Shown here in pieces: positions 1 to 64,000 of a DNA stretch of 64,000 bases (its first letter is position 1; each line of letters begins with the position of its first letter). Below the pieces are notes generated by a model. That model was not told the origin of the DNA, did no database searches, and was given only the letters and a program-made list of their open reading frames with translations. The stretch comes from Oscillospiraceae bacterium (GTDB taxonomy: Bacteria > Bacillota > Clostridia > Oscillospirales > Oscillospiraceae). The stretch is from positions 1-64,000 of the forward strand of contig CACZDN010000004.1 in the NCBI GenBank assembly GCA_902779945.1, written 5' to 3'. Both the position numbers and the translations under genes were made by a program.

Positions 1-1
1 T

Positions 2-175
2 GAACCTCTTAACTATATTGACATCTATTCTCGAATGCAAATTGAAAATCTGATTAGGGAATTTTCTCCTACAATGATCTTCGTAGAACATGATCTTGCT
101 TTCAGAAATACGATTGCTACAAAAACAGTATATATTGAAAGCACTCCCGGTCAAAGCTGTCAATGGTCGAGATGA
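2..175 (+). CDS. ABC-F ribosome-protection ATPase, C-terminal tail (5' end outside window)
   Basis: The frame is open from the window edge and stops at 173-175. It encodes about 57 residues. The stretch VEHDLAFRNTIATK resembles the last ATP-binding cassette of ABC-F proteins of the Lsa/Vga type, in which VEHD is the Walker B/H-loop end of the second nucleotide-binding domain. Such proteins bind the ribosomal E site and displace lincosamide, streptogramin A or pleuromutilin drugs. The final ten residues (from about TPGQ) fall in a long inverted repeat and may not be native, so the gene may have been joined to new sequence at its 3' end. Family assignment is fairly secure; drug spectrum cannot be read from the tail. 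Confidence 0.7.
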   Translation, partial: EPLNYIDIYSRMQIENLIREFSPTMIFVEHDLAFRNTIATKTVYIESTPGQSCQWSR

Positions 176-215
176 ACGGCGCATTTCATGCGCCGCCATT
201 GACAGCCTTGCCCGG
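147..215. repeat. long nested inverted repeat over the ABC-F stop codon
   Basis: Outer 20-base arms at 147-166 and 196-215 are complementary except for two positions. Inside them a perfect 7-bp hairpin (177-183 with 189-195) closes on a 5-base loop. The structure spans the ABC-F stop codon and has no U-tract, so it is not a classical terminator. It may be a mobile-element end or an mRNA 3' stabiliser. Confidence 0.6.
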
Positions 216-295
216 TCTTGCTCTGCGGTTATCAAGGCAGGCAAGCCCCAGGGGTGCTTGCCTGCCTCCTTTGATTTTGAGTGGAGGTCAGTGGC

Positions 296-326
296 CGAAA
301 TTGGCCTCAAATTGAGGCCAATTTCG
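296..326. repeat. 31-base near-perfect palindrome
   Basis: Arms 296-310 and 312-326 are exact reverse complements with one central base (311). Fifteen perfect pairs with a one-base centre suit a dimeric protein site or a cruciform better than an RNA hairpin. The surrounding 176-800 contains no convincing intact gene. Confidence 0.8.
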
Positions 327-372
327 ACAGGTACTTGCAAAGCCCGGAACTCTTGCAATCTCTGGTTTTCTG

Positions 373-390
373 TGATACTATTTTGATACT
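373..390. repeat. TGATACT direct repeat with 11-bp spacing (integrase arm-like)
   Basis: TGATACT occurs at 373 and again at 384, one helical turn apart. Paired short direct repeats in helical phase are typical of arm-type binding sites of tyrosine integrases at ends of Firmicute mobile elements. The role is inferred from pattern only. Confidence 0.4.
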
Positions 391-574
391 AAGAAAACGA
401 GGTGTCCCAAATAACAGGTGAAATGTTAACATATTTGCGAAAGTTTTTCCTGCGAAATCACCTCAAATACACCCTACTATATCTGAATTTGCCGAGTGGG
501 AATAAAGAAAAAGTGATCCTTCGAGACCGCGAGGCCTTGAAAATACTGGACTTTTGAGTTCCCGTTACTCCGAG

Positions 575-592
575 TGATAGCAAATTGATAGC
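575..592. repeat. TGATAGC direct repeat with 11-bp spacing (integrase arm-like)
   Basis: TGATAGC occurs at 575 and 586, 11 bp apart. The same heptamer recurs three times at 8698-8727 on the other side of the accessory island, suggesting that both are left-over ends of related integrating elements. Confidence 0.4.
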
Positions 593-654
593 ACAAGAAC
601 CCGAGATTTGTTGAGAGCAAATCCAAGGGTTTGCGAGTGTGCTGTTTCCCATTA

Positions 655-819
655 TCATAAACCAAAGAGGTCAACCTGACTTTTGCAAGCCAGGTTGACC
701 TCTTTCTTTTTGCCTTCGGACAGGCATTTATTTTTTTTCAATTCTTCAATCAGCGCGTCGGACAGAGCTTGCGAGGGCACTTTGGCCCACCGTCCGGATT
801 GATCCAGTTCTGGGTACTT
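655..819 (-). pseudogene. 3' remnant of an unidentified gene
   Basis: On the minus strand an open stretch of about 54 codons ends at TGA (657-655) and reads like real protein: YPELDQSGRWAKVPSQALSD followed by an acidic helix. No start lies in a sensible place, and the frame runs into the TnpV fragment on the opposite strand. The last 15 codons coincide with a terminator-like hairpin. I do not recognise the family; it is probably debris of a mobile element. Confidence 0.3.
664..711 (+). terminator. intrinsic terminator-like hairpin
   Basis: A perfect 15-bp stem (664-678 with 691-705) with a 12-base loop is followed by TTTCTTTTT. It closes the gene-poor 180-660 block and precedes the TnpV fragment. 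Confidence 0.65.
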
Positions 820-1081
820 GTACTGCCACCTTCGCTATCTTCGGCAGCACAGAAAGGCTCTCTATACGGAATTGCTGGTCTCCGGTAGGCTGAGCGGGTA
901 TCTGTCAGATCTAAACGAGCAGGCGGAGGCCATGTTCCTCCGGTTAATTGACCAGATGGCAGCTCGGGAGGGTATCACTGAACAGCTCAAAGCGCAGGAT
1001 CAATTGCTGTGGGTACAGCAGATGAATAACATCCGAGACCTGGTGATGGAGGTGGTGAACAACGATTTAATCTACATATAA
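818..1081 (+). pseudogene. TnpV-family transposon protein, 5'-truncated
   Basis: The 87-residue frame (TTG at 818, open only from 803) matches the C-terminal two thirds of TnpV, a small protein found in Firmicute transposons and conjugative elements. Characteristic pieces are LRYLRQHRKALY, a Gln/Glu-rich middle, and the ending WVQQMNNIRDLVMEVV. The usual N-terminal segment is missing; an in-frame stop lies just upstream at 800-802. No ribosome site precedes the TTG. The biochemical role of TnpV is not established. A GC-rich terminator follows directly, and an almost identical one lies after the YhcG gene at 6389. Confidence 0.6.
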
Positions 1082-1088
1082 GGTCACG

Positions 1089-1115
1089 GCGGCGGGGAGA
1101 AATCCCCGCCGCTTT
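1089..1115 (+). terminator. GC-rich intrinsic terminator after TnpV
   Basis: A perfect 10-bp stem (1089-1098 with 1103-1112) with a GAAA tetraloop is followed by TTT. The stem is identical to that at 6389-6412. Confidence 0.65.
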
Positions 1116-1178
1116 GGCTTCAAAAGATATCATAGACTAAAAAATAGCAAAAATCATACGGTAATTCTTTCTGATATA

Positions 1179-1217
1179 TTGATTTTTTAAGACCGATATG
1201 GTACGATTTTTGATACC
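1179..1217 (+). promoter_or_regulatory. promoter with overlapping dyad, restriction operon
   Basis: TTGATT (1179-1184), a 17-bp spacer and TACGAT (1202-1207) preceded by TGG resemble an extended -10 sigma-A promoter. An imperfect dyad GGTA-N10-TACC (1200-1217) covers the -10. The first gene downstream is a winged-helix protein, so autorepression is a reasonable inference. Confidence 0.4.
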
Positions 1218-1239
1218 GAATACATTGGGGGCGTTGTGG

Positions 1240-1509
1240 ATGTCTGAGTTTTTTGTAAATGATAAATACAAAGTACTAGAGTGCATGGCAAACAGACAGA
1301 TTCCTGTAAACAATGCGCAGATTATAAAACTTTCTCAGCAGGAAATTGCAGATATGTTACATTTCACGAAGACCAAGGTGAATGTAATCATTGGCGAATT
1401 GAAAACAAATGGTTATCTTGTTCAACTCAGCGCTCGCGGAAAGTATTCTCTCACTGAAAAAGCAAATGCCGAACTAAGAAAAATGGGCAGTCAGGAGGCT
1501 GAAAAATGA
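1240..1509 (+). CDS. winged-helix DNA-binding protein, first gene of the restriction operon
   Basis: This is an 89-residue protein. ATG at 1240 is preferred over an upstream in-frame start at 1198 because the latter would lie on the predicted -10 element. A GGGGGCG stretch sits before 1240. The middle (QQEIADMLHFTKTKVNVIIGEL) reads as a helix-turn-helix and is followed by a wing (NGYLVQLSARGKYSLTEKA), as in MarR/ArsR-like folds. The stop overlaps the start of the restriction enzyme gene (ATGA at 1506-1509), so the two are translationally coupled. By position it probably times expression of the nuclease, like a C protein, though it belongs to a different fold class from classical XRE-type C proteins. 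No ligand-binding domain is visible. Confidence 0.6.
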   Translation: MSEFFVNDKYKVLECMANRQIPVNNAQIIKLSQQEIADMLHFTKTKVNVIIGELKTNGYLVQLSARGKYSLTEKANAELRKMGSQEAEK

Positions 1510-4424
1510 ATACGAATACTATGCCATTAGAGGCTGAAACCCGAGTACTCATTGATCGCAGCCTCGAAAACCTTGGGTGGAAGCTGAGCGGAAAAGATCA
1601 GAACGTCTATTATGAGCAGCCTCGCACCGAAGCGGAGAAAAAGAAGCTCGGTGGGAAGCGGCCTGATTATGTCCTTTATTCCAAGGAAAGTGATCGGCCT
1701 CTTATTGTCATTGAAGCGAAAAAGAAGGGCTCCCGCATAGACGTAGCATTGGAGCAGGGAATCAACTATGCTCGCGCCATTAATGCACCGCTTGTTTTTG
1801 CAACAGATGGCGTGTTCTGCAAGGCTTTCCACACGGATGCAAATCGCCCGCCAATTCTCAACGGTGAAGAAATAGACGAATTCATACGTGAAGCGCTTGC
1901 TTTACGTTATCTGACATCCTATGAAGTCAATACCGTCAGTCCAAAAGTCCAGTATGACCGCAAAGAGCTTATTCGCATTTTTGATGAAGCTAACAATATG
2001 CTGCGTGGCGAAGGTCTTCGTGCAGGCATTGAGCGTTTCGGAGAATTCGCCAACATTTTGTTCCTTAAGCTCATTAGCGAGAGCGAACAGATAAAACGTG
2101 AAAGCGGGATTCAGACCAAGTTTGATATTGCTTGTAGCTGGGATAGCATTAAGCAGATCCCCTCATCCACCCGTATCGAGTATATCAACAAAACCGTTTA
2201 TGATAAACTGAACGCACTGTACAGCACGGATATATTCACTCCATTACAGATTAGGGATCCAAGTATTTTGAAGGAAATTATGGATAAGCTTGATCCCCTT
2301 ATGCTGACGGATGTGGATAGCGATGTTAAAGGTGACGCTTTTGAGTATTTCTTGAAGGCTTCAACTTCCACCAAGAATGATCTTGGCGAATACTTTACGC
2401 CTCGTCACATCGTAAAAACTATGGTTCGCCTGGTAAATCCTCAAATTGGCGAAACTGTGTATGATCCCTTCTGCGGAACAGGCGGCTTCTTGATCGAAAG
2501 CTTTCGCTATATTTTCAATAATATGGCCAGAACGGAAGCTAACCTAAAAAAGCTGCGAGAGAGTACTGTTTATGGCAACGAAATCACAAATACCGCTCGC
2601 ATTACGAAAATGAATATGATCCTGGCTGGTGACGGTCACAGCAACATTGAGATGAAAGACAGTCTTGCCAACCCTGTTGACGGTACTGCTACCTATACCG
2701 ATGAAAAGGGCGTAGTGCATCACAACGGATTTGATATCGTGCTGGCGAATATGCCGTATTCTCAGAAGACGAAACATGGCAGCCTTTACGACCTGCCGAG
2801 CAGTAACGGCGATAGCATTTGTGTTCAGCATTGCATGAAGGCAATCAACAGTGCTTCTGAGAACGGGAGAATGGCGCTGGTTGTTCCGGAAGGCTTTCTG
2901 TTCCGCAAGGATCTGACAAAAACGCGTGAGTACTTGCTGGATCATTGCCAATTACAGAGCATCATTTCTCTGCCGCAAGGCGTATTCCTGCCGTATACGG
3001 GTGTCAAAACGGATATTATTTATGCTACGAAAGTCAATCAGAAGACGAAAGCTTCTGAGAAGAAAAAGGATTTCTGGTATTTTGACGTAAAAAGCGATGG
3101 ATATACGCTGGATAATCATCGACGTAAGCTTGAGACGCCAAGCGATCTGAGTAAATACGAAGAATACCGCAAGCTAGATAAGGATCAAGCTGCCGATATG
3201 ATGAGGGTGGGGTTTGAAATTATCCCGCTTGATAAAGTGCGGCGAAATGCAAATATTCTTGTAGGAAGCCGATACAGAACACTGGCAAAAGAGGCTTCGA
3301 AGCACCCCATGGTGAACTTGGGCGATGAGCAATTATTTCAGATCTGTTCTGGAGGAACCCCCAGCAGCACTGTTCCCGAATACTGGAATGGTAGTGTGCG
3401 TTGGATTACGCTTGCAGACCTACCCGCCGATAATTTCATTACGGAAATAAAAACAACGGAACGGACCATATCAGAAGCAGGTCTTAATAACTCAAACGCT
3501 AAACTGCTTCCGGCTGATACCATCATTGTTTCAACTAGGGCTACTATAGGAAGAATCGGTATTGCACGTACCCAATTAGCCACAAATCAAGGATTTAAAA
3601 ATATAATTATTAAGCGTCCAGACCTAATTCTTCCTAAATATGTGGCCTACATGCTTACGGCACAAGTTGACGCTATGCAACATTTGGCAAGCGGAGCAAC
3701 TTTCAAAGAGATATCAAAAGAGAATTTTTGCACTCTTCAGATACCGCTACTTCCAATCGATCAGCAGCAGTTTATCGTCGAGGAGCTTGACAGGTATCAG
3801 AATATTGTTTCTGGTGCACAAAACATATTAAAAAACTATATGCCCGCTGTCGCTCTCAACAATGAGTATCAGACAGATAGATTAGGAAATCTTTTTGATC
3901 CAGTATTAAACAGTATAGATCCCACTTTAGAAAGCGGTACCGTTTGCTATGTTGGATTGGAAAACATTGTATCGGGGACTGGAGAGTTTACAGGTTCTCT
4001 TGAAAGCAGATATGAGAATATTAAGAGCCTCAAGCGAGTTTTTAAAGAGGGAGACATTTTGTTCGGAAAGCTTCGCCCTGCTTTAAATAAGGTGGCTTAT
4101 GCCACATTTGACGGAATATGCTCTACAGATATTCTTGTGTTGCGTGCAAAAAGCGAAGATGTTCTGCCTGAGTATTATAGTGTTTTGCTAAGAGGGGTCG
4201 CCTTTAATAAAGCTGTCCTAAACGGCGTAAGCGGAGGGCAATTACCTCGAGTTGATCTTAACTTTTTACTGGATATCCCAGTTCAGATTGTTCCCAAAGA
4301 AGAACAACAACGGAGTATTACAATGATTCGTGCGGAACGGGAGATGATAGACTCTGTAAAGAAGATTATTGAAACTTTCTCCAGGAAAACCGCTTACCGA
4401 ATCAAGGAAATATGGGGTGAGTAA
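1506..4424 (+). CDS. single-chain restriction-modification enzyme (nuclease, N6-adenine methylase and two TRDs)
   Basis: This 972-residue protein joins three activities that type I systems split between subunits. Residues 1-140 hold a PD-(D/E)XK nuclease core (P53-D54, then E70-A71-K72) like the HsdR N-terminus. Residues 145-590 are an HsdM-type methylase with SAM motif DPFCGTG (320-326) and catalytic motif NMPY (415-418, a variant of NPPY). From about residue 600 two HsdS-like target-recognition domains follow, the second starting near 786. No helicase gene is nearby. The layout resembles type IIG/IIB enzymes such as AloI, which cut without translocation. It would methylate adenine in a bipartite site and cleave unmodified DNA. 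It overlaps its neighbours at both ends (ATGA, TAATG). Base composition is AT-richer than the core genome, suggesting transfer. Sure of architecture; type is inferred. Confidence 0.85.
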   Translation: MNTNTMPLEAETRVLIDRSLENLGWKLSGKDQNVYYEQPRTEAEKKKLGGKRPDYVLYSKESDRPLIVIEAKKKGSRIDVALEQGINYARAINAPLVFATDGVFCKAFHTDANRPPILNGEEIDEFIREALALRYLTSYEVNTVSPKVQYDRKELIRIFDEANNMLRGEGLRAGIERFGEFANILFLKLISESEQIKRESGIQTKFDIACSWDSIKQIPSSTRIEYINKTVYDKLNALYSTDIFTPLQIRDPSILKEIMDKLDPLMLTDVDSDVKGDAFEYFLKASTSTKNDLGEYFTPRHIVKTMVRLVNPQIGETVYDPFCGTGGFLIESFRYIFNNMARTEANLKKLRESTVYGNEITNTARITKMNMILAGDGHSNIEMKDSLANPVDGTATYTDEKGVVHHNGFDIVLANMPYSQKTKHGSLYDLPSSNGDSICVQHCMKAINSASENGRMALVVPEGFLFRKDLTKTREYLLDHCQLQSIISLPQGVFLPYTGVKTDIIYATKVNQKTKASEKKKDFWYFDVKSDGYTLDNHRRKLETPSDLSKYEEYRKLDKDQAADMMRVGFEIIPLDKVRRNANILVGSRYRTLAKEASKHPMVNLGDEQLFQICSGGTPSSTVPEYWNGSVRWITLADLPADNFITEIKTTERTISEAGLNNSNAKLLPADTIIVSTRATIGRIGIARTQLATNQGFKNIIIKRPDLILPKYVAYMLTAQVDAMQHLASGATFKEISKENFCTLQIPLLPIDQQQFIVEELDRYQNIVSGAQNILKNYMPAVALNNEYQTDRLGNLFDPVLNSIDPTLESGTVCYVGLENIVSGTGEFTGSLESRYENIKSLKRVFKEGDILFGKLRPALNKVAYATFDGICSTDILVLRAKSEDVLPEYYSVLLRGVAFNKAVLNGVSGGQLPRVDLNFLLDIPVQIVPKEEQQRSITMIRAEREMIDSVKKIIETFSRKTAYRIKEIWGE

Positions 4425-5209
4425 TGGTGCCGGATACTTTGGATTATACAGAAGTACCACATTTACAAGAGCTTCTGAGCTATCTGCCGATCAACCCAGA
4501 AGATGAAGAAGATATTGTAAATTACGTGCAGAATATTACGAACCTCATAGCTGTGAACTACAAATACGGGCAGTACCAGTTTGCCTACTTCGGCGTCCAT
4601 TTGCTGTATATGACGTACATATACTGTACAGCGTGGAAAATCGGGCAAATTGAACCCGGACGATATAGGGATGCTATCGTTTTTGCCCGTGCATATAACG
4701 GCAGAGAGCGGGACCTCAAAATAGAAGAGGCGGACTCGGTTTTCGTATATAGCTTGATGCCGGAAAAAGAGATTGCGAAGCTATTTAAAATCATTGATCT
4801 GGATAAATCGCAGATTTCTTTAGTCGAGGATCTTGTTGATACGAGAAACGATATGGCGCACGCTTCCGGCAAATTTGAAATTCTTACAGAAGAAAGCTAT
4901 GATGTAAAGGTAAGCAGTGTTCTTTCTTCTATGGGTGTGATTCACAGGTGTATGGATCGGTTAATCAGAAAATGGTATGGGCAAGTCCTTCTGAGCTTCT
5001 GTAAAGGCGAGTACGAAGGGTACGATGATCCCAAAGACTTTATCGTCGAGCAAATGATTCAGACGTTTAAGCTTTCCACAAACGAATTGCTTATTTGCAA
5101 CGAGATGAGCGTAAGTAGCCTAATAACGGAGCATCGGGGCTATGAAGCGAAATTGAAAGCTTTCAAAAAAGCACTCAAGGAGTATTGCCAAGAGATGGGT
5201 TATATTTAA
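4424..5209 (+). CDS. HEPN-motif protein coupled to the restriction enzyme
   Basis: This is a 261-residue soluble protein starting on the ATG that overlaps the restriction gene stop (TAATG). Its clearest signature is RNDMAH (R141, N142, H146), which fits the RN-x3-H active site of HEPN ribonucleases, set in a helical context. The remainder is predicted mainly helical with no membrane segment. HEPN proteins often act in defence islands as RNA-cutting abortive-infection effectors or tRNA-targeting toxins. By position this one may be a backup that acts when the restriction enzyme fails, or a modifier of it. The overall family is not one I recognise, and a non-catalytic HEPN scaffold is possible. 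Confidence 0.55.
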   Translation: MVPDTLDYTEVPHLQELLSYLPINPEDEEDIVNYVQNITNLIAVNYKYGQYQFAYFGVHLLYMTYIYCTAWKIGQIEPGRYRDAIVFARAYNGRERDLKIEEADSVFVYSLMPEKEIAKLFKIIDLDKSQISLVEDLVDTRNDMAHASGKFEILTEESYDVKVSSVLSSMGVIHRCMDRLIRKWYGQVLLSFCKGEYEGYDDPKDFIVEQMIQTFKLSTNELLICNEMSVSSLITEHRGYEAKLKAFKKALKEYCQEMGYI

Positions 5210-5325
5210 CCCGGATATGTCAAAAGAGCCGGTTTCAAATAACAATGATTTCGGCGCAGTTATCTCAATTATTGAAAATGCAAAAAGCCGGGCTCTAGTA
5301 ACCGAAGGAATGTGAGGTCTTGCTG

Positions 5326-6372
5326 ATGACGGATCATCTTATGCCCTCGAATCAAAATATCAATCTCGTCGTTCATGAAATCGGCGATCTGCTGGCCGCC
5401 GCCCGGAGCAATGTTGCCCGGCAGGTGAACAATGAGCTGCTGAGTACCTACTGGCATATTGGGCGCATTATTGCCGAGTATGAGCAGACGGTGCCGGAGC
5501 GGGCCGACTACGGCAAGCAGACGCTCAAGGAGCTGTCAAAAGCACTGACCGCGGAGTTCGGAAAAGGCTTTTCCCGGGCAAATCTGTATAACATGCGGCA
5601 GTTTTATCTGTCCTATGAAAAAGTCCAGTCAGTGACTGGAAAATTGACATGGACACATTACTGCGAATTACTGACAATATCCGACCCGGACAAGCGCAGC
5701 TTTTATGAAAAGGAAGCAGTCAACTCCAACTGGTCCGTGCGTGAGCTCAAGCGCCAGATTGACAGCTCCCTGTTCGAGCGCCTGCTGCTTTCCCGCGGGG
5801 ATGCAAACAAGGAGCAGGTGCTGGCGCTGGCAGAGAAAGGAATTGAGATCGCTGAACCGGCCGATCTCATCCGCGACCCGTATGTGTTCGAGTTCCTCGG
5901 CATCCCGGAAGACAAGCCCATGCTGGAGAGCGATCTTGAGCGGGCGTTGGTACAGCAGATCGAAAAATTCCTGCTGGAGCTGGGGCGGGGCTTCATGTTT
6001 GTCGGTACGCAGCAGCGGGTGACGATCAACAATACCCACTATTATGTGGACATGGTGTTCTATAACAAGATTCTTCGCGCCTATGTGCTGATCGAGCTGA
6101 AGACTACAAAACTGACGCCGGAAGCCGCAGGGCAGATCAATATGTATCTGAATTACTATGCCTCTGAGGTCAACGACCCGGACGACAATCCGCCGATCGG
6201 GATCATCCTGTGCACCGAGAAGGACAGCATCACAGCGGAATATGCTTTGGGCGGTCTGTCAAACAACATCTTCGCCTCGCGTTATGTGCTGGTTATGCCC
6301 AACAAGGAACAGTTGATTGCCCAGGTGGAAGCGGTTTTGAAAAAACGGGAAGAAGACGGGAACGAATCCTGA
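5326..6372 (+). CDS. YhcG/DUF1016-type PD-(D/E)XK nuclease-domain protein
   Basis: This 348-residue protein matches the YhcG layout. The N-terminal helical DUF1016 region (YWHIGRIIAEYE, LYNMRQFYLSY, LTWTHYCELL) is followed by a nuclease domain with VDMVFYN and IELKTTKL, supplying the D and ExK residues. ATG at 5326 is chosen because GAGG lies 8-9 bases upstream; a TTG six bases earlier is an alternative. The family is common inside or beside type I restriction loci, and several members are thought to help nuclease function, but the exact role is unsettled. It lies 116 bp after the HEPN gene, so it may be transcribed with it. Its base composition is higher in GC than the preceding three genes, suggesting separate acquisition. 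Confidence 0.85.
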   Translation: MTDHLMPSNQNINLVVHEIGDLLAAARSNVARQVNNELLSTYWHIGRIIAEYEQTVPERADYGKQTLKELSKALTAEFGKGFSRANLYNMRQFYLSYEKVQSVTGKLTWTHYCELLTISDPDKRSFYEKEAVNSNWSVRELKRQIDSSLFERLLLSRGDANKEQVLALAEKGIEIAEPADLIRDPYVFEFLGIPEDKPMLESDLERALVQQIEKFLLELGRGFMFVGTQQRVTINNTHYYVDMVFYNKILRAYVLIELKTTKLTPEAAGQINMYLNYYASEVNDPDDNPPIGIILCTEKDSITAEYALGGLSNNIFASRYVLVMPNKEQLIAQVEAVLKKREEDGNES

Positions 6373-6388
6373 TTTCAGTTGCATATGG

Positions 6389-6420
6389 GCGGCGGGGAGC
6401 AATCCCCGCCGCTTCTTATC
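6389..6420 (+). terminator. GC-rich intrinsic terminator after the YhcG gene
   Basis: A 10-bp perfect stem (6389-6398 with 6403-6412) with a GCAA tetraloop is followed by a T-rich run. Stem and flanks nearly duplicate the terminator at 1089, so the two probably share a mobile origin. Confidence 0.7.
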
Positions 6421-6528
6421 TCGGATAATCTACTGATAGATGAAAAACTTATATTTTGGTGAGATAACGTCACATTTTCTCTGGAAGGCGTGTCTATATA
6501 GGTGAACGCCACTGAAAGGAGTGAGCTT

Positions 6529-7119
6529 ATGAAAAATAGAATAATTCTTCTGCTTTTCTTGTGTACGTTTTTCCTGACAGCTTGCGGGAATCGGTCGGAG
6601 TCCGCAACTGTTACACCTGAGTCCCCTTGGCCAAGCCATGCTCCAGAAGCGACACCTTATGTGCATCTACAGTCAGAGACCAACGAAATGCCAGCCCCTG
6701 AGGATGGACAGGGACAGTCTGATACTTACGGAAGCTATGAGAACTTCATCCGCAGCATATACGGTGAAGAAGGTAATTTCTACGGGAAAGACTGGGAACT
6801 GCAGATGTTTAAGGATCTTCCCCAGGATGAACCTTATCCTTTTGTAATACGCACAAACGCTATGCTGCAAGGCGCAGATACAGTAGATGATCATATCGCT
6901 TTGGCACAGAAATTTGTTGAATTCGGCTGTGAAGCAAAGGTTAAAGAAATGCGCAGTGTTGAAGACGGAAAAGAATACGTCGCATGGGTAACGATCATCA
7001 CAACAACCCCTTCCCATTTATGGGAACTCAGTGATGGTCTGGAAGAACAGCTGCATGTTGAGCAGCTATACGAGAGCGTTGATATTCGGTTTGACACCGT
7101 GGTCTGGCCGGAGGAATAA
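6529..7119 (+). CDS. secreted lipoprotein upstream of an ECF sigma factor
   Basis: This is a 196-residue protein. ATG at 6529 is chosen for the GAAAGGAG site 8 bases upstream. The N-terminus is a lipoprotein signal (charged KNR, hydrophobic core, lipobox LTAC), so Cys is the lipidated residue after cleavage. A Pro/Ser/Glu-rich linker leads to a globular domain of about 130 residues with no family I recognise. The sigma gene starts 9 bp after its stop, so the lipoprotein, sigma factor and anti-sigma form one transcript. It may be a surface sensor or a target of that system. Confidence 0.7.
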   Translation: MKNRIILLLFLCTFFLTACGNRSESATVTPESPWPSHAPEATPYVHLQSETNEMPAPEDGQGQSDTYGSYENFIRSIYGEEGNFYGKDWELQMFKDLPQDEPYPFVIRTNAMLQGADTVDDHIALAQKFVEFGCEAKVKEMRSVEDGKEYVAWVTIITTTPSHLWELSDGLEEQLHVEQLYESVDIRFDTVVWPEE

Positions 7120-7128
7120 ACTGTCGCT

Positions 7129-7689
7129 ATGAATGAAAAAAGATTGTTGCGCAGATTGCAGCGCGGTGATGAGTCTGTGCTTCCGGAACTGATACGGCAA
7201 TACAGCGGGTATGCATATGCAATTGCCTCCAACATCCTGTCCCACGCTATGGGTGAAGAGGATATTGAGGAAGTCGTTTCCGATTCCTTTTTAAGCATCT
7301 GGGAAAACCGGGAGAATATCGAAACAGAGATACTGAAAGCTTATCTTGCCGCGGTTGTTCGAAATAAAGCAAAGACGGCATTGCGGAAGCATCACGCCGA
7401 AGAGCCTCTGGAAGACGACATCCTGCAAATCAGCATTCCCAATCAACCGGAGCAAAAGATTCTTCTATCAGAACTGAGGGAAATAGCACATGATGCGGTT
7501 GATTCTCTTGGTGAGCCGGATCGCGAAATCTTCCAACGCTATTATTTCCTTTATCAAAAGACGGAAGACATAGCTGAAACGCTCGGCCTTAAGGACGCAA
7601 CCGTCCGGGCCAAACTTTCTCGCGGTCGGAAACGGCTAAAAGTCTATTTGACAGAAAGGGGGTTCGACTGTGAAGACACGCATTACTGA
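7129..7689 (+). CDS. ECF-type RNA polymerase sigma factor
   Basis: This 186-residue protein has region 2 (about 15-85, with EEDIEEVVSDSFLSIWENRE) and region 4 (about 120-178, with YYFLYQKTEDIAETLGLKDATVRAKLSRGRKRL, including the -35-recognition helix). This is the usual size of group IV sigma factors. A GGAGG site precedes the ATG. The 3' end overlaps the next gene by 20 bp, the classic coupling of an ECF sigma to its anti-sigma factor. It would direct transcription of a small regulon, perhaps including its own operon, in response to an extracytoplasmic signal. Confidence 0.85.
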   Translation: MNEKRLLRRLQRGDESVLPELIRQYSGYAYAIASNILSHAMGEEDIEEVVSDSFLSIWENRENIETEILKAYLAAVVRNKAKTALRKHHAEEPLEDDILQISIPNQPEQKILLSELREIAHDAVDSLGEPDREIFQRYYFLYQKTEDIAETLGLKDATVRAKLSRGRKRLKVYLTERGFDCEDTHY

Positions 7690-8488
7690 TCTTGTATTGG
7701 ATTGTTGTCCTGCAGATATTGACATAGGCGAATACGATGATGAACTGGCAACGAGGATTATAGATAGAGTACAGGCAGGCCTCGGCGTGAAAAACCAGCC
7801 TCATAGAATAAGAAAAATACCACGCGCATTCCTTATCGCCGCGGTGCTTGCACTGGCCTTTGGGACAGTAGCATTTGCTATCGCAGAATACACTATCAGT
7901 CTCCGAAAGCCATCCGTAGATGAAGGACTTGTTTCCGGGTTCCGGTATGAGGAGGTCGTGGATGGTAAGGTGTGGAATAGTAGGATTCTGGCCTTTCCCG
8001 ACGCCGGGATGGTTTTCACTTTTACATGCCCGGAAGAGATGACGCATACACCGGAGTTTCGCTGCTTCTGGCTCCCGCAGGAAGCAACAGAAGGAATCAC
8101 AGATGAGCAGGGCTGGACAAAGAGACTGTTCTGTGATTCAGGAGACTCCATTCCTTACTGTATTTCCACAATAGACAGCATCAGCGATGGACTTCAACTC
8201 GTATTGAGCGGCGATGTAAGTGTCGTAAAAGAGGAGCGCTTGGGAGAATGGGAGCTTCTTGAAGTAACATCAGATTGCAGCAAGCTGATTTATCCGACAT
8301 ACGACCGCGCAAACTATATCCTGCTCTTTCAGAAAACGACAGGATATCTCGTCCTGATTTCCGGCGAACTCGATATGGATACACTGGAACACATTGCTTA
8401 TGAGATGGAAATCAGGGAAAGTGGCATTCCAAAGGTTGAACACACCGGAGATCCGCTCATTGGTACTATTGATCTTGCAAGAGGATAA
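7670..8488 (+). CDS. probable membrane anti-sigma factor
   Basis: This 272-residue protein has a GTG start at 7670 preceded by GAAAGGGGG and lying inside the sigma gene. A short cytoplasmic N-terminus (about 48 residues, acidic) is followed by one membrane helix (about 49-70, PRAFLIAAVLALAFGTVAFA) and an extracytoplasmic domain of 200 residues. This topology, and the overlap with the sigma gene, support an anti-sigma role. No zinc-binding ZAS motif (H-x3-C-x2-C) is visible at the N-terminus, so it is not of the standard ZAS class. The outer domain presumably senses the signal. Confidence 0.6.
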   Translation: MKTRITDLVLDCCPADIDIGEYDDELATRIIDRVQAGLGVKNQPHRIRKIPRAFLIAAVLALAFGTVAFAIAEYTISLRKPSVDEGLVSGFRYEEVVDGKVWNSRILAFPDAGMVFTFTCPEEMTHTPEFRCFWLPQEATEGITDEQGWTKRLFCDSGDSIPYCISTIDSISDGLQLVLSGDVSVVKEERLGEWELLEVTSDCSKLIYPTYDRANYILLFQKTTGYLVLISGELDMDTLEHIAYEMEIRESGIPKVEHTGDPLIGTIDLARG

Positions 8489-8588
8489 CCCGTAAAAAAC
8501 CGTGTGGAGCTCGCTTCTCCCTTTTCGGAGCGGCGGGCTCTTTTCCGCCATGATTTCTATAATGAAAGCATTGAAAACCGGCTGATTC

Positions 8589-8919
8589 TGTGCTATTTTG
8601 TGCTATAGTAACCACATCAAAAAGGCTGTACCAAACTGGCGAAACAATCCCGTTAATCGTCCAAGCCGCCGTAGACTACCCCAATAAACCGGACCTGTGA
8701 TAGCGTCGTTGATAGCTTTTTGATAGCAAAAGTCCGTAGACCCCATGGGTTGAGGATAATGGGAATCAAATGGAATCACGTCGAGTCAAATCTCCTAAAC
8801 AAAAGCAGTTAAAGTCGGGATTTGCCTGGCGAGTGGGAATGATTGCATAAACGTCTGGAAGGCGCATAAATACTTGGCTTTTGAAAGGCAAATCCGGCGT
8901 TTGGCAACGTTTTGGCAAC
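8589..8919. repeat. cluster of helically phased direct repeats (possible integrase arm sites)
   Basis: Within this gene-free stretch three sets of short direct repeats occur. TGTGCTAT lies at 8589 and 8599; TGATAGC at 8698, 8710 and 8721; TTGGCAAC at 8901 and 8912. The 10-12-bp spacing matches arm-type integrase sites. The middle set shares its heptamer with 575-592 at the other side of the island. No integrase gene survives here, and 8489-9081 otherwise contains no convincing gene. Confidence 0.4.
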
Positions 8920-8935
8920 ATCTGAAATAACTCCA

Positions 8936-8994
8936 TCGAATAACGAAAAGAGCTGTCTGATTCTGAAAGTCAGGTAGCTCTTTTCGTTATTCGA
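8936..8994. terminator. 19-bp perfect stem-loop at island end
   Basis: Arms 8936-8954 and 8976-8994 are perfect reverse complements; a smaller CTGA/TCAG hairpin sits in the loop. It lacks a long U-tract but contains TTTTCG runs in the stem. It may be a bidirectional terminator or a mobile-element end. Confidence 0.5.
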
Positions 8995-9081
8995 TTAATA
9001 AAGAGGAAGCGAGAGATGATCTCCATGCCGCATGAAATTCATTCACATCATTCATTCCGGAGTTTTTCCTGAAATGCTTTA

Positions 9082-9232
9082 AGGCAATACCGCATAATTC
9101 GGCAAGAGCAGATCCTGAGAAAATTTGGGTTCTGATAAAGGCACTTTTTCGCAGATGTACTTTGTGTACCTCAAGAAAATCAGGGCACAATTTTTCCAGG
9201 AGGCGCCGAAGGCGGATTGTGCGGTGTTGCCT
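9082..9232 (+). mobile_element. palindromic MITE, copy 1
   Basis: This 151-bp element begins AGGCAATACCGCATAATTCG and ends in the inverted counterpart (TGCGGTGTTGCCT). The left half is largely the reverse complement of the right half, so the whole element can fold into one long hairpin. Relative to the 60905 copy it lacks about 11 bases near the apex. No protein is encoded. Confidence 0.75.
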
Positions 9233-9280
9233 AAAAGATTGGCTCATCATACAGTTTGCATAAACGGAGGCGAATCAAAA

Positions 9281-9379
9281 TGGACTTTCCCATTCGCACG
9301 GAAATATCAGAAGACTGCCAAATTGGAAGTATGCCTCAGCTCATCATCGAATATTTCAATGCGGCGCTGCCTGAAACGA
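9281..9379 (+). pseudogene. possible truncated gene start (33 codons)
   Basis: A good ribosome site (GGAGG, about 8 bases before ATG 9281) precedes a natural-looking peptide, MDFPIRTEISEDCQIGSMPQ and onward to LPET. The frame then runs into the terminator and antisense strand of oadB. It looks like the 5' remnant of a gene whose remainder is lost. Function unknown. Confidence 0.3.
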
Positions 9380-9413
9380 AAAAGCCGCCGGGAGGGCTTG
9401 TCCTTCCCGGCGG
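9375..9413 (-). terminator. intrinsic terminator of the oad operon
   Basis: On the minus strand a GC-rich stem (9384-9413, arms CCGCCGGGA/TCCCGGCGG) is followed by CTTTTTCG, 60 bp after the oadB stop. Confidence 0.8.
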
Positions 9414-9471
9414 TTATGCAAGATGGGTCTGGGAACTGCGGGCTTTTTCAAAGCCGCATGGCGGGGGATGC

Positions 9472-10692
9472 TCAGCCGAAGACGGAGAGCAGGAAGCCTG
9501 CCGCGATGGCGGAGCCGATGACGCCGGCCACGTTCGGGCCCATGGCGTGCATGAGCAGGTAGTTGTTCTTGTTGTACCTGCGGCCCACGTCCTGGGACAC
9601 GCGCGCGGCCATGGGGACCGCGGACACGCCCGCGGAGCCGATCAGCGGGTTGATCGCGCCGCCGGAGGTCTTGTACATCACAAGGCCGCCGCACAGACCG
9701 CCGACCGTGGAGATCGCAAAGGCGATGAGGCCGAGGACGATGATCTTGATGGTGTTCAGGTTCAGGAAGTTCTGGGCCACCATCGTCGCGCCGACGGAGG
9801 TGGCGAGGAAGATCGTGACGATGTTCATGAGCGCGTTCTGGGCGGTGTCGCTCAGGCGGTCGGTCACGCCGCACTCACGGAAGAGGTTGCCGAGCATGAG
9901 GCAGCCGATCAGCGGGGCGGTGGAGGGCAGGAGCAGGATGACGAAGGTCGCCACCACGATGGGGAAGACGATCTTCTCGGTCTTGGAGACCTCGCGGCTC
10001 TGCACCATCTTGACCTTGCGCATCTTGTCGTTGGTCATGGCCTTCATGATCGGCGGCTGGATCAGCGGGATCAGGGCCATGTAGGAGTAGGCCGCGATGG
10101 CGATGGGCCCCAGAAGCTCCGGCGCGAGCTTGGTGGTCAGGAAGATGGCGGTGGGGCCGTCCGCGCCGCCGATGATGCCGATGGAGGCGGCCTGCGGGCC
10201 GGTGAAGCCCAGGCACACCGCGCCGAAGAAGGCGACGAACACGCCGAGCTGCGCGGCCGCGCCGAGCAGCAGGCTCTTGGGATTGGCGAGCAGGGGGCCG
10301 AAGTCCGTCATCGCGCCGACGCCCATGAAGATCAGGGACGGGTAGATGCCGGCCTTGACGCCGATGTAGAAGAAGTCGAGCAGCCCGGCCTCGCGCATGA
10401 TGTAGCCGTAGCTGTGGTAGTAGGGGCTGGCGTGATCCAGGAAGGCCTCCCAGATCTCCGGGTGGTAGAGGGCGTTGGCGCCCATGCCGACAAAGTAGCT
10501 GAGGTTCGAGAGCAGGCAGCCGAAGGCGATGCCGCACAGCAGCAGCGGCTCAAACTTCTTGACGATGCCGAGGTAGAGCAGCACGAACGCAATGATGATC
10601 ATGACGAGGTTTTTCCAGCCCCCGTCCGTCATGAAGAAGGCGGCGAAGCCGGATTCCGCTCCGAGCGTTCGCAGGACACCGAGTATATCCAT
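9472..10692 (-). CDS. oadB: Na+-translocating decarboxylase, beta subunit
   Basis: This 406-residue integral membrane protein decarboxylates carboxybiotin and couples it to Na+ export. Family hallmarks are visible: [20 protein letters not shown] in the mid-protein Na+/CO2 region, the conserved ending with [15 protein letters not shown] and [19 protein letters not shown], and about nine to eleven hydrophobic segments. Length is typical of OadB, GcdB and MmdB. It is the last gene of the operon oadA-oadG-carrier-oadB, followed by a strong terminator. Substrate cannot be told from this subunit, but the alpha subunit points to oxaloacetate. Confidence 0.9.
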
Positions 10693-10702
10693 ACGCGCCT
10701 CC

Positions 10703-11113
10703 TTATGCGATCACGACGAGCGGAGAATCGGTCTCTACGACGGCGCCCTTTTCGACGACGATCTGGGCGACCGTGCCGGTCTTGGTGGAGACGACCTCGT
10801 TCTCCATCTTCATGGCCTCGAGGATCAGGAGCACGTCGCCCTCGTTGACCTTCTGGCCGGGCGCGACGTTGATCTTCAGAACGTTGCCGGGCATCGGGCT
10901 CTTGACCACGGTGCCTGCGGCGAGACCCGCGGCGGGCGCGGGGGCGGGAGCCGCGGCGGGCGCGGCGGCCGGGGCGGCGGCGACGGGAGCCGGAGCGGCT
11001 GCGGGGGCCGCGGCGGCGGGCGCCTTGAGATCGTACTCGTCGACGAGCATGGCCTCGCCGGCCTCGACCTCGACTTCATAGACGCGCTTGTTCAACGTAA
11101 CCTTATACTTCAT
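10703..11113 (-). CDS. biotin carboxyl carrier protein of the Na+ pump
   Basis: This is a 136-residue protein. The ATG at 11113 is internal to the 3' end of oadG (11-bp overlap, separate frame). Residues 1-28 form a short N-terminal segment, 29-65 an Ala/Pro-rich flexible linker, and 66-136 a biotinyl domain with the EAMKMEN motif whose second Lys carries biotin. The carrier swings CO2 from the carboxyltransferase (OadA) to the membrane decarboxylase (OadB). In many bacteria this domain is fused to the alpha subunit; here it is a separate chain, as in MmdC/GcdC-type pumps. Confidence 0.9.
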
Positions 11114-11453
11114 CTTCTTTGACCTCCCTGATGGAAATAAAGCGCAGCTCATTGAGCGGCTTGCCGAGCGTGTCGGCAACGATCGCCATGACCATGGCGG
11201 CGTCGCGGGGATCGGTGTTGTAGAGCTTGAAGTCGCCCGCGGAGCCGGGGGCGGGCTCGGCCTTCACCGGCGCGGGAGCCGCGGCGGGCGCGGCGGCAGC
11301 GGGTGCGGGGCTCGCGGCCTTCTCGCGGTGCATGATCCTGCCCATCACGAGGATGACGCACATCAGCATCACGAGGCCGAGGAACACCACCAGGTAGCCC
11401 AGCAGCGCATAGCCCGCGGCGTTGGGGATCGAAATGTTTACAAGATCAATCAC
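11103..11453 (-). CDS. oadG: Na+-pump decarboxylase gamma subunit
   Basis: This is a 116-residue protein. GTG at 11453 is preferred because AGGAGG lies 8 bases upstream. One N-terminal membrane helix (about 12-36, YALLGYLVVFLGLVMLMCVI) is followed by an Ala/Pro linker and a small soluble tail. OadG-type subunits assemble and stabilise the alpha and beta subunits and may bind metal. The tail ends in the ribosome-binding region of the carrier gene, and the two genes overlap by 11 bp. Sequence is weakly conserved in the family, so the assignment rests mainly on topology and position. Confidence 0.75.
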   Translation of the reverse strand: MIDLVNISIPNAAGYALLGYLVVFLGLVMLMCVILVMGRIMHREKAASPAPAAAAPAAAPAPVKAEPAPGSAGDFKLYNTDPRDAAMVMAIVADTLGKPLNELRFISIREVKEDEV

Positions 11454-11470
11454 GACAGTATCCTCCTGTC

Positions 11471-12778
11471 TCAGTCGGCGGGAACGATGGAGTACTTGAC
11501 CTTCTTCTCCTCCTGCTCGCGGCGCCAGGCAAAGAACTTCTCCGCGACCGGCGGGAAGGAGATGTAGCTGAGCACGTCCTCCTCGCACCTGGCGGTATCG
11601 CCGAGCTCGGCCTGGGCCTTCTCAAAGATGTCCTTGGGCAGCGTGTCGGCGTAGCGGCCCTTGATGGGCTTCTCGTCGCCGAGGATCTTGGCCTGCACCT
11701 CGGGATTGATGGGGGCGGGGGTACGGCCGTACTCACCGCGGCAGTAGGCCTTCAGCTCCGCGCCGACGTTCTTGTAGCGCTCGCCGGCCAGGACGTTCTG
11801 CACGGCCTGGGTGCCGATGAGCTGGGAGGTCGGGGTGACGAGCGGGGGATAGCCCATGTCGGCGCGCACGCGCGGGGTCTCGAGCAGGGCCTCGTCGCAC
11901 TGGGTATCGGTGGCCATGGAGATGGGGTTCAGACCGCCGTTGGCCAGGTACTCGGCCCGGATGGGCTTGAAGTAGTCGGCCATCTTGTGCAGGAGATCGG
12001 GGTTGAGGCCCGTGTCATAGCCCAGCTCGCGCAGGGCGTACTCGAGCGTCTCTGTGGCGGGCTGGGAGGTGCCGCCGGAGAAGGGGGAGATCGCGGTGTC
12101 GATCACGTCCGCGCCGGCCTCGACGGCCTTGAGATAGGTCATGAACGCGAGGCCCGTGGTGCAGTGGGTGTGGACGACGACGGGCAGATCCACCGCGTCC
12201 TTGATGGCGGAGACGAGATCGTAGGCGGACTTGGGGCTCAGGATGCCGGCCATGTCCTTGATGCAGATCGTGCCGACGCCCATCTTCTTGAGCTCCTTGA
12301 CCATCTCGACGTACTTCTGGAGGGTGTGCACGGGCGAGGTGGTGTAGGAGATGGTGCCGGAGGCGAGCGCGCCGGACTTGACGGTCTCCTCGATGGCGAC
12401 CTTGAGGTTGTTGACGTCGTTCAGGGCGTCGAAGATGCGGATGATGTCGATGCCGTTGCGGACGGACGCGCGCACAAAGCGGCGGACGATGTCGTCGCTG
12501 TAGTGCTTGTAGCCCAGGATGTTCTGCCCTCTGAGCAGCATCTGCAGTTTGATGTTGGGCATGGCTGCGCGGAACTTGCGAAGGCGCTCCCAGGGGTCCT
12601 CGTTCAGGAAGCGCAGGCAGACGTCAAAGGTGGCGCCGCCCCAGCACTCCACGGAATAGTAACCGACCTGGTCGATGGTTTTGAGGATGGGCTCGAACTG
12701 CTCGTAGCTCAGCCTCGTCGCGACAAGTGACTGGCTGGCGTCGCGAAGGATCGTCTCGGTGAACTGTACTTTCTTCAT
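11471..12778 (-). CDS. oadA: oxaloacetate decarboxylase alpha subunit (carboxyltransferase)
   Basis: This 435-residue protein transfers the carboxyl group of oxaloacetate to biotin. It shows the HMGL-like TIM-barrel signature TETILRDASQSLVATRL at the N-terminus, the metal-site HTHCTTG, the catalytic-lysine segment ICIKDMAG, and a PYC_OADA domain after about residue 300. The C-terminal biotin domain found in longer homologues is absent and supplied by the separate carrier gene. It is the first gene of the operon. It could equally be called pyruvate carboxylase subunit B, but no subunit A lies nearby and oadB/oadG do. The start has GGAGG 7 bases upstream. Confidence 0.9.
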   Translation of the reverse strand: MKKVQFTETILRDASQSLVATRLSYEQFEPILKTIDQVGYYSVECWGGATFDVCLRFLNEDPWERLRKFRAAMPNIKLQMLLRGQNILGYKHYSDDIVRRFVRASVRNGIDIIRIFDALNDVNNLKVAIEETVKSGALASGTISYTTSPVHTLQKYVEMVKELKKMGVGTICIKDMAGILSPKSAYDLVSAIKDAVDLPVVVHTHCTTGLAFMTYLKAVEAGADVIDTAISPFSGGTSQPATETLEYALRELGYDTGLNPDLLHKMADYFKPIRAEYLANGGLNPISMATDTQCDEALLETPRVRADMGYPPLVTPTSQLIGTQAVQNVLAGERYKNVGAELKAYCRGEYGRTPAPINPEVQAKILGDEKPIKGRYADTLPKDIFEKAQAELGDTARCEEDVLSYISFPPVAEKFFAWRREQEEKKVKYSIVPAD

Positions 12779-12995
12779 ACGTACCTCCTCTGTATTTGCG
12801 GATGCGGATATCTATGAGCCAATTCGTTTGGATCAGCCGAAGAAAATCTATCTTATTTTAACACAAAAGCGCCGCAAAGGAAAGCGGTCCCGCACCGTTT
12901 TTTTGCACAAAAATCAAAGCTTCCACGCAATCCGCACCGCCCCCAAAGCGCAATACTTCACAAAAGCGGGTGGACATTATGGGCCGCTCTGTCAA

Positions 12996-13024
12996 TTGAC
13001 AAATCCGGGCGGGGAAGGTACAAT
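12996..13024 (+). promoter_or_regulatory. consensus sigma-A promoter just before MITE copy 2
   Basis: TTGACA (12996-13001), a 17-bp spacer and TACAAT (13019-13024) match the consensus closely. It points toward the symporter gene at 13442, but the MITE at 13036 lies immediately downstream, so transcripts would begin in or next to the hairpin. Apart from this, the MITE and REP sequences, 12779-13441 holds no gene I can support. Confidence 0.6.
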
Positions 13025-13035
13025 TTTTACGATAA

Positions 13036-13147
13036 AGGCAATACCGCATCATTCGGCAAGAGCAGATCCTGAGAAAATTTGGGTTCTGATAAAGGCACTT
13101 TTTCGCAGATGTACTTTGTGTACCTCAAGAAAATGCGCGGTGTTGCC
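13036..13147 (+). mobile_element. palindromic MITE, copy 2 (internally deleted)
   Basis: This 112-bp copy has the left arm complete to GTACCTCAAGAAAA and then jumps to the last 15 bases of the right end (GCGCGGTGTTGCCT). About 45 bases of the right arm are missing. It has the same orientation as copy 1, so the two copies flank the oad operon as direct repeats. Confidence 0.75.
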
Positions 13148-13310
13148 TAAAGGCTGACGCCTTTATCGTATTATTGAGCGTGCGAAATCCTCGCCGCTCA
13201 CGCGGCAACCGGATTTCATGCACATGTAAATCCCCATGAATCAGCTTTTGTTGATTGTGGCGAGGCTTGCCGTATGGTTTACGGTGAAAGCGCCGCTTCC
13301 GCCGTAATCC

Positions 13311-13372
13311 GCGGCCCCTCTCCGTCGCTTCGCGACACCTCTCCCCGGCGAGGGGAGAGGCAGGATGTACGG
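13311..13372. repeat. REP-like palindrome (CTCTCCCC type)
   Basis: A 62-base unit holds a GC-rich palindrome (CCTCTCCCCGGCGAGGGG and its complement). A close relative lies at 39720-39775. It is non-coding and interspersed. Confidence 0.6.
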
Positions 13373-13441
13373 GCGAAGATGAAGACATGACAGGACCCCG
13401 CGGCGCCCGACGCGGCGCCGGGACAGGGAAGGCAGGCAAAT

Positions 13442-14884
13442 ATGAATACAGAGAGGAAGCAGACAATGGAGAACAGCTACATCTCCCGCACGAGCGGGAT
13501 ACGGGGAAAGGACAAGATCGGCTACGCCATGGGCGATCTGGCGTCCTGCCTCGTGTTCGGGCTGACGCAGAGCGTTTTGAACAAATACTACACGGACGTG
13601 CTGGAGGTCAGCGTGCTGAGCGTCATGGTCATGACCATCATCGCGCGCATCTGGGACGCCGTGAACGACCCCATCTGGGGCCGCATCATCGACGGGGCGA
13701 AGAAATACCCCGACGGGCGCTACCGCCACTGGATCAAGGTCTTCTCCGTGCCGACGGCGCTGGCCGCGGTGCTGATGTTCGCGGACGTGCGCGGCCTTCC
13801 CGCGGGCGGGCGCGTGGCCTGGATCTATTTCAGCTACATCCTCTTCGGGATGCTCTACACCTGCATCAACATCCCCTACGGTTCCCTGGCCCAGGTCATC
13901 ACCTCGGACGACAAGGAGCGCTCCTCCCTGTCCGTGTTCCGCTCCATCGGCTCCACCTTCGGCGCCATGCCCGCGATGGTCCTGGCCTCGGTGTGCTACG
14001 TCACGCTGGCCGATGGCCGGAAGGAGATGAGCTTCAACCGCGTCTTCATCGGCGCCTGCGTTATCGCCGCGCTCAGCATCGTCACCTACTTCCTCTGCTA
14101 CGCCTGGAGCAAAGAGCGCGTGGATACCGAGCCCGCGCCGCGCGAGAAGGGTCAGACCGCGAAGGTCATCAAAACCCTGCTCAGAAGCCGCCCCTTCATG
14201 GCCGTCAGCATTGCCAGCATGCTCTTCCTCGCCGCCCAGATGTTCGGCCAGGGCTACAACAGCTACCTCTTCCACCACTATTTCAACAAGCCGGGGCTGA
14301 CCATGCTGCCCACGGTGTTCCAGTACCTGCCCGTGGCCGTCGTCATGTTCTTCGCGACGAAGCTCGGCAACCGGTACGGCCGGCGCGAGGTCTGCTCCCT
14401 CGGCATCCTGCTGGCCGCGGTGTTCTACATCGCCCTCTTCGTCCTGGCCCTCTTCGGCATCACGCCGGTGTGGATGTATCTGGCCGCCTGCCTCATGAGC
14501 GGCATCGGCACCGCCTTCATCTTCCTGCTGGTCTGGGTCCTCGCCACGGACGCCATCGACTACAACAAGGTCACCTACGGCCTCAACGACGAGGCGACCT
14601 CCTACGCCTTCTACTCCTTCATGCGCAAGCTCGGCACCACCGTCGCCACCATCCTCATCAACGTCCCCCTGCTGCGCATTGGCTACAGCGGCAGCGAGCT
14701 CCGGACCGAGGGGCTGAGCGAGGCCGCACTCCGGAGCATGTACAACTTCTCCGTCATGATCCCGGCGGTGCTGTTCCTGCTGGTCTATCTCACGCTGCGC
14801 TTCATGTACCCCCTGTCCAAAGCGCGCGTCGAGGAGCTCCAGGTCAAAAAGGAGGCCATGTTGCGCGCGCAGAGCGGGAAGTAA
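13442..14884 (+). CDS. GPH-family sugar:cation symporter
   Basis: This 480-residue membrane protein has about twelve hydrophobic segments. The N-terminal motif GDLASCLVFGL, followed by YYTDVLEVS and the loop WDAVNDPIWGRIIDGAKKYPDGRYR, is diagnostic of the glycoside-pentoside-hexuronide:cation symporters (MelB/XynP/GusB relatives). The segment DDKERSSLSVFRSIGSTFG is the second family block. Such carriers import glycosides or uronides with Na+ or H+. ATG 13442 and ATG 13466 both have acceptable ribosome sites. It lies 6 bp before a phosphoesterase gene on the same strand. No glycosidase lies next to it, so the substrate is open. A Na+ gradient from the neighbouring decarboxylase could drive it. 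Confidence 0.88.
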   Translation: MNTERKQTMENSYISRTSGIRGKDKIGYAMGDLASCLVFGLTQSVLNKYYTDVLEVSVLSVMVMTIIARIWDAVNDPIWGRIIDGAKKYPDGRYRHWIKVFSVPTALAAVLMFADVRGLPAGGRVAWIYFSYILFGMLYTCINIPYGSLAQVITSDDKERSSLSVFRSIGSTFGAMPAMVLASVCYVTLADGRKEMSFNRVFIGACVIAALSIVTYFLCYAWSKERVDTEPAPREKGQTAKVIKTLLRSRPFMAVSIASMLFLAAQMFGQGYNSYLFHHYFNKPGLTMLPTVFQYLPVAVVMFFATKLGNRYGRREVCSLGILLAAVFYIALFVLALFGITPVWMYLAACLMSGIGTAFIFLLVWVLATDAIDYNKVTYGLNDEATSYAFYSFMRKLGTTVATILINVPLLRIGYSGSELRTEGLSEAALRSMYNFSVMIPAVLFLLVYLTLRFMYPLSKARVEELQVKKEAMLRAQSGK

Positions 14885-14890
14885 GCGGCC

Positions 14891-15550
14891 ATGAGGATCC
14901 TCGCCGTGTCGGACGTGGAGTCCAGGCGCTACTTTGAATATTATAAACCGGGCAGTCTCGACAAGTTCGACCTCATCCTCTCCTGCGGCGACCTGCACCC
15001 GGAGTATCTTGAATTTCTGGTGACCATGGCCCATTGCCCGCTGCTGTACGTTCACGGCAACCACGACGACCGCTACGACCGGGAGCCGGACGGCTGCGTC
15101 TGCATCGACGACAGGCTCTTTGTCTACAGGGGACTGCGCATCGTGGGCCTCGGCGGCTCCCGCCGCTACCGCGACGGGAAGTATATGTATACCGAGCGGC
15201 AGATGAAGGGGCGGCTCTTCCGCCTCGGCTGGCGTCTGCGGCGCAGCGGCGGCTTCGATATCCTGCTGACCCACGCGCCGCTGCACGGGCTGAACGACCT
15301 GGACGATCTGCCGCATCGCGGCTTCAACTGCTTCCGCCGCCTCCTGGACCGCCACCGCCCCGCCTACTTCATCCACGGCCACGTCCACCGCAATTACGGC
15401 CTCCAGATCCCCCAGCGCTGCCGCTACGGGGACACGACCGTCATCAACGCCTACGAGTACTGCATCATCGAGCTCCCGGACCCGGACGCCCCCGTGTCGA
15501 AGGACGGGACTTCTGATAAAAAATGGAGGAGCGTGCAAAAAGCGGATTGA
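14891..15550 (+). CDS. metallophosphoesterase
   Basis: This 219-residue protein carries the calcineurin-like metal-site ladder in order: D near residue 8 (SDVES), GDLH (about 34), GNHDD (about 56), THAPL (about 126) and HGHVHRN (about 162). In the first motif, where the family usually has D-x-H, this protein has D-x-E, so metal site 1 may differ. There is no signal peptide. The gene follows the symporter by 6 bp and may be co-transcribed. Substrate unknown; the size fits small YfcE- or SbcD-like phosphodiesterases. Confidence 0.8.
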   Translation: MRILAVSDVESRRYFEYYKPGSLDKFDLILSCGDLHPEYLEFLVTMAHCPLLYVHGNHDDRYDREPDGCVCIDDRLFVYRGLRIVGLGGSRRYRDGKYMYTERQMKGRLFRLGWRLRRSGGFDILLTHAPLHGLNDLDDLPHRGFNCFRRLLDRHRPAYFIHGHVHRNYGLQIPQRCRYGDTTVINAYEYCIIELPDPDAPVSKDGTSDKKWRSVQKAD

Positions 15551-15574
15551 CAGCAGCGGAAAGTCTGCTATAAT
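15547..15574 (+). promoter_or_regulatory. sigma-A promoter for the secreted coiled-coil protein
   Basis: TTGACA (15547-15552), a 16-bp spacer and TATAAT (15569-15574). The -35 box overlaps the last codons of the phosphoesterase gene. The leader to the next ATG is about 75 bases. Confidence 0.75.
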
Positions 15575-15654
15575 AAAACTGCGATTAGGCAACAGAGATT
15601 TACATAACTGTAACACTTGCCGCTCGGCTGAAAAGAAGGAGGATTATTGAATTC

Positions 15655-16305
15655 ATGAAAAACACGGTAAAAAGAACGCTCGCGCTGATTCTGTGCATGG
15701 TGTTGTTCGCGTCGGTAGCCGGGACCTCGGCCTTCGCGATAAATTCGAAGGCGGACCAGTTCTATGCCTGGTACAACAAGGCCAAGCAGGACTACTCCGA
15801 CGATCTCATCAAGCATCCCATCACCTATCAGGATTACCAGATCAACAGCCTGATCAAATACCTCTTCGCGGTGGACGTCAACGTTCACAAGTCTGACGCG
15901 ATGATCGGCGTGGCGAAGGAAGCCCTCGTGATCGACGAGGCGACCTACTGGATGCTCGTCGCGGAGCAGAAGCTCAAGGAGCAGGAGGCGATCGACCTCG
16001 CCATCAGGGAGAAGGCCGCGCGCGACCAGGCCGTTCTGGAGACGGAGCAGGCCAGGGCCGACGCATGGGCCGCCGCCCAGACGGGCGTACCCGCCGACGT
16101 CGCCTATGACCAGTACCAGAAGGAGGGCGCTCAGGCCGTCAAGGACGCGGAGAACGAGATCGCCGACGCCAAGTCGGATTACGACGCCGTTGCAAAGATC
16201 GTCGAGGACGAGAGCGAGGAGCTGCGCAGAGAGCGCGAGAGACGCCTGAAGGAGCTCGAGGAGCAGATGGCCCGCATCGCCGCCGCCCAGGGCACTCTCG
16301 GCTGA
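15655..16305 (+). CDS. exported coiled-coil protein of unknown function
   Basis: This is a 216-residue protein with a classical signal peptide (KNTVKR, hydrophobic core, cleavage after ASVAGTSAFA near residue 28). The mature part is mostly helical. From about residue 105 to the end it is rich in Glu, Ala, Gln, Lys and Arg, consistent with a long coiled coil (EELRRERERRLKELEEQM). No enzymatic motif is visible. It has its own strong promoter and is closed by a hairpin at 16373. It may be a cell-envelope spacer or adaptor. Confidence 0.7.
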   Translation: MKNTVKRTLALILCMVLFASVAGTSAFAINSKADQFYAWYNKAKQDYSDDLIKHPITYQDYQINSLIKYLFAVDVNVHKSDAMIGVAKEALVIDEATYWMLVAEQKLKEQEAIDLAIREKAARDQAVLETEQARADAWAAAQTGVPADVAYDQYQKEGAQAVKDAENEIADAKSDYDAVAKIVEDESEELRRERERRLKELEEQMARIAAAQGTLG

Positions 16306-16372
16306 TCACAGCCCCGGTCAGACCGCAGGAGTGATCCGCGGATCGCCCGGCGGGGAGACGTATAGAGTATGA

Positions 16373-16423
16373 AAAGCGTATGGCAGGTTCGCAGCTTTGC
16401 GGACTCGCCATACGCTTTCTTTC
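16373..16423 (+). terminator. intrinsic terminator
   Basis: A perfect 12-bp stem (16373-16384 with 16407-16418), then CTTTC. It lies 68 bp after the coiled-coil gene stop. Confidence 0.65.
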
Positions 16424-16565
16424 GGATCATCACGGAACAGAAAGCCGTGAAAGTGCGGGAGACGCTGGGGCTGTGATAAAAGTCGAATGATAGCCGCCCC
16501 TACGGCTTTACCGGCCTTTTTTTCGCAGCCCCTGTCATGGCCGATCCCGCGCGCAGCCCCCGCCT

Positions 16566-16656
16566 GTCATTCTGAGGAGCGGAGCAACGAAGAAGCTCTT
16601 CCCGGTTTGTGCGGAAAGGAAAGATCCTTCGGCTTCGCTTCGCTCAGAATGACAGA
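16566..16656. repeat. REP-like palindrome (TGTCATTCTGAG type)
   Basis: TGTCATTCTGAG at one end and CTCAGAATGACA at the other bracket a GATCCTTCGG-rich interior. Relatives occur at 39812-39884 and, partially, near 26842. A further single arm sits by 16694. Non-coding interspersed repeat; 16424-16693 contains nothing else I can support. Confidence 0.65.
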
Positions 16657-16693
16657 CGGGGGCGGTATATGCCCGGGATGACAGAGGTTCCGT

Positions 16694-17170
16694 TCAGAAT
16701 GACAGGGGGACGGTTTTTCCGTCGAGGACCGCTTCGAGAAGCTTTTCACCCTGATAACGGAGCTTGAGGGAGAAGAAGGGGCGGTCGCTGTCGAGCAGGC
16801 GCAGGAAGATCCTGTCCCCCTCCCAGATGGGGAGGGCGAGCAGTTCGTTTTTATCCACCCACTCGAGCACGCCCTCGTCGCAGTCTCTGAGCTCTCCCTC
16901 GAAGTCCCCGGAGTGGAACAGGTGCATGTACTCCGTGCCCCACTCGTCCGACACGAAGGTGACGATCCCGCGGTAGGCCCAGCTCTTCATCACAAGGCCC
17001 GTCTCCTCGCGGACCTCGCGCAGGGCGCAGTCCTCGGGACTCTCGCCCGGCTCGAACTTGCCGCCGATGCCGACCCACTTGTCGCGGTTTTCGTCCCGCT
17101 CCTTTTTGACGCGGTGGAGCATCAGGTACTTCCCGTCCCACTCCAGGTGGACGAGGGTGGTGTTTCGCAT
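16694..17170 (-). CDS. NUDIX hydrolase (MutT-like)
   Basis: This is a 158-residue protein starting at ATG 17170, which overlaps the stop of the upstream gene by one base (TGATG). The NUDIX box is complete: GKFEPGESPEDCALREVREETGL (GX5EX7REUXEEXGU). The N-terminus (TTLVHLEWDGKYLMLHRVKKERDENRDKWVGIGGK) resembles 8-oxo-dGTP diphosphatases. It would hydrolyse a nucleoside diphosphate derivative, possibly cleaning the nucleotide pool. It is coupled to a flavin oxidase that can produce H2O2, which makes a role in oxidised-nucleotide repair plausible but unproven. Confidence 0.85.
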   Translation of the reverse strand: MRNTTLVHLEWDGKYLMLHRVKKERDENRDKWVGIGGKFEPGESPEDCALREVREETGLVMKSWAYRGIVTFVSDEWGTEYMHLFHSGDFEGELRDCDEGVLEWVDKNELLALPIWEGDRIFLRLLDSDRPFFSLKLRYQGEKLLEAVLDGKTVPLSF

Positions 17171-18189
17171 CAGAGCCGAACCTTGTCGGCGGTGATGTCC
17201 GCCAGGGTGGCCGCGCCGCACATGGTCATGGTGGACTTGAGCTCGCCGACGATCTTATCCATGTAGACCCGGAAGCCCTCCTCGCCAGCGGCGTAGATCA
17301 TGGGGAGGATGGGACGGCCGATCAGCACGCCGTCGGCGCCGAGCGCCAGGGCGCGGAACACATCCACGCCGGAGCGGATGCCGCCGTCGACCAGGACGAC
17401 GGTCCTGCCCCCGACTGCCGCGGCGATTTCGGGCAGAACCTCCGCCGTCGCGGCGACGCCGCCCTGCACCCTGCCGCCGTGGTTGGAGACCACGATGGCG
17501 GCGGCCCCGGCCTCGACGGCCTTCTCCGCGCCCTTCACGGTCATGATGCCCTTGACGATGAAGGGCATTTTCGCGTAGCTGATGATCTCAGCCATCTCCG
17601 CGACGGACTTGCTGCCCGCGTTGGGGTTCATGGCCTTGAGGAAGGGCAGGCCCGCCCCGTCCACGTCCATGCCGGCGCAGAAGATGCCGCCCTCGTTGAG
17701 CACGTCGAGCTTCTCAAACACGGCCTCCTTGTTCCAGGGCTTGATGATCGGGCAGCCCAGGCCGCCGACCTTTTTCATGTCCTCGGCGGAGCGGAGCATG
17801 ATCTCCGGGTCCACGCCGTCGCCGGTCAGGGCCATGACGCCGTAGTCCGCGCAGGCCCGGATGAGGATGCTGTTGTATTCCGGGTCCTTGTACTTCGGCC
17901 CGTAGTGCAGGTCGATGGAGCCGAGGGGCGCGGCGAAGATGGGGGCGGCAAAGCTGCGCCCGAACATCTCAAAGCGCACGTCGGGGTCGGCGTTGGGGCA
18001 GAGCGTGTCCATATTCACGCAGATCTCCTGCCACTTGTCAAAATTGCGCGCCGCGGCGTTGCCGGGGTACTTGCAGCCGGGGCCGGGCATGGCGTTGCCG
18101 CAGGCCCTGCCGTTGCAGACGGGACATGCCTTGCAGTAAGGCCCGACCTGATCGCGGGCGGCGGCCATGATTTCGTTGTAATTCATCAT
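17170..18189 (-). CDS. FMN-dependent alpha-hydroxy-acid oxidizing protein
   Basis: This is a 339-residue TIM-barrel flavoenzyme. ATG 18189 is preferred (AAGGAG 8 bases upstream). The C-terminal half has the family marks: active-site SNHGGR, then LVDGGIRSGVDVFRALALGADGVLIGRP for FMN phosphate binding. The N-terminus carries a cysteine cluster (CKACPVCNGRACG and another Cys in GPGCKYPG) typical of the branch found in anaerobic Firmicutes and absent from classical lactate or glycolate oxidases, perhaps binding an Fe-S cluster. Likely substrates are lactate-like 2-hydroxy acids. It is transcribed with the NUDIX gene from a clear promoter at 18229-18257. Confidence 0.85.
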   Translation of the reverse strand: MMNYNEIMAAARDQVGPYCKACPVCNGRACGNAMPGPGCKYPGNAAARNFDKWQEICVNMDTLCPNADPDVRFEMFGRSFAAPIFAAPLGSIDLHYGPKYKDPEYNSILIRACADYGVMALTGDGVDPEIMLRSAEDMKKVGGLGCPIIKPWNKEAVFEKLDVLNEGGIFCAGMDVDGAGLPFLKAMNPNAGSKSVAEMAEIISYAKMPFIVKGIMTVKGAEKAVEAGAAAIVVSNHGGRVQGGVAATAEVLPEIAAAVGGRTVVLVDGGIRSGVDVFRALALGADGVLIGRPILPMIYAAGEEGFRVYMDKIVGELKSTMTMCGAATLADITADKVRL

Positions 18190-18228
18190 TGAACACTCCT
18201 TTATATTGGTTGGAGCTGTGCTGAGTCC

Positions 18229-18257
18229 ATTATGAAGGGCGGGAAATGCGCTGTCAA
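18229..18257 (-). promoter_or_regulatory. promoter of the hydroxy-acid oxidase/NUDIX operon
   Basis: On the minus strand TTGACA (18257-18252), a 17-bp spacer and CATAAT (18234-18229). The 5' leader is about 35 bases. Confidence 0.7.
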
Positions 18258-18296
18258 GCCCTTTCGGACACAATATCACGCATTTGCACACGATAC

Positions 18297-18325
18297 TTGT
18301 TTTCTTCCGATATAACTGGTATAAT
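18297..18325 (+). promoter_or_regulatory. promoter of the diguanylate cyclase gene
   Basis: TTGTTT (18297-18302), a 17-bp spacer and TATAAT (18320-18325) preceded by TGG. It is arranged back to back with the oxidase promoter, 39 bp apart. Confidence 0.65.
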
Positions 18326-18400
18326 CAAACGGGAGCGCCCGGAGTCGTCTCCCGGAAACACAGCTTGTTGAGATCGTCAACAAATTGCGAGGCGTGTATC

Positions 18401-19888
18401 ATGAATTCAACGACAGGCAGAAACTCGATCCGGGTGAAGATGTATATCTTCGTCATCATCACCGTGCTGTCCGTGGCCTTCGGGACCGCGGCGATCGCCT
18501 TTAACGCCAGCGCGGACCAGATCGACCGGTACTACAAACAGAACACGGCGGACAATGCCCGCAACTTTGCCTCCATGGTCGACGGGGACTTTCTCGCCGG
18601 GCTGCGCGCCGCCGCCTCCTCGGAAGAGTTCCAGGCGCTCCGTGAGCAGGCCGAGGAGGAGGACGACGAGGCGCTGATCGAGGACTTCCTGCGGGAGAAG
18701 GGCCTGTGGGAGAAATACAGCGAGACCCGCGACATGATCACCGCGTACCTCAAAAACATGGAGGGCATCAAGTATCTGTACATCGTCGCCCACGGCGATA
18801 TGGACGCGGAGTGCGACATGTATCTGGTGGACGACGCGGAGAACCCCATCTACGAGACCGGGTACTATGAGCAGCGGGAGACGGAGCTGCGCGGCGTCGA
18901 TCTGACCGCGATGCCCGAGCCGACGATCTCCAACGGAGACTGGGGCTGGCTCTGCTCCGACTTTAAGCCCGTGTACGCTTCGGACGGGAGCTGCGTCTGC
19001 ATCGTCGGCTGCGACATCGGGATGGACGACGTGATGGCCGAGCGGCAGCGCCTGATGCTGATCCTGGCCGGCGGCGCGCTCATCTTCACCTCCGTCGTGC
19101 TGACGGCGGCGATGCTGTTTATCAACAAGACCATCGTGAAGCCGATCAACACCATGACGCGGGAGATGAAAAAATTCACGCCCACCGAAAAGCTCAGCTA
19201 TGAGGACGCCGGCGTGATCGACCTCAATATCCGAAGCCGCGACGAGATCGGCGAGATCTACCGGGGCATCCGCGGTATGCAGATCCGCATCATCGACTAC
19301 CTCAAGGATATGCTGGCGCTCGAGGAGGACAAGAAAAAGGCGGAGAGCGAGCTGCGCGACAAGGACGAGCAGATCGACCAGCTCAGTATCGAGTCCCTGA
19401 CGGACGCGCTGACCGGCGTCGGAAACAAGGCGGCCTATCTCAAGAAGACCGCCGAGCTGGACCAGCAGTCCCGGGAGCCCGGCTTTGAATTCGCCCTCGT
19501 CATGGTGGACATGAACAACCTCAAGCACATCAACGACGAGCACGGGCACAGGGCGGGCGACCAGTACATCAAGGGCTGCTGCCATATGGTGTGCGACGCC
19601 TTCAAGCATTCCCCCGTTTTCAGGATCGGCGGAGACGAGTTCGTCGCCATCCTCCAGGGCCAGGATTACGCGAACCGGAAGGACATCTGCGAACAGCTCC
19701 GGCGGGACTTTGAAAAAACCTACGAGCAGACCGGCCTCTCCCCGTGGCTCCGCTACTCCGCCGCCGTCGGCATGGCGGAAAACGCCTCGAACGACGGCGC
19801 GGTCGAGTTTGTCTTCCGGCGCGCGGACGAAAAGATGTATCAGGACAAAGCGCGCTTCAAGAAAAAATACGGCGTGAACACCCGGTAA
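18401..19888 (+). CDS. membrane diguanylate cyclase with extracytoplasmic sensor and HAMP
   Basis: This is a 495-residue protein. ATG 18401 is chosen because GAGG lies shortly upstream. TM1 spans about 12-34, an extracytoplasmic sensor about 35-215, TM2 about 216-240, HAMP about 241-300, a coiled linker about 300-330, and GGDEF about 330-495 with an intact FRIGGDEF active site (near 408). No RxxD inhibitory site precedes it, so product inhibition is unlikely. It makes c-di-GMP from two GTP on an outside signal. The sensor is recognisably related to that of the SpoIIE-type phosphatase at 57119 (both have a GWLC motif and FRSLRE/FQALRE-like helices). Confidence 0.88.
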   Translation: MNSTTGRNSIRVKMYIFVIITVLSVAFGTAAIAFNASADQIDRYYKQNTADNARNFASMVDGDFLAGLRAAASSEEFQALREQAEEEDDEALIEDFLREKGLWEKYSETRDMITAYLKNMEGIKYLYIVAHGDMDAECDMYLVDDAENPIYETGYYEQRETELRGVDLTAMPEPTISNGDWGWLCSDFKPVYASDGSCVCIVGCDIGMDDVMAERQRLMLILAGGALIFTSVVLTAAMLFINKTIVKPINTMTREMKKFTPTEKLSYEDAGVIDLNIRSRDEIGEIYRGIRGMQIRIIDYLKDMLALEEDKKKAESELRDKDEQIDQLSIESLTDALTGVGNKAAYLKKTAELDQQSREPGFEFALVMVDMNNLKHINDEHGHRAGDQYIKGCCHMVCDAFKHSPVFRIGGDEFVAILQGQDYANRKDICEQLRRDFEKTYEQTGLSPWLRYSAAVGMAENASNDGAVEFVFRRADEKMYQDKARFKKKYGVNTR

Positions 19889-19912
19889 ACAGGGGCGCGC
19901 CTGCCCGGCAGT

Positions 19913-20179
19913 ATGGCCGCGCTTTCAAAAAATTCTGCCGTCCGCCTCTTAAACGGCAACATCCAGATCGACACTCCCCTGAAGTACGCTGCTAGGGCTT
20001 ACGAGGAAGCCGCCGGCAAGACCTCTGCCTGGCACTGGATGGGCCAGCCCTCCAACCTCGCACAGGACTACACCGGCATCATCTTCCAGAACTTTGCAAG
20101 TGGCGTCATCAATACGGAACAGTTTGTTCAGAATATGAAGAATGCTGTCTCCGCAGGCATTGCTTCCTGGCGGGCATAA
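19913..20179 (+). pseudogene. 3' remnant of a sugar ABC transporter substrate-binding protein
   Basis: This 88-codon frame reads like the C-terminus of a family 1 solute-binding lipoprotein: YAARAYEEAAGKTSAWHW, then DYTGIIFQNFASGVINTEQF and VQNMKNAVSAG. No signal peptide or N-terminal domain is present and no ribosome site precedes 19913. A MITE copy begins 6 bp after its stop. It is a gene fragment, probably not expressed. Confidence 0.6.
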
Positions 20180-20184
20180 ACCTA

Positions 20185-20329
20185 AGGCAACACCGCGCAA
20201 TTCGCCTGCGGCATCTCCTGGAAAATTTGCGTCCTGATTTCGTCACTTTTTCTTGAGGTACACAAAGTACATCTGCGAAAAAGTGCCTTTATCAGAACCC
20301 AAATTTTCTCAGGATCTGCTCTTGCCGAA
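20185..20329 (-). mobile_element. palindromic MITE, copy 3 (one end truncated)
   Basis: Reverse orientation relative to copy 1. It starts AGGCAACACCGCGCAATTCG and ends within CTTGCCGAAG, lacking the last 16 or so bases of the second terminus. It sits directly after the solute-binding protein remnant; 20330-20425 shows nothing else. Confidence 0.75.
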
Positions 20330-20425
20330 GCTGCTTCACCATACCGGAGGCGCGCGTATAAACGTCCATCCACCCGGCAGGGACAGATATTATCCGCCCG
20401 ATAATTTCTGTGCTGACCCTCCCCG

Positions 20426-21064
20426 TCACGCCGCATAGCCGAGCTCGATATAGAGCCAATAGTATTCGTCGTACAGGCCGCAGCAGGCGTCCATACCCAT
20501 GTTGGGGCTGAACGATTTTTGCAGGACCGTTGTCCATGAGCCGTATTTTTCAAACAGCTCGTCGGGCGTCGGTCCTTCCTCATGGCCGTAGGTTTTCAGG
20601 TTGCTCTCCCTGACCGCGGCAAGGCTCTCCGGGTTGCCCTCGCTCGCGGCAAGGCGCAGGCGGTTGCGCTCCGTGGAGACGGCCCGCGCCATCTCCTCCA
20701 TTGTGGCCCCCTCCTCCCGCATCCGGGAGAGGATGTCTGTCATGGACGCCATGGACTCATGATAGGCCCGGCGCTCGGCCTGCGCCTTCTCCACAAACGC
20801 CGGGTCCGTCCAGTCGTACTGCGCGTAGTCGCCGAGGCGCGTGGAGGCGGGGTTTGGCGAAAAGCCGTATACCGCGCCGGGGTTTTCGACGATGTCGTCC
20901 ATGGCCCGGGGGTTCTCCCGCGGGTCGTGCTCATACGCGAAGGCAGCCTTGACGGAGGCCGTCGCCTGCGTCCCGCCCGCCGTCGCCCTCGCGCTCTCCG
21001 GTGCTTTTCCGCAGGCCGTGAGCAGCAGAACGGCCAGTAGGCAAATGCTGATTCGTTTTTTCAT
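20426..21064 (-). CDS. lipoprotein of unknown function
   Basis: This is a 212-residue protein. The N-terminus is a lipoprotein signal (KKR, hydrophobic core, lipobox LTAC at about 15-18). An Ala/Thr-rich linker leads to a domain predicted mostly helical, with an ending rich in Tyr and aromatic residues (CCGLYDEYYWLYIELGY). GGAGG precedes the start. I recognise no family. It stands alone, between a MITE and a radical SAM gene on the same strand 70 bp upstream, with which it may be co-transcribed. Confidence 0.65.
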   Translation of the reverse strand: MKKRISICLLAVLLLTACGKAPESARATAGGTQATASVKAAFAYEHDPRENPRAMDDIVENPGAVYGFSPNPASTRLGDYAQYDWTDPAFVEKAQAERRAYHESMASMTDILSRMREEGATMEEMARAVSTERNRLRLAASEGNPESLAAVRESNLKTYGHEEGPTPDELFEKYGSWTTVLQKSFSPNMGMDACCGLYDEYYWLYIELGYAA

Positions 21065-21136
21065 TCCGTGTCTTTCCTCCCCTGTTTCGTCCTCCCGAGG
21101 GCTCGTTTTGGATCGGAGCCCGCGGGTGTTTTTATA

Positions 21137-22030
21137 CTATTTTCCGCCGACGCCCGTGAGATCGAAGTCCGGGATCATTTCCGCGGTCGCGGCGGCGTTC
21201 TCCTGCCAGTAGCCCTCGAGACCGCGGACGCGCATATAGTGGATGAGGGCGCGGTTTTCCTCCTCCGTGACGCGGCGCTGCAGCTCGGGGAAGCGGTCGA
21301 GACCCGGCATCGGGGTGTACTGGCTCATCAGCGAGAAGAGGACGGCGCCGCGGGGAAACTCGTCGGCGGCGAAGTCGATCACATCCCGCGCCTCCTCCGT
21401 CCTGCCAGGGAGGATGAGGTGGCGGATCAGCACGCCGGATTTCAAAAGCCCGTTTTCGTCCAGCACGCAGGGCCCCGTCTGGCGGTACATCTCACGGATC
21501 GCCGACGCGGCGACCTGCGGATAATCCGCCGCCGCGCTGTATCGTTTGGCGCTGTCGGCGTCATAATACTTAAAGTCCGGCATGTAGACTTGCACCAGCC
21601 CCTCGAGCAGGCGCAGGGTCCCGGCGCTCTCGTAGCCGGAGCTGTTCCAGACCACGGGGATGCCGAGCGAGAGCCCGGCCAGCGCCTCGGCGACAGCCGG
21701 GACAACATGCGCGCCGGTGACGAGGTCGAGACTGTCGACGCCCTGATCGCGCAGGCGCAGAAAGAGCGCGCGCAGCTCTGGCACGGTGACGGCGCGCCCG
21801 CCCTCGCCGCGGCTGATCTCCCGATTCTGGCAGAAGACGCAGCGCAGATTGCAGCCCGTGAAGAAGACCGCGCCCGTGCCGTTCGGCCCCGCGATGCAGG
21901 GCTCCTCCCCGTAATGCGCGGCCGCTCTCGCAACGCGCGGCAGCAGGGGCGAGCGGCAGAACCCGCCCGGCTTTTCGTCCCCGCGCAGGGCGCCGCAGCG
22001 CCGCGGGCAGAGATCGCAGCAAAGCTCCAT
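21137..22030 (-). CDS. radical SAM protein, pyruvate formate-lyase activase-like
   Basis: This is a 297-residue protein. ATG 22030 is favoured because GGAGGAGGAAG lies just upstream. The radical SAM cluster motif is GCNLRCVFCQN (C-x3-C-x2-C, with Phe before the last Cys). An N-terminal Cys-rich segment (CCDLCPRRCGALRG) matches the cytosolic PFL-activase-like group often annotated as putative pyruvate formate-lyase 1-activating enzyme. It would bind a 4Fe-4S cluster and SAM to generate a 5'-deoxyadenosyl radical. The partner glycyl-radical protein, if any, is not in this window, so the target is open; the family also includes AmmeMemoRadiSam-type proteins. Confidence 0.8.
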   Translation of the reverse strand: MELCCDLCPRRCGALRGDEKPGGFCRSPLLPRVARAAAHYGEEPCIAGPNGTGAVFFTGCNLRCVFCQNREISRGEGGRAVTVPELRALFLRLRDQGVDSLDLVTGAHVVPAVAEALAGLSLGIPVVWNSSGYESAGTLRLLEGLVQVYMPDFKYYDADSAKRYSAAADYPQVAASAIREMYRQTGPCVLDENGLLKSGVLIRHLILPGRTEEARDVIDFAADEFPRGAVLFSLMSQYTPMPGLDRFPELQRRVTEEENRALIHYMRVRGLEGYWQENAAATAEMIPDFDLTGVGGK

Positions 22031-22337
22031 TTTCCTTCCTCCTCCTTCCGTTTTCCGTACCGCTTCGCGCACAGGCCAAGAGGCTTTTTCGCATGAAAAG
22101 ATCCTTCGCGCAGAACGACGGGGACCCGCTTTTCTCTCACGAAAAACGCTCTATGCAAAATGTACATTTCAGGCGTCTCAACGGGGTCGATTATAGCCCA
22201 TCTTTGTACAGTTTGCAAGAAGATGAAAAAAATAGTAAAATGTACATGATTTTTTTGATTTCTGTGCTAAAATGGATTGAATCAAAGGGAGAGGTAATGC
22301 TTTTTCGCATCCCGACGCCAATTTGAGGAGAGTGGAA

Positions 22338-22841
22338 ATGCTCAATATCGTGCTTGTCGAGCCGGAGATCCCCCACAACACGGGCGCCATCGCGCGCACC
22401 TGCGCGTGCACCGGGGCGCGTCTCCACCTTGTAAAGCCGCTGGGCTTCGATATCTCCGACAAGGCGGTCAGGCGCTGCGGCCTGGATTACTGGTACCTGG
22501 TCGATATCTCCGTCTACGAAAACCTGGACGAGTACTTCGCCAAAAACGGGGACAAGGGGCTGTGGCTCGCCACGACGAAGGCCCCGCGCGCCTGTCATGA
22601 GGCGGACTTCTCCGGGGACGTGACGCTGATGTTCGGCAGGGAGACCGCGGGCCTGCCCGAATGGCTGCGGGAGAAATACCGCGACAGGTGCGTCCGCATC
22701 CCGATGATCTCTCAGGCGAGGAGCCTGAATCTGTCAAACTCCGCCGCCATCCTGGCCTATGAAGCGCTCCGGCAGCAGGGCTTTCCCGGTCTGCTCGGGG
22801 TGGGCTCCATGGCGAATGATCCGTCAAACAACATAATTTAA
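22338..22841 (+). CDS. trmL: tRNA (cytidine/uridine-34-2'-O)-methyltransferase
   Basis: This is a 167-residue SPOUT-class methylase. ATG 22338 is chosen for GAGGAG 7 bases before. Family features are the N-terminal LNIVLVEPEIPHNTGAIARTC, the SAM knot segments LMFGRETAGLP, and IPMISQARSLNLSNSAAILAYEA. It methylates the ribose of the wobble base in tRNA-Leu isoacceptors. It lies 12 bp before pgk and likely shares its transcript. The 22042-22337 upstream region has a possible TGCTAAAAT extended -10 near 22267 but no gene. Confidence 0.9.
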   Translation: MLNIVLVEPEIPHNTGAIARTCACTGARLHLVKPLGFDISDKAVRRCGLDYWYLVDISVYENLDEYFAKNGDKGLWLATTKAPRACHEADFSGDVTLMFGRETAGLPEWLREKYRDRCVRIPMISQARSLNLSNSAAILAYEALRQQGFPGLLGVGSMANDPSNNII

Positions 22842-22853
22842 GGAGGATACAGC

Positions 22854-24119
22854 ATGAATTACAACAAAAAAACCGTTTACGACGCCGACGTAAAGGGCAA
22901 GAAAGTCCTCGTCCGCTGCGACTTCAACGTCCCCCAGGACAAGAAAACCGGCGAGATCACCAGCGACAAGCGCATCGTCGCCGCGATCCCCACGCTGAAG
23001 TACCTGCTTGAGCAGGGCGCGGCCGTCATCGCCTGCTCCCATCTCGGCAAGCCCGTCGCCACCTTCGACGGCTATGTCAAGAAGCAGGTCGAGAAGGGCA
23101 AGAACGAGGCCGATATCACCCGCGAGGAGTGGGAGAAGTCCCTCAAAAAGCTGACGCTGGCCCCCGTCGCGAAGAGACTGAGCGAGCTGCTGGGTCAGGA
23201 GGTCATCTTCGCCGCCGACACCATCGGCCCCGACGCACAGGCCAAGGCCGCCGCGCTGCAGCCCGGCCAGATCATGCTGCTTGAGAACCTGCGCTTCGAC
23301 AAGGGCGAGACCAAGAACAACCCCGACTTTGCCAAGGCCCTGGCCGACATGGCCGAGGTCTTCGTGTCCGACGCCTTCGGCACCGTGCACCGCGCCCACG
23401 CCTCCACCGCCGGCGTCGCGGCCTACCTGCCCGCCTACTCCGGCCTGCTGGTCCAGAAGGAGCTGAGCATCATGGGCAAGGCGCTTGACAACCCCGTGCG
23501 TCCCTTCGTGGCCGTGCTCGGCGGCGCCAAGGTCTCCGACAAGATCAACGTCATCAACAACCTCCTCGAGAAAGCCGACACCATCATCATCGGCGGCGGC
23601 ATGGCCTACACCTTCAAGAAGGCCCAGGGCTTCGAGGTCGGCCAGTCCCTGCTCGAGGCGGACCGCATCGACTACGCGAAGGACATGATCGCCAAGGCCG
23701 AGGCCAAGGGCGTCAAGTTCCTCCTGCCCGTGGACAACTACTGCGCGGCTGAGTTCTCCGCCGACGCCGAGCCCGTCCTCGTCGAGGGCGACATCCCCGA
23801 AAATCTCATGGGCATGGACATCGGCCCCAAGACCGTCGAGATCTTCTCCGCCGCCGTCAAGGGCGCCGGCACCATCGTCTGGAACGGGCCCATGGGCGTG
23901 TTCGAGTTCGACAAGTTCGCGGGCGGCACCAAGGCCATGGCCAAGGCGCTGGCCGAGTCCGGCGCGGTCACCATCGTCGGCGGCGGCGACTCTGCCTCCG
24001 CGGTCGAGAAGCTCGGCTTCGCCGACAGGATCACCCACATCTCCACCGGCGGCGGCGCGTCCCTCGAGTTCCTTGAGGGCAAGGAGCTGCCCGGCGTGGC
24101 CTGCCTGCTGGACGCCTGA
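22854..24119 (+). CDS. pgk: phosphoglycerate kinase
   Basis: This is a 421-residue glycolytic enzyme that transfers phosphate between 1,3-bisphosphoglycerate and ADP. Motifs in order are [10 protein letters not shown] (substrate loop), [26 protein letters not shown], and the nucleotide-binding [14 protein letters not shown] with [13 protein letters not shown] near the end. Length is slightly above the usual 390-415, with an insertion around residues 80-95 ([17 protein letters not shown]). AAGGAGG precedes the ATG. It forms a glycolytic cluster with tpiA and gpmI. Confidence 0.97.
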
Positions 24120-24204
24120 AACGCCCGTGAGGCATCGGCCTCCTGCATTGCTCCCTTTTCCAAAGGGAGAGAATAAGTAGATTTCTTCGGAAAGGATCAA
24201 TACA

Positions 24205-24978
24205 ATGAACAGAAAATACCGCAAGACCGTTATCGCCGGCAACTGGAAGATGAATATGCTGGCCTCCGAGATCAAGCCCTTCATGGAAACGCTCAAGGAG
24301 AATCTTCCCAAGACCCGCACCTGCGAGATGGTGCTCTGCACGCCCGCGGTGATGATCCCCGCCATGATCAAGGCCGGCAAGGACTGCAAGGTCGCCGCCG
24401 GCGGTCAGGACGTGTCCAAATACGAGAAGGGCGCCTACACCGGTGAGATCTCCGCAAGCCAGCTCGCCGACATCGGGGCCAAGTACTGCATCGTCGGCCA
24501 CTCCGAGCGCCGCCAGTACCACGGCGAGGACGACATGCTCATCAACGCCAAGGCCAAGGCCCTCATCGAGAACGGCATCATCCCCATCATCTGCGTGGGC
24601 GAGAGCCTGGAACAGCGCGAGATGGACCTGACCATGGAGTACGTCGCCTACCAGGTCAAGGCCGCCCTCAGCGGCATCGACGCCGCCAGACTGCGCCGCT
24701 GCGTCATCGCGTACGAGCCCATCTGGGCCATCGGCACCGGCAAGACCGCCACGGCCGAGCAGGCGCAGGAGGTCTGCCAGGGCATCCGCGCCGTCATCCG
24801 CGGCATCTACGGCGCCCGTCCGGCCCGCGCCGTCAGCATCCTCTACGGCGGCAGCATGAACGCCAAGAACGCGGCCGAGCTGCTGGCTCAGCCCGACATC
24901 GACGGCGGCCTCATCGGCGGCGCCTCCCTCAAGCCCGTCGACTTCGCCGCCATCATCAAGGCCACGGACCAGGAGTAA
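24205..24978 (+). CDS. tpiA: triosephosphate isomerase
   Basis: This 257-residue TIM barrel has all catalytic elements: Lys in GNWKMN, His in VGHSERR, Glu in AYEPIWAIGTG, and phosphate-binding YGGSMN and GGLIGGASL. It interconverts DHAP and glyceraldehyde-3-phosphate. It follows pgk by 85 bp and ends in a clear terminator, so trmL-pgk-tpiA is a probable unit. Confidence 0.97.
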   Translation: MNRKYRKTVIAGNWKMNMLASEIKPFMETLKENLPKTRTCEMVLCTPAVMIPAMIKAGKDCKVAAGGQDVSKYEKGAYTGEISASQLADIGAKYCIVGHSERRQYHGEDDMLINAKAKALIENGIIPIICVGESLEQREMDLTMEYVAYQVKAALSGIDAARLRRCVIAYEPIWAIGTGKTATAEQAQEVCQGIRAVIRGIYGARPARAVSILYGGSMNAKNAAELLAQPDIDGGLIGGASLKPVDFAAIIKATDQE

Positions 24979-24988
24979 CACCGATATG

Positions 24989-25021
24989 CGGCACGGCATA
25001 TTTCCACCGTGCCGTTTTTTG
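24989..25021 (+). terminator. intrinsic terminator of pgk-tpiA
   Basis: An 8-bp perfect stem CGGCACGG/CCGTGCCG (24989-24996 with 25007-25014) is followed by TTTTTT. Confidence 0.85.
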
Positions 25022-25053
25022 TACTGTTGCCGGTTCAATGGTATTCAATCCGT

Positions 25054-25191
25054 TTTTGAGAGAGCTTTGCTTTCTCAAAACACCTTGAGCCGAGCAAAGC
25101 GAGGCCTCGTACCGACTAAACGCGGCTTGTCCCCCGCAAGCCGCGTGCGATAAGCACGAGCACCTCAATTGCGAACCGCGTTCGCAATTGA
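25054..25191. other. run of four hairpins in the gpmI leader
   Basis: Four successive inverted repeats lie before gpmI: 25054-25080, 25121-25145 (CGCGGCTTG/CAAGCCGCG), 25144-25158 (sharing bases with the previous one) and 25165-25191 (an 11-bp perfect stem). The last ends 9 bases before the gpmI ribosome site. They may form an RNA regulatory leader or be an interspersed repeat. I do not recognise a known riboswitch. Confidence 0.5.
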
Positions 25192-25213
25192 TTATTATAA
25201 AGGAGCTTCTTAC

Positions 25214-26731
25214 ATGAGCAAAAAAGCAGTCCTTATCATCATGGACGGCTACGGCCTTGCCGCCCCCTCGAAGGGCAACGCCGTCTATGTCGCCGATACC
25301 CCGAATCTGGACAGACTCTTCGCGGAGAACCCCCACACCACGCTTCAGGCCTCCGGGCTTGACGTGGGCCTGCCCGAGGGGCAGATGGGCAACTCCGAGG
25401 TCGGCCACACCAACATGGGCGCGGGCCGCGTCGTGTTCCAGATCCTGCCCAAAATGACCCAGGAGATCCAGAACGGCAAGTTCTTCCGGAACCCGGTCTA
25501 CATCAAGGCCATGGAGGACGCCAAAGAAAACGGAAAGTCCCTGCACATCATGGGCCTCATGTCCGACGGCGGCGTCCACAGCCACCTGACCCACGTCTTC
25601 GCCATCCTCGACATGGCAAAGCAGCGCGGCGTGGAGAAGGTCTACGTCCACTGCTTCCTCGACGGGCGCGACGTGCCCCCCACCAGCGGCGCGGGCTTCG
25701 TCAGACAGCTCCAGGAGAAGTGCGAGGCCCTCGGCAACGCGAAGATCGCCACCGTCCAGGGCCGTTTCTGGGGCATGGACCGCGACAAGCGCTGGGACCG
25801 CGTGGAGAAGGGCTACAACGCCATCGTCTGCGGCGAGGGCATCCAGGACCCCGACCCCGTCCACGCCGTGGAACAGAGCTACGCAAACGACAAGACAGAC
25901 GAGTTTGTCGAGCCCGTGGTCTGCTGCGCCGAGGGCCAGATCAACCAGGGCGACAGCGTCGTCTTCATGAACTTCCGCCCCGACCGCGCCCGTGAGATGA
26001 CCTGGGCGCTGAATCTCGAGGACTTCGACGGCTTCGAGCGCAAAAAGAAGGTCTTCCCCCTGTCCTACGTCTGCACCGCCCAGTACGACGAGGCGCTGCC
26101 CCTGCCCATCGCCTACCCGCCCGAGGTCATCGAAAACACCCTCGGCGACTATGTGAGCGCCCTGGGGCTCAGACAGTTCCGCGTGGCCGAGACCGAGAAG
26201 TACGCCCACGTCACCTTCTTCTTCAACGGCGGCGTTGAGAAGGAGACCGAGGGCGAGGTCCGCTGCCTCGTCCCGTCCCCCAAGGAGTTCCCGACCTACG
26301 ACCTCATCCCGGAGATGAGCGCCGTCAAGGTCTGCGACAAGGTGGTCGAGGCCATCGCCTCCGACGAGTACGGCCTCATCGTCTGCAACTTCGCAAACTG
26401 CGACATGGTCGGCCACACCGGCGTTATGGACGCGGCGGTCAAGGCCGTCCAGACTGTGGACGCCTGCATCGGCCGCATCATGGCCGAGGTCGCAAAGCAC
26501 CCCGACACCGTCCTGCTTGTCACCGCCGACCACGGCAACGCCGACTGCATGTTCGACGAGGCCACCGGCAAGGTCAACACCGCCCACACCACGAACCCGG
26601 TCCCCTTCGTCGTCTGCGAGAAGGGCATCGAGCTGCGCCCCGGCAGACTCGCCGACATCGCGCCGACGATCCTGCACGTCATGGGCCTCCAGCAGCCGAA
26701 GGAAATGACCGGCGAGTGCCTCATCAAGTGA
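25214..26731 (+). CDS. gpmI: 2,3-bisphosphoglycerate-independent phosphoglycerate mutase
   Basis: This 505-residue Mn-dependent alkaline-phosphatase-superfamily enzyme converts 3- to 2-phosphoglycerate. The start at 25214 has AAAGGAG upstream. Motifs: VLIIMDGYG (metal), the phosphoserine nucleophile in GNSEVGHTNMGAGR, HIMGLMSDGGVHSH, DGRDVPPTSG, NFRPDRARE and the C-terminal metal site TADHGNAD. Length is normal for the family (about 510). Confidence 0.97.
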   Translation: MSKKAVLIIMDGYGLAAPSKGNAVYVADTPNLDRLFAENPHTTLQASGLDVGLPEGQMGNSEVGHTNMGAGRVVFQILPKMTQEIQNGKFFRNPVYIKAMEDAKENGKSLHIMGLMSDGGVHSHLTHVFAILDMAKQRGVEKVYVHCFLDGRDVPPTSGAGFVRQLQEKCEALGNAKIATVQGRFWGMDRDKRWDRVEKGYNAIVCGEGIQDPDPVHAVEQSYANDKTDEFVEPVVCCAEGQINQGDSVVFMNFRPDRAREMTWALNLEDFDGFERKKKVFPLSYVCTAQYDEALPLPIAYPPEVIENTLGDYVSALGLRQFRVAETEKYAHVTFFFNGGVEKETEGEVRCLVPSPKEFPTYDLIPEMSAVKVCDKVVEAIASDEYGLIVCNFANCDMVGHTGVMDAAVKAVQTVDACIGRIMAEVAKHPDTVLLVTADHGNADCMFDEATGKVNTAHTTNPVPFVVCEKGIELRPGRLADIAPTILHVMGLQQPKEMTGECLIK

Positions 26732-26768
26732 CGCTGCCCGGCAGCAAACAGGTATCGAATAAACACAA

Positions 26769-26815
26769 CAATACGGCGAAATCGCATCAAACTGCGATTT
26801 CGCCGTATTGCGTTT
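26769..26815. terminator. bidirectional terminator between gpmI and galE
   Basis: An 18-bp perfect stem (26769-26786 with 26793-26810) with a 6-base loop and CGTTTTC after it. A partial REP-like unit (TGTCATTCCGGGAAGCGGAG) follows near 26842. Confidence 0.8.
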
Positions 26816-26893
26816 TCAATCTGTGGAGCAAAGCCCCCAGCTGTCATTCCGGGAAGCGGAGCGACGAAGAATCTTTTCCCGCTTCATGCGGCC

Positions 26894-27913
26894 TTATGTT
26901 TCCGCGTACCCCATGGGGTTCTTCGACTGCCAGGCCCAGGTGTCGCGGCACATGTCGTCCAGGTTGTACTCGGCCTTCCAGCCCAGAAGCTCCGCGCTCT
27001 TGTCGGGGCTGGAGTACACGGTGGCGAGGTCGCCGGGGCGGCGGTCCACGATCTCGTAGGGGATCTTCACGCCGGTGACGCGCTCAAAGGCGTGCACCAT
27101 GTCCAGCACGCTGTAGCCCGTGCCGGTGCCGAGGTTGAAGACGTTCTCGCCGCGGTGCTTCATCATATACTCGATGGCGCAGACGTGGCCGCGCGCGAGG
27201 TCGACGACGTGGATGTAGTCGCGCACGCCGGTGCCGTCGTGGGTGTTGTAGTCGTTGCCGTAGACGTTCAGGTGGTCGATACGGCCCACCGCAACCTGGG
27301 AGATGAAGGGCATGAGGTTGTTGGGAATGCCGCGCGGGTCCTCGCCGATGAGGCCGCTTGCGTGCGCGCCGATGGGGTTGAAGTAGCGCAGCAGGGAGAC
27401 GGAGAAGTCGTCCACGGCCCTGGCGGTGTCGCGCAGGATCTGCTCGGACATGTACTTGGTCCAGCCGTAGGGGTTGGTGCACATGCCGGTTTTCGAGGTC
27501 TCGCGCAGGGGCATGTCGTTGTCGCCGGAGTAGACCGTCGCGGAGGAGGAGAAGACGATGTCGTGTACGCCGTGGTCCTTCATCGCGCGGCAGAGCTGGA
27601 TGGTGGAATTGAGGTTGTTGTCGTAGTACTCCAGCGGCATGGCCACGGACTCGCCCACGGCCTTGAGACCGGCGAAGTGAATGACGCAGCCGATGTCGTG
27701 CTTTTCAAAAATCTGATCGAGCTTCGCGCGGTCGCGCACGTCGATCTCATAGAAGGCGAGATCCCTGCCGCAGATCTGCTCCACGCGCTCGAGAGATCTG
27801 GCGCTGGAGTTGACCAGATTGTCCGCCACGACTACGCCGTAGCCGCGGTTCAAGAGCTCCACGCAGGTGTGGCTGCCGATATACCCGGCGCCGCCGGTGA
27901 CCAGTACGTTCAT
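26894..27913 (-). CDS. galE: UDP-glucose 4-epimerase
   Basis: This 339-residue SDR-fold enzyme interconverts UDP-glucose and UDP-galactose. Visible are the NAD-binding GGAGYIGSH near the N-terminus, SSSATVY with the catalytic Ser, the YGWTK (Y-x3-K) catalytic pair, and NPIGAHASGLIGEDP. Length is standard. It is the last of three genes in an operon with a nucleotidyltransferase and a GNAT acetyltransferase, suggesting a surface-polysaccharide or galactose role. Confidence 0.95.
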   Translation of the reverse strand: MNVLVTGGAGYIGSHTCVELLNRGYGVVVADNLVNSSARSLERVEQICGRDLAFYEIDVRDRAKLDQIFEKHDIGCVIHFAGLKAVGESVAMPLEYYDNNLNSTIQLCRAMKDHGVHDIVFSSSATVYSGDNDMPLRETSKTGMCTNPYGWTKYMSEQILRDTARAVDDFSVSLLRYFNPIGAHASGLIGEDPRGIPNNLMPFISQVAVGRIDHLNVYGNDYNTHDGTGVRDYIHVVDLARGHVCAIEYMMKHRGENVFNLGTGTGYSVLDMVHAFERVTGVKIPYEIVDRRPGDLATVYSSPDKSAELLGWKAEYNLDDMCRDTWAWQSKNPMGYAET

Positions 27914-27925
27914 GTGTATTCTCCT

Positions 27926-28441
27926 TTATTCTGATTCGCCCTTCACGAGGGCGTACATCTTCATGTCTTCAAGCTTCCCGTTTTTGCAGGCGGCGCTGCG
28001 CAGAACACCCTCAAGCCGGAAGCCCGCCTTTTCGAGCACCCGGCAGGAGGCGGCGTTGCGTGAGAAGGGCTCCGCATAGATCCGCACGATGTCCGTATGC
28101 GCGAAGACATATGCGCAGACCTGCCGGACCGCGTCCGTCGCAAAGCCCCTGCCCCAGTAGGGCTCGCCGAGGTAGTAGCCCAGCTCCGCGGTGCGAAAGT
28201 GGATGTTCTCGCCGCGCGTAACGCCGACGCTGCCGATGGCCTCTCCGTCCAGCGTGACCGCAAAGGCGAAGGTCTTCTCCGGGTCGGCGGAGAGCATGTC
28301 CCGGATGAACGCCTCCGCATCCGCCTGCGTGTAGGGAAAGGGCAGGCCGTCGCGCAGATTGTCCAGGATCTTTCGGTTGTTGAGATTGCTTGCAAGGGCG
28401 GCGCTGTCCGCAAGCCGCCAGGACCGGAGCGCGCAGCCCAT
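27926..28441 (-). CDS. GNAT-family N-acetyltransferase (RimJ-like)
   Basis: This 171-residue protein has the AcCoA-binding motif A region (ELGYYLGEPYWGRGFATDAVRQ) followed by NAASCRVLEKAGFRLEGVLR, typical of the RimJ/RimL-type branch. It transfers acetyl from CoA to an amine; the substrate cannot be read from sequence. It lies one base after the nucleotidyltransferase stop and 12 bp before galE, so it may modify a sugar or a protein of the same pathway. Confidence 0.85.
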   Translation of the reverse strand: MGCALRSWRLADSAALASNLNNRKILDNLRDGLPFPYTQADAEAFIRDMLSADPEKTFAFAVTLDGEAIGSVGVTRGENIHFRTAELGYYLGEPYWGRGFATDAVRQVCAYVFAHTDIVRIYAEPFSRNAASCRVLEKAGFRLEGVLRSAACKNGKLEDMKMYALVKGESE

Positions 28442-28442
28442 T

Positions 28443-29351
28443 TCAGTCCAGAAGCCGCTCGGGGTAGACGCCCTGCCCGCGCATCGACGCGATCGCGGCG
28501 CTCACACTCTGCAGGTCCTCGCGGTAGGTCATGCCGTACCACTGCTCCCGGCAGGGGAGGACCTTCACGACGGCGCTGCCGTCCTGAATGCAGGCGTTGA
28601 CGACGAAGGGCAGAAAATACTCGGCCTTGAGCGGGTTTTTGGGCAGGTTCTCGTCCAGCCATCCGGGGAAGCGGGCGTAGAGCTCGTCCAGCAGGGAGTG
28701 CCCGAAGGCCCAGCAGTTCATGGAGACCGGCACGTCGCCGGAGAGCGGGAGATAGTTCACGCCGTCCTCGGTGTAGGCCGCGTCGTCCCCGCGCTTTTCG
28801 ATGTGCACGCGCTCCACCACGTCGGTGAGGCAGCCGTTCTCCACCTGGCAGACCCCGCGGGAGACATAGCCGCTCTCGGTCACGGTGTTGCGCAGCAGGT
28901 AGGCGACCATGGCATGCTCGTTTTCGTGCCGGTCCCCGGCGAGAAAGCCGTACAGCGCCTCGTAGGCGCTGGGACCGTAGAAGTCGTCCGCGTTGATGAC
29001 GGCGAAGGGCCCGTCGATCACGTCCCGGCAGCAGAGCACCGCGTGGCCTGTGCCCCAGGGCTTGACGCGCCCTTCAGGTACGGCGTAGCCCTCCGGCAGC
29101 AGCTCCGTGCTCTGGAATACGTACCTGACGTCGAAATACTTTTCCATGCGCCGGCCGACCGCGGCCTTGAAATCCTCCTCGATCTCCCGCTTGATGATGA
29201 AGACGACGCGGCGAAAGCCCGCGCGGTACGCATCGAAGAGGGAAAAATCAATGATGGCGTGGCCGTGCTCGTCCACGGGCATGATCTGCTTGACGCCGCC
29301 GAAGCGGCTGCCCATCCCGGCGGCCAGAATGACAAGCGTAGGTTCCTGCAT
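28443..29351 (-). CDS. sugar-phosphate nucleotidyltransferase-like protein
   Basis: This is a 302-residue protein. ATG 29351 is chosen because AGAGGTG lies 6 bases upstream. The N-terminal signature LAAGMGSRFGGVKQI and the metal-binding VINADDFYG define the Rossmann-like NTP-transferase fold. It is likely to activate a sugar phosphate with an NTP. Sequence around the sugar site does not identify the substrate. First gene of the galE operon. Confidence 0.8.
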   Translation of the reverse strand: MQEPTLVILAAGMGSRFGGVKQIMPVDEHGHAIIDFSLFDAYRAGFRRVVFIIKREIEEDFKAAVGRRMEKYFDVRYVFQSTELLPEGYAVPEGRVKPWGTGHAVLCCRDVIDGPFAVINADDFYGPSAYEALYGFLAGDRHENEHAMVAYLLRNTVTESGYVSRGVCQVENGCLTDVVERVHIEKRGDDAAYTEDGVNYLPLSGDVPVSMNCWAFGHSLLDELYARFPGWLDENLPKNPLKAEYFLPFVVNACIQDGSAVVKVLPCREQWYGMTYREDLQSVSAAIASMRGQGVYPERLLD

Positions 29352-29387
29352 ACTTTGCACCTCTGGTGTTTTCATAATGTCGCCGCT

Positions 29388-29416
29388 ATTATACCAGCCT
29401 TTTCCGCTTTTGTATA
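29388..29416 (-). promoter_or_regulatory. promoter of the nucleotidyltransferase-galE operon
   Basis: On the minus strand TATACA (29416-29411), a 17-bp spacer and TATAAT (29393-29388) preceded by TGG (extended -10). Confidence 0.55.
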
Positions 29417-29500
29417 GAGCGGGCTCACCCTTTTTTCGGCTTGCGCATGAATTGCCGGACGGCCCCCTCTCCCTTGTATCCCTCTCCCGCTGCCGCTGCG

Positions 29501-29600
29501 GATGCGGATGTGGTTGCAGATGTGGTTGCAGATGTAGATGTGGTTGCAGATGTAGATGTGGTTGCAGATGTAGATGTGGTTGCAGATGCAGTTGTAGATG
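29501..29600. repeat. tandem repeat with 18-bp unit
   Basis: GATGTAGATGTGGTTGCA repeats head to tail about three times, flanked by shorter 12-bp variants (GATGTGGTTGCA) and degenerate units. No spacer sequences occur, so it is not CRISPR. It is non-coding here, although it is open in several frames because the unit is a multiple of three. Confidence 0.85.
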
Positions 29601-29700
29601 GATACGGCCCGTGGATTTCGACAACGGGAGAGATCGGGCCGATGCGCGGGCTGCGGGCTTTACACTTTGTCGCCGTTTGTTCAAATCGGCGTAAAAGGGA

Positions 29701-29729
29701 TTGACGCAGGGGGCGAAAATCAGTATAAT
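29701..29729 (+). promoter_or_regulatory. sigma-A promoter upstream of the small membrane protein
   Basis: TTGACG (29701-29706), a 17-bp spacer and TATAAT (29724-29729). The leader is about 50 bases. Confidence 0.75.
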
Positions 29730-29787
29730 ATGTACAGCAATAATGGCAAATCCTATTCTTAAATCATAGCAGGAGGGATAATTCTAC

Positions 29788-29994
29788 ATGAAGATCGTCA
29801 AGAAATTCCTGCTCCTCGTGTGCTTCAGCTGCGTCGGCTACGGCCTCGCCAGACTCCTGAGCACCGATGAGGCACAGGAGAAGCTGTTCGGCATCCTCGG
29901 TGAAGACACCTATCTGGCCGTGCTGGACAAGGTCCGTCTCCTCGGCGACCTGCTGGGCTGGCCCATTCATTTCGTGAAGGCGCTGCTCCCGTAA
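29788..29994 (+). CDS. small membrane-associated protein, unknown
   Basis: This is a 68-residue protein with AGGAGG before ATG 29788. A hydrophobic N-terminal helix (about 5-22, KKFLLLVCFSCVGYGLARLL) is followed by an amphipathic C-terminal part ending in FVKALLP. It is preceded by a near-consensus promoter and followed 41 bp later by the OYE flavoenzyme, so the two are probably one transcript. Perhaps it anchors or assists the enzyme. No family recognised. Confidence 0.65.
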   Translation: MKIVKKFLLLVCFSCVGYGLARLLSTDEAQEKLFGILGEDTYLAVLDKVRLLGDLLGWPIHFVKALLP

Positions 29995-30035
29995 TCGGAC
30001 AAACAGACAATTCATTTACAAAAAGGGGTTAAACT

Positions 30036-32096
30036 ATGAACGAGAAGTATGAAGCTCTATTCACTCCGTTCAAAATCGGAGAGGTAGAGATCCCGAACCG
30101 CATCGTACAGTGTTCCATGGGCGGCACGACCCTGTTTGGCTGGCTGGAGCCGTCTCACTTCGACGAAGAGGCCGCAAACTTCCTTCTCCAGCGCGCGAAG
30201 GACGGCGTCGGCCTGGTCCTCCCCGGAATGCAGGTCATCCGCGACACCATGGGCAGAAAGTGGCTGGACTCCAACCGCCAGATGTACCGCGTGCTCAAGC
30301 CCTATATGGACGAGTACCACAAGACCGGCGGCAAGCTCTTCATCCAGCTCGCCGGCGGCTTTGGCCGCTCCATGGCGGTCACGCCCTGGATGGCTGCGCT
30401 GGGCCGCAACGACCTGCTCAACAAGCTGGCAAGTCCCGTCGTCGACGTGCAGTATGCCTGCGCCTCCGCCTCCGCCACGCCCAACCGCTGGGCCGACAAC
30501 TTCAATTCCCGCCCCTTCACCATCGAGGAGATCCAGGAGATGGTCTGGCACTTCGGCGCCACCGCCAAGAAGCTGCGCGAGGCCGGGGTCGACGGTATTG
30601 AGATCCACGCCGTCCACGAGGGCTACAACCTCGACCAGTTCGCCATCGCGAACATGAACTTCCGCACCGACCAGTACGGCGGCAGCCTGGAGAACCGCCT
30701 GCGCTTCGCCACCGAGATCGTCCAGGAGATCCACAGACAGGCCGGGGACGACTACCCCGTCTCCCTGCGCTACTCCGTCCGCTCCTGCACCAAGGGCTGG
30801 CGCAAGGGCGCGATGCCCTACGAGGAGTTTGAGGAGTTCGGCCGCGACATGGCCGAGTCCGAGAAGGCCGTCAAGATCCTGCAGGACGCGGGCTACGCCT
30901 TCCTCAACTGCGACAACGGCACCTACGACGCCTGGTACTGGGCTCACCCGCCACAGTACATGCCCGACAACTGCAACCTCGAGGACGTCGAGCATATCCG
31001 TCAGTTCATCGACATCCCCGTCGCCTGCGCCGGCCGTATGGACCCGGTCAAGGCCGCCGAGGAGATCAAGGCCGGCCGTCTGGACGCCGTGGCCATCGCC
31101 CGCCAGAACCTGGTGGACGAGAACTGGGTCACCAAGATCCGCACCGGCCACGAGGAGGACATCCGTCCCTGCATCCGCTGCCACAACGGCTGCTTCAACT
31201 TCTCCAAGGCCAACGGCACCGAGAATATGCAGTCCCTGGGCGACTCGCTGCACCTGGGCCGCTGCGCGCTCAACCCGCCCACCATGCAGCACAAGCGCTA
31301 CAAGATCGTCCCGACGAAGCACCCGAAGAAGGTCGCCATCATCGGCGGCGGCATCGGCGGCATGGAGTGCGCGCTGGTGCTGAAAAAGCGCGGCCACACC
31401 CCCGTCATCTTCGAGAAGGAGGACCAGCTCGGCGGCCTGTTCCTGACGGCCTCCGCCATGACCTTCAAGGAGAACGACAAGGAGCTCATCGAGTGGTACA
31501 AGCGTGAGATCGCCAAGGCCGGCGTTGAGGTCCGCTTCCATACCGAGGTCAACGACCTGGGCACCATCAAGCGCGGCTTTGACGAGATCATCGTCTGCAC
31601 CGGCTCCGTCCCCAGAACCATGCCCCAGATCAAGGGCTTTGACAAGACCCGCTCCTTCCGCGAGCTGCTGCGCGAGAAGTCTGTCGAGGGCGACAAGATC
31701 GTCTTCCTCGGCGGCGGTCAGTCCTCCTGCGAGGCGGCCTACGACCTCGTCCTCGCGGGCAGGCACCCCGTCATCGTCGAGTACGGCAGCGACCTCGTCG
31801 CGGCCCAGGCCACCTGCCTCGCCAACACCTCCTTCCTGCGCGACGCGATGGAGTACCACAAGGTCCCCGTCTACCTGCACTCCACCATCACCGAGATCGG
31901 CGACGGCTACTGCATCATCAAGACCCCGAGCGAGACCTTCCGCTGCGAGTGCGACGCCGTCATCAACGGCATCGGCTTCGTCCCCGCCCCCGTCGGCGAA
32001 AAGGGCCTCCACGTCCACAGAGTCGGCGACTGCGTTGCCATCGGCAACCTCCGCACCGTCATCTGGCGCGCCTGGGACGTCTGCATGAGGATATAG
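30036..32096 (+). CDS. OYE-family Fe-S flavoenzyme (2-enoate/2,4-dienoyl-CoA reductase-like)
   Basis: This 686-residue protein has three parts. Residues 1-370 form an FMN-binding old-yellow-enzyme barrel, with HEGYNLDQF in the active-site region and NFRTDQYGGSLENR. Around 385-425 is an Fe-S motif CIRCHNGCF with a fourth Cys after an unusually long gap (about 23 residues). From about 435 lies an FAD/NAD(P) domain (VAIIGGGIGGMECALVLKKRG, then VFLGGGQSSCEAAYDLV). Relatives include 2-enoate reductases, 2,4-dienoyl-CoA reductase, and BaiCD/BaiH bile-acid reductases of gut clostridia. It would reduce a C=C bond with NAD(P)H. The substrate is unknown. No bile-acid gene lies beside it. Confidence 0.88.
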   Translation: MNEKYEALFTPFKIGEVEIPNRIVQCSMGGTTLFGWLEPSHFDEEAANFLLQRAKDGVGLVLPGMQVIRDTMGRKWLDSNRQMYRVLKPYMDEYHKTGGKLFIQLAGGFGRSMAVTPWMAALGRNDLLNKLASPVVDVQYACASASATPNRWADNFNSRPFTIEEIQEMVWHFGATAKKLREAGVDGIEIHAVHEGYNLDQFAIANMNFRTDQYGGSLENRLRFATEIVQEIHRQAGDDYPVSLRYSVRSCTKGWRKGAMPYEEFEEFGRDMAESEKAVKILQDAGYAFLNCDNGTYDAWYWAHPPQYMPDNCNLEDVEHIRQFIDIPVACAGRMDPVKAAEEIKAGRLDAVAIARQNLVDENWVTKIRTGHEEDIRPCIRCHNGCFNFSKANGTENMQSLGDSLHLGRCALNPPTMQHKRYKIVPTKHPKKVAIIGGGIGGMECALVLKKRGHTPVIFEKEDQLGGLFLTASAMTFKENDKELIEWYKREIAKAGVEVRFHTEVNDLGTIKRGFDEIIVCTGSVPRTMPQIKGFDKTRSFRELLREKSVEGDKIVFLGGGQSSCEAAYDLVLAGRHPVIVEYGSDLVAAQATCLANTSFLRDAMEYHKVPVYLHSTITEIGDGYCIIKTPSETFRCECDAVINGIGFVPAPVGEKGLHVHRVGDCVAIGNLRTVIWRAWDVCMRI

Positions 32097-32112
32097 TTTC
32101 CGGCAACACAAC

Positions 32113-32140
32113 AAAAAAGCACGCTTCGGCGTGCTTTTTT
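32113..32140. terminator. bidirectional intrinsic terminator
   Basis: An 11-bp stem AAAAAAGCACG/CGTGCTTTTTT with a CTTCGG loop directly follows the flavoenzyme stop. Confidence 0.85.
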
Positions 32141-32162
32141 GCTATATTTATCCCCCCTGCGA

Positions 32163-32432
32163 AAGGAAGGCCGCTGTGCGCAGCCCCCTTGCCTGAAGAG
32201 GCGCCCCGGTGCTCAAAGCCCCCCCTTGCCTAAAGGGGGGTGCCCCAGTTCGCAAACTGGGGCGGGGGGATACCCTTCACCGCACAGCGCCGCTTAAACG
32301 GAATCCCGGTCACAGCCTCGCGGGAGATCGGCTGTGCCAGCCCCATTCAGGCAAGGGGGCCGGGCGAAAAGTCCACACGATTGCAAATAACCGACAGCTC
32401 CCTGCCCATCACGGCGCGGGGCTGTCGGTTTT
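32163..32432. repeat. REP-like GC-rich repeats and hairpins
   Basis: The stretch between the two terminators contains CCCCTTGCCTGAAG and CCCCTTGCCTAAAGGGGG units, a CCCCAGTTCGCAAACTGGGG palindrome and a 10-bp stem (AACCGACAGC/GCTGTCGGTT, 32387-32432). I see no gene in 32097-32537. Confidence 0.5.
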
Positions 32433-32448
32433 CCCTTCATTTGCGGTC

Positions 32449-32483
32449 AAAAAACCCACCCGAAACGATCGCTTCGGGTGGGT
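32449..32483 (-). terminator. intrinsic terminator of the diguanylate cyclase gene
   Basis: On the minus strand an 11-bp perfect stem (32483-32473 with 32464-32454) is followed by TTTTTTGAC. Confidence 0.85.
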
Positions 32484-32537
32484 CATTGATGGAAGCGGAG
32501 ATCAGACTTGCTCGATGGCGGCTGCCTCGGCGGAGGT

Positions 32538-33611
32538 TTATCTGTTCCTGCGGTTGTTTTCGGGCTGGCGATAGAACTCGCGCTTTGCGGTGAGCATGTT
32601 CCTTTCGGCCTCGTTCACGATCACGTGCATGTCAATGTCACCGTTCGCTTTTTCCTGCGCGGCAGAGCCGAAGGAGACGTGGTAGCCTTTTTTGCCCAGG
32701 TCCCGCCTCAGCCTGTCGATCTCGGAGGACACCCGCTCCGGCTGATCGTCTGCCCGGAAGGCGACAAACTCGTCGCCGCCGACACGGTAGGTGTGATCCG
32801 GACCGAAAACCCGCTGGAGGGCCTCCGCGACCTCGCGCAGCATCAAGTCGCCCCTCTCGTGGCCCTCGCGGTTGTTTTTCTCGTGCAGGCCGTTCACGTC
32901 ACCATAGACGCAGATCAGATTCGACGTGCACATCTCCGGGTATTTCAGCAGCCGGTTTTCATAGTGATTCCGGTTTTTTGCGCCGGTCAGAAGATCGGTC
33001 TGGCTCATGTACTCAATCTGGCTGGACTGCCTGAGCGCGCGGATCTTGATGCTCATGATGAAGATCGTGGTGGTGACGGCGACGACGGAAAACGTGACGG
33101 TATTCCAGATGTCGAGCTCTGCGATCGCAGGCTCCTTGCAGCGCACGACGATCACACAGAATACGGCGGCGACAGACGCGATCAGCGTGGACAGCCGGGA
33201 CGGGCGATCGTAGAACAGCAGCGGGCTGACCAGCAGAAAGGCGACGGCCGATACAGCCGGCTTATCCGCGTGCAGCATGGAGATGCGAATGCCGAAAGCA
33301 TACAGCACCAGCTCAAAAAAATAAACGAGCACCATCACGAGCGCTGCGTTCTTCGGCACGGCATATTGTACACAGAACAAAATGGCAACCATCACGAAAC
33401 CGCAGATCATATAGGTCGTGCTGTTTACCGTGGCAAAGCCCATGGTGAGCATACTCACAATGTGCAAAAGGAAAAACATCACGCCCGCAAGCTGCGAGAA
33501 CAGCTTCAGCAGCACGCTGTTTTCATCGCAGATCCTGGGAATCAGCTTTTCGTATTCCTCCTTCTCCAGTCCCCCGTAAAAAAACAGCTTGTATAAATCA
33601 TGAAAAAGCAT
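32538..33611 (-). CDS. membrane-anchored diguanylate cyclase
   Basis: This is a 357-residue protein. About five or six hydrophobic segments fill residues 35-195, with almost no soluble N-terminal sensor. GGDEF follows from about 200, with an intact YRVGGDEF active site. The position of the inhibitory RxxD site reads FGPD, so product inhibition is unlikely. It makes c-di-GMP in response to a membrane or lipid-phase signal. It is monocistronic with its own terminator, and lies beside a larger c-di-GMP/phosphorelay operon on the same strand. The 5' region 33612-33820 shows a palindromic AT/GC element near 33727-33763 but no gene. Confidence 0.85.
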   Translation of the reverse strand: MLFHDLYKLFFYGGLEKEEYEKLIPRICDENSVLLKLFSQLAGVMFFLLHIVSMLTMGFATVNSTTYMICGFVMVAILFCVQYAVPKNAALVMVLVYFFELVLYAFGIRISMLHADKPAVSAVAFLLVSPLLFYDRPSRLSTLIASVAAVFCVIVVRCKEPAIAELDIWNTVTFSVVAVTTTIFIMSIKIRALRQSSQIEYMSQTDLLTGAKNRNHYENRLLKYPEMCTSNLICVYGDVNGLHEKNNREGHERGDLMLREVAEALQRVFGPDHTYRVGGDEFVAFRADDQPERVSSEIDRLRRDLGKKGYHVSFGSAAQEKANGDIDMHVIVNEAERNMLTAKREFYRQPENNRRNR

Positions 33612-33815
33612 CCCGGTTATCAGCTCCTTTATGGATCGGCAAAAGGCGCGCGCCCCGCGCGTTCAGGCGCCGCGGCGCTCCCCGGCAGACGGGATCATTG
33701 CCGGACCGGCGCTCTCGGCCGACACATTTTCCCCGGGAGCATATATGCCCCCCGGAAAAAACATGTGACGCCGATTATAGCCATGATCTGGAAAAAAGTC
33801 AAGTATAATTTGTAA

Positions 33816-33848
33816 ACAAAACGGCCGTCCCGCGCCTGCGGGACGGCG
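33816..33848 (-). terminator. intrinsic terminator of the permease-GGDEF/Hpt/REC operon
   Basis: A 9-bp perfect stem GCCGTCCCG/CGGGACGGC (33824-33832 with 33839-33847), followed on the minus strand by a T-rich run (GTTTTGTTT). It is 53 bp after the REC stop. Confidence 0.75.
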
Positions 33849-33900
33849 CACAATGCGCTCCCTGCGGTTTTTCCGCGGGCGGGGCGGAAGGACGCCGCCC

Positions 33901-34344
33901 TCAGCGCCGCGCGAGCATGCCGCGCAGCGCCGCCAGCAGCGTTTCCGCGTCCACGGGCTTGGCGATGTGCGCGACCATCCCGGCCGCCCCGGCCGCCTCC
34001 ACATCCTCCGGGAAGACGTTTGCCGTCAGGGCGGCGATGGGGATCACGGCCAGCTCCCGCTTCCGCAGGGCGCGGATCGCCCGCGCGGCCTCGCAGCCGT
34101 CCATGACCGGCATCTGCATATCCATCAGGATCGCGTCGTAATACCCCGGCTCGGAGGCGGATACCATGTCCACGGCGACCCGGCCGTTCTCCGCGGTCTC
34201 CACCGAAAAGCCCGCCTGCGTGAGAATCAGGCGGGCGATTTTCATGTTGACCGGGTTATCCTCGGCCAGCAGGAGGCGCCGGCCCGAAAACGCGGACTCC
34301 GCCGGCGCGCTGCCGCCTGTTCTTTCGCTTTCCCTGTCCGTCAC
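33901..34344 (-). CDS. stand-alone response-regulator receiver protein
   Basis: This 147-residue protein has an unstructured N-terminus (about 20 residues) and one REC domain with the acidic pair AEDN, phospho-acceptor Asp in LMDMQMPVMDG, Thr in ALTAN and Lys in IAKPVD. It has no output domain, so it acts by phosphotransfer or protein contact, like CheY or a phosphorelay carrier. Its start overlaps the Hpt stop by 4 bp. It is the last gene of the operon. Confidence 0.88.
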   Translation of the reverse strand: MTDRESERTGGSAPAESAFSGRRLLLAEDNPVNMKIARLILTQAGFSVETAENGRVAVDMVSASEPGYYDAILMDMQMPVMDGCEAARAIRALRKRELAVIPIAALTANVFPEDVEAAGAAGMVAHIAKPVDAETLLAALRGMLARR

Positions 34345-34682
34345 AGAGACAGCGCCTTTTGCCGCGCCGTCATGATCTGCGCGGTCAGCGCCCCGGCGCC
34401 GTCGGGCAGCGCGTCCCTGCCGCGCAGCAGTTCTGTCAGCGCACAGATCGGCTCGTAGATCGGCGTGAGCGCCACATTGCCGATCGAGCCCTTCAGCGAA
34501 TGGGCCGCCTCAAAGGCCGCCCGGGAATCTCCGGCGTCCATGGCCGCCTGCAGCCTCTCAAAGTTTTTGTCCGCCAGCGCCATGGACACCATCTGAAGAT
34601 AGAACTTCTCGTTGTTCAGGCATCTGGCCAGGCCCTCGGCGGTCCTCGCACCGTAAAGCGTCAATGCGTCCAGGGTCATCAT
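34341..34682 (-). CDS. histidine phosphotransfer (Hpt) protein
   Basis: This is a 113-residue four-helix Hpt protein with the phosphorylatable His in AHSLKGSIGN. It overlaps both neighbours by 4 bp (ATGA). It passes phosphate between a hybrid kinase REC and a downstream REC. Partners by position are the REC inside the giant upstream protein, the REC protein just downstream, and the hybrid kinase at 41240. Confidence 0.88.
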   Translation of the reverse strand: MMTLDALTLYGARTAEGLARCLNNEKFYLQMVSMALADKNFERLQAAMDAGDSRAAFEAAHSLKGSIGNVALTPIYEPICALTELLRGRDALPDGAGALTAQIMTARQKALSL

Positions 34683-37600
34683 GCTTTCCCTCCTGTTTCT
34701 TCTCTTACACCCAATACAATATGCTGGGAATCGCTCTCGCGTGACTTGATCGTCTGAAGGGAGCAGCGCGTCGGCACGCCGTTTTTCAGTCTCAAAAACG
34801 GGATCGAGACCAGCTCCTCCTGAGCGGCCAGGCGCATGAGGCCGGCCTTGCCCGTCGCCTCTCTGAGCGTCTCCGCGTCGGACCCGACCACATCCGCCAG
34901 CAGCTTTTCCCTGGCGCCGCTGAAGAAGTCGACCCCGCCGGGGCGGATCTCCAGCTTGCCGTCCCTGCCGGTGTGGAATTCGAGATAGAAGTCCGTCACC
35001 ACATCCACATAATAGATGCTCTCAAAATCGCTGGTCAGCGCCTTGGAGATGCTCATGCAGGTCTTCTTTTCCGCCGGCGTGATTTCGGCCTTTGCGGCGG
35101 CGCGCTCGATCAGGAAGCGGTCGAACGCCTGCGGCGGCACGGGCTTCGAGAAGAAGTAGCCCTGCACATAATCGCAGCCCATCGCCTTGAGCGTCAGATA
35201 CTGCTCCTCGGTCTCCACGCCCTCGGCGACGACAGGCACATGCAGATAGTCCGCGATGTCGATGATCAGCTCGATCATGCGCACGTCCCGCGTCTCACCG
35301 AAGGCGCTGCGCACAAAGCTCATATCCAGCTTCAGCGCGTCGATGGGCAGGTGCGAGAGCATCCCCAGGGATGAATAGCCGGTGCCGAAGTCGTCCATTT
35401 CGATGCGGAAGCCGACGCCCATGCCGCGCAGCTCCTTGGCCGTGGAGATGACCTGATCGGAATCGCCGGTGTAGGCGGACTCTGTGATTTCCAGCACAAG
35501 ATCCTCCGGGTCGAGACTGCAGGCCTCCAGGATCTCCTTGAAGATGTTCTTCAGATTCGGCGTCAGCATGTCGATGCGGGAGACGTTCACCGAGACCGGA
35601 ACGGCATAGCCGAGACGGTCCTTCCAGTCCCGGATCTGCGCGGCGGCCCTGCGCCACACATACTGGTCGAGCTCGAGGATCAGGCCGTTGTCCTCCAGCA
35701 GGGGGATGAATACGCCGGGGCTGATCATGCCGAGCTTCGGGTGATCCCAGCGCACCAGGGCCTCCGCGCTGGCCAGGACGGGCCTGTCGGGGCGGATGTC
35801 GTACTTGGGCTGGAAGTAGACCGTGAAGCGGCCGCTCTCCAGAGACGGCTTGAAGTCCTCCAGCAGACGCTCTCTGTACAGCTCCGCCTCGTGCATCTCG
35901 GTATCGTAGATGCCGATGGCCTTCAGGTAGCCGCTCTTCACCGTGTTCGCGGCGATCTTCGCATAGTCGAAGCGCCGCTCGATCTCGAGCGATTTGTCCA
36001 CCTGGGAATACACGCCCATGCGAAGCCTTACCCGGTTCTCGGACACATCCCCGTCCACAAGGCCCTCGGAGGCCTTGTCCAGGATGCCCGCGTAGTCGTC
36101 CAGGTGAGGGCAGTAGATGAAGAAGGTATCCGCGCTGCGGCGGCACCCAACGCCGCCGACCTCGCGCGAGATCTTCCGGATGCGCCTGCCGATGCGGGCG
36201 AGCACGCTGTCGCCGTACTGCTTTCCGTAGCGCTCGTTGAGCATGTGGAAATGGTTGACGTCCAGCACGATGGCGTCCATCGGCATTTCGGCGTAGTGCT
36301 GGTCGTAGATGCGCACATAGCGGAGGAAGTAGTCGAGGTTCAGCAGGTTCGTCAGGCTGTCGCGCTCCGTGGACTGGATGATGTTGCTCTTTTCGGACAG
36401 CTCGATGCAGCGCCTGACGCGGGCCTGGATGATCTCAAAGGAGGGATAGGGCTTGGGGATGAAGTCGATGGCACCGATCCTGAGACAGTCGACCTCCGCG
36501 CTCTGGTCCGCGGTCATCACGATCACGGGGATGGCGCGGAATTTCTCCTCCTCCTTCATCACCTTCAGCACTTCCATGCCGCCCATTTTGGGCATCTGCA
36601 GATCCAGCAGGACAAGGGCCAGGTCCTCCCGGTGGTTTTTGATCTGCGCCAGCGCCTCGGAGCCGTCCGAGGCGTACAGCAGCTCATAGTCCTCCTGGAG
36701 CATGTTGCCGAGGATCATCTGGTTGATCTCCTCGTCCTCCGCAATGAGGATCTGGCGCTTGAGACGCAGGATGTCGGTGCTGTCGCCCGTCTGGAAGACC
36801 TGCTTCTCGGCCACCTCGGCGTCCTCCCGCGTGATCGAGCCCATGCCCTTGAGCAGCTTCTTTTCCTCATACATCAGGGCGTCCGCGCGCTCAAACACAT
36901 CGTGGAAGCTGACGTCCTCTCCCGGCCTGTAATCCGACAGACCGCCGGAGATCACGACGTCCTTCGTGCTGATATGCGCCACGGAGCGGTCGTGAAGCGC
37001 CAGCACCAGCTCCTTGCGGATGAGGTAATCGCGCCCCGTCAGGATCACGACGAACTCGTCGCCGCCGGTGCGGAAGACCGGACTGTGCTGGAAAATATCG
37101 CAGATCATCCGGCTGGCCTTGACGATATACTCGTCGCCCGCCTTGTGGCCGAGGGTGTCGTTGATCACTTTCAGGCCGTTCACGTCGCAGACGGCGATGG
37201 CGAAGGGGTGGGCGGTTTTCTCCTCGATGGCGATGTCGTACTGCTTCTCGCTCAGGAGGAAGGCGTGCTTGCTCTTGACGCCGGTCATGGGGTCGGTGAA
37301 GGCGGCGGTGCGGGCCTCGTCGCGCTCCTGGGCGGCCTTTTTCTCCCACTTGCGCGTGGTGGAATAGTTGACCAGCATGACGGCCAGAGACGTCGCAAAG
37401 AGCCCCGCGATGACCAGGACGCTGGTGTTGTCCGCGTCGTGAAGGCGCACGCGCTGGACGTCGAGAAACGCGTCCTTGTCCGCCGCGGCTGCTTCTTCGC
37501 CGGTGACAGAGTCGATGTAGACGGAAATCTCATCGACGATGTCGTTTTCCCGGGCCTCGTTCAGCCGCTCCGCCCAGGTCATCGCCATCAGGACGATGAA

Positions 37601-39064
37601 GGCCAGCAGCGCGATCCAGACGATGATGGCCTTGCCGAACTTTCTGGCGTGGTCCTTGCGGATGACGTTGTTGAAAAACAGCAGGCCGATGATCGACCAG
37701 ACGGCGATGAGGACATAGGTCTCCGTCTCAATGGTGTAGTCGGAAAAGATGCTGGGGAAGAGCAGGAAGAGCAGGAAGGCGACCAGAATGAACAGGCAGA
37801 TCCCGCTGATAAAGCGGTCCTTTTTGCTGCCATCCTTCCCGGAGGCCTTGAAAACCGCGACCGAGACGAAGCCGTAGAGGATGACCGCGCCGATGGTGGT
37901 CGTATCCACGATCCAGCCGATGGCGGTCCTGCCCAGGAAGGGGATCGGCAGGGACACAAAGACGGCCATGAGGATGGCGTCGGCCGGGATCTGCCTGTCG
38001 TTGAGCCGGGCGTACTGCCCGGGCAGGATGCCGTCCTGCGCCACGGCATAGCACAGGCGGCTGATCGTGTGCAGCATCCCGATCAGGCTGGTGAGCACCA
38101 GCGAAAGCAGCGACGCCATCAGAATATAGACGCCGGTCTGGCCGAGATAGGTATACGCGGCGTAAAAGGCGGGCAGTCCGGCGATCCCCTCAAACTCGTC
38201 CAGGCGGCTGATATAGTCCAGCCACCCTGTGCAGCCCTCCGGATAGGCGGACACGCTCATCAGGATGATGAAAATGTACAGCGCGGTCGTGACGATCAGG
38301 GACACGAAGAGCACGCGGAAGATGCTGCTGTGCCGGAAGCGGTACTCCTCGGCCGAATGGGAGACACTCTCAAAGCCGATGAAGGCCCAGGGCGACAGAA
38401 AGCCGATGCGGATGACCTGCCGGAGAGCGTCGGAATCCGGGATAAAGCCCGGCTCCATCGTCAAGCCGCTTTTGCGGAAGCCGAGCATCGCCGCGGTAAA
38501 GCAGACCGTGATGCCGACCGTGAACACCAGCACGAGCACCACCATGCAGCGAGCGGTCGCCGTCTTGCTCCTGATGCACAGGAGCCCGATCAGCGCAATG
38601 GACGCGATCGTGACGATGGCCTCGCCCAGATAGACCTCATAGCCGAATATCGTATAGAGATAGCCGACCTTGAAGGCGCCGCGCAGGAAGTAGCGCGCGA
38701 AGAGAGGGATGCTGGTGGCGTTTGCCCAGAAGATAGAGATATACACCAGGAACATGAACCAGGCCACCAGGAAGGCGCGGTCATAGCCGAAGACACATTT
38801 GATATAGTTGTAAAGGCCGCCCGTGCCGGGGTAGCGGTTGCCCAGATAGTGATAGTGGTTCGCCACCATCAGCATCATGACAAAGCCGATCAGCAGCCCG
38901 CCGACAGAGCCCATCGGCCCCGCCTGGGACAGATAGGCGCTGCTGGTGACCACCAGGGAGCCCCAGCCGATGGCCGAGCCGACCGACAGGGCCCAGACGG
39001 CAAGAGGGGAAAGGTACGGCTGCAGCCCGGATTCGGACTTGGCAGCAGGTGACGTTTCGCTCAT
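34679..39064 (-). CDS. giant permease-like sensor fused to GGDEF-REC-GGDEF-EAL
   Basis: This is a 1461-residue protein. Residues 1-480 form an APC-superfamily amino-acid-permease-like unit of about 12 helices (SVGSAIGWGSLV near the N-terminus). A further loop and membrane helix lie near 541-560. Then come GGDEF1 (about 580-735, active TGGDEF near 664), REC (about 770-885, phospho-Asp in LLDLQMPKMGG), GGDEF2 (about 905-1060, degenerate: RRSADTF replaces RxGGDEF), EAL (about 1080-1320) and a PAS-like tail. The EAL domain keeps ASAEALVRW, NVSR, EITES, DDFGTG, KLDMSF, EGVE and QGYFFSKP, so it should be active. The protein can both make and break c-di-GMP under control of ligand and phosphorylation. 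It overlaps the Hpt gene by 4 bp and has a clear promoter. Whether the permease half still transports is unknown. Confidence 0.85.
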   Translation of the reverse strand: MSETSPAAKSESGLQPYLSPLAVWALSVGSAIGWGSLVVTSSAYLSQAGPMGSVGGLLIGFVMMLMVANHYHYLGNRYPGTGGLYNYIKCVFGYDRAFLVAWFMFLVYISIFWANATSIPLFARYFLRGAFKVGYLYTIFGYEVYLGEAIVTIASIALIGLLCIRSKTATARCMVVLVLVFTVGITVCFTAAMLGFRKSGLTMEPGFIPDSDALRQVIRIGFLSPWAFIGFESVSHSAEEYRFRHSSIFRVLFVSLIVTTALYIFIILMSVSAYPEGCTGWLDYISRLDEFEGIAGLPAFYAAYTYLGQTGVYILMASLLSLVLTSLIGMLHTISRLCYAVAQDGILPGQYARLNDRQIPADAILMAVFVSLPIPFLGRTAIGWIVDTTTIGAVILYGFVSVAVFKASGKDGSKKDRFISGICLFILVAFLLFLLFPSIFSDYTIETETYVLIAVWSIIGLLFFNNVIRKDHARKFGKAIIVWIALLAFIVLMAMTWAERLNEARENDIVDEISVYIDSVTGEEAAAADKDAFLDVQRVRLHDADNTSVLVIAGLFATSLAVMLVNYSTTRKWEKKAAQERDEARTAAFTDPMTGVKSKHAFLLSEKQYDIAIEEKTAHPFAIAVCDVNGLKVINDTLGHKAGDEYIVKASRMICDIFQHSPVFRTGGDEFVVILTGRDYLIRKELVLALHDRSVAHISTKDVVISGGLSDYRPGEDVSFHDVFERADALMYEEKKLLKGMGSITREDAEVAEKQVFQTGDSTDILRLKRQILIAEDEEINQMILGNMLQEDYELLYASDGSEALAQIKNHREDLALVLLDLQMPKMGGMEVLKVMKEEEKFRAIPVIVMTADQSAEVDCLRIGAIDFIPKPYPSFEIIQARVRRCIELSEKSNIIQSTERDSLTNLLNLDYFLRYVRIYDQHYAEMPMDAIVLDVNHFHMLNERYGKQYGDSVLARIGRRIRKISREVGGVGCRRSADTFFIYCPHLDDYAGILDKASEGLVDGDVSENRVRLRMGVYSQVDKSLEIERRFDYAKIAANTVKSGYLKAIGIYDTEMHEAELYRERLLEDFKPSLESGRFTVYFQPKYDIRPDRPVLASAEALVRWDHPKLGMISPGVFIPLLEDNGLILELDQYVWRRAAAQIRDWKDRLGYAVPVSVNVSRIDMLTPNLKNIFKEILEACSLDPEDLVLEITESAYTGDSDQVISTAKELRGMGVGFRIEMDDFGTGYSSLGMLSHLPIDALKLDMSFVRSAFGETRDVRMIELIIDIADYLHVPVVAEGVETEEQYLTLKAMGCDYVQGYFFSKPVPPQAFDRFLIERAAAKAEITPAEKKTCMSISKALTSDFESIYYVDVVTDFYLEFHTGRDGKLEIRPGGVDFFSGAREKLLADVVGSDAETLREATGKAGLMRLAAQEELVSIPFLRLKNGVPTRCSLQTIKSRESDSQHIVLGVREETGGKA

Positions 39065-39152
39065 TTGTGTCTCTCCTCGTGTTTTCTCATGTCGTTTCGC
39101 TCAACTCCCGGGGGACCGTGAGGAGCGGTGTGCAGCAACTCATAATGACAGT

Positions 39153-39181
39153 ATTATACCATTGATCGCGCGCTTTGTCAG
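39153..39181 (-). promoter_or_regulatory. promoter of the permease-GGDEF-EAL operon
   Basis: On the minus strand CTGACA (39181-39176), a 17-bp spacer and TATAAT (39158-39153) preceded by TGG. The leader is about 80 bases. Confidence 0.7.
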
Positions 39182-39269
39182 CCCGTTTTCGAGGGAATCT
39201 TCCGAATTATTCTGCCGGCCTGAAGGCCGGGCGCCGCTCCCGCGCCTGCCCCGGTCACGGACAGAATAC

Positions 39270-39298
39270 TTGACAAGTAGGATTCTGCGTGATATAAT
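39270..39298 (+). promoter_or_regulatory. full-consensus sigma-A promoter of the VOC gene
   Basis: TTGACA (39270-39275), a 17-bp spacer and TATAAT (39293-39298): both hexamers and spacing match consensus exactly. Confidence 0.85.
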
Positions 39299-39330
39299 CC
39301 CCCCACTTTTTCATCAAGGGAGGATAAACC

Positions 39331-39705
39331 ATGCATATCACCGGCTTTTGCCCACTGATCGTAACAAAAGATCCCGAGTCTGTCATGAAGACGTTTGAGG
39401 CGCTCGGCTTCGAGAGACGCCACACGAAAACGGACATCGAGGGCGGCGCCAACGTCAACTACGCCATGAAGGACGCCAACGGCAACCGTATCAACATCGC
39501 GAGCTCCGAGACGATGGAGCGCGATCTGACCGGCATCAGCATGAATGTGGACGATTTCCAGGAGGCCTATGATTTCCTGCTCTCGAAGGGCTTTGTCAAT
39601 CCCCGCGGCGACAAGGTCACCGACACCAGCTCCTCGAAGGCCACGCTGCTTTTCTCCCCGTCCGGCTTCCCGATCAACGTCTCCCAGCACATCAGGAAGG
39701 ACTGA
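39331..39705 (+). CDS. VOC/glyoxalase-superfamily protein
   Basis: This 124-residue protein has the beta-alpha-beta-beta-beta pattern of one VOC half (GFCPLIVTKDPESVMKTFEALGFERRHT, then NVDDFQEAYDFLLSKGF). GGGAGG precedes the ATG. The usual metal ligands (His/Glu) are not obvious, so it may be non-catalytic or bind a small ligand. It is driven by an unusually strong promoter. Substrate unknown. Confidence 0.7.
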   Translation: MHITGFCPLIVTKDPESVMKTFEALGFERRHTKTDIEGGANVNYAMKDANGNRINIASSETMERDLTGISMNVDDFQEAYDFLLSKGFVNPRGDKVTDTSSSKATLLFSPSGFPINVSQHIRKD

Positions 39706-39719
39706 TCCCGCGCGGCGCC

Positions 39720-39775
39720 GCGGCCCCTTTCCGTCACCTTGTGACACCTCTCCCCGGCGCGGGGCGAGGCAAGAT
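39720..39775. repeat. REP-like palindrome (CTCTCCCC type)
   Basis: Second copy of the 13311 family (CCTCTCCCCGGCGCGGGGCG), preceded by CCCTTTCCGTCACCTTGTGAC. Confidence 0.55.
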
Positions 39776-39811
39776 GAGGGGATCGACCCCCGACGGAAAC
39801 AACGTAATAAA

Positions 39812-39884
39812 GCCCTGTCATTCTGAGGAACGGAGTGCCGAAGGATCTTCAAGATCCTTCGGCTTCGCTCAGGATGACAGGGCT
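39812..39884. repeat. REP-like palindrome (TGTCATTCTGAG type), possible terminator
   Basis: A near-complete palindrome running from AGCCCTGTCATTCTGAG to CTCAGGATGACAGGGCT, followed by TTTTTT. It is related to 16566-16656. It may terminate the VOC transcript. Confidence 0.65.
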
Positions 39885-39953
39885 TGTTTTTTCATTGTCG
39901 GTGTGCGCCGGGGAGAGCTTCCCCCGCGTGTTCATCCCGCAGGGGATGGTTTT

Positions 39954-41243
39954 TTACGAAAAGCTGCCGTACATCGCGGCGGCCTCATCCACGCTGAGCT
40001 CGCCCTTTCCGACCATGAACGCCGCGACCCGGAGCTGAACCGTGAGCGGATCCCTGATGCCAAGCACCTCCGGGGACATGGTACGATCCGCGGGTATCCG
40101 GGCGAAGGGCGCGAACAGCGAGTCAAAGGACAGATCCGTGGTGGGCGTTACCAGCCGTTTCACGGCGGCCATCTCATTGAGCTCTTCCTTTGTAATCAGA
40201 AAGCGCATGAATTCGTTTGTCATGTCCAGATTCTCGCAGTCCTTGTTTACGGAGAACTCCACGGAGGGACTGTCGATAAAATATCCCCCCTTATCGGTCA
40301 GCGGGATCGGAGAAAAGCTGTACGCAAAAGGCGACCTGGCGAACGCCTCGGACTGGCTTTCCCGTTTCCGGGTCCCGGACACGGTATCCCCGTAGCAGAG
40401 CATCATCGGCACATCGCCTTCAAAGAAGCGCAGGATCACCTGGTTATAGTTGTCCGAAATCTGATCACACGCGTCGATATCAATGCAGCCTTCCCGGATC
40501 AGCAGCTCCACCGTCTCCAGAGCCGGGCGCATGTATTCTCCCGCCGCGGGGTCCAGCGCATTGGCAAGGGCCAGCGCTTCCGGCTTGTCGGCAAGCGTGG
40601 CCACAAACTGCGGATAGGCAATCGTGTTCATGAGGGAGCCGGACGCTTTGAGGCTGTAGCCCATCATGGGGCTATCGTAGCCTCTGCCGCGAAACTCTTT
40701 GCAGACGGCTACCAGCTCCGTCAGGGTGGTCGGGATGCTGAGACCTTCCTTCTTGAACAGATCGTTGTTCACCAGCATGCCGTAGGTCCTGGAGAAAACC
40801 GGTGCCATCGGTACATGGCCCTCCGCGTCATGACTGAGCAGACCGGGGCGGATGCAGTCCAGGTTCAGCCTGAGGGCGGGGTCCGAAAGATCCTCCATGC
40901 GGGCAAACACCGGGTCATACAGTTCGTTCCCGAACATCCAGGTGTGGGAGAAGAAAATGTTGGGCCTGTCCTTGCCCTCCAGCGCCGTGGCCAGGATGTT
41001 GTTATAGTCGTCCAGCTTCACGTAGCTGAGCTGCACATTCGGATAAAAGGCGTTGAATCTGTCAAATTCCGCCTCCAGCGCCTCAAAGTTGTCATAGGAT
41101 CCGGCTACCGTGATGCTGCAGCGCGTGTCCGTGTCGAGGGCCGGCTTGAAGCCGGCGGCGGGTTCTTCCTTCGCCTTTCCGCCGCAGGCCGCGAGCGACA
41201 CAGCCGCGCAGATGATGAAGATGATGCAGAGCAGTTTTTTCAT
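39954..41243 (-). CDS. extracellular solute-binding lipoprotein coupled to a histidine kinase
   Basis: This is a 429-residue protein. ATG 41243 overlaps the kinase stop by 4 bp. A lipoprotein signal ([19 protein letters not shown]) is followed by a family 1 (sugar-type) binding fold: [22 protein letters not shown] near the N-terminus and [24 protein letters not shown] further on. No permease or ATPase genes accompany it, so transport is unlikely to be its main job. Translational coupling suggests it presents a ligand to the kinase sensor domain. Confidence 0.8.
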
Positions 41244-43777
41244 GATCTCTTTTCCTCCTTGATCCTGCGAATCTCTTTGATGACGAGCTTGATGTCCACC
41301 GGCTTTGCGATATGGCCGTTCATGCCGGCGTTCAGGCACTCGGTGACGTTTTCCGAAAACGCGTCCGCCGTCATGGCGATGATCGGGATGGTGGACGCCC
41401 ACGGGTCATCCAGCGCGCGGATGGTCCTCGTGGCGTCAAGGCCGTTCATCTCCGGCATCTGTATGTCCATAAAGATCAGGTCATAGCCCCCCTTCGGGGC
41501 CTGCTTCAGCTTCTCCACGCAGACGCGCCCGTTCTCGGCGCGCTCCGCCGTGATCCCGAACATGGCGAGGATGGCGGAGATGATCTCCCAGTTGATGTCG
41601 TTGTCCTCCGCGACGAGGATGCGCATCCCCTTCAGATCGGAGTAGTCGTTCTCCGGCTCGACGGACTTTGTCCCGGTTCCAAGCAGCTCGTTGATCTTGT
41701 CATAGAGCGTGGAGCGGAACAGCGGCTTGCTGACGAAGCCGTTTGCGCCGGCCTCCTTCGCCGCGTCCTCGATATCCGACCCGTCGTAGGCGGAGATCAG
41801 CAGGATGGGGATGTCGGAATCCGCCTCCGCGCGGATGCGGCGTATCGTTTCGACGCCGTCGACCTCCGGCATCTTCCAGTCGATGATCACGACGCGGTAA
41901 TCCCGGCCCGTCTCATGCCGGCGCGCGATCATGCCGACCGCCTCCGGCCCGCTTCCCGCGCGGTCGGCCGTCACGCCGAGAGAGCGCAGGGTGTCGACCG
42001 CGGTCTCCAGAAGGACCTCGTCGTCGTCGACGATGAGCACGTCCATCGCCTCAAGGGTCATATCCTCCCGCTGCCGCTCCGCTGCGGGAATGTCCAGCGT
42101 GACGGTGAAGGTCGTCCCTTTTCCCTGCTCGCTCCGGCAGTCGATGGTGCCGCCCATCAGATCGACCATCTGCTTGGTGATGGCGAGGCCGAGTCCGGTG
42201 CCCTGAATGCTGTTTACGCGGCTGTCGGTCTGGCGCGAAAACGGCTGGTACATGTTCGCCATAAATTCCGGACTCATGCCGATGCCGGTATCGGATACCG
42301 TGTAAATCAGCCGCACGCAGCCGGGCTTCGGGCTCTCCTCCTCGCGCATGTCCACGCTGACGCGGCCGCCGGGCTCCGTGTACTTGATGGCGTTGGAGAG
42401 GAGGTTGATGCAGATTTGATTCAGCCGGAGCTGGTCGGTGTAGAGATACTCCTTTTCCATCCGGTTGATGCGGAAATTGAACTCGATATTCTTTTCCTTG
42501 ATCATCGGCTGGGACAGATTGACGAGGTTTTCCACCGTCTCGACGATGGAGAAGGTCAGAGGGCTGAGGTTCAGCTTCCCGCTCTCGACCTTGGAGATGT
42601 CCAGAATATCGTTGATGAGCGTGAGCAGGTGGTTGCTGGCCAGCGTGATCTTCCGCAGGCTCTCCCTCACGGAATCCGTGTCGCCGAGATTCTTCTCCGC
42701 GATCGTCGTAAGGCCGATGATCGCGTTCATCGGCGTGCGGATATCGTGGGACATTGTGGAGAGGAAATCGGTCTTCGCCTTGTTCGCCGACGCCGCTTCT
42801 CTCGCGGCCGCCAGGAGCTTCTTGTTGAAGGAGATCATCACGGCCAGGTCAAATACGAACAGGATCAGAAGCCCCGCGGAGACGAAACCGATCAGCAGCC
42901 AGTTTTCGGCGCTCACATGCAGGTCCCTGACCGGCATGAAGCTGAGCAGCGTCCAGCCCTCCGTCGCGGCCACCGGGATATAGGCGAGTATGCATTCCTC
43001 GCCGCGTGAGTTGCGCATGGTGAGAGAGCCGGTCTCCGAGGTGATGGTCCGGAAAAGCTCCTGCGCCGAGGCGGGATCAACGGTGTTGTAGGATCTGTAG
43101 AACTCAAAGAAGCTGGCGTTTTTGAAGGAGTGGCCCTTGATGATGTAGTCGCCCTTCGCGTCGATCATGGAGAGCTCCGCGTTTTCAAACTCCTCCTGCG
43201 GGAAGACCCACTTCTGCTCCAGCTCCGAGATGGGCAGCACGCGCAGCAGGATGGCTTTCCGCGGCCTGCCGGTATCGCTGTCATGGAGCGTGATGAAATT
43301 GCAGAAGGCCAGGGACTGCTCCCCGTTGACCGGGTTCGTATACGCGCGGGAGATGTTGATGGATTCTCCGATATTGTGGATCCAGCTCACATCGTTCAAA
43401 AGCTCCATCCGCTCATAGGAGACGGAGTAATCGTCGGAGCTCTCGTGCCTTGCGCGCGTGGACAGGCCGGACAGCGTATCGAGGTATACAAGATGCGCGG
43501 AGGCGCTCGGCAGCACATGGGAGATGCGGATGAAGGAGACCGCCTCCTCGATGGTCATGTCCTTGCTGTTGATATAGTGCGCCCACACATCGCAGATGCG
43601 CTGTTCTCCCTCCAGATAGTTCTCGGTGACATGCTCCATGGTGATGGTGGTGTTTTCAAAATGCTCGATCTGCCTCCGGGTGTAATACACGTTTTCAAAG
43701 CGGGAATACAGGACCACGAAGGTCAGCATCGCGAGCATGATGAACACGTTGACCAGTATGACCCAGGTTTTTTTCAC
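41240..43777 (-). CDS. hybrid sensor histidine kinase with two REC domains
   Basis: This is an 845-residue protein if GTG 43777 is used (GGAAGGGG upstream); a GTG 19 codons earlier is possible. TM1 lies at about 1-23, an extracytoplasmic Cache-like sensor at about 25-295, and TM2 at about 296-320. HisKA has the phospho-His in [14 protein letters not shown], and HATPase has [16 protein letters not shown] and GTGLGLAI. Two REC domains follow (Asp in [11 protein letters not shown] and in [11 protein letters not shown]). There is no Hpt domain, so a separate Hpt (34341) is a likely partner. The stop overlaps the solute-binding lipoprotein gene by 4 bp. Confidence 0.9.
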
Positions 43778-43899
43778 AGCGCATTCCGCCCCTTCCGAAC
43801 TTTTGGCCCCGCACGAGTCAGCGCAGCCGGACACGCGACCTCATCATTCCTCACCCCGCGGGGAGAAGCGCTCTCATGATCGACGCGGCATTTTTTTCT

Positions 43900-43928
43900 A
43901 TTATACGCGAAAAACCGTCATTCTTCAA
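43900..43928 (-). promoter_or_regulatory. promoter of the kinase/solute-binding operon
   Basis: On the minus strand TTGAAG (43928-43923), a 17-bp spacer and TATAAT (43905-43900). Confidence 0.65.
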
Positions 43929-43956
43929 TAGAGTCACCATAGAAAAAAACGGGGCG

Positions 43957-45135
43957 TCAGCGCAGCGCCTCGCGGAGCTCCCGCAGGGTGAGATCGTTCT
44001 CGCGGGCGAGCCGTCTGAGATCCTCGTACTCCGGCTTCTCGCGCTCTGCGCCCCAGCCCTCGGCGCGCTTGACCGTCACCTCGCCCCAGGGCGTATCCGC
44101 CTTGCGGAAGGAGCGGCTGAGCGTATGGCGCAGGGAGAACACGGCGCGCACGCCGAGTGTCGTGGTGTGCCGGAAGAGGCAGCGCATCAGCTCGTTTTGC
44201 TGATCCGTTCTGCACAGCACCGAGAGCATCACGCCCGGGCGGCCCTTCTTCATGCCGATGGCGGTGGTCCACACGTCGAGAGCCCCGGCCTCCAGCAGCC
44301 GCTCCTGCGCAAAGCCCAGCTCCTCGCCGGTCATATCGTCCAGATTGCAGTGGAGCTCCACCAGACGCCCGGGCGCCTCGTTCCCCTCGCCCAGCAGGAC
44401 GCGCACGGCGTTGAGCTGTCCGAAATCCTTCGTCCCCATGCCGTAGCCGCATTTTTCCACCGTGAGCATCGGGACGCCGCCGAACGCGTCTGCGAAGAAG
44501 CGCAGCAGTGCCGCGCCCGTCGGGGTGCAGAGCTCGGACCTGATCTCCCCCTCATACCAGGGGATGCCGCGCAGCAGGATCTCCGCCGCGGGGGCGGGCA
44601 CCGGCAGCACGCCGTGGGCGCACCTGACCGTGCCGCCGCCGACGTTGACGGGGGAGGCGATCACCCGCTCCGGCGCGAGCTTTTCCATCAGCAGGCACAC
44701 GCCCAGCACGTCCGCCACCGCGTCGAGGGTGCCGACCTCGTGGAAGTGGATGTGCTCCATGTCCTGCCCGTGCACCTCGGCCTCGGCCTTTGCGATGCTG
44801 TCAAAGACGGCGAGGGCGTTTTCGCGCACCGCGTCGGAGAGGGGCACGGCGGCGATCAGGGCCCGGATCTCCCGGATGCCGTTGTGATGATGGCGGTGCT
44901 CGCCGCCGTGGTGATGCTGCCCCTCCTCCTCGCCGTCCACCGTGACGCGGACGTGCAGGCCGCGGACGCCGCATTTCACGTCCGGTTCCGCGGTGACAAC
45001 AGCCTTCCCGGCGAGGGCCGTGTTGATCTCCCGCAGGAAATCCGCACGCGCCTCTTCTTTTAACAAGTCCAGCAGGGCGGCGGTCAGCATATCGCCGGCC
45101 ACGCCCATGCCGCAGTCCAGGTACAGTGTTCTCAT
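43957..45135 (-). CDS. larC: nickel-pincer cofactor nickel insertase
   Basis: This 392-residue protein inserts Ni into the pyridinium-3,5-bisthiocarboxylate mononucleotide cofactor, using CTP. The N-terminus LYLDCGMGVAGDMLTAALLD, a His-rich segment (about 72-86, QHHHGGEHRHHH) that may store nickel, and HFHEVGTLDAVADVLG identify LarC. Unlike Lactobacillus plantarum, where a programmed frameshift joins larC1 and larC2, this gene is in one uninterrupted frame. Its start overlaps the larE stop by 4 bp. Confidence 0.92.
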   Translation of the reverse strand: MRTLYLDCGMGVAGDMLTAALLDLLKEEARADFLREINTALAGKAVVTAEPDVKCGVRGLHVRVTVDGEEEGQHHHGGEHRHHHNGIREIRALIAAVPLSDAVRENALAVFDSIAKAEAEVHGQDMEHIHFHEVGTLDAVADVLGVCLLMEKLAPERVIASPVNVGGGTVRCAHGVLPVPAPAAEILLRGIPWYEGEIRSELCTPTGAALLRFFADAFGGVPMLTVEKCGYGMGTKDFGQLNAVRVLLGEGNEAPGRLVELHCNLDDMTGEELGFAQERLLEAGALDVWTTAIGMKKGRPGVMLSVLCRTDQQNELMRCLFRHTTTLGVRAVFSLRHTLSRSFRKADTPWGEVTVKRAEGWGAEREKPEYEDLRRLARENDLTLRELREALR

Positions 45136-45887
45136 TTGCTTCTCTCCCTTGGGATCGGGTCAAGGCTGACCTCGGAATAGTACGGCCTGAGCGCCGCTTT
45201 GATCTCGTCCAGGCGCGCCGCCGCGGTCTCGTGCTGACCGGCGATGAACTGGAGCTTTGCCGCCCCGTCCCTCGTGCGGAGGCGAAAATCCGTAAAGCCC
45301 ATTTGAAACAGCGCGTCCTCTCCCGCCTCGATCGCGGCGAGCTTTTCCGCCGTGATCGGCTCTCCCGTCGGGACGCGGGTGGCGAGACAGGCGTAGGCCG
45401 GCTTGTCCCAGGTGAAGAGCCCGGCCTCGCGGCTGCGGCGGCGCAGCTCCCCCTTCGTGATGCCGCACAGGCGCAGCGGGGACAAAACCCCCGCCTCCCG
45501 GAGCGCCTGCCAGCCGGGGCGGTCGCCGATGTCGTCGCTCGCGTTGGTGCCGTCGATCACGAGCGGATACCCGTCCCGCGCGGCGGCCCGTCGGATGGCT
45601 GACATGATGAGCTTCTTGCAATAATAGCAGCGATTCGCCGGATTGGCCGCGACCGCGGGCTCGGAGAGCGGGTCTGCCTCCAGCACCGTGACCGCGGCTC
45701 CCAGCTCCGACGCGAGGCGCAGCGCGTCCCGCAGCTCAAACGCCGGCTGGAAGGGCGATTTGACGTAATACACGCCCAGGTCTTCGGCCCGGCGCAGGCC
45801 CTCACAGAGCAGGTAGGACGAGTCCGCGCCGCCGGAGAAGGCGAGGGCCGCGCGCGGATGCTCGCGAAAGAAATCGCTCAGTTCCAT
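45132..45887 (-). CDS. larE: ATP-dependent sacrificial sulfur transferase
   Basis: This 251-residue protein carries the PP-loop SGGADSS (18-24) for ATP. It adenylates the pyridinium dicarboxylate and donates sulfur. Conserved Cys167 in PAYACLATR corresponds to the sulfur-donating position of LarE. A CYYC pair (87-90) also lies nearby, so either the sacrificial or the Fe-S-dependent type is possible. It is one base downstream of larB. Confidence 0.92.
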   Translation of the reverse strand: MELSDFFREHPRAALAFSGGADSSYLLCEGLRRAEDLGVYYVKSPFQPAFELRDALRLASELGAAVTVLEADPLSEPAVAANPANRCYYCKKLIMSAIRRAAARDGYPLVIDGTNASDDIGDRPGWQALREAGVLSPLRLCGITKGELRRRSREAGLFTWDKPAYACLATRVPTGEPITAEKLAAIEAGEDALFQMGFTDFRLRTRDGAAKLQFIAGQHETAAARLDEIKAALRPYYSEVSLDPIPRERSK

Positions 45888-45888
45888 A

Positions 45889-46641
45889 TCAGTCCAGGTG
45901 GTTGATCATGCTGGCCATGTAGCCCGCGCCGAAGCCGTTGTCGATGTTCACGACGCAGACGCCGCTTGCGCAGGAGTTGAGCATACTCAGCAGCGCCGCG
46001 ATCCCGCCGAGGCTGGCGCCGTAGCCCACGCTGGTGGGCACGGCGATGACCGGGCAGTCCGCAAGGCCGCCGATCACCGAGGGCAGCGCCCCCTCCATGC
46101 CCGCCACGGCCACGATCACGCGGGCGGACATGATCTGCTCCATATGGCTCAGCAGCCGGTGGATGCCGGACACGCCCACGTCGTAGAGGCGCAGGACCTC
46201 GTTTCCCAGCACCTCCGCCGTGACGGCGGCCTCCTCGGCCACCGGAATGTCGCTGGTGCCGCCGGTGGCGACCACGACGCGGCCCTTGCCCGTGGGCTCC
46301 GGCAGCTCGCCGATCACCCCGGTGCCGGACAGGGGATCGTAGCGCAGGGGGAGCGCCGCCCCCACATACGCGGCGGCCTCCGCGCCGAGGCGCGTGACGA
46401 GTACGGTGTTCTGCCCGTTCTCCCGCATGGTCCGCGCGATGCCGAGAATCTGCTCCTTCGTCTTGCCCGCGCCGTAGATCACCTCCGGCACGCCCTGGCG
46501 GATGCCGCGGTGGAAATCCACCTTGGCGTATTCGCCGATCTCCTGAAAGGGCTGCATTTTCAGCCTGAGGGCCGCGTCCGCCGGGCTGAGCGTCCCGGCC
46601 GCAACCTGCTCCAGCAGCGCCGTCAGTTCCGATTTATCCAT
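45889..46641 (-). CDS. larB: pyridinium-3,5-biscarboxylic acid mononucleotide synthase
   Basis: This is a 250-residue protein. ATG 46641 is chosen for GGGAGG 7 bases upstream. It has a short helical N-terminus and an AIR-carboxylase (PurE-like) domain: VVATGGTSDIPVAEEAA, the active-site region VAVAGMEGALPSVIGGL and VPTSVGYGASLGG. It carboxylates and hydrolyses nicotinate adenine dinucleotide. First gene of larB-larE-larC. A TATAAT at 46754-46749 (minus strand) may be its -10. No larA homologue is present in the window. Confidence 0.93.
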   Translation of the reverse strand: MDKSELTALLEQVAAGTLSPADAALRLKMQPFQEIGEYAKVDFHRGIRQGVPEVIYGAGKTKEQILGIARTMRENGQNTVLVTRLGAEAAAYVGAALPLRYDPLSGTGVIGELPEPTGKGRVVVATGGTSDIPVAEEAAVTAEVLGNEVLRLYDVGVSGIHRLLSHMEQIMSARVIVAVAGMEGALPSVIGGLADCPVIAVPTSVGYGASLGGIAALLSMLNSCASGVCVVNIDNGFGAGYMASMINHLD

Positions 46642-46814
46642 AACAGACCTCCCGTGATCCTCTCCGATTTCTTTTTCATGCTTCCATGCCGACAAAACGC
46701 CGCAGGATGGCCGCGGCGCACTTTTCCGCAACAAGCCTCGCGCGTGTGATTATAACCCAGAATAACACGGTTTTTTACTCCGCGTCAACCCCGCGCGGTG
46801 AAGGAATAAAGATT

Positions 46815-46860
46815 ACAAAAAGCTTGGGCAAATTCGCAAATGCTGCGAATATGCCCAAGT
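46815..46860 (-). terminator. intrinsic terminator of the NRPS operon
   Basis: A 15-bp stem with one mismatch (46859-46845 with 46837-46823), followed on the minus strand by CTTTTTG. It is about 170 bp past the last gene of the operon. Confidence 0.6.
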
Positions 46861-47032
46861 TTGTCTATCATCCGGTTTTCTGCCGGGCGGCTGATCCCTG
46901 CCGGGAAACCGCAGAATCCGGTTTTTCACAGCCCGTTTCCTGTTGTTCGGCCGAGACACGTCCGCCCGACCGCGGGCGCATTCCGGGCATGGAGCCGGGG
47001 GCGTCTGCAAGGCGCGGCTTCGGTATGTGCGG

Positions 47033-48049
47033 TCATGCCGCCGAAACCTGGAGGGAGACGAACTTGCTGCGCGTATAGACCTTCATGCCGTCCTTCATCG
47101 TATAAGCAAGCCTGCCGTTTATGACGTCTTCAAGAAACGCGCCTGCCTCGATGACCGGGTCCGTGCCGGGCAGGATCGCGTTATGGGAGCAGTAGACCCA
47201 CCGGATATTCTTTTCCCGTATCACGGTTTCGATCCTGCGCATACTCTCCAGATAATCGGGCAGGGAGGCGTCTTCACCGAAGGCATAGAGCGGGCCGGGA
47301 TACCAGGTATCCCCGGTAAACAGCAGGCCGTTGTGCGCGTCGATCAGGGTGATGCACGAGTCGTTATGGCCGGGCGTATACAGGACCTCCAGCTCCCGGT
47401 TCCCGAGGTCGATCGTCTGACCGTCCTCCACGGTGGCTGTCGGCGCTTTTCCGGCGATGAAGAAGGTATCCCCGGCAAAGCCCTCCGGCGGTCTGATGAT
47501 CTCCTCCGGAACGATGAAGCCCTCGAGCTCCTCATGTGTATACCCCTGCGTCAGTCTCTCCACGGCGGAGTCGATCCGATAGCACATGACCCGGTCAAAC
47601 TGCGCGTTGCCCCCGATATGGTCGGGGTGGTTATGCGAGTTCAGAACGGTGATCGGGAGCGCGGTCAGCGCCTGCACACAGGAGCGGATATCGCCGATCC
47701 CCAGCCCCGTATCCCAGAGCAGGGCGGACGTCTCTCCCAAAATGAGGTAGGAGATGACCAGCTCGCTCTGCCTGTATTCAAACAGCGCATATACATCTCC
47801 CGGAAGCGCATATACCCGGAACCATTGCTCACCCGGCACATCGACCGTCTGAAAGCGGTCCCAGAAGGGGGTATACATCTCCAGATCCGGGAGCCACGAG
47901 CGCTGCGCTTCGCTCAGGTCCGGCCCGGGGTCCAGCGCCTTATCCGAGGCTCCGGCCGCGGCGGAAAGGGGAAAAGCGCAGAGAACGGCAAACAGCAGCA
48001 GCCAGGCGATCCGGTTTTTTCTGATGTGATTCATTTTCTTTCTTGTCAT
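47033..48049 (-). CDS. exported metallo-beta-lactamase-fold hydrolase
   Basis: This 338-residue protein has an N-terminal signal or anchor (RKNRIAWLLLFAVLCAFPLSAAA). The metal-binding motif SHNHPDHIGG (H-x-H-x-D-H), then TPGHND, TGDTWYPG and CSHNA are complete, so a dinuclear metal site is likely. It acts outside the membrane. It overlaps the acyltransferase gene by 4 bp and ends the NRPS operon, so it may trim, hydrolyse or detoxify the exported product (lactonase- or esterase-like). No known peptide-resistance enzyme is matched closely enough to name. Confidence 0.85.
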   Translation of the reverse strand: MTRKKMNHIRKNRIAWLLLFAVLCAFPLSAAAGASDKALDPGPDLSEAQRSWLPDLEMYTPFWDRFQTVDVPGEQWFRVYALPGDVYALFEYRQSELVISYLILGETSALLWDTGLGIGDIRSCVQALTALPITVLNSHNHPDHIGGNAQFDRVMCYRIDSAVERLTQGYTHEELEGFIVPEEIIRPPEGFAGDTFFIAGKAPTATVEDGQTIDLGNRELEVLYTPGHNDSCITLIDAHNGLLFTGDTWYPGPLYAFGEDASLPDYLESMRRIETVIREKNIRWVYCSHNAILPGTDPVIEAGAFLEDVINGRLAYTMKDGMKVYTRSKFVSLQVSAA

Positions 48050-49242
48050 GAGGCAAAGTAACTGATGAGCTCAGCAGGGTCTGTCACCTTCGACAGGCCA
48101 TAACAGACCAGCGCCAGCGACACGATCCATATCGCAGTATAGACGATCTTCCGCTTTGCCCCCCGAAGGCCTGTTATAGTGAAGTGGATATACCTCTCAT
48201 TGAACTCAATGCAAAGGTAACAGACGGCAAGCGCCAGCAGGCCAAGCAGAAACGGCATCAACTGTCCCTGCATAAATTCGCCGCGAACGGCCAGGAGGAT
48301 TATCATGGCGGTGCCGATCAGCACGTCGCTGATACAGTAGTAGCTGTTGACGTGCCTGGACAAATGGTTCAAGAAAGCGGGGACTCTCCCGCCTGTCAGA
48401 CGGGAGAACTTATACAGGATGCTCAGAAAGATCAGCACATTCAGACACAGGAGAACAGAATCCAGACCCGTTGTGGGCTCTTCATCCAGGAGATACGGCG
48501 GCATCAGCGGGAAGGGGACATTCACACGCAGCACAATATAGATCAACGAAAGCGGAATACAGATCAGCAGGACCCGGTTTGCCATTCTGCCCTTGTCCGC
48601 GATATAGGGGTAGATTCCTCCGACCAGGTACCCGAAAGACAACATCAGAAAGTGCGTCCCCAGTGAGAACAGCGCGTCGTCGGTCTGGATGAAAAGATTC
48701 AGAATCCGGTGCGGCCAGAACGCGTCCGGCGTTTTGATGACGGACGGAAGCAGAGTCGAGAGCAGATTCATTGCAAGTCCGATTGCCAGAATCCACCCAT
48801 CCCGCAGCTTCAGCATTTTCAGCAGCGCCATCAGGAGAAAAGACAGACCGAAAAAGGTCAGGACGTCGGAAGTGAAGACATCCAGAATAAACGGTATAAA
48901 CATCTTGTCCCCGGTGATTCGGCAGGCGGCCAGCGCGGGCAGGCCGCTGCGAAGGAGATTGACAAGCTGGCTGATCGTCAGCAGCGCGATGCCGCGCCCG
49001 GCGATGTCCTTCGGCTCCTGATGCCGTGAATACCGCATTCCGATTCCCGCGCAAATGATAAAGCTACCTGCGCCCAAAAAGCGTTGTAAGAAGTCTGTGA
49101 TGCTTCGGAGTATCCCGCTGCAGTCCGGAGCAAATGCATAAAAGGCATGAATCAGAACCATATAGATGATGCTGATGCCTTTGGCCATGTCGATTTCCGG
49201 CTGCCTGCCGGTGTTGACTTTATTGTTTTCCAGATATTTCAT
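48046..49242 (-). CDS. acyltransferase-like multispanning membrane protein
   Basis: This 398-residue protein has about ten hydrophobic segments. The N-terminal signature EIDMAKGISIIYMVLIHAF (D-x2-KG-x8-H) is shared by acyltransferase-3 and HGSNAT-like membrane acyltransferases. It follows the NRPS stop by one base. It might acylate the peptide product or a membrane lipid/sugar receptor. The family is large and functionally mixed, so the role is inferred from context. Confidence 0.7.
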   Translation of the reverse strand: MKYLENNKVNTGRQPEIDMAKGISIIYMVLIHAFYAFAPDCSGILRSITDFLQRFLGAGSFIICAGIGMRYSRHQEPKDIAGRGIALLTISQLVNLLRSGLPALAACRITGDKMFIPFILDVFTSDVLTFFGLSFLLMALLKMLKLRDGWILAIGLAMNLLSTLLPSVIKTPDAFWPHRILNLFIQTDDALFSLGTHFLMLSFGYLVGGIYPYIADKGRMANRVLLICIPLSLIYIVLRVNVPFPLMPPYLLDEEPTTGLDSVLLCLNVLIFLSILYKFSRLTGGRVPAFLNHLSRHVNSYYCISDVLIGTAMIILLAVRGEFMQGQLMPFLLGLLALAVCYLCIEFNERYIHFTITGLRGAKRKIVYTAIWIVSLALVCYGLSKVTDPAELISYFAS

Positions 49243-49243
49243 A

Positions 49244-52200
49244 TCATCGTTCTGTTCCGCTATTGAAATCCGGTGCCTGCTTTTTCATCAGCGTTTCCAA
49301 TATCCGGATATAAAGGTCGTGGAACGCGATCATCCTTTCCTTGTCGAACAGGCCCTCCGCGTAGTCCATCTCGGAGTCAAAGCCTCCGTCGCCGTATTCG
49401 TTTTCAAAGAGCTCCAGCTCCGTCCGGGCTCCGGCGGCGGAATAATCGTCCCGCAGCTCGAGCATCTCATGCTTCAGCTCGTTGAGCTCATCCCCGCCGA
49501 AGCCGAGCTGCAGGTTGACCTCCAGACTGTCGTTCACATAGGCGCGGAGCTTTTCCGCCATGAGATCATAGCTGCAGTGGGCGATGGCCCCGGCGACCTG
49601 ATCCTTCACGGAATGGAGCAGCTCGCGGACGGAGGCGTATTCCTCCATGCGCGCGGCCGCCGGCATGTTCCGGATCAGCAGACCCACGGCGCCCGCCGCC
49701 TCCGGCGCAAGGCGGTTGTTGAAGATCCAGTTGATGATGACATGCTTTTTCCCCGAAAAGCCTGACAGCGCCATGAGTCCGGCGGCGACGGCCATCACGG
49801 AGAGCGTCACGCCCCAGTATTCCTCTGCCGCGCGCACCTGCTGCGCATCAAAGCTCAGACGGTAGATGCGGCTGTGACCCTGGTCGATGTTCTCGTTGTC
49901 GTGATCCTGCTCGAGATTGTTGCACCAGTCGCTCATTTCACCATAGCGTTCACGGAAGTAGGCGCAGTCCCTTTCGTACTCCCCCTCTTCGCTGCGCTTC
50001 TCCGCCTCGGCCAGCATGGCGAAGTAGTAGTCCTTCTGCAGCGGCCTTCCGAAATAGGCGTTCATGATGTCGGCGAGCAGGACGCACATCGAGCCGCCGT
50101 CCATCACGACATGGTGGACATCCATGAACAGATAGCAGCCCTTTCGGCCGCGGAACACCCTGGCCTTGCAGAGACAGGCGTTCAGGAGCCTGTCGAAGGG
50201 TCTCAGCAGCGTATCGGCCAGCGCGTCCTCGGCCGCGGGATCGACGTCCTCCACCGTCACCTCCGGCAGAAGTCCCGGCCTGTACTGCTGCCGGAGCTGC
50301 CTCTTATTGTCAAAGAAGAACGCCGTGGAGAGCGCCGGATGCTGCGCCAGCGCGCGGTTGACCGCGGCGCAGAGCCTGTCCGCGTCCGCGTCCTCAAAGC
50401 GGGCCAGAAAGTGCATGGTGCTCCACATGGTGGACTCCGGCTCGAAGAGCTGATAGTCGATCATCTGAAGCTGCAGGGGCGAGATCGGGTGTGGGACAAG
50501 ACGCGCGCGCTCCTCCCGCGCGTCCAGGCTCTCAACGCCGGCTCTGGTCTCCAGCGCCCTGGCGATGGCGCCCGGAGTGCGCAGCTGGAAGATATCCGCG
50601 GGCGTCATGCCCTCGAGCTTTGCCTCGGCCATACAGAGCATGGCTTTCAGGGAATCGCCGCCCAGATCAAAGAAGTCGTCCAGCAGGCCGACCCGGCTCT
50701 CCTCCGGCCCGAGCGCGCGGGCAAACGCGGCGCAGAGGGCCTTCTCCGTCTCTGTCCGGGGCGGGACATATTCCGCCCGCAGCTCCTTCAGATCCGGCTC
50801 GGGCAGCGCTTTGCGGTTGACCTTCCCGCTGCTGTTCATGGGCATCGCGTCGAGGCGCGTCAGCACCGCGGGCACCATGTATTCCGGCAGCTTCTCCTGC
50901 AGGAAGGCCCGCAGGCTGCCGGCGTCGACCGCTTCCCCGGCGGTATAGTACCCGGCCAGATATTCGGCGCCGTGCGTATTCCGCACCGCCGCCGCGCTGC
51001 CGGAGACGCCCGGAAACTCGGCCATGACCTTTTCAATCTCATCCAGCTCGATCCGGAAGCCGCGCAGCTTGATCTGATTGTCGATGCGCCCGAAGATGCG
51101 GATCTCCCCGTCCTCCGTCCACGCCGCGAGATCGCCGCTGCGGTAGGCGCGCAGGCCGTTGTGCGTGAAGAAGGCGGCGGCGGTCTTCTCCGGCAGATTC
51201 ACATAGCCGCGCCCCACCTGGCTGCCGCAGATGATGAGCTCGCCGCGCATACCGGGCGGCAGCTCGTTTCCGAAGGGATCGGCCACATAGAACTGCGTAT
51301 TGGCGATGGGGCGGCCCACGGTCACGTGTTCGGAGCCTGTCATCAGCGCGGCGGCGCAGCCCATGGTACACTCCGTGGGGCCGTAGACGTTCAGGATCAC
51401 GCTGTCCTCCCGCAGCCTGCGCAGACGGTCATAGAGCTGCCGCGGGAAGGCCTCCGAGCCGACGTCGAAAAACCGGAACTGTCGGATGGCCTCCCGGCTC
51501 TCCGGGATCTCCAGCAGGCTCAGCAGATAGGTGGGGGTACAGGTGATGCCGTTTGCCCCGCTCTCCCGCACCAGGCGCGCAAAGGCGGCCGGATCGTGGA
51601 TCTCCGTCTCCGTGGCGATGACCACCGGGTTTCCGCTGCACAGCGGCACGAACTGCTCCACCACGGACACGTCGAAGGAGAAGGAGGCCAGCGCCAGATT
51701 CACCTGTCCCGGCGCGGCATAGTGCATGATCTCAATGGACTTCCCGTTCCTGTGGACATAGTTTGCAAGGTTCCCGTGCTCGATCATGACGCCCTTGGGG
51801 CGCCCGGTGGAGCCGGAGGTATAGATGACGTAGGCAAGGTCCTCCGGCTGTATGGAGAGCTCCGGCGTCCGGGCCTGCGCGTCCGGGCGGATCTCCTCCG
51901 GGCTGCTTGCCCCGAAGGCCTCCTCCAGCGTCAGGAGCCTCCAGCTTTCCCCCGCGAGGGAGCGGCCCCTGCTCTGCGCCTCTGTCGTCAGCAGCAGCGG
52001 GCAGGCCCCGTCCTCCATGCAGAAGGTGATCCGATCGTCCGGATACGCGGGGATGAAGGGCAGGAAGGCCGCGCCGGCCTTCAAAACGGCATTTTCCGCC
52101 ACATAGGCCCAGACCTCCCGGTCAAAGAGCACGCCGACGAGCTGCCCCTTCCGGACGCCTTCGTCGATCAGGCGCTGCGCCAGCTGACCGGACAGCAGAT

Positions 52201-55200
52201 CGAGCTCCCGGAAGCTCAGCGTCTTCCCGGCGGCGGTCACCGCGAGCCGGTCCGGACTGCGCAGAGCGTGGCGGTGGATCTGCTCCTGCACGGGGATGAA
52301 GGACATGGGGACCGCGGTATCGTTGAAGGACCGGAGCGTTTTTCTGTCCTCCGGCGTCAGCAGGGAGACCTCGCCGATCATCTGCGCGCCGAGAAGGCCC
52401 TCCGCCGTTGTAAACAGGTCCTGCGCGAAGCGCAGCGCCCATTTCTCCGTGAACTTCTCGTTGCGGTATTCGACGGTCATGTTATACAGGCCGTCGGAGG
52501 CAAAAAGCTGGACGGACAGGCACCCGGTCACCATGCCGGTGTGGTAGTGCTCCATGAACCACTTGTCGCCCCGGAGCAGGCTTTCCCCCGCCGCGGTGCC
52601 CATGTTGTCCGTGAACAGGTCGCCCTGATAGATGAATTCCACGTCCTCGTTCACCGGGCAGGTCTTGAGCACCTCGTCAAAGGAATAGATGTCATTGGCC
52701 ATGGAGGTGAAAAGCTGCCTGCCGATCCCGCGCAGGAAATCCCCGACGGGCTGATCGCTTCTGAGATCGCCGTACACGGGGATGCGCTTGATGAGCGTGC
52801 CGACGGTGCGGTTCATCTCCGGCAGCGCCCGCCCGTTGTACACCGTGGAGAAGGAGACGTGCCTGCTGCCCAGGTACTTGCCCAGCATCAGGGCCATGGC
52901 GCCCATGAAGAAGCTGCTTTCGGAGATATGCTGCTTCTCGCAGAAGGCCCGGACCCGCTCCACCGTCAGGGTCCCCGGCTCCCAGCGGATGTTCCGGCTC
53001 ACGCCGGGCGTCAGCGGGCCGTTCAGGTCGCCGGACAGGGCGGGCACGTCGTCCGCGTCCCGGAACAGGTTCCGATAGTACTCCTTTGCTTTTTCGTGGG
53101 AGCCGTCCCGCATCAGCCGCTCTTCGTACAGAGCGACCTGCTGGATGGTGCAGTCCTCCCCCAGAAGCGGCTTGCCGGCCAGAGCGCGGTTCATCTCGCT
53201 GATGAACAGGCTGATCGCCGTGCCGTCGAAGAAAATCAGGTGTGACTTGATGGCGAGGTAGCAGCGCTCCGGCGTGCGGTAGACCGCCATGTGGAAGAGA
53301 AGCTCGTCCAACAGGGGGACCACCGGGAAAAACTCCTTCATGAAGCGCAGGCGCCCCTCCTCCGTGCCCTCTATGACGGGGATGTCGGGTTCGGCGTCCG
53401 GCTTCATCACCATGCCGGGCATCCCGCTCTCATCCGCGCGGATGACGTACTTCATGCCGGGGTGCGCGTCCAGCACCTGCCGCACGGCGCGGATCAGCTC
53501 CTCCGCGCTGACGCCCTCGGCGGCCCGCGTCAGATAGGGACTGGTGTAGGTCTCCCTGCTGCCGCCGGTGAGGCTCTCCAGATAAATGCCCATCTGCGTC
53601 TTGGTCAGGGGACAGACGTCGCGGTCCGGCGCCGGGAGGAGCGCATCATGCCCGGCCTCGAGGAACGCTGCCATGTCCCGGGGCGTGGGATGGGCGGAAA
53701 CGTCCTGAAAGGACAGGGCAAAGCCCTCGCCGCTCAGCCGGTCGATCAGGATCGCGGCGCTCAGGGAGGTGCCGCCCTGGTCGAAGAAGTCCGCTCTGGC
53801 GCTGACCTGCTCCATTCCCAGGGCGTCGGCAAAGGCCTCGCAGATTTTACGCTCGGTTTCCGTAGCCGGCGCCTCGTATTCCGCCTCGTCCGTCCTGATC
53901 TCCAGGGCCTTCAGAAGCGGATAGTCCACCTTGCCGCGGTCATTGCGGGGCATGGTCTCCAGGTGGACGAAGTATTCGGGCACCATGTATGAGGGCAGGA
54001 AAGCCGCGGCGTACGCCTTCAGCGCCTCCGGGGAGGCCTCCTCGCCGGTATAGTAGCAGCAGAGAAGGTCGCCGCCGTGAACGCGCACGTCGACGCCCGC
54101 CGCCTCGGTGACGCCCTCCCTGCGGGTCATGACCCGCTCGATCTCGCCCAGCTCCACGCGATAGCCCCGGACCTTGACCATCCGGTCATTGCGCCCGTGG
54201 AAGAGCAGGTTCCCGTCCGCATCCCACGCCATCCTGTCGCCGGTGTGATACAGGCGCGTGCCGGGGCGGAAGGGGTTTGACGTGAAGCGCCGCGCCGTCT
54301 CCTCCGGCATGTTGCTGTAGCCCGCCGCGAGCCAGGGGCTGGATACGCAGAGCTCGCCGACCGCTCCGGGCTCCGTGATGAGCTCTCCGTCCTCGTCCAG
54401 CAGGTACGCGCTGACCCCGGGGCTCGGCTTTCCCAGTGAAAGGGGCCCGCCCTCTCCCGCCGGGCGGTGCGAGACGAAGGCGCTCTCGGTGCTGGCGTAG
54501 CCCTCGTATACCCCCGGATCGCGGGTGTCGCTCCGGGATTTTTCGCCTCCCATCAGGACATACTCCAGCGGGAGAGGGCCGTGGAGCCTTCTGAGCACGT
54601 CGTACATCGCGGGCGGGATGAACATGCCCGTGATCTGCCGCTTGTGAAACAGCTCCCAGACCATGTCCATGTTTTTCCGCTCGGTCTCGTTTGCAATATA
54701 GACGCTGCCGCCCTGGGTCAGCATCGGCATGATGTCCAGGACCGCGGCGATAAAGCTGAAGCCGGAGACACAGAGCGTGCGGGTGTGCGCCGTCGGCCGG
54801 ATGACGTCGCCGTAGGTCTCCCGGAAGCTCTCCAGCATCCGCTGCAGGTGGATCACACCCTTGGGCCTGCCCGTCGAGCCGGAGGTGTACAGGATATAGC
54901 CCTCCGCGTCCGGGTCGGAGAGATCCAGCGTCTTGTCGCCCGTCGGGTCGCTGCCGTGCATCGGCTGCATCTCCTCAATGCGCAGCACCGGAACGCCCGC
55001 GGCCCTCTCCGTGAGCGTGCCGACCGTAACGCACAGGGCGCAGCCGGCATCCTCCAGGATGGCCCGCACCCGCTCCGCGGGGTATTCCGCGTCGATGGGC
55101 ACGACGGCGCACCCGGCGCGCAGTACCGCAAACTGGGCGACGACAAACGCCTTCGTCCGGGGCAGGAGCAGGGCGATGCGCCCCCTGCGCTCCCTTCCGC

Positions 55201-55345
55201 CCAGGCGCGCAAGGATCTGCTCCGCCATGTATGCCGAGAGATTGTTCATGCGGTCATAGGTGATCGCGCCCTGGCTGTCCAGCACGGCATTGCGCTCCGG
55301 ATGCAGCTTCGCCTGCTCCAGAAACTGTCTGACTACACTTGCCAT
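49244..55345 (-). CDS. two-module nonribosomal peptide synthetase (A-T-C-A-T-C)
   Basis: This is a 2033-residue protein. A1 lies at about 1-500 (LYTSGSTGRPKG near 152; A5 reads YASTE instead of YGPTE; A10 Lys in RGKVDY near 468), T1 near 524 (FDQGGTSL) and C1 at about 555-985 (active site SHLIFFDG, keeping the second His of HHxxxDG). A2 lies at about 1030-1510 (YTSGSTGRPKG near 1173, YGPTE near 1318), T2 near 1562 (FDLGGDSL) and C2 at about 1640-2020 (intact HHVVMDG near 1744). There is no thioesterase or reductase domain; chain release may be by C2 or by the downstream hydrolase. By eye-alignment to GrsA, A1 has Ile where amino-acid-activating domains have Asp235, suggesting a substrate without an alpha-amine; A2 keeps Asp. 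The gene overlaps the MATE exporter gene by 13 bp. Confidence 0.9.
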   Translation of the reverse strand: MASVVRQFLEQAKLHPERNAVLDSQGAITYDRMNNLSAYMAEQILARLGGRERRGRIALLLPRTKAFVVAQFAVLRAGCAVVPIDAEYPAERVRAILEDAGCALCVTVGTLTERAAGVPVLRIEEMQPMHGSDPTGDKTLDLSDPDAEGYILYTSGSTGRPKGVIHLQRMLESFRETYGDVIRPTAHTRTLCVSGFSFIAAVLDIMPMLTQGGSVYIANETERKNMDMVWELFHKRQITGMFIPPAMYDVLRRLHGPLPLEYVLMGGEKSRSDTRDPGVYEGYASTESAFVSHRPAGEGGPLSLGKPSPGVSAYLLDEDGELITEPGAVGELCVSSPWLAAGYSNMPEETARRFTSNPFRPGTRLYHTGDRMAWDADGNLLFHGRNDRMVKVRGYRVELGEIERVMTRREGVTEAAGVDVRVHGGDLLCCYYTGEEASPEALKAYAAAFLPSYMVPEYFVHLETMPRNDRGKVDYPLLKALEIRTDEAEYEAPATETERKICEAFADALGMEQVSARADFFDQGGTSLSAAILIDRLSGEGFALSFQDVSAHPTPRDMAAFLEAGHDALLPAPDRDVCPLTKTQMGIYLESLTGGSRETYTSPYLTRAAEGVSAEELIRAVRQVLDAHPGMKYVIRADESGMPGMVMKPDAEPDIPVIEGTEEGRLRFMKEFFPVVPLLDELLFHMAVYRTPERCYLAIKSHLIFFDGTAISLFISEMNRALAGKPLLGEDCTIQQVALYEERLMRDGSHEKAKEYYRNLFRDADDVPALSGDLNGPLTPGVSRNIRWEPGTLTVERVRAFCEKQHISESSFFMGAMALMLGKYLGSRHVSFSTVYNGRALPEMNRTVGTLIKRIPVYGDLRSDQPVGDFLRGIGRQLFTSMANDIYSFDEVLKTCPVNEDVEFIYQGDLFTDNMGTAAGESLLRGDKWFMEHYHTGMVTGCLSVQLFASDGLYNMTVEYRNEKFTEKWALRFAQDLFTTAEGLLGAQMIGEVSLLTPEDRKTLRSFNDTAVPMSFIPVQEQIHRHALRSPDRLAVTAAGKTLSFRELDLLSGQLAQRLIDEGVRKGQLVGVLFDREVWAYVAENAVLKAGAAFLPFIPAYPDDRITFCMEDGACPLLLTTEAQSRGRSLAGESWRLLTLEEAFGASSPEEIRPDAQARTPELSIQPEDLAYVIYTSGSTGRPKGVMIEHGNLANYVHRNGKSIEIMHYAAPGQVNLALASFSFDVSVVEQFVPLCSGNPVVIATETEIHDPAAFARLVRESGANGITCTPTYLLSLLEIPESREAIRQFRFFDVGSEAFPRQLYDRLRRLREDSVILNVYGPTECTMGCAAALMTGSEHVTVGRPIANTQFYVADPFGNELPPGMRGELIICGSQVGRGYVNLPEKTAAAFFTHNGLRAYRSGDLAAWTEDGEIRIFGRIDNQIKLRGFRIELDEIEKVMAEFPGVSGSAAAVRNTHGAEYLAGYYTAGEAVDAGSLRAFLQEKLPEYMVPAVLTRLDAMPMNSSGKVNRKALPEPDLKELRAEYVPPRTETEKALCAAFARALGPEESRVGLLDDFFDLGGDSLKAMLCMAEAKLEGMTPADIFQLRTPGAIARALETRAGVESLDAREERARLVPHPISPLQLQMIDYQLFEPESTMWSTMHFLARFEDADADRLCAAVNRALAQHPALSTAFFFDNKRQLRQQYRPGLLPEVTVEDVDPAAEDALADTLLRPFDRLLNACLCKARVFRGRKGCYLFMDVHHVVMDGGSMCVLLADIMNAYFGRPLQKDYYFAMLAEAEKRSEEGEYERDCAYFRERYGEMSDWCNNLEQDHDNENIDQGHSRIYRLSFDAQQVRAAEEYWGVTLSVMAVAAGLMALSGFSGKKHVIINWIFNNRLAPEAAGAVGLLIRNMPAAARMEEYASVRELLHSVKDQVAGAIAHCSYDLMAEKLRAYVNDSLEVNLQLGFGGDELNELKHEMLELRDDYSAAGARTELELFENEYGDGGFDSEMDYAEGLFDKERMIAFHDLYIRILETLMKKQAPDFNSGTER

Positions 55346-56718
55346 CTCAAATTCTCCTTTTCCGGGTCAGATTCCGGCGCCGTCCGGAGCTTCTGATCCT
55401 CATGTCTGTACCACCACAATAAACACGCGACCACGGCGATCGTCGCAAGGATTTCCGCAAGCGGAAGGGACAGCCACAGTCCGTTGACGCCGATGAGCAG
55501 CGGCAGCAGCCAGACCGCCGCGAGCGGCCCGACGAAGCCCTTCACCGCCGCAATGATGAGAGACGCGCCGCCCTCGTTCAGCCCCGTGAAATAGGAGGCG
55601 GCGTAGGTCGTGACCCCGCCCGGAAGGAAGGAGAGACCGGCCAGCCGCAGGGCATGTGCCGCAAGCGCGCTGAGCTCCCCGTTGTATCCCACAAAGAAGC
55701 GGGAGATCGGATCGGCCAGGGCAAGACAGAGCCCCGTCATGACAAGGCCGAAAAGTCCCATCAGCAAAAGACCGCTGCGGCGCAGGCTGCGCACCTCCGC
55801 TGCGTTCTTTTTCCCCAGGTGATAGCCCACCACCGGCACGATGCTCATACTGACGCCGTAAAACACCGCCGAAAACAGGCCGCCGACATATTCGCTGACC
55901 GCATAGGCGCCGACCCCGGCCTCGCCCAGATAGCGCAGCATCTGCAGATTGAAGATCAGAGCGACGACGGCGTAGGCCACCGCGTCCACCATCTCCGACG
56001 CGCCGTTATACAGCGTCTTCCCCAGAGCGGCAGGGTCCATGGCGGGCCGCGAGAAATGCAGGGTGTGGCGCCGATCCGCAAAATAGACGGCGGGGATCAG
56101 CGCGCTGAGCGTCCAGGCAAGCCCGGTGGCCACCGCCGCCCCTTCCATGCCCCGGCCGAGCACGGCTACAAAGACCCAGTCCAGCAGGATGTTCGCCGCC
56201 GCGTTCGCCGCAGTCGCGGCAAGTCCCAGCCCGGGGCGCTCCGCCGTGATCAGCAGCGGATGCAGCGCTATGGAGAGCATCTGGAAGGGCATGAAGAAGC
56301 AGAGCACTCTTCCGTAGGTCACGCAGCCGCCGAGCAGCGCGTCCGAAGCACCCACCATGCGGGCAACGGCGGGCAGCAGGATATACAGCGCCGCCGCGAG
56401 CAGGACCCCGATCACCGCCAGCGCCAGCATCGTCATGCTCAGGATCGCATTCGCTTTTTCCCTGTGGCCCTCTCCCAGCTCCCTGGAGATCAGGGCGCTG
56501 GCCCCGGTGCCGAACATCAGTCCCACATACATCACGATCAGCAGGGGCGGGAAGATCAGGTTCTCCGCTTCAAAAGCCGCTTCGCCGATGTAGTTGGAGA
56601 TGAAATATCCGTCCGCCGCCTGATAGGTATTATCCACGATCTGCATCCCGATGCACGGGAGGGAAAACAGCAGGATCGTGGAGAGCTTAAAGTGGTCGGA
56701 TAACTGAATACGCTTCAT
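55333..56718 (-). CDS. MATE-family efflux transporter
   Basis: This 461-residue protein has twelve predicted helices in two halves, typical of MATE exporters. ATG 56718 follows GAGG closely. The N-terminus has FSLPCIGMQIVDNTYQAADGYFI, the family helix 1-2 signature (normally P-x6-N-x2-D); the second half has GVSMSIVPVVGYHLGKKN. It uses a Na+ or H+ gradient. Being first in the NRPS operon and overlapping that gene, it is the likely exporter of the peptide product. Confidence 0.88.
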   Translation of the reverse strand: MKRIQLSDHFKLSTILLFSLPCIGMQIVDNTYQAADGYFISNYIGEAAFEAENLIFPPLLIVMYVGLMFGTGASALISRELGEGHREKANAILSMTMLALAVIGVLLAAALYILLPAVARMVGASDALLGGCVTYGRVLCFFMPFQMLSIALHPLLITAERPGLGLAATAANAAANILLDWVFVAVLGRGMEGAAVATGLAWTLSALIPAVYFADRRHTLHFSRPAMDPAALGKTLYNGASEMVDAVAYAVVALIFNLQMLRYLGEAGVGAYAVSEYVGGLFSAVFYGVSMSIVPVVGYHLGKKNAAEVRSLRRSGLLLMGLFGLVMTGLCLALADPISRFFVGYNGELSALAAHALRLAGLSFLPGGVTTYAASYFTGLNEGGASLIIAAVKGFVGPLAAVWLLPLLIGVNGLWLSLPLAEILATIAVVACLLWWYRHEDQKLRTAPESDPEKENLRWQV

Positions 56719-56748
56719 GGCGCCTCGTTTCCGCTGCTTTTTTGTTAT

Positions 56749-56905
56749 GGCAACACCGCACAATCCGCCTTCGGCGCCTCCTGGAAAATTAGCGCCCTGA
56801 TTTTGTCGCTTTTTCTTGCAATACACAAAGTATTCCTGCAAAAAACTGCCTTCATCAGAACCCAATTTTCCAGGATTCGCTCTTGCCGAATTATGCGGTG
56901 TTGCC
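56749..56905 (-). mobile_element. palindromic MITE, copy 4 (in the leader of the NRPS operon)
   Basis: A 157-bp copy, GGCAACACCGCACAATCCGC to GCGGTGTTGCC, with both ends present and several substitutions (for example CAATACACAAAGTATTCC at the apex). It lies between the predicted promoter (56947-56975) and the first gene of the NRPS operon, so it would be transcribed as a long hairpin in the 5' leader. Confidence 0.75.
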
Positions 56906-56946
56906 CTATGGCAATCAGAACACAAAGCAGCAACGTTATATGGAAT

Positions 56947-56975
56947 ATCATACCACAAACCGCACGTCGGCGCAA
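56947..56975 (-). promoter_or_regulatory. possible promoter of the MATE-NRPS operon
   Basis: On the minus strand TTGCGC (56975-56970), a 17-bp spacer and TATGAT (56952-56947) with TGG in front (extended -10). The -35 is weak. It is the best candidate upstream of the MITE; I saw no good one between the MITE and the start codon. Confidence 0.4.
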
Positions 56976-57050
56976 CAAAAGCAGGAGCACGGACACGGCA
57001 ATACATTTGGATATTGTTGTGAAATGAACACGGCCGCAAGTCTCTTTTCC

Positions 57051-57079
57051 TTGCCGTTGACGGCAAGGCGTGATATACT
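57051..57079 (+). promoter_or_regulatory. promoter and palindrome before the SpoIIE-type phosphatase
   Basis: TTGCCG (57051-57056), a 17-bp spacer and TATACT (57074-57079) with TGA in front. A perfect palindrome TTGCCGT-TG-ACGGCAA (57051-57066) covers the -35 and could be an operator. Confidence 0.5.
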
Positions 57080-57118
57080 GCTCTCAACAGACCCGGAATA
57101 CTATCGGAGGCATAAACA

Positions 57119-58894
57119 GTGGATACACGGACAGCAGCACGCACAAACGGGAGGCCGAGAAGGTTCTCCCTTCGCTTCAAGCTGAATCTGGTGATTGTGA
57201 ACGCCGTCCTGCTCAGCTCTCTCTGCGTGCTTTCTCTGGCATTTTACGCGCATTGCCGGCAGATTGACCGGATCTTCTACGACGAGGCCGAGCGCGCCGC
57301 CCTGAACGTCAGCAAGCTCCTCAACAGCTTTGCCGAAGACAACGCTGTTGTCGTAAACCTCTGGAATGCAATCGACACGGATGAATTCCGTTCGCTCCGG
57401 GAGCGCGCCGTCCGGGAGGACGATCCGGGGCTGATCGAGGACTGGATGAAAAGCAGGGCTTCCGCCCGGGGAAGCGCGGCCCCGGAGAGAAGCCTCATGG
57501 ACGATTATGAATACTGCTGTGAAAGCCTGCTGTCGATCGAAGAATGCTTTCCGCTCGCCAATCTCTATATCCAGCGGGATGTGGGTGAGCTGACCTGGAA
57601 TCTGATAGACCCGGAGGAGAGCTTCCTGAACATCGGCTCAGTGGAAATCCCCATCGACGAGTTTCAGGAATACGAAGCCAATGCGCGGATTCCGGCGACG
57701 GTCTATCGCAGCGAGTACGGATGGCTCTGTACCGCCTGCGAGACTGTGTACCGCTTTCCTACGGACGAGCCCTTTGCGATCATATCCGCCGATATCGACA
57801 TGAACGATATTGCGCATGAGCGGGTGCTGTTCCTCCTCAACTGCGTGATCCTGATCCTGCTGGCGACCACGGCTGCGATCTTCATCAACCTGTTCTTTGT
57901 CCGGCGCATCGCGGTCGACCCGCTGTGCAGGCTTCAGAAGAATGTCAGCGGCTTTACCTCGGGCGAAAACGCCTATACCGCCGAGAACATGGTCAAGCCC
58001 GATTTTCGTTCTCGTGACGAAATCGGCGAGCTCAGTCAGGAGATTCGCAACATGCAGGAGCGTATCGTGGACTACACCCGCGATCTGGAGCGGGTCACGG
58101 CGGAGCGCGAGCATATTCGCACGGAGCTCGACCTCGCCGGGCAGATTCAGCGCAACGCGCTGCCTGTGCTCGGAGCGGAGTTCTCCGGTCACAGCAGGTT
58201 TACGCTCGGCGCATCCATGACGCCCGCCAGAGAGGTCGGCGGCGACTTTTACGACTTTTTCTTTACGGATGAAAACCACCTCGCTCTCGTGATCGCGGAC
58301 GTGTCCGGCAAGGGCGTTCCCGCGGCGCTGTTCATGATGTCCGCCAAAAACAGGATCAGCAGCCGTGCGCTCGGCGGCGGTACGCCCGCCGAGATACTGA
58401 CGGATGTAAACCTCCAGCTCTGCAAGCGCAATCCCACCCATATGTTCGTTACGGTATGGCTGGGGATCCTCGATCTTCGGACAGGGCTGCTCACGGCCTG
58501 CAACGCAGGGCATGAGGAACCGGCGCTTCGCGGAGCGGACAGCGTTTTCCGCCTTTATCACGACAAACACGGCTTTGTCCTCGGCGGGATGAAGCGCTCG
58601 CGCTATACCGACTACGAGCTGCGGCTTGCTCCCGGCGACACGCTTTTCGTCTATACGGACGGCGTCACGGAGGCGTCGGACGAGGAACAGCGCTTTTACG
58701 GGACCGACAGACTGCTTGCCGCTCTGAACGCTCCCGGCCCGTCCGATCCGGACGAGCTCCTGGCGGCAGTGCGGCAGAGCATTCAGGACTTCGCGGGCCC
58801 GGCGGAGCAGGCGGACGATCTGACCATGCTGTGCATACGCAGCCGGGGAACAGACGCGCAATACAATACAGACAACGCAAATATAGAATCATAA
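57119..58894 (+). CDS. membrane PP2C/SpoIIE-type phosphatase with sensor and HAMP
   Basis: This is a 591-residue protein. The GTG start at 57119 has GGAGG 8 bases upstream. TM1 lies at about 20-43, the extracytoplasmic sensor at about 45-235, TM2 at about 238-262, HAMP at about 263-320, a coiled linker to about 345, and a RsbU/SpoIIE PP2C domain at about 350-575. Metal residues appear in GGDFYDFF, IADVSGKGVPAALFM, FVYTDGVTEA and ADDLTML. It should dephosphorylate a STAS-domain antagonist in a partner-switching module, and the STAS gene follows directly. The sensor resembles that of the diguanylate cyclase at 18401. No anti-sigma kinase gene is in the window. Confidence 0.9.
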   Translation: MDTRTAARTNGRPRRFSLRFKLNLVIVNAVLLSSLCVLSLAFYAHCRQIDRIFYDEAERAALNVSKLLNSFAEDNAVVVNLWNAIDTDEFRSLRERAVREDDPGLIEDWMKSRASARGSAAPERSLMDDYEYCCESLLSIEECFPLANLYIQRDVGELTWNLIDPEESFLNIGSVEIPIDEFQEYEANARIPATVYRSEYGWLCTACETVYRFPTDEPFAIISADIDMNDIAHERVLFLLNCVILILLATTAAIFINLFFVRRIAVDPLCRLQKNVSGFTSGENAYTAENMVKPDFRSRDEIGELSQEIRNMQERIVDYTRDLERVTAEREHIRTELDLAGQIQRNALPVLGAEFSGHSRFTLGASMTPAREVGGDFYDFFFTDENHLALVIADVSGKGVPAALFMMSAKNRISSRALGGGTPAEILTDVNLQLCKRNPTHMFVTVWLGILDLRTGLLTACNAGHEEPALRGADSVFRLYHDKHGFVLGGMKRSRYTDYELRLAPGDTLFVYTDGVTEASDEEQRFYGTDRLLAALNAPGPSDPDELLAAVRQSIQDFAGPAEQADDLTMLCIRSRGTDAQYNTDNANIES

Positions 58895-58913
58895 ACGTAT
58901 GGAGGAACAGGAC

Positions 58914-59213
58914 ATGAACATTTCTGCAAAAAGGGAAGGCCTGACGCTCACCGTGCTCCCGGAGGGACGCATCGACACGCTGACCGCACCCATCTTTGAG
59001 CAATGGCTGGAAGCGGAGCTCGGGGACACGGACAGACTGGTCATCGACTTTTCAAAGGTCAATTACATCTCTTCTGCCGGACTGCGCGTTCTTCTCGCCT
59101 GCGCGCAGCAAATGGAGGACCGCGGCGGAAGCGTCAAGGCTGTCTGCGTAAACGATACGCTCCATAAGGTCTTCTCGCTGACCGGCTTCCTGGAGATCCT
59201 GAACGTCGACTGA
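58914..59213 (+). CDS. STAS-domain anti-sigma factor antagonist
   Basis: This is a 99-residue protein. ATG 58914 has GGAGGAAC before it. The STAS core GRIDTLTAPIFEQWLEAEL, VIDFSKVNYISSAGLRVLL includes the Ser pair where SpoIIAA/RsbV proteins are phosphorylated. Dephosphorylated by the preceding phosphatase, it would bind an anti-sigma kinase and free a sigma factor or other partner. It lies 19 bp after the phosphatase gene. Confidence 0.9.
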   Translation: MNISAKREGLTLTVLPEGRIDTLTAPIFEQWLEAELGDTDRLVIDFSKVNYISSAGLRVLLACAQQMEDRGGSVKAVCVNDTLHKVFSLTGFLEILNVD

Positions 59214-59222
59214 CTGTGACAG

Positions 59223-59334
59223 CAGCCGCACAGGCGCGTGCTCCGAAATAGAGATGGTCCTCATGAATGATGCCTTCTCTGAAAACAATCCCATGCTCTT
59301 CCAAAAAGGCGTGCCGCCAGAGCGCAAGACACAC
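59223..59334 (-). pseudogene. fragment of a family 2 glycosyltransferase
   Basis: On the minus strand about 37 codons read LWRHAFLEEHGIVF and REGIIHEDHLYFGARA, matching the EDxxF/L region near the end of the catalytic domain of capsule-type GT2 enzymes. Neither end of the gene is present. It is wedged between the STAS gene and a hairpin. Confidence 0.5.
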
Positions 59335-59340
59335 AGATAC

Positions 59341-59380
59341 AGTATATGAAGGCCCTGATCTCTCAGGGCCTTCATATACT
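59341..59380. terminator. 18-bp perfect stem-loop
   Basis: Arms 59341-59358 and 59363-59380 with loop TCTC. It separates convergent genes and probably ends transcription in both directions despite lacking a long U-tract. Confidence 0.6.
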
Positions 59381-59389
59381 GAACGCCGC

Positions 59390-60829
59390 TCATGACATCT
59401 GCATATTGCCCCTCACAGATGCGTCAATAGAATCATCCACCAGCAACAGGTCAGAGCGCGCTTCTGCAAGCTGCCTCAGATCATCGGTAAAGCCACCCAT
59501 ACTGAACAGGACAAACCATGTTTTGCGGTGGTCCTTGTTCCAGGATACGCGCTCTGCCTTTTGCTCCAGCTCACGCAGGACATTCATGCCGACCGGCTCC
59601 TGCCAATATTTGCACTCCCCCAGGATCAGGTTTTTCCCTTCCGGGTCGAGGGCAGCAATGTCGATCTCGGTATCTGCGTCCCAATGACGCCCGATCCGTG
59701 AAAAGTGGAAGGGCCATGCGTCATCTCCGTTCAGCTCCCACATCTTTTCCCGGCAGACATCCTCATAGACGAAAGCAGTATGGCTGGTGACAAGCCCTTT
59801 GCGGATCTTATCCAGCACGATCCGGCTGTTGCCGCTCTCAATGAAGCTCATATTGGGATACACAAAGGCAAACCAGAAACGGATATAATTATCCTTGATT
59901 TTATACAGTCCGCGCTTGCTTTTTTCCGGGTTATCCTCTGTGACAGGGACTTCACGCTCCAGAATATCCAGATCGATCAGTGTTTTCAGATATTTGGTCA
60001 GGCTGGTGGCCTTGACCTCCAGCGCGGAGGAAATGGCCGCCAGCTTGTGATTGCCCGCAGCAATGGCCCGGATCACGGAGAAATAGCTGCCGATCTCGCT
60101 GACCTCCTGCTGCAGCAGGAAATGCGGTTCATCATACAGATAACCGGAGCGGTTGAGGACGTTGCGCTGGATCGCCCGGTAGATGTCCCTGCTCTCGGAA
60201 AAGACCTCAATGTATTTGGGGACGCCGTCAGTGACGGCATACATCTCGATCAGTTCTTTCCTGCTTCGGTCAGGGAAAAACTCTCCGTAATAGCGAAACG
60301 GAATCTGTCCCAGCCGGATCTGTGCGGTGCGCCGCCCGTAGAGAGGGCTGTTGTAAGCAAGGGTCTGAGATTCCATCATAGGGACCAGGGAACCGCAGAG
60401 GATCACCATGACAGAGCGGGTCTTTAGCTGCTCCTCCCAGATGCGCTGAAACACAGATGGGAAAGCTGGGTTGGACTTGCCAATATATTGAAACTCGTCG
60501 ATCACGATGATGGGCTTTGCTTCAAACGCGCGCTCCATGATGGCTGCAAAAATAGCATCCCAGGTGGAAACACTGGCCTCTCGCAGTAGGCTGCTGCCGA
60601 TGAAGTCAGCAGCCTTCTCCTTGAAGGCATTGCGGTTTTGCGTTTCAGATTCCTCGCTTGCCAGGAAGAACAGGGCATTCTTGTCCCTGATAAATTCTGA
60701 GATCAGCGTAGTCTTTCCGGCACGCCGCCGTCCGTATAGAATCACAAGGGAGCTGCCTTTGCGCTCATATTCATCTTGCAGGGTATCCATCTCCTGCTCG
60801 CGGTCGATAAATCTCTCCAAGCAAATCAC
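59390..60829 (-). CDS. AAA-type ATPase with C-terminal nuclease-like domain (DUF234 family)
   Basis: This 479-residue protein belongs to the archaeal-type ATP-binding family. The N-terminal FIDREQEMDTL, Walker A GRRRAGKTT (33-41) and Walker B IIVIDEFQYI (about 106-115) are clear. A winged-helix region follows near 250-300, then DUF234. The last part has EIDIAALDPEGKNLILGECKYW, a PD-(D/E)XK-like D and ExK set. The start is GTG 60829 or, better placed for the GAGGTG site, TTG 60820. Members are often found in mobile or defence contexts but have no settled function. It is single, with its own promoter. Confidence 0.8.
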   Translation of the reverse strand: MICLERFIDREQEMDTLQDEYERKGSSLVILYGRRRAGKTTLISEFIRDKNALFFLASEESETQNRNAFKEKAADFIGSSLLREASVSTWDAIFAAIMERAFEAKPIIVIDEFQYIGKSNPAFPSVFQRIWEEQLKTRSVMVILCGSLVPMMESQTLAYNSPLYGRRTAQIRLGQIPFRYYGEFFPDRSRKELIEMYAVTDGVPKYIEVFSESRDIYRAIQRNVLNRSGYLYDEPHFLLQQEVSEIGSYFSVIRAIAAGNHKLAAISSALEVKATSLTKYLKTLIDLDILEREVPVTEDNPEKSKRGLYKIKDNYIRFWFAFVYPNMSFIESGNSRIVLDKIRKGLVTSHTAFVYEDVCREKMWELNGDDAWPFHFSRIGRHWDADTEIDIAALDPEGKNLILGECKYWQEPVGMNVLRELEQKAERVSWNKDHRKTWFVLFSMGGFTDDLRQLAEARSDLLLVDDSIDASVRGNMQMS

Positions 60830-60841
60830 CTCACGATAATT

Positions 60842-60869
60842 ATTATACTGTAAAGTATAATAAAATCAA
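60842..60869 (-). promoter_or_regulatory. promoter with operator-like inverted repeat, ATPase gene
   Basis: On the minus strand TTGATT (60869-60864), a 16-bp spacer and TATAAT (60847-60842). A perfect inverted repeat ATTATACT-N4-AGTATAAT (60842-60861) covers the -10 and most of the spacer, suggesting a dimeric repressor site. Confidence 0.65.
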
Positions 60870-60904
60870 GCATAATTTTTAGACGTTTTTTACGAAAATC
60901 TTTT

Positions 60905-61065
60905 AGGCAACACCGCACAATCCGCCTTCGGCATCTCCTGGAAAATTTGCGCCCTGATTTCGTCACTTTTTCTTGAGGTACACAAAGTACATCTGCAAAA
61001 AAGTGCCTTTATCAGAACCCAAATTTTCTCAGGATCTGCTCTTGCCGAATTATGCGGTATTGCCT
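60905..61065 (-). mobile_element. palindromic MITE, copy 5 (most complete)
   Basis: 161 bp, AGGCAACACCGCACAATCCG to TGCGGTATTGCCT. The two halves pair along almost their whole length with an apex around GGTACACAAAGTAC. It is the best reference copy for the family and lies between the ATPase promoter and the integrase fragment. Confidence 0.8.
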
Positions 61066-61155
61066 TTATGTGCTTGAATAGCCCGCCGCTGCAAGGTATA
61101 CTACACCTGCAACAGCGGGCTATTCTGCACCTGTCAACGAAAGGAGTCATGATAA

Positions 61156-61335
61156 TTGACAGGAAGCCTGCAAATCAAAAACAATAAATACTATATCGTT
61201 CTGAACACCTACGAAAAAGGCAAGCGCAAGATCAAGTGGATCAATACGGATCTGCCCGCAAAAGGCAACAAGACCAAAGCGCAGAAGCTGCTCCGTGAAG
61301 CGCATTCCAGTCAAATTACAGTCAGAGCAGAATGA
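61156..61335 (+). pseudogene. orphan arm-DNA-binding domain of a tyrosine integrase
   Basis: This is a 59-residue frame from TTG 61156, with AAGGAG 9 bases upstream. The sequence SLQIKNNKYYIVLNTYEKGK, RKIKWINTDLPAKGNKTKAQ and KLLREA matches the N-terminal AP2-like arm-binding domain of Firmicute integrases. The core-binding and catalytic domains are missing; the stop is followed by the terminator of a tRNA gene on the other strand. Most likely it is a truncated integrase beside its tRNA target, though a stand-alone DNA-binding peptide cannot be excluded, as the ribosome site is intact. Confidence 0.65.
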
Positions 61336-61350
61336 TGGGTATTTTTAGAC

Positions 61351-61388
61351 AGAAAAAATCCCCAATTTCTTACGAAATTGAGGATTTT
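61351..61388 (-). terminator. intrinsic terminator of tRNA-Pro
   Basis: On the minus strand a 13-bp stem with one wobble pair (AATCCTCAATTTC/GAAATTGGGGATT) is followed by TTTTTT. Confidence 0.8.
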
Positions 61389-61464
61389 TGGTCCGAGTGA
61401 GAAGATTCGAACTTCCGGCCTCTTGAACCCCATTCAAGCACGCTACCAACTGCGCTACACCCGG
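61389..61464 (-). tRNA. tRNA-Pro (anticodon GGG)
   Basis: 76 bases with encoded CCA. Acceptor CCGGGTG/CACTCGG pairs fully with one G-U; the D arm GCGCAGTTGGTAGCGT, anticodon stem CTTGA/TCAAG with loop ATGGGGT (anticodon GGG), and T arm GGAAG-TTCGAAT-CTTC-type are all present. It lies beside an integrase fragment, so it may be an integration site. Confidence 0.93.
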
Positions 61465-61582
61465 ATCTCTTGCGCCCGATTATAATAGCACAACGTTTCG
61501 GAAATTGCAAGGCTTTTTTTCGGATTTTTTTGAGTGTTAGAAAGTTTTCCTCAAATTTTTTTGCAAAAACGGTTTCCAAGAA

Positions 61583-61611
61583 TTGACTGCCCCCCCGTCT
61601 CGGTGTATAAT
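61583..61611 (+). promoter_or_regulatory. promoter of the Rrf2 regulator
   Basis: TTGACT (61583-61588), a 17-bp spacer and TATAAT (61606-61611). It could be autoregulated. Confidence 0.8.
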
Positions 61612-61658
61612 GACGAAAAAGGGAATGCTAAACGCGGACGGAAAGGAGCGACAGTCTT

Positions 61659-62057
61659 ATGATGATTTCAACCCGTGGGCGCTATGCCCTGCGCGTTATG
61701 GTCGATCTGGCCCAGCACAGCGACAATGAATTCGTCGCCATGAAGGAGGTCGCCGAGAGGCAGCAGGTCTCCCTCAAATACCTCGAGCGCATCATGCCCA
61801 TGCTGGTGGCGGAAAATCTCGTGGAGGGCGTGCGCGGCAAGGGCGGCGGCTATCGCCTCACACGGGAGCCGGACGAGTACCCGGTCGGAGAGATCCTGCG
61901 CGCGACTGAGATCAGCATCGCGCCGGTGGCCTGCCTCGGCCCGAACGCGGAGCCCTGCGCGCGCGCCGCCTCCTGCGCAACGCTCCCGCTGTGGCGGGAG
62001 CTCGACACCCTCGTGGAAAGCTTTCTCGACAGCAAAACCCTGGCCGATCTCCTGTAA
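61659..62057 (+). CDS. Rrf2-family transcriptional regulator (IscR-like)
   Basis: This 132-residue winged-helix protein begins MISTRGRYALRVMVDLAQH, the family hallmark, with a recognition helix near KEVAERQQVSLKYLERIMPML and wing VRGKGGGYRLTREP. Three Cys (ACL, PCAR, SCAT; spacing x7 and x5) sit where IscR holds its 2Fe-2S cluster, though IscR itself has x5-x5. It likely senses Fe-S status or redox. It stands alone; no isc/suf genes follow within the window. Confidence 0.9.
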   Translation: MMISTRGRYALRVMVDLAQHSDNEFVAMKEVAERQQVSLKYLERIMPMLVAENLVEGVRGKGGGYRLTREPDEYPVGEILRATEISIAPVACLGPNAEPCARAASCATLPLWRELDTLVESFLDSKTLADLL

Positions 62058-62380
62058 GCGCAAGCCCTCTCCTGCGGCCCTGCGCCGCAGCCTGCCGGGA
62101 ACCCGGACCTTTGCCCCGCAAGGGCGCTGTCGGACATTCAGACGCTTCGCGGCCGTGAGAGAAGCGCGGGACCGGCCTCCGGCGGGGGCTGCGGGTGCCG
62201 CGTATGGGAATAAGGGCGGAAGAGCTTTTCCCCGGCCGGCGGCAGAAGGGAATATGGATCCCGGGAGAAGAAGATCAGGGGGAAAATAATCCACCCGTAC
62301 AAGTTCCACATACCGCCCCCCGCCCCGCGGGTGAAAACCGTTCAAATACACGAAAAAACGCAGGGGTTTTGCGTTGTTTC

Positions 62381-62408
62381 TTGACAAACGCGGACCCCTG
62401 TCTATAAT
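62381..62408 (+). promoter_or_regulatory. promoter of the lysine-riboswitch/antiporter transcript
   Basis: TTGACA (62381-62386), a 16-bp spacer and TATAAT (62403-62408). The riboswitch begins about 21 bases downstream. The preceding 62058-62380 contains no gene I can support. Confidence 0.85.
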
Positions 62409-62429
62409 GGATTCAAATGAACAAAGCAT

Positions 62430-62585
62430 GATAGAGGCGCGGCTGACATGAGCAGCTCCACAGACAGGCGAGGGGAATCGCCGGAGCGAAGGGGGACGCC
62501 GCCGAAGGGCGCCGGCCTTCCCCGGACGGCGGCTCTGGGACGACGGAGAACATCCGGCGGACTGTCGCGAAAGCGGAGCGCTGTC
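62430..62585 (+). ncRNA. lysine riboswitch (L box) aptamer
   Basis: The 156-base aptamer opens with GATAGAGGCGCGG and closes with GGAGCGCTGTC; GATAG pairs with CTGTC as P1. Internal conserved blocks are present in order: GAGCAGC after the P2 entrance, GGGGGACGCCGCCGAAG (compare GGGGAGCGUCGCCGAAG in the Bacillus lysC leader), and GGCTCTGGG. It sits between a strong promoter and a terminator. Identification was by eye; known biology is that L boxes of Firmicutes control lysine synthesis and lysine or NhaC-type transport genes. Confidence 0.8.
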
Positions 62586-62612
62586 ACGCGGGCGGGGGAG
62601 ACCCGCACGGTC

Positions 62613-62646
62613 ATGGACAGATCACGCTCTGTTCATGATTTTTTTT
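62613..62646 (+). terminator. riboswitch expression-platform terminator
   Basis: A 9-bp stem ATGGACAGA/TCTGTTCAT (62613-62621 with 62628-62636, one G-U) is followed by GATTTTTTTT. Lysine binding should favour it and stop transcription before the antiporter gene. Confidence 0.85.
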
Positions 62647-62664
62647 ATCGGGAGGAATTCAACC

Positions 62665-64000
62665 ATGGCAGGAACCTTCTGGGCGCTCGTGCCGCCCATC
62701 GTCGCCATTGTCCTGGCGCTCATCACCAAGGAGACCTACACTTCGCTCTTCGTCGGCATCGTGGTCGGCGCGCTCTTCGTCGGCGGCTTCAACCCCGTCG
62801 CCTCACTCGACAGCATGATCAACGACGGCTTCATCGGCGCCATCGCCGACGGCTGGAACGGCGGCATCTTCATGTTCCTCGTGCTGCTCGGCATCATGGT
62901 CGCGCTGGTCAACGCGGCCGGCGGCTCCGCGGCCTTCGGGCGCTGGGCCGTCAAGCATGTGCACACCCGCGTGGGCGCGATGCTCGCCACCTTTCTGCTG
63001 GGCGTGCTGATCTTCATCGACGACTACTTCAACTGCCTGACCGTCGGCTCGGTCATGCGCCCCGTCACCGACAGCCACAAAATCTCCCGCGAGAAGCTGG
63101 CGTTCATCATCGACGCCACCGCGGCCCCGGTGTGCATGATCGCCCCGGTATCCTCCTGGGCGGCCGCCGTATCGGCCACCGCGCAGGATCTGGACTCCGG
63201 CATCTCCGGCATCCAGCTCTTCATCCGGGCCATCCCCTATAACTTCTACTCCCTGCTGACCATCGTGTTCGTCATCGCCCTGTCCGTGATGGGCTTCGAC
63301 TACGGCCCCATGGCGAAGGCGGAGCTGCGCGCGGCGAAGGGAGAGCTCGGCTCTCTCGGCAACGAGAACGAGCAGAGCGTGCCCGGCGCGTCCATCTGGG
63401 ACATGCTGATCCCCGTGATCGCGCTGATCGTCTGCTGCATCGCCGGCATGATGTACGTCGGCGGCTTCTGGAACGGCGCGAGCCTGATCGACTCCTTTGC
63501 CAATACCGACGCCTCCGTCGGCCTCCCCTGGGGCAGCATCATTGCCGTGATGTTTACCTTTGTGTATCTGCTCTGCCGCCGCGTGATCTCCTTCAAGGAC
63601 GCCTCCGGCTGCATCACCAGGGGCTTCATCGCCATGGTGCCCGCCATGCTGATCCTCACCTTCGCGCTGACGCTCAAGAACATCACCGGCCTGCTCGGCG
63701 CGGCCGACTATGTTGCGGGGCTCGTTGAGGGCGCGGCCGCGGGGCTGTTCTCCATGCTGCCCGCCGTGATCTTCCTCGTCGCCCTGGGGCTTGCGTTCTC
63801 CACCGGCACAAGCTGGGGGACCTTCGGCATCCTGATCCCCATCGTCCTGCCCGTCTTCCAGAACAACCCCGAGCTTCTCATGATCGGCATTTCCGCCTGC
63901 CTCGCGGGCGCGGTCTGCGGTGACCACTGCTCGCCCATCTCCGACACGACGATCATGGCCTCCGCCGGCGCGAACGTCAACCACATCGACCACGTCAGCA
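62665..64000 (+). CDS. NhaC-family Na+/H+ antiporter or lysine transporter (3' end outside window)
   Basis: At least 445 residues are encoded from ATG 62665 (GGGAGG 10 bases upstream), running off the window end. Many hydrophobic segments and the signatures FIDDYFNCLTVGSVMRP, TDSHKISREKLAF, FSTGTSWGTFGILIPI and GDHCSPISDTTIMASAG define the NhaC superfamily. The lysine riboswitch upstream suggests that the substrate is lysine (LysW/YvsH-like use of this family), perhaps in exchange for Na+ or H+, rather than simple Na+ efflux. The function is inferred from regulation. Confidence 0.88.
   Translation, partial: MAGTFWALVPPIVAIVLALITKETYTSLFVGIVVGALFVGGFNPVASLDSMINDGFIGAIADGWNGGIFMFLVLLGIMVALVNAAGGSAAFGRWAVKHVHTRVGAMLATFLLGVLIFIDDYFNCLTVGSVMRPVTDSHKISREKLAFIIDATAAPVCMIAPVSSWAAAVSATAQDLDSGISGIQLFIRAIPYNFYSLLTIVFVIALSVMGFDYGPMAKAELRAAKGELGSLGNENEQSVPGASIWDMLIPVIALIVCCIAGMMYVGGFWNGASLIDSFANTDASVGLPWGSIIAVMFTFVYLLCRRVISFKDASGCITRGFIAMVPAMLILTFALTLKNITGLLGAADYVAGLVEGAAAGLFSMLPAVIFLVALGLAFSTGTSWGTFGILIPIVLPVFQNNPELLMIGISACLAGAVCGDHCSPISDTTIMASAGANVNHIDHVS

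Follow-up and report, generated by a model that had tools for sequence, protein, structure and literature searches.

Small NRPSs of gut Clostridia include a reductive-release class, whose members end in a reductase domain and yield pyrazinones or aldehydes. The NRPS considered here, encoded in a 64-kb window (the whole stretch of Oscillospiraceae DNA that was analysed), is likewise a small NRPS of gut Clostridia, but it carries no reductase domain according to Pfam, which rules out reductive release to a pyrazinone or an aldehyde. A second group, the gut clostridial fatty-acid-amide systems, is reportedly the subject of work by Chang et al. (2021, Nat Microbiol). The initial annotation had compared the locus with the reductive-release class; the absence of a reductase was upheld, whereas the class itself proved too narrow, with the fatty-acid-amide systems being nearer, as judged from the consulted sections of PMC13142362.

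In those sections, the fatty-acid-amide systems are NRPS-like and transfer acyl chains to free amines; the Oaa-type C domain (e.g., OaaC) is thought to hand over the chain, and its motif is mostly (D/H)HxxxD[S/A], with G in 17% (PMC13142362). Oaa-type systems as described there share with the window's NRPS their occurrence in gut Clostridia, an A domain acting on something other than an amino acid (predicted in the window), a carrier, and a C domain; they differ in having A, ACP, and C as free-standing proteins, with no amino acid inserted, whereas in the window all are fused and a second module would add one (PMC13142362). Neither C motif of the window (C1, HLIFFDG; C2, HHVVMDG) ends in D[S/A], and membership of the Oaa type is ruled out by the fused architecture together with these motifs. 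The window's genome does contain a separate operon of free-standing Oaa-type layout, whose stand-alone C domain reads HHMTMDS, and in a tree A1 does not cluster with the OaaA-like A domain of its own genome, which serves as a proxy and is not OaaA. Since C2 carries DG instead of DS or DA, and A1 stands apart from the OaaA-like domain, there is no indication of a fatty acyl starter.

Similarly, C-domain release onto a small amine with no need of a thioesterase is described for glidonin, whose terminal C domain releases the peptide onto putrescine (PMC10587159, consulted sections), and reportedly holds for rhabdopeptide/xenortide-like peptides. In the window, too, a C domain stands last, with neither TE nor R and with HHxxxDG intact. 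The likeness is one of description, and those systems make longer proteobacterial peptides; a one-acid-one-amino-acid design, a MATE pairing, and SpoIIE/STAS neighbours are undescribed in the consulted text. Single-module A-T-C NRPSs of the same genus, accompanied by MATE and STAS/HATPase/SpoIIE genes, have the terminal C domain and the MATE pairing in common with the window, and their operons hold the closest relatives found of the window's SpoIIE and STAS; they differ in having one module, with an A domain lacking the Asp, against two in the window, and their C domain and MATE are only about 30% and 28–30% identical, respectively. No characterised cluster of this kind was found in the open-licence PMC papers searched, which agrees with the initial annotation's remark that none of such gene order was known. 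By analogy, the operon appears to work like the gut fatty-acid-amide systems and the amine-terminated NRPSs, while standing outside the fatty-acid-amide family.

Operon layout and conservation of gene order

The observed gene content comprises four genes on the minus strand:

55333..56718, minus strand: MATE-family exporter, operon gene 1 (Pfam MatE, E=5.1e-29)
49244..55345, minus strand: two-module NRPS, A-T-C-A-T-C, 2033 aa (Pfam; at least 17 full-length relatives)
48046..49242, minus strand: polytopic membrane acyltransferase-like protein (HGSNAT_cat), accessory (Pfam; homologues near 2/17 relatives)
47033..48049, minus strand: MBL-fold hydrolase, accessory (Pfam Lactamase_B, E=8.3e-17; homologues near 2/17 relatives)

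The initial annotation had described an exporter and a two-module, reductase-free NRPS in one apparent operon of overlapping or abutting genes, and this was borne out by the Pfam domain list and at the same coordinates: MATE and NRPS overlap by 13 bp, NRPS and acyltransferase are separated by 1 bp, and acyltransferase and MBL overlap by 4 bp. The MATE start was likewise kept at the ATG at 56718, the longest ORF reaching upstream to 57180. Promoter and terminator scans were uninformative, with counts close to those of shuffles.

At least 17 full-length relatives of the NRPS were found, mostly in ruminant-gut Clostridia MAGs, the named strain Butyrivibrio sp. MB2005 (L022, a MATE-NRPS-only locus) being among them; retrieval relied partly on short peptide patterns and partly on scans that scored no more than 4 candidates per genome in one case and no more than 2, under strict E-value cut-offs, in two others, and the counts are lower bounds. 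L033 was left out as a 4-kb fragment whose frames are broken, and L032, whose NRPS is broken or truncated, is included only where stated. Several sets of comparison regions, single-module ones included, were picked non-randomly from the better matches, and PF/NCBIfam names were verified for a selection of the unlisted flanking ORFs. In 13 of the 17, a MATE homologue (45–76% identity across relatives) directly precedes the NRPS on the same strand; it is one gene off in two, and divergent and adjacent in one, making a pairing in 16/17; none was found near the NRPS of the one other. The order MATE-NRPS-acyltransferase-MBL, in contrast, occurs in 0/17 full-length relatives and is thereby ruled out as a conserved unit, so that, by the initial annotation's own standard of gene order in relatives, its two-gene core stood while its conserved make-export-modify-cut unit of four genes did not. 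Judged from gene order, the stable unit is the exporter-NRPS pair, to which the acyltransferase and MBL genes appear optional.

Acyltransferase homologues adjoin at least 2/17 relatives (L016, 58%; L017, 49–50%), as do MBL homologues (L017, 55%; L028, 42–44%), and neither is present in the available flank of 14/17; several contigs stop near the NRPS, and these counts are lower bounds. At L017 both homologues are clustered with MATE, NRPS, and a phosphopantetheinyl transferase, while the L016 acyltransferase and the L028 MBL gene each stand next to the NRPS. The membrane protein matches HGSNAT_cat above the Pfam cut-off (E=6e-10) and Acyl_transf_3 below it. The MBL protein retains the ligand set HNHPDH / H228 / D247 / H289, of which L017 has Tyr in place of the metal-site Asp, and it is probably exported, given an N-terminal hydrophobic segment recognised by eye. 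Sequence searches placed it above cut-off in the superfamily only, in no single family, and the best Foldseek matches of its model (3 sequences, mean pLDDT 72) were B1 enzymes; at 14–20% identity these indicate fold only, and a beta-lactamase is unsupported.

NRPS domains and the proposed product

Pfam lists AMP-binding twice, PP-binding twice, Condensation twice, and AMP-binding_C in the NRPS, with no others; the observed domain order ends in C, which the initial annotation had passed over along with the A1 and C1 motif states given below, and the profile search returned no thioesterase or reductase domain:

53906..55324, minus strand: A1, residues 8–480 (sequence alignment)
53660..53851, minus strand: T1, residues 499–562, FFDQGGTSL (Pfam and alignment)
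52361..53632, minus strand: C1, residues 572–995, motif H702-L703-IFF-D-G (alignment; condensation fold in a modest model)
50798..52279, minus strand: A2, residues 1023–1516, Asp1225 present, pocket DVVTFVVMG (alignment)
50531..50743, minus strand: T2, about residues 1535–1605 (limits by eye), FFDLGGDSL (second PP-binding stretch)
49262..50509, minus strand: C2, terminal C domain, residues 1613–2028, HHVVMDG (Pfam, alignment, C tree)

Pocket positions were mapped via an LgrA alignment, and the large PDB alignments were used solely for this and for fold class. In A1, Ile199 occupies the position of the Asp equivalent to PheA D235 in amino-acid A domains, and Ile, Leu, or Val replaces this alpha-amino contact in 18/18 sequences; across the same 18 the A1 pocket is variable, and no domain is less conserved than A1 (mean pairwise identity 0.575; A2, 0.748). 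The C1 motif has Leu at the second His position in 19/19 sequences; reading it as SHLIFFDG, with a one-residue insertion that keeps the His, is disfavoured by the ungapped alignment (CYL before, DG after) and by alignment to the canonical C domain of L010. Condensation by C1 is therefore an assumption. At the same time, conservation of C1 nearly equals that of A2 (0.735 vs 0.748) and the A1 and T1 motifs are intact in 18/18, which argues that module 1 is under selection. In the C tree, C1 clusters with internal C domains of larger NRPSs (support 0.993; 0.733 at the nearest step), and as its predicted structure reached only pLDDT 65 and pTM 0.60, fold class alone was drawn from it.

Module 2 is more uniform. 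The A2 pocket is nearly invariant (D-V-V-T-[FL]-[IV]-V-M-G in 18/18) and, to our knowledge, matches no specificity code. HHxxxDG is retained in C2 of 17/18 sequences, the window's included, L023 having SN instead of HH. C2 clusters with the terminal C domains of single-module A-T-C proteins: support is 0.998 for its grouping with the 50% single-module class plus L053/L054/L055/L064 and only 0.619 for that with the 73% class, and the C domains of single-module L057, L061, and L063 fall outside the group.

From these motif states, and with roughly even confidence, we propose that the product made and exported through this operon is a small N-acyl-aminoacyl amide composed of a variable acid, a fixed amino acid, and a free amine. 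A1 would activate a carboxylic acid other than an alpha-amino acid and load T1, while A2 would activate a single amino acid, which hardly varies within the family, and load T2; the lower conservation of A1 is as expected of a variable acid and a fixed amino acid. C1 would link the two despite its missing second His, and C2 would release the chain by transfer to a small amine, or another nucleophile, that diffuses freely; the MATE protein would then export the product. The membrane acyltransferase and the MBL hydrolase may be lineage-specific tailoring or processing enzymes.

Other readings concern the two C domains and the accessory genes. If C1 were non-condensing and the modules separate, A2-T2-C2 alone would make the product, as in the 50%-identical single-module relatives; the Leu in 19/19 sequences would fit, and L040–L043 match A2-T2-C2 and keep both the A2 pocket and a MATE, but the conservation of C1 and the intact A1 and T1 motifs render this unlikely. 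A terminal C domain that cyclises the chain, or passes it to another carrier or to water, would yield an acyl-amino acid in cyclic or free form. In the operon, no gene for amine formation was noted, and cyclising terminal C domains are known in fungi; against this, with a single amino acid loaded there is little scope for cyclisation other than through a reactive side chain, and in the single-module proteins with which C2 clusters an outside nucleophile is the simplest acceptor, so we hold such release to be improbable. It also seems doubtful that, as the initial annotation proposed, the acyltransferase and MBL genes are essential members of a single four-gene pathway dedicated to modification and release: the 4 bp translational overlap, the 1-bp gap, and the loci L017, L016, and L028 favour this, but it is opposed by the 14/17 relatives with neither gene in the available flank and by the Tyr at the metal site in L017.

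The neighbouring SpoIIE-STAS pair

Adjacent and divergent to the operon, and unmentioned in the initial annotation, lie two candidate regulators identified by Pfam, set apart from it by a copy of a dispersed repeat:

57119..58894, plus strand: SpoIIE-type (PP2C) phosphatase with an N-terminal membrane region (Pfam SpoIIE, E=2e-50)
58899..59213, plus strand: STAS-domain protein of anti-sigma-factor-antagonist type (profile match; tree sister is the L046 STAS)

The SpoIIE-STAS partner switch is best known from sporulation and stress, and the pair would probably relay an outside signal and control the system in this manner. In trees, both proteins are sisters of those in L046 (STAS support 0.983), a single-module NRPS-MATE operon that holds the nearest SpoIIE/STAS relatives found. 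Throughout the 73–100% single-module class, MATE, STAS, and SpoIIE stand in line at 9/10 loci, the tenth contig stopping after STAS, and HATPase is also present in 5/10; the 50% class has no SpoIIE/STAS in 4/4 fetched flanks. Among the dimodular regions L016–L032, SpoIIE occurs in 4/17 against 0.41 expected (Poisson P=0.0009) and STAS alone in 2 against 0.25 (P=0.026, weak), the expected values being taken from the gene density of one genome, the window's own; any SpoIIE/STAS is present in the available flank of only 5/17 dimodular regions, counted over L016–L032 plus L039 (L018, L025, L026, L032, L039). Since the SpoIIEs of dimodular relatives belong to a clade other than the window's, their flanks are sparse in such genes, and the 50% class has none, the inferred regulation is not constant. 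No common non-sigma-70 motif was apparent by eye upstream of ten single-module operons.

The pair may alternatively be unrelated to the NRPS, either as a chance neighbour or as what is left of a single-module NRPS operon since lost. Its divergent orientation, the intervening repeat, and the membership of its closest relatives in L046 agree with this, as does the lack of a cognate HATPase beside it among the HATPase BLAST matches of locus L065; moreover, the three C-domain matches of the window's genome include no such single-module NRPS. Elsewhere, that genome has five HATPase_c_2 matches above cut-off, including one within a SpoIIE-HATPase-STAS set of contig 1. With only 5 SpoIIE and 3 STAS matches in the entire genome, however, and independent SpoIIE/STAS neighbours beside other dimodular relatives, an unrelated pair is a real possibility of somewhat less than even probability. 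More tentatively still, the locus could belong to a family of signal-gated amide synthetases dispersed among ruminant-gut Clostridia, in which a variable acid and a fixed amino acid are joined via a conserved C1 lacking the usual second His and released onto a gut amine by the terminal C domain, with a dedicated MATE and SpoIIE-STAS switching.

Implications for gut clostridial chemistry

Among the known products of gut Clostridia are acyl amides active on host receptors (PMC13142362, consulted sections). If the proposed amide product is correct, the family would provide a second, fused acyl-amide route that adds an amino acid. Such a counterpart to the gut fatty-acid-amide systems would have a fixed core, its chemistry varying only at the acid end. 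The presence of the family in the named strain Butyrivibrio sp. MB2005 makes product discovery practical. The Leu-for-His exchange in C1, kept in 19/19 sequences, offers a natural test of condensation-domain mechanism, and SpoIIE/STAS genes beside an NRPS-MATE pair would connect a sporulation or stress switch to small-molecule export.

The operon and the relatives of its synthetase

The initial annotation had described a compact unit of four genes, and the gene coordinates confirm these genes and their spacing, while Pfam backs every one of the four assignments. The NRPS comprises 2033 residues in the order A-T-C-A-T-C (adenylation, carrier, condensation; A1-T1-C1 and A2-T2-C2), and no thioesterase or reductase model is seen in it by Pfam. 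Two genes identified by Pfam, absent from that annotation, lie upstream.

47033-48049, minus strand: MBL-fold hydrolase
48046-49242, minus strand: membrane acyltransferase
49244-55345, minus strand: NRPS
55333-56718, minus strand: MATE exporter
57119-58894, divergent from the operon: membrane SpoIIE-type phosphatase
58899-59213, divergent from the operon: STAS protein

Across 84,980 species genomes, relatives of the NRPS are encoded at 18 loci: 16 complete ones (L016-L031; best-segment identity 60-73%), a broken one (L032) and a fragment (L033); among 101 same-genus genomes, the window's own included, genome G088 adds one more full-length relative at 60% identity (L039, the same place as L005). 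Ruminant gut sites appear in the titles of six of the 16 (roe deer omasum, L018, L023 and L031; goat, L020 and L027; water buffalo, L026), another eight have names of the RUG (rumen uncultured genome) series, L019 is an unplaced MAG and L022 is from Butyrivibrio sp. MB2005. Under strict cut-offs with few candidates scored per genome, 300 family genomes add only long NRPSs at 32-37%, and 391 class genomes add no match; the dimodular family is likely to be rare.

In 13 of the 17 full-length relatives (L016-L024, L026, L029, L030, L039) a MATE gene lies directly upstream of the NRPS on the same strand; it is one gene off in two, namely L027, in which a GNAT-family gene intervenes (as in the broken L032), and L031, in which an ORF at 3664-5019 matches FMN reductase and Leu/Phe-tRNA-protein transferase domains. 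The MATE gene of L028 adjoins the NRPS but is divergent, and none is found in L025, where the NRPS is directly preceded by a SpoIIE gene and a HATPase-cluster ORF. The acyltransferase gene adjoins the NRPS in 2/17 (L016, L017), as does the MBL gene (L017, L028); L017 additionally carries a phosphopantetheinyl transferase, which shares 32% identity with the one match to that family in the window's genome. In three loci the same place is thus taken by other genes for acyl or aminoacyl transfer, which may hint that the product bears a free amine. The inserted L031 ORF is an unusual tailoring candidate.

Adenylation and condensation domains

At the A1 site equivalent to PheA Asp235, mapped through the LgrA alignment, Ile, Leu or Val occurs in all 18 sequences, window included, and the remainder of the pocket is variable. 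A2 has Asp there, within the pocket D-V-V-T-[FL]-[IV]-V-M-G (18/18). This A2-type pocket is common to all four single-module A-T-C proteins of the 50% class (L040-L043), and the 73%-class proteins (L044-L052, L056) have V-A-I-F-L-V-I-F-A, without Asp, in 10/10. Mean pairwise identity over the 18 sequences is 0.575 for A1, 0.660 for T1, 0.735 for C1, 0.748 for A2, 0.709 for T2 and 0.669 for C2.

In C domains the catalytic role is usually ascribed to the second motif His. The C1 motif is H-L-x-x-x-D-[GA] in 19/19 (L032 counted); both His are present in C2 of 17 of the 18 (S-N in L023), and the second is kept by all 33 remaining C domains of the set. On these figures C1 is not decaying, though it is without that His. 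In a FastTree phylogeny of 70 C domains (midpoint root), C2 groups with the C domains of single-module A-T-C proteins, three loci of which are placed elsewhere, and C1 groups with internal C domains from larger NRPSs; supports are mixed (key splits 0.998 and 0.993, deeper ones 0.619-0.911).

SpoIIE, STAS and other features of the window

Thirty regions were compared: one lies on the contig that holds the window, and the other 29 come from the better same-genus matches. A single-module NRPS, 73-100% identical to that of locus L014, occurs in ten of them, accompanied by MATE in 10/10, STAS in 10/10, SpoIIE in 9/10 and HATPase in 5/10; the contig of the tenth ends after STAS. NRPS, MATE, STAS and SpoIIE, often with HATPase, stand in line in L044-L052 and L056, which resembles a separate conserved system. 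The 50% class has MATE in 4/4 and a SpoIIE or STAS match in 0/4; more distant single-module loci are mostly without both (L057 has SpoIIE and HATPase), and in other families of the order STAS lies beside the NRPS in two of the four best matches (L080, L081).

L046, with the gene order SpoIIE-STAS-NRPS-MATE-HATPase, supplies the sister sequences of both the window's SpoIIE (support 0.863) and its STAS (0.983). The SpoIIEs adjoining the dimodular relatives L018, L025, L026 and L032 form a different clade, which counts against a simple regulatory story. The flanks of L016-L032 contain four SpoIIE genes vs 0.41 expected (P=0.0009) and two STAS genes vs 0.25 expected (P=0.026), the expectations being set by the density in the window's genome (five SpoIIE and three STAS matches). 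A complete SpoIIE-HATPase-STAS set also occurs in the same genome remote from any NRPS (contig 1; L070 4928-7750).

A dispersed repeat of ~163 nt at 56746-56908 (minus strand) lies 27 bases before the ATG of the MATE gene and is predicted to form a single long hairpin (MFE of -89.1 kcal/mol; z -12.4); it recurs at 60906-61064, has at least 41 good matches across the genome (40 of 282 candidates scored), and by eye resembles a stretch upstream of the L045 NRPS. A LarC-like nickel-insertion gene and a LarB-like gene resembling AIR carboxylase, with a third gene between them (43957-46734), probably form a nickel-pincer cofactor set. A tRNA gene lies at 61392-61464 and a lysine riboswitch at 62424-62591 (64.3 bits).

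Proposed chemistry and a fatty-acid-amide parallel

The NRPS would be an assembly line joining an acid, an amino acid and an amine, and its product would be exported by the MATE protein; substrates, amine and transport direction are those that we infer. There is published precedent for a C domain that releases its chain onto an amine (PMC10587159, PMC13142362). Searches of open-licence papers turned up neither this operon nor SpoIIE/STAS beside NRPS-MATE genes.

On contig 14 of the same genome (about 40733-43996; L069 9234-12497), a C domain with the motif HHMTMDS, a 77-aa carrier (ACP) and an adenylation enzyme (A) are encoded in a row as free-standing proteins. This layout and motif match those described for fatty-acid-amide systems (PMC13142362), and the set is likely to be an operon of that type; both designs thus coexist in one organism.
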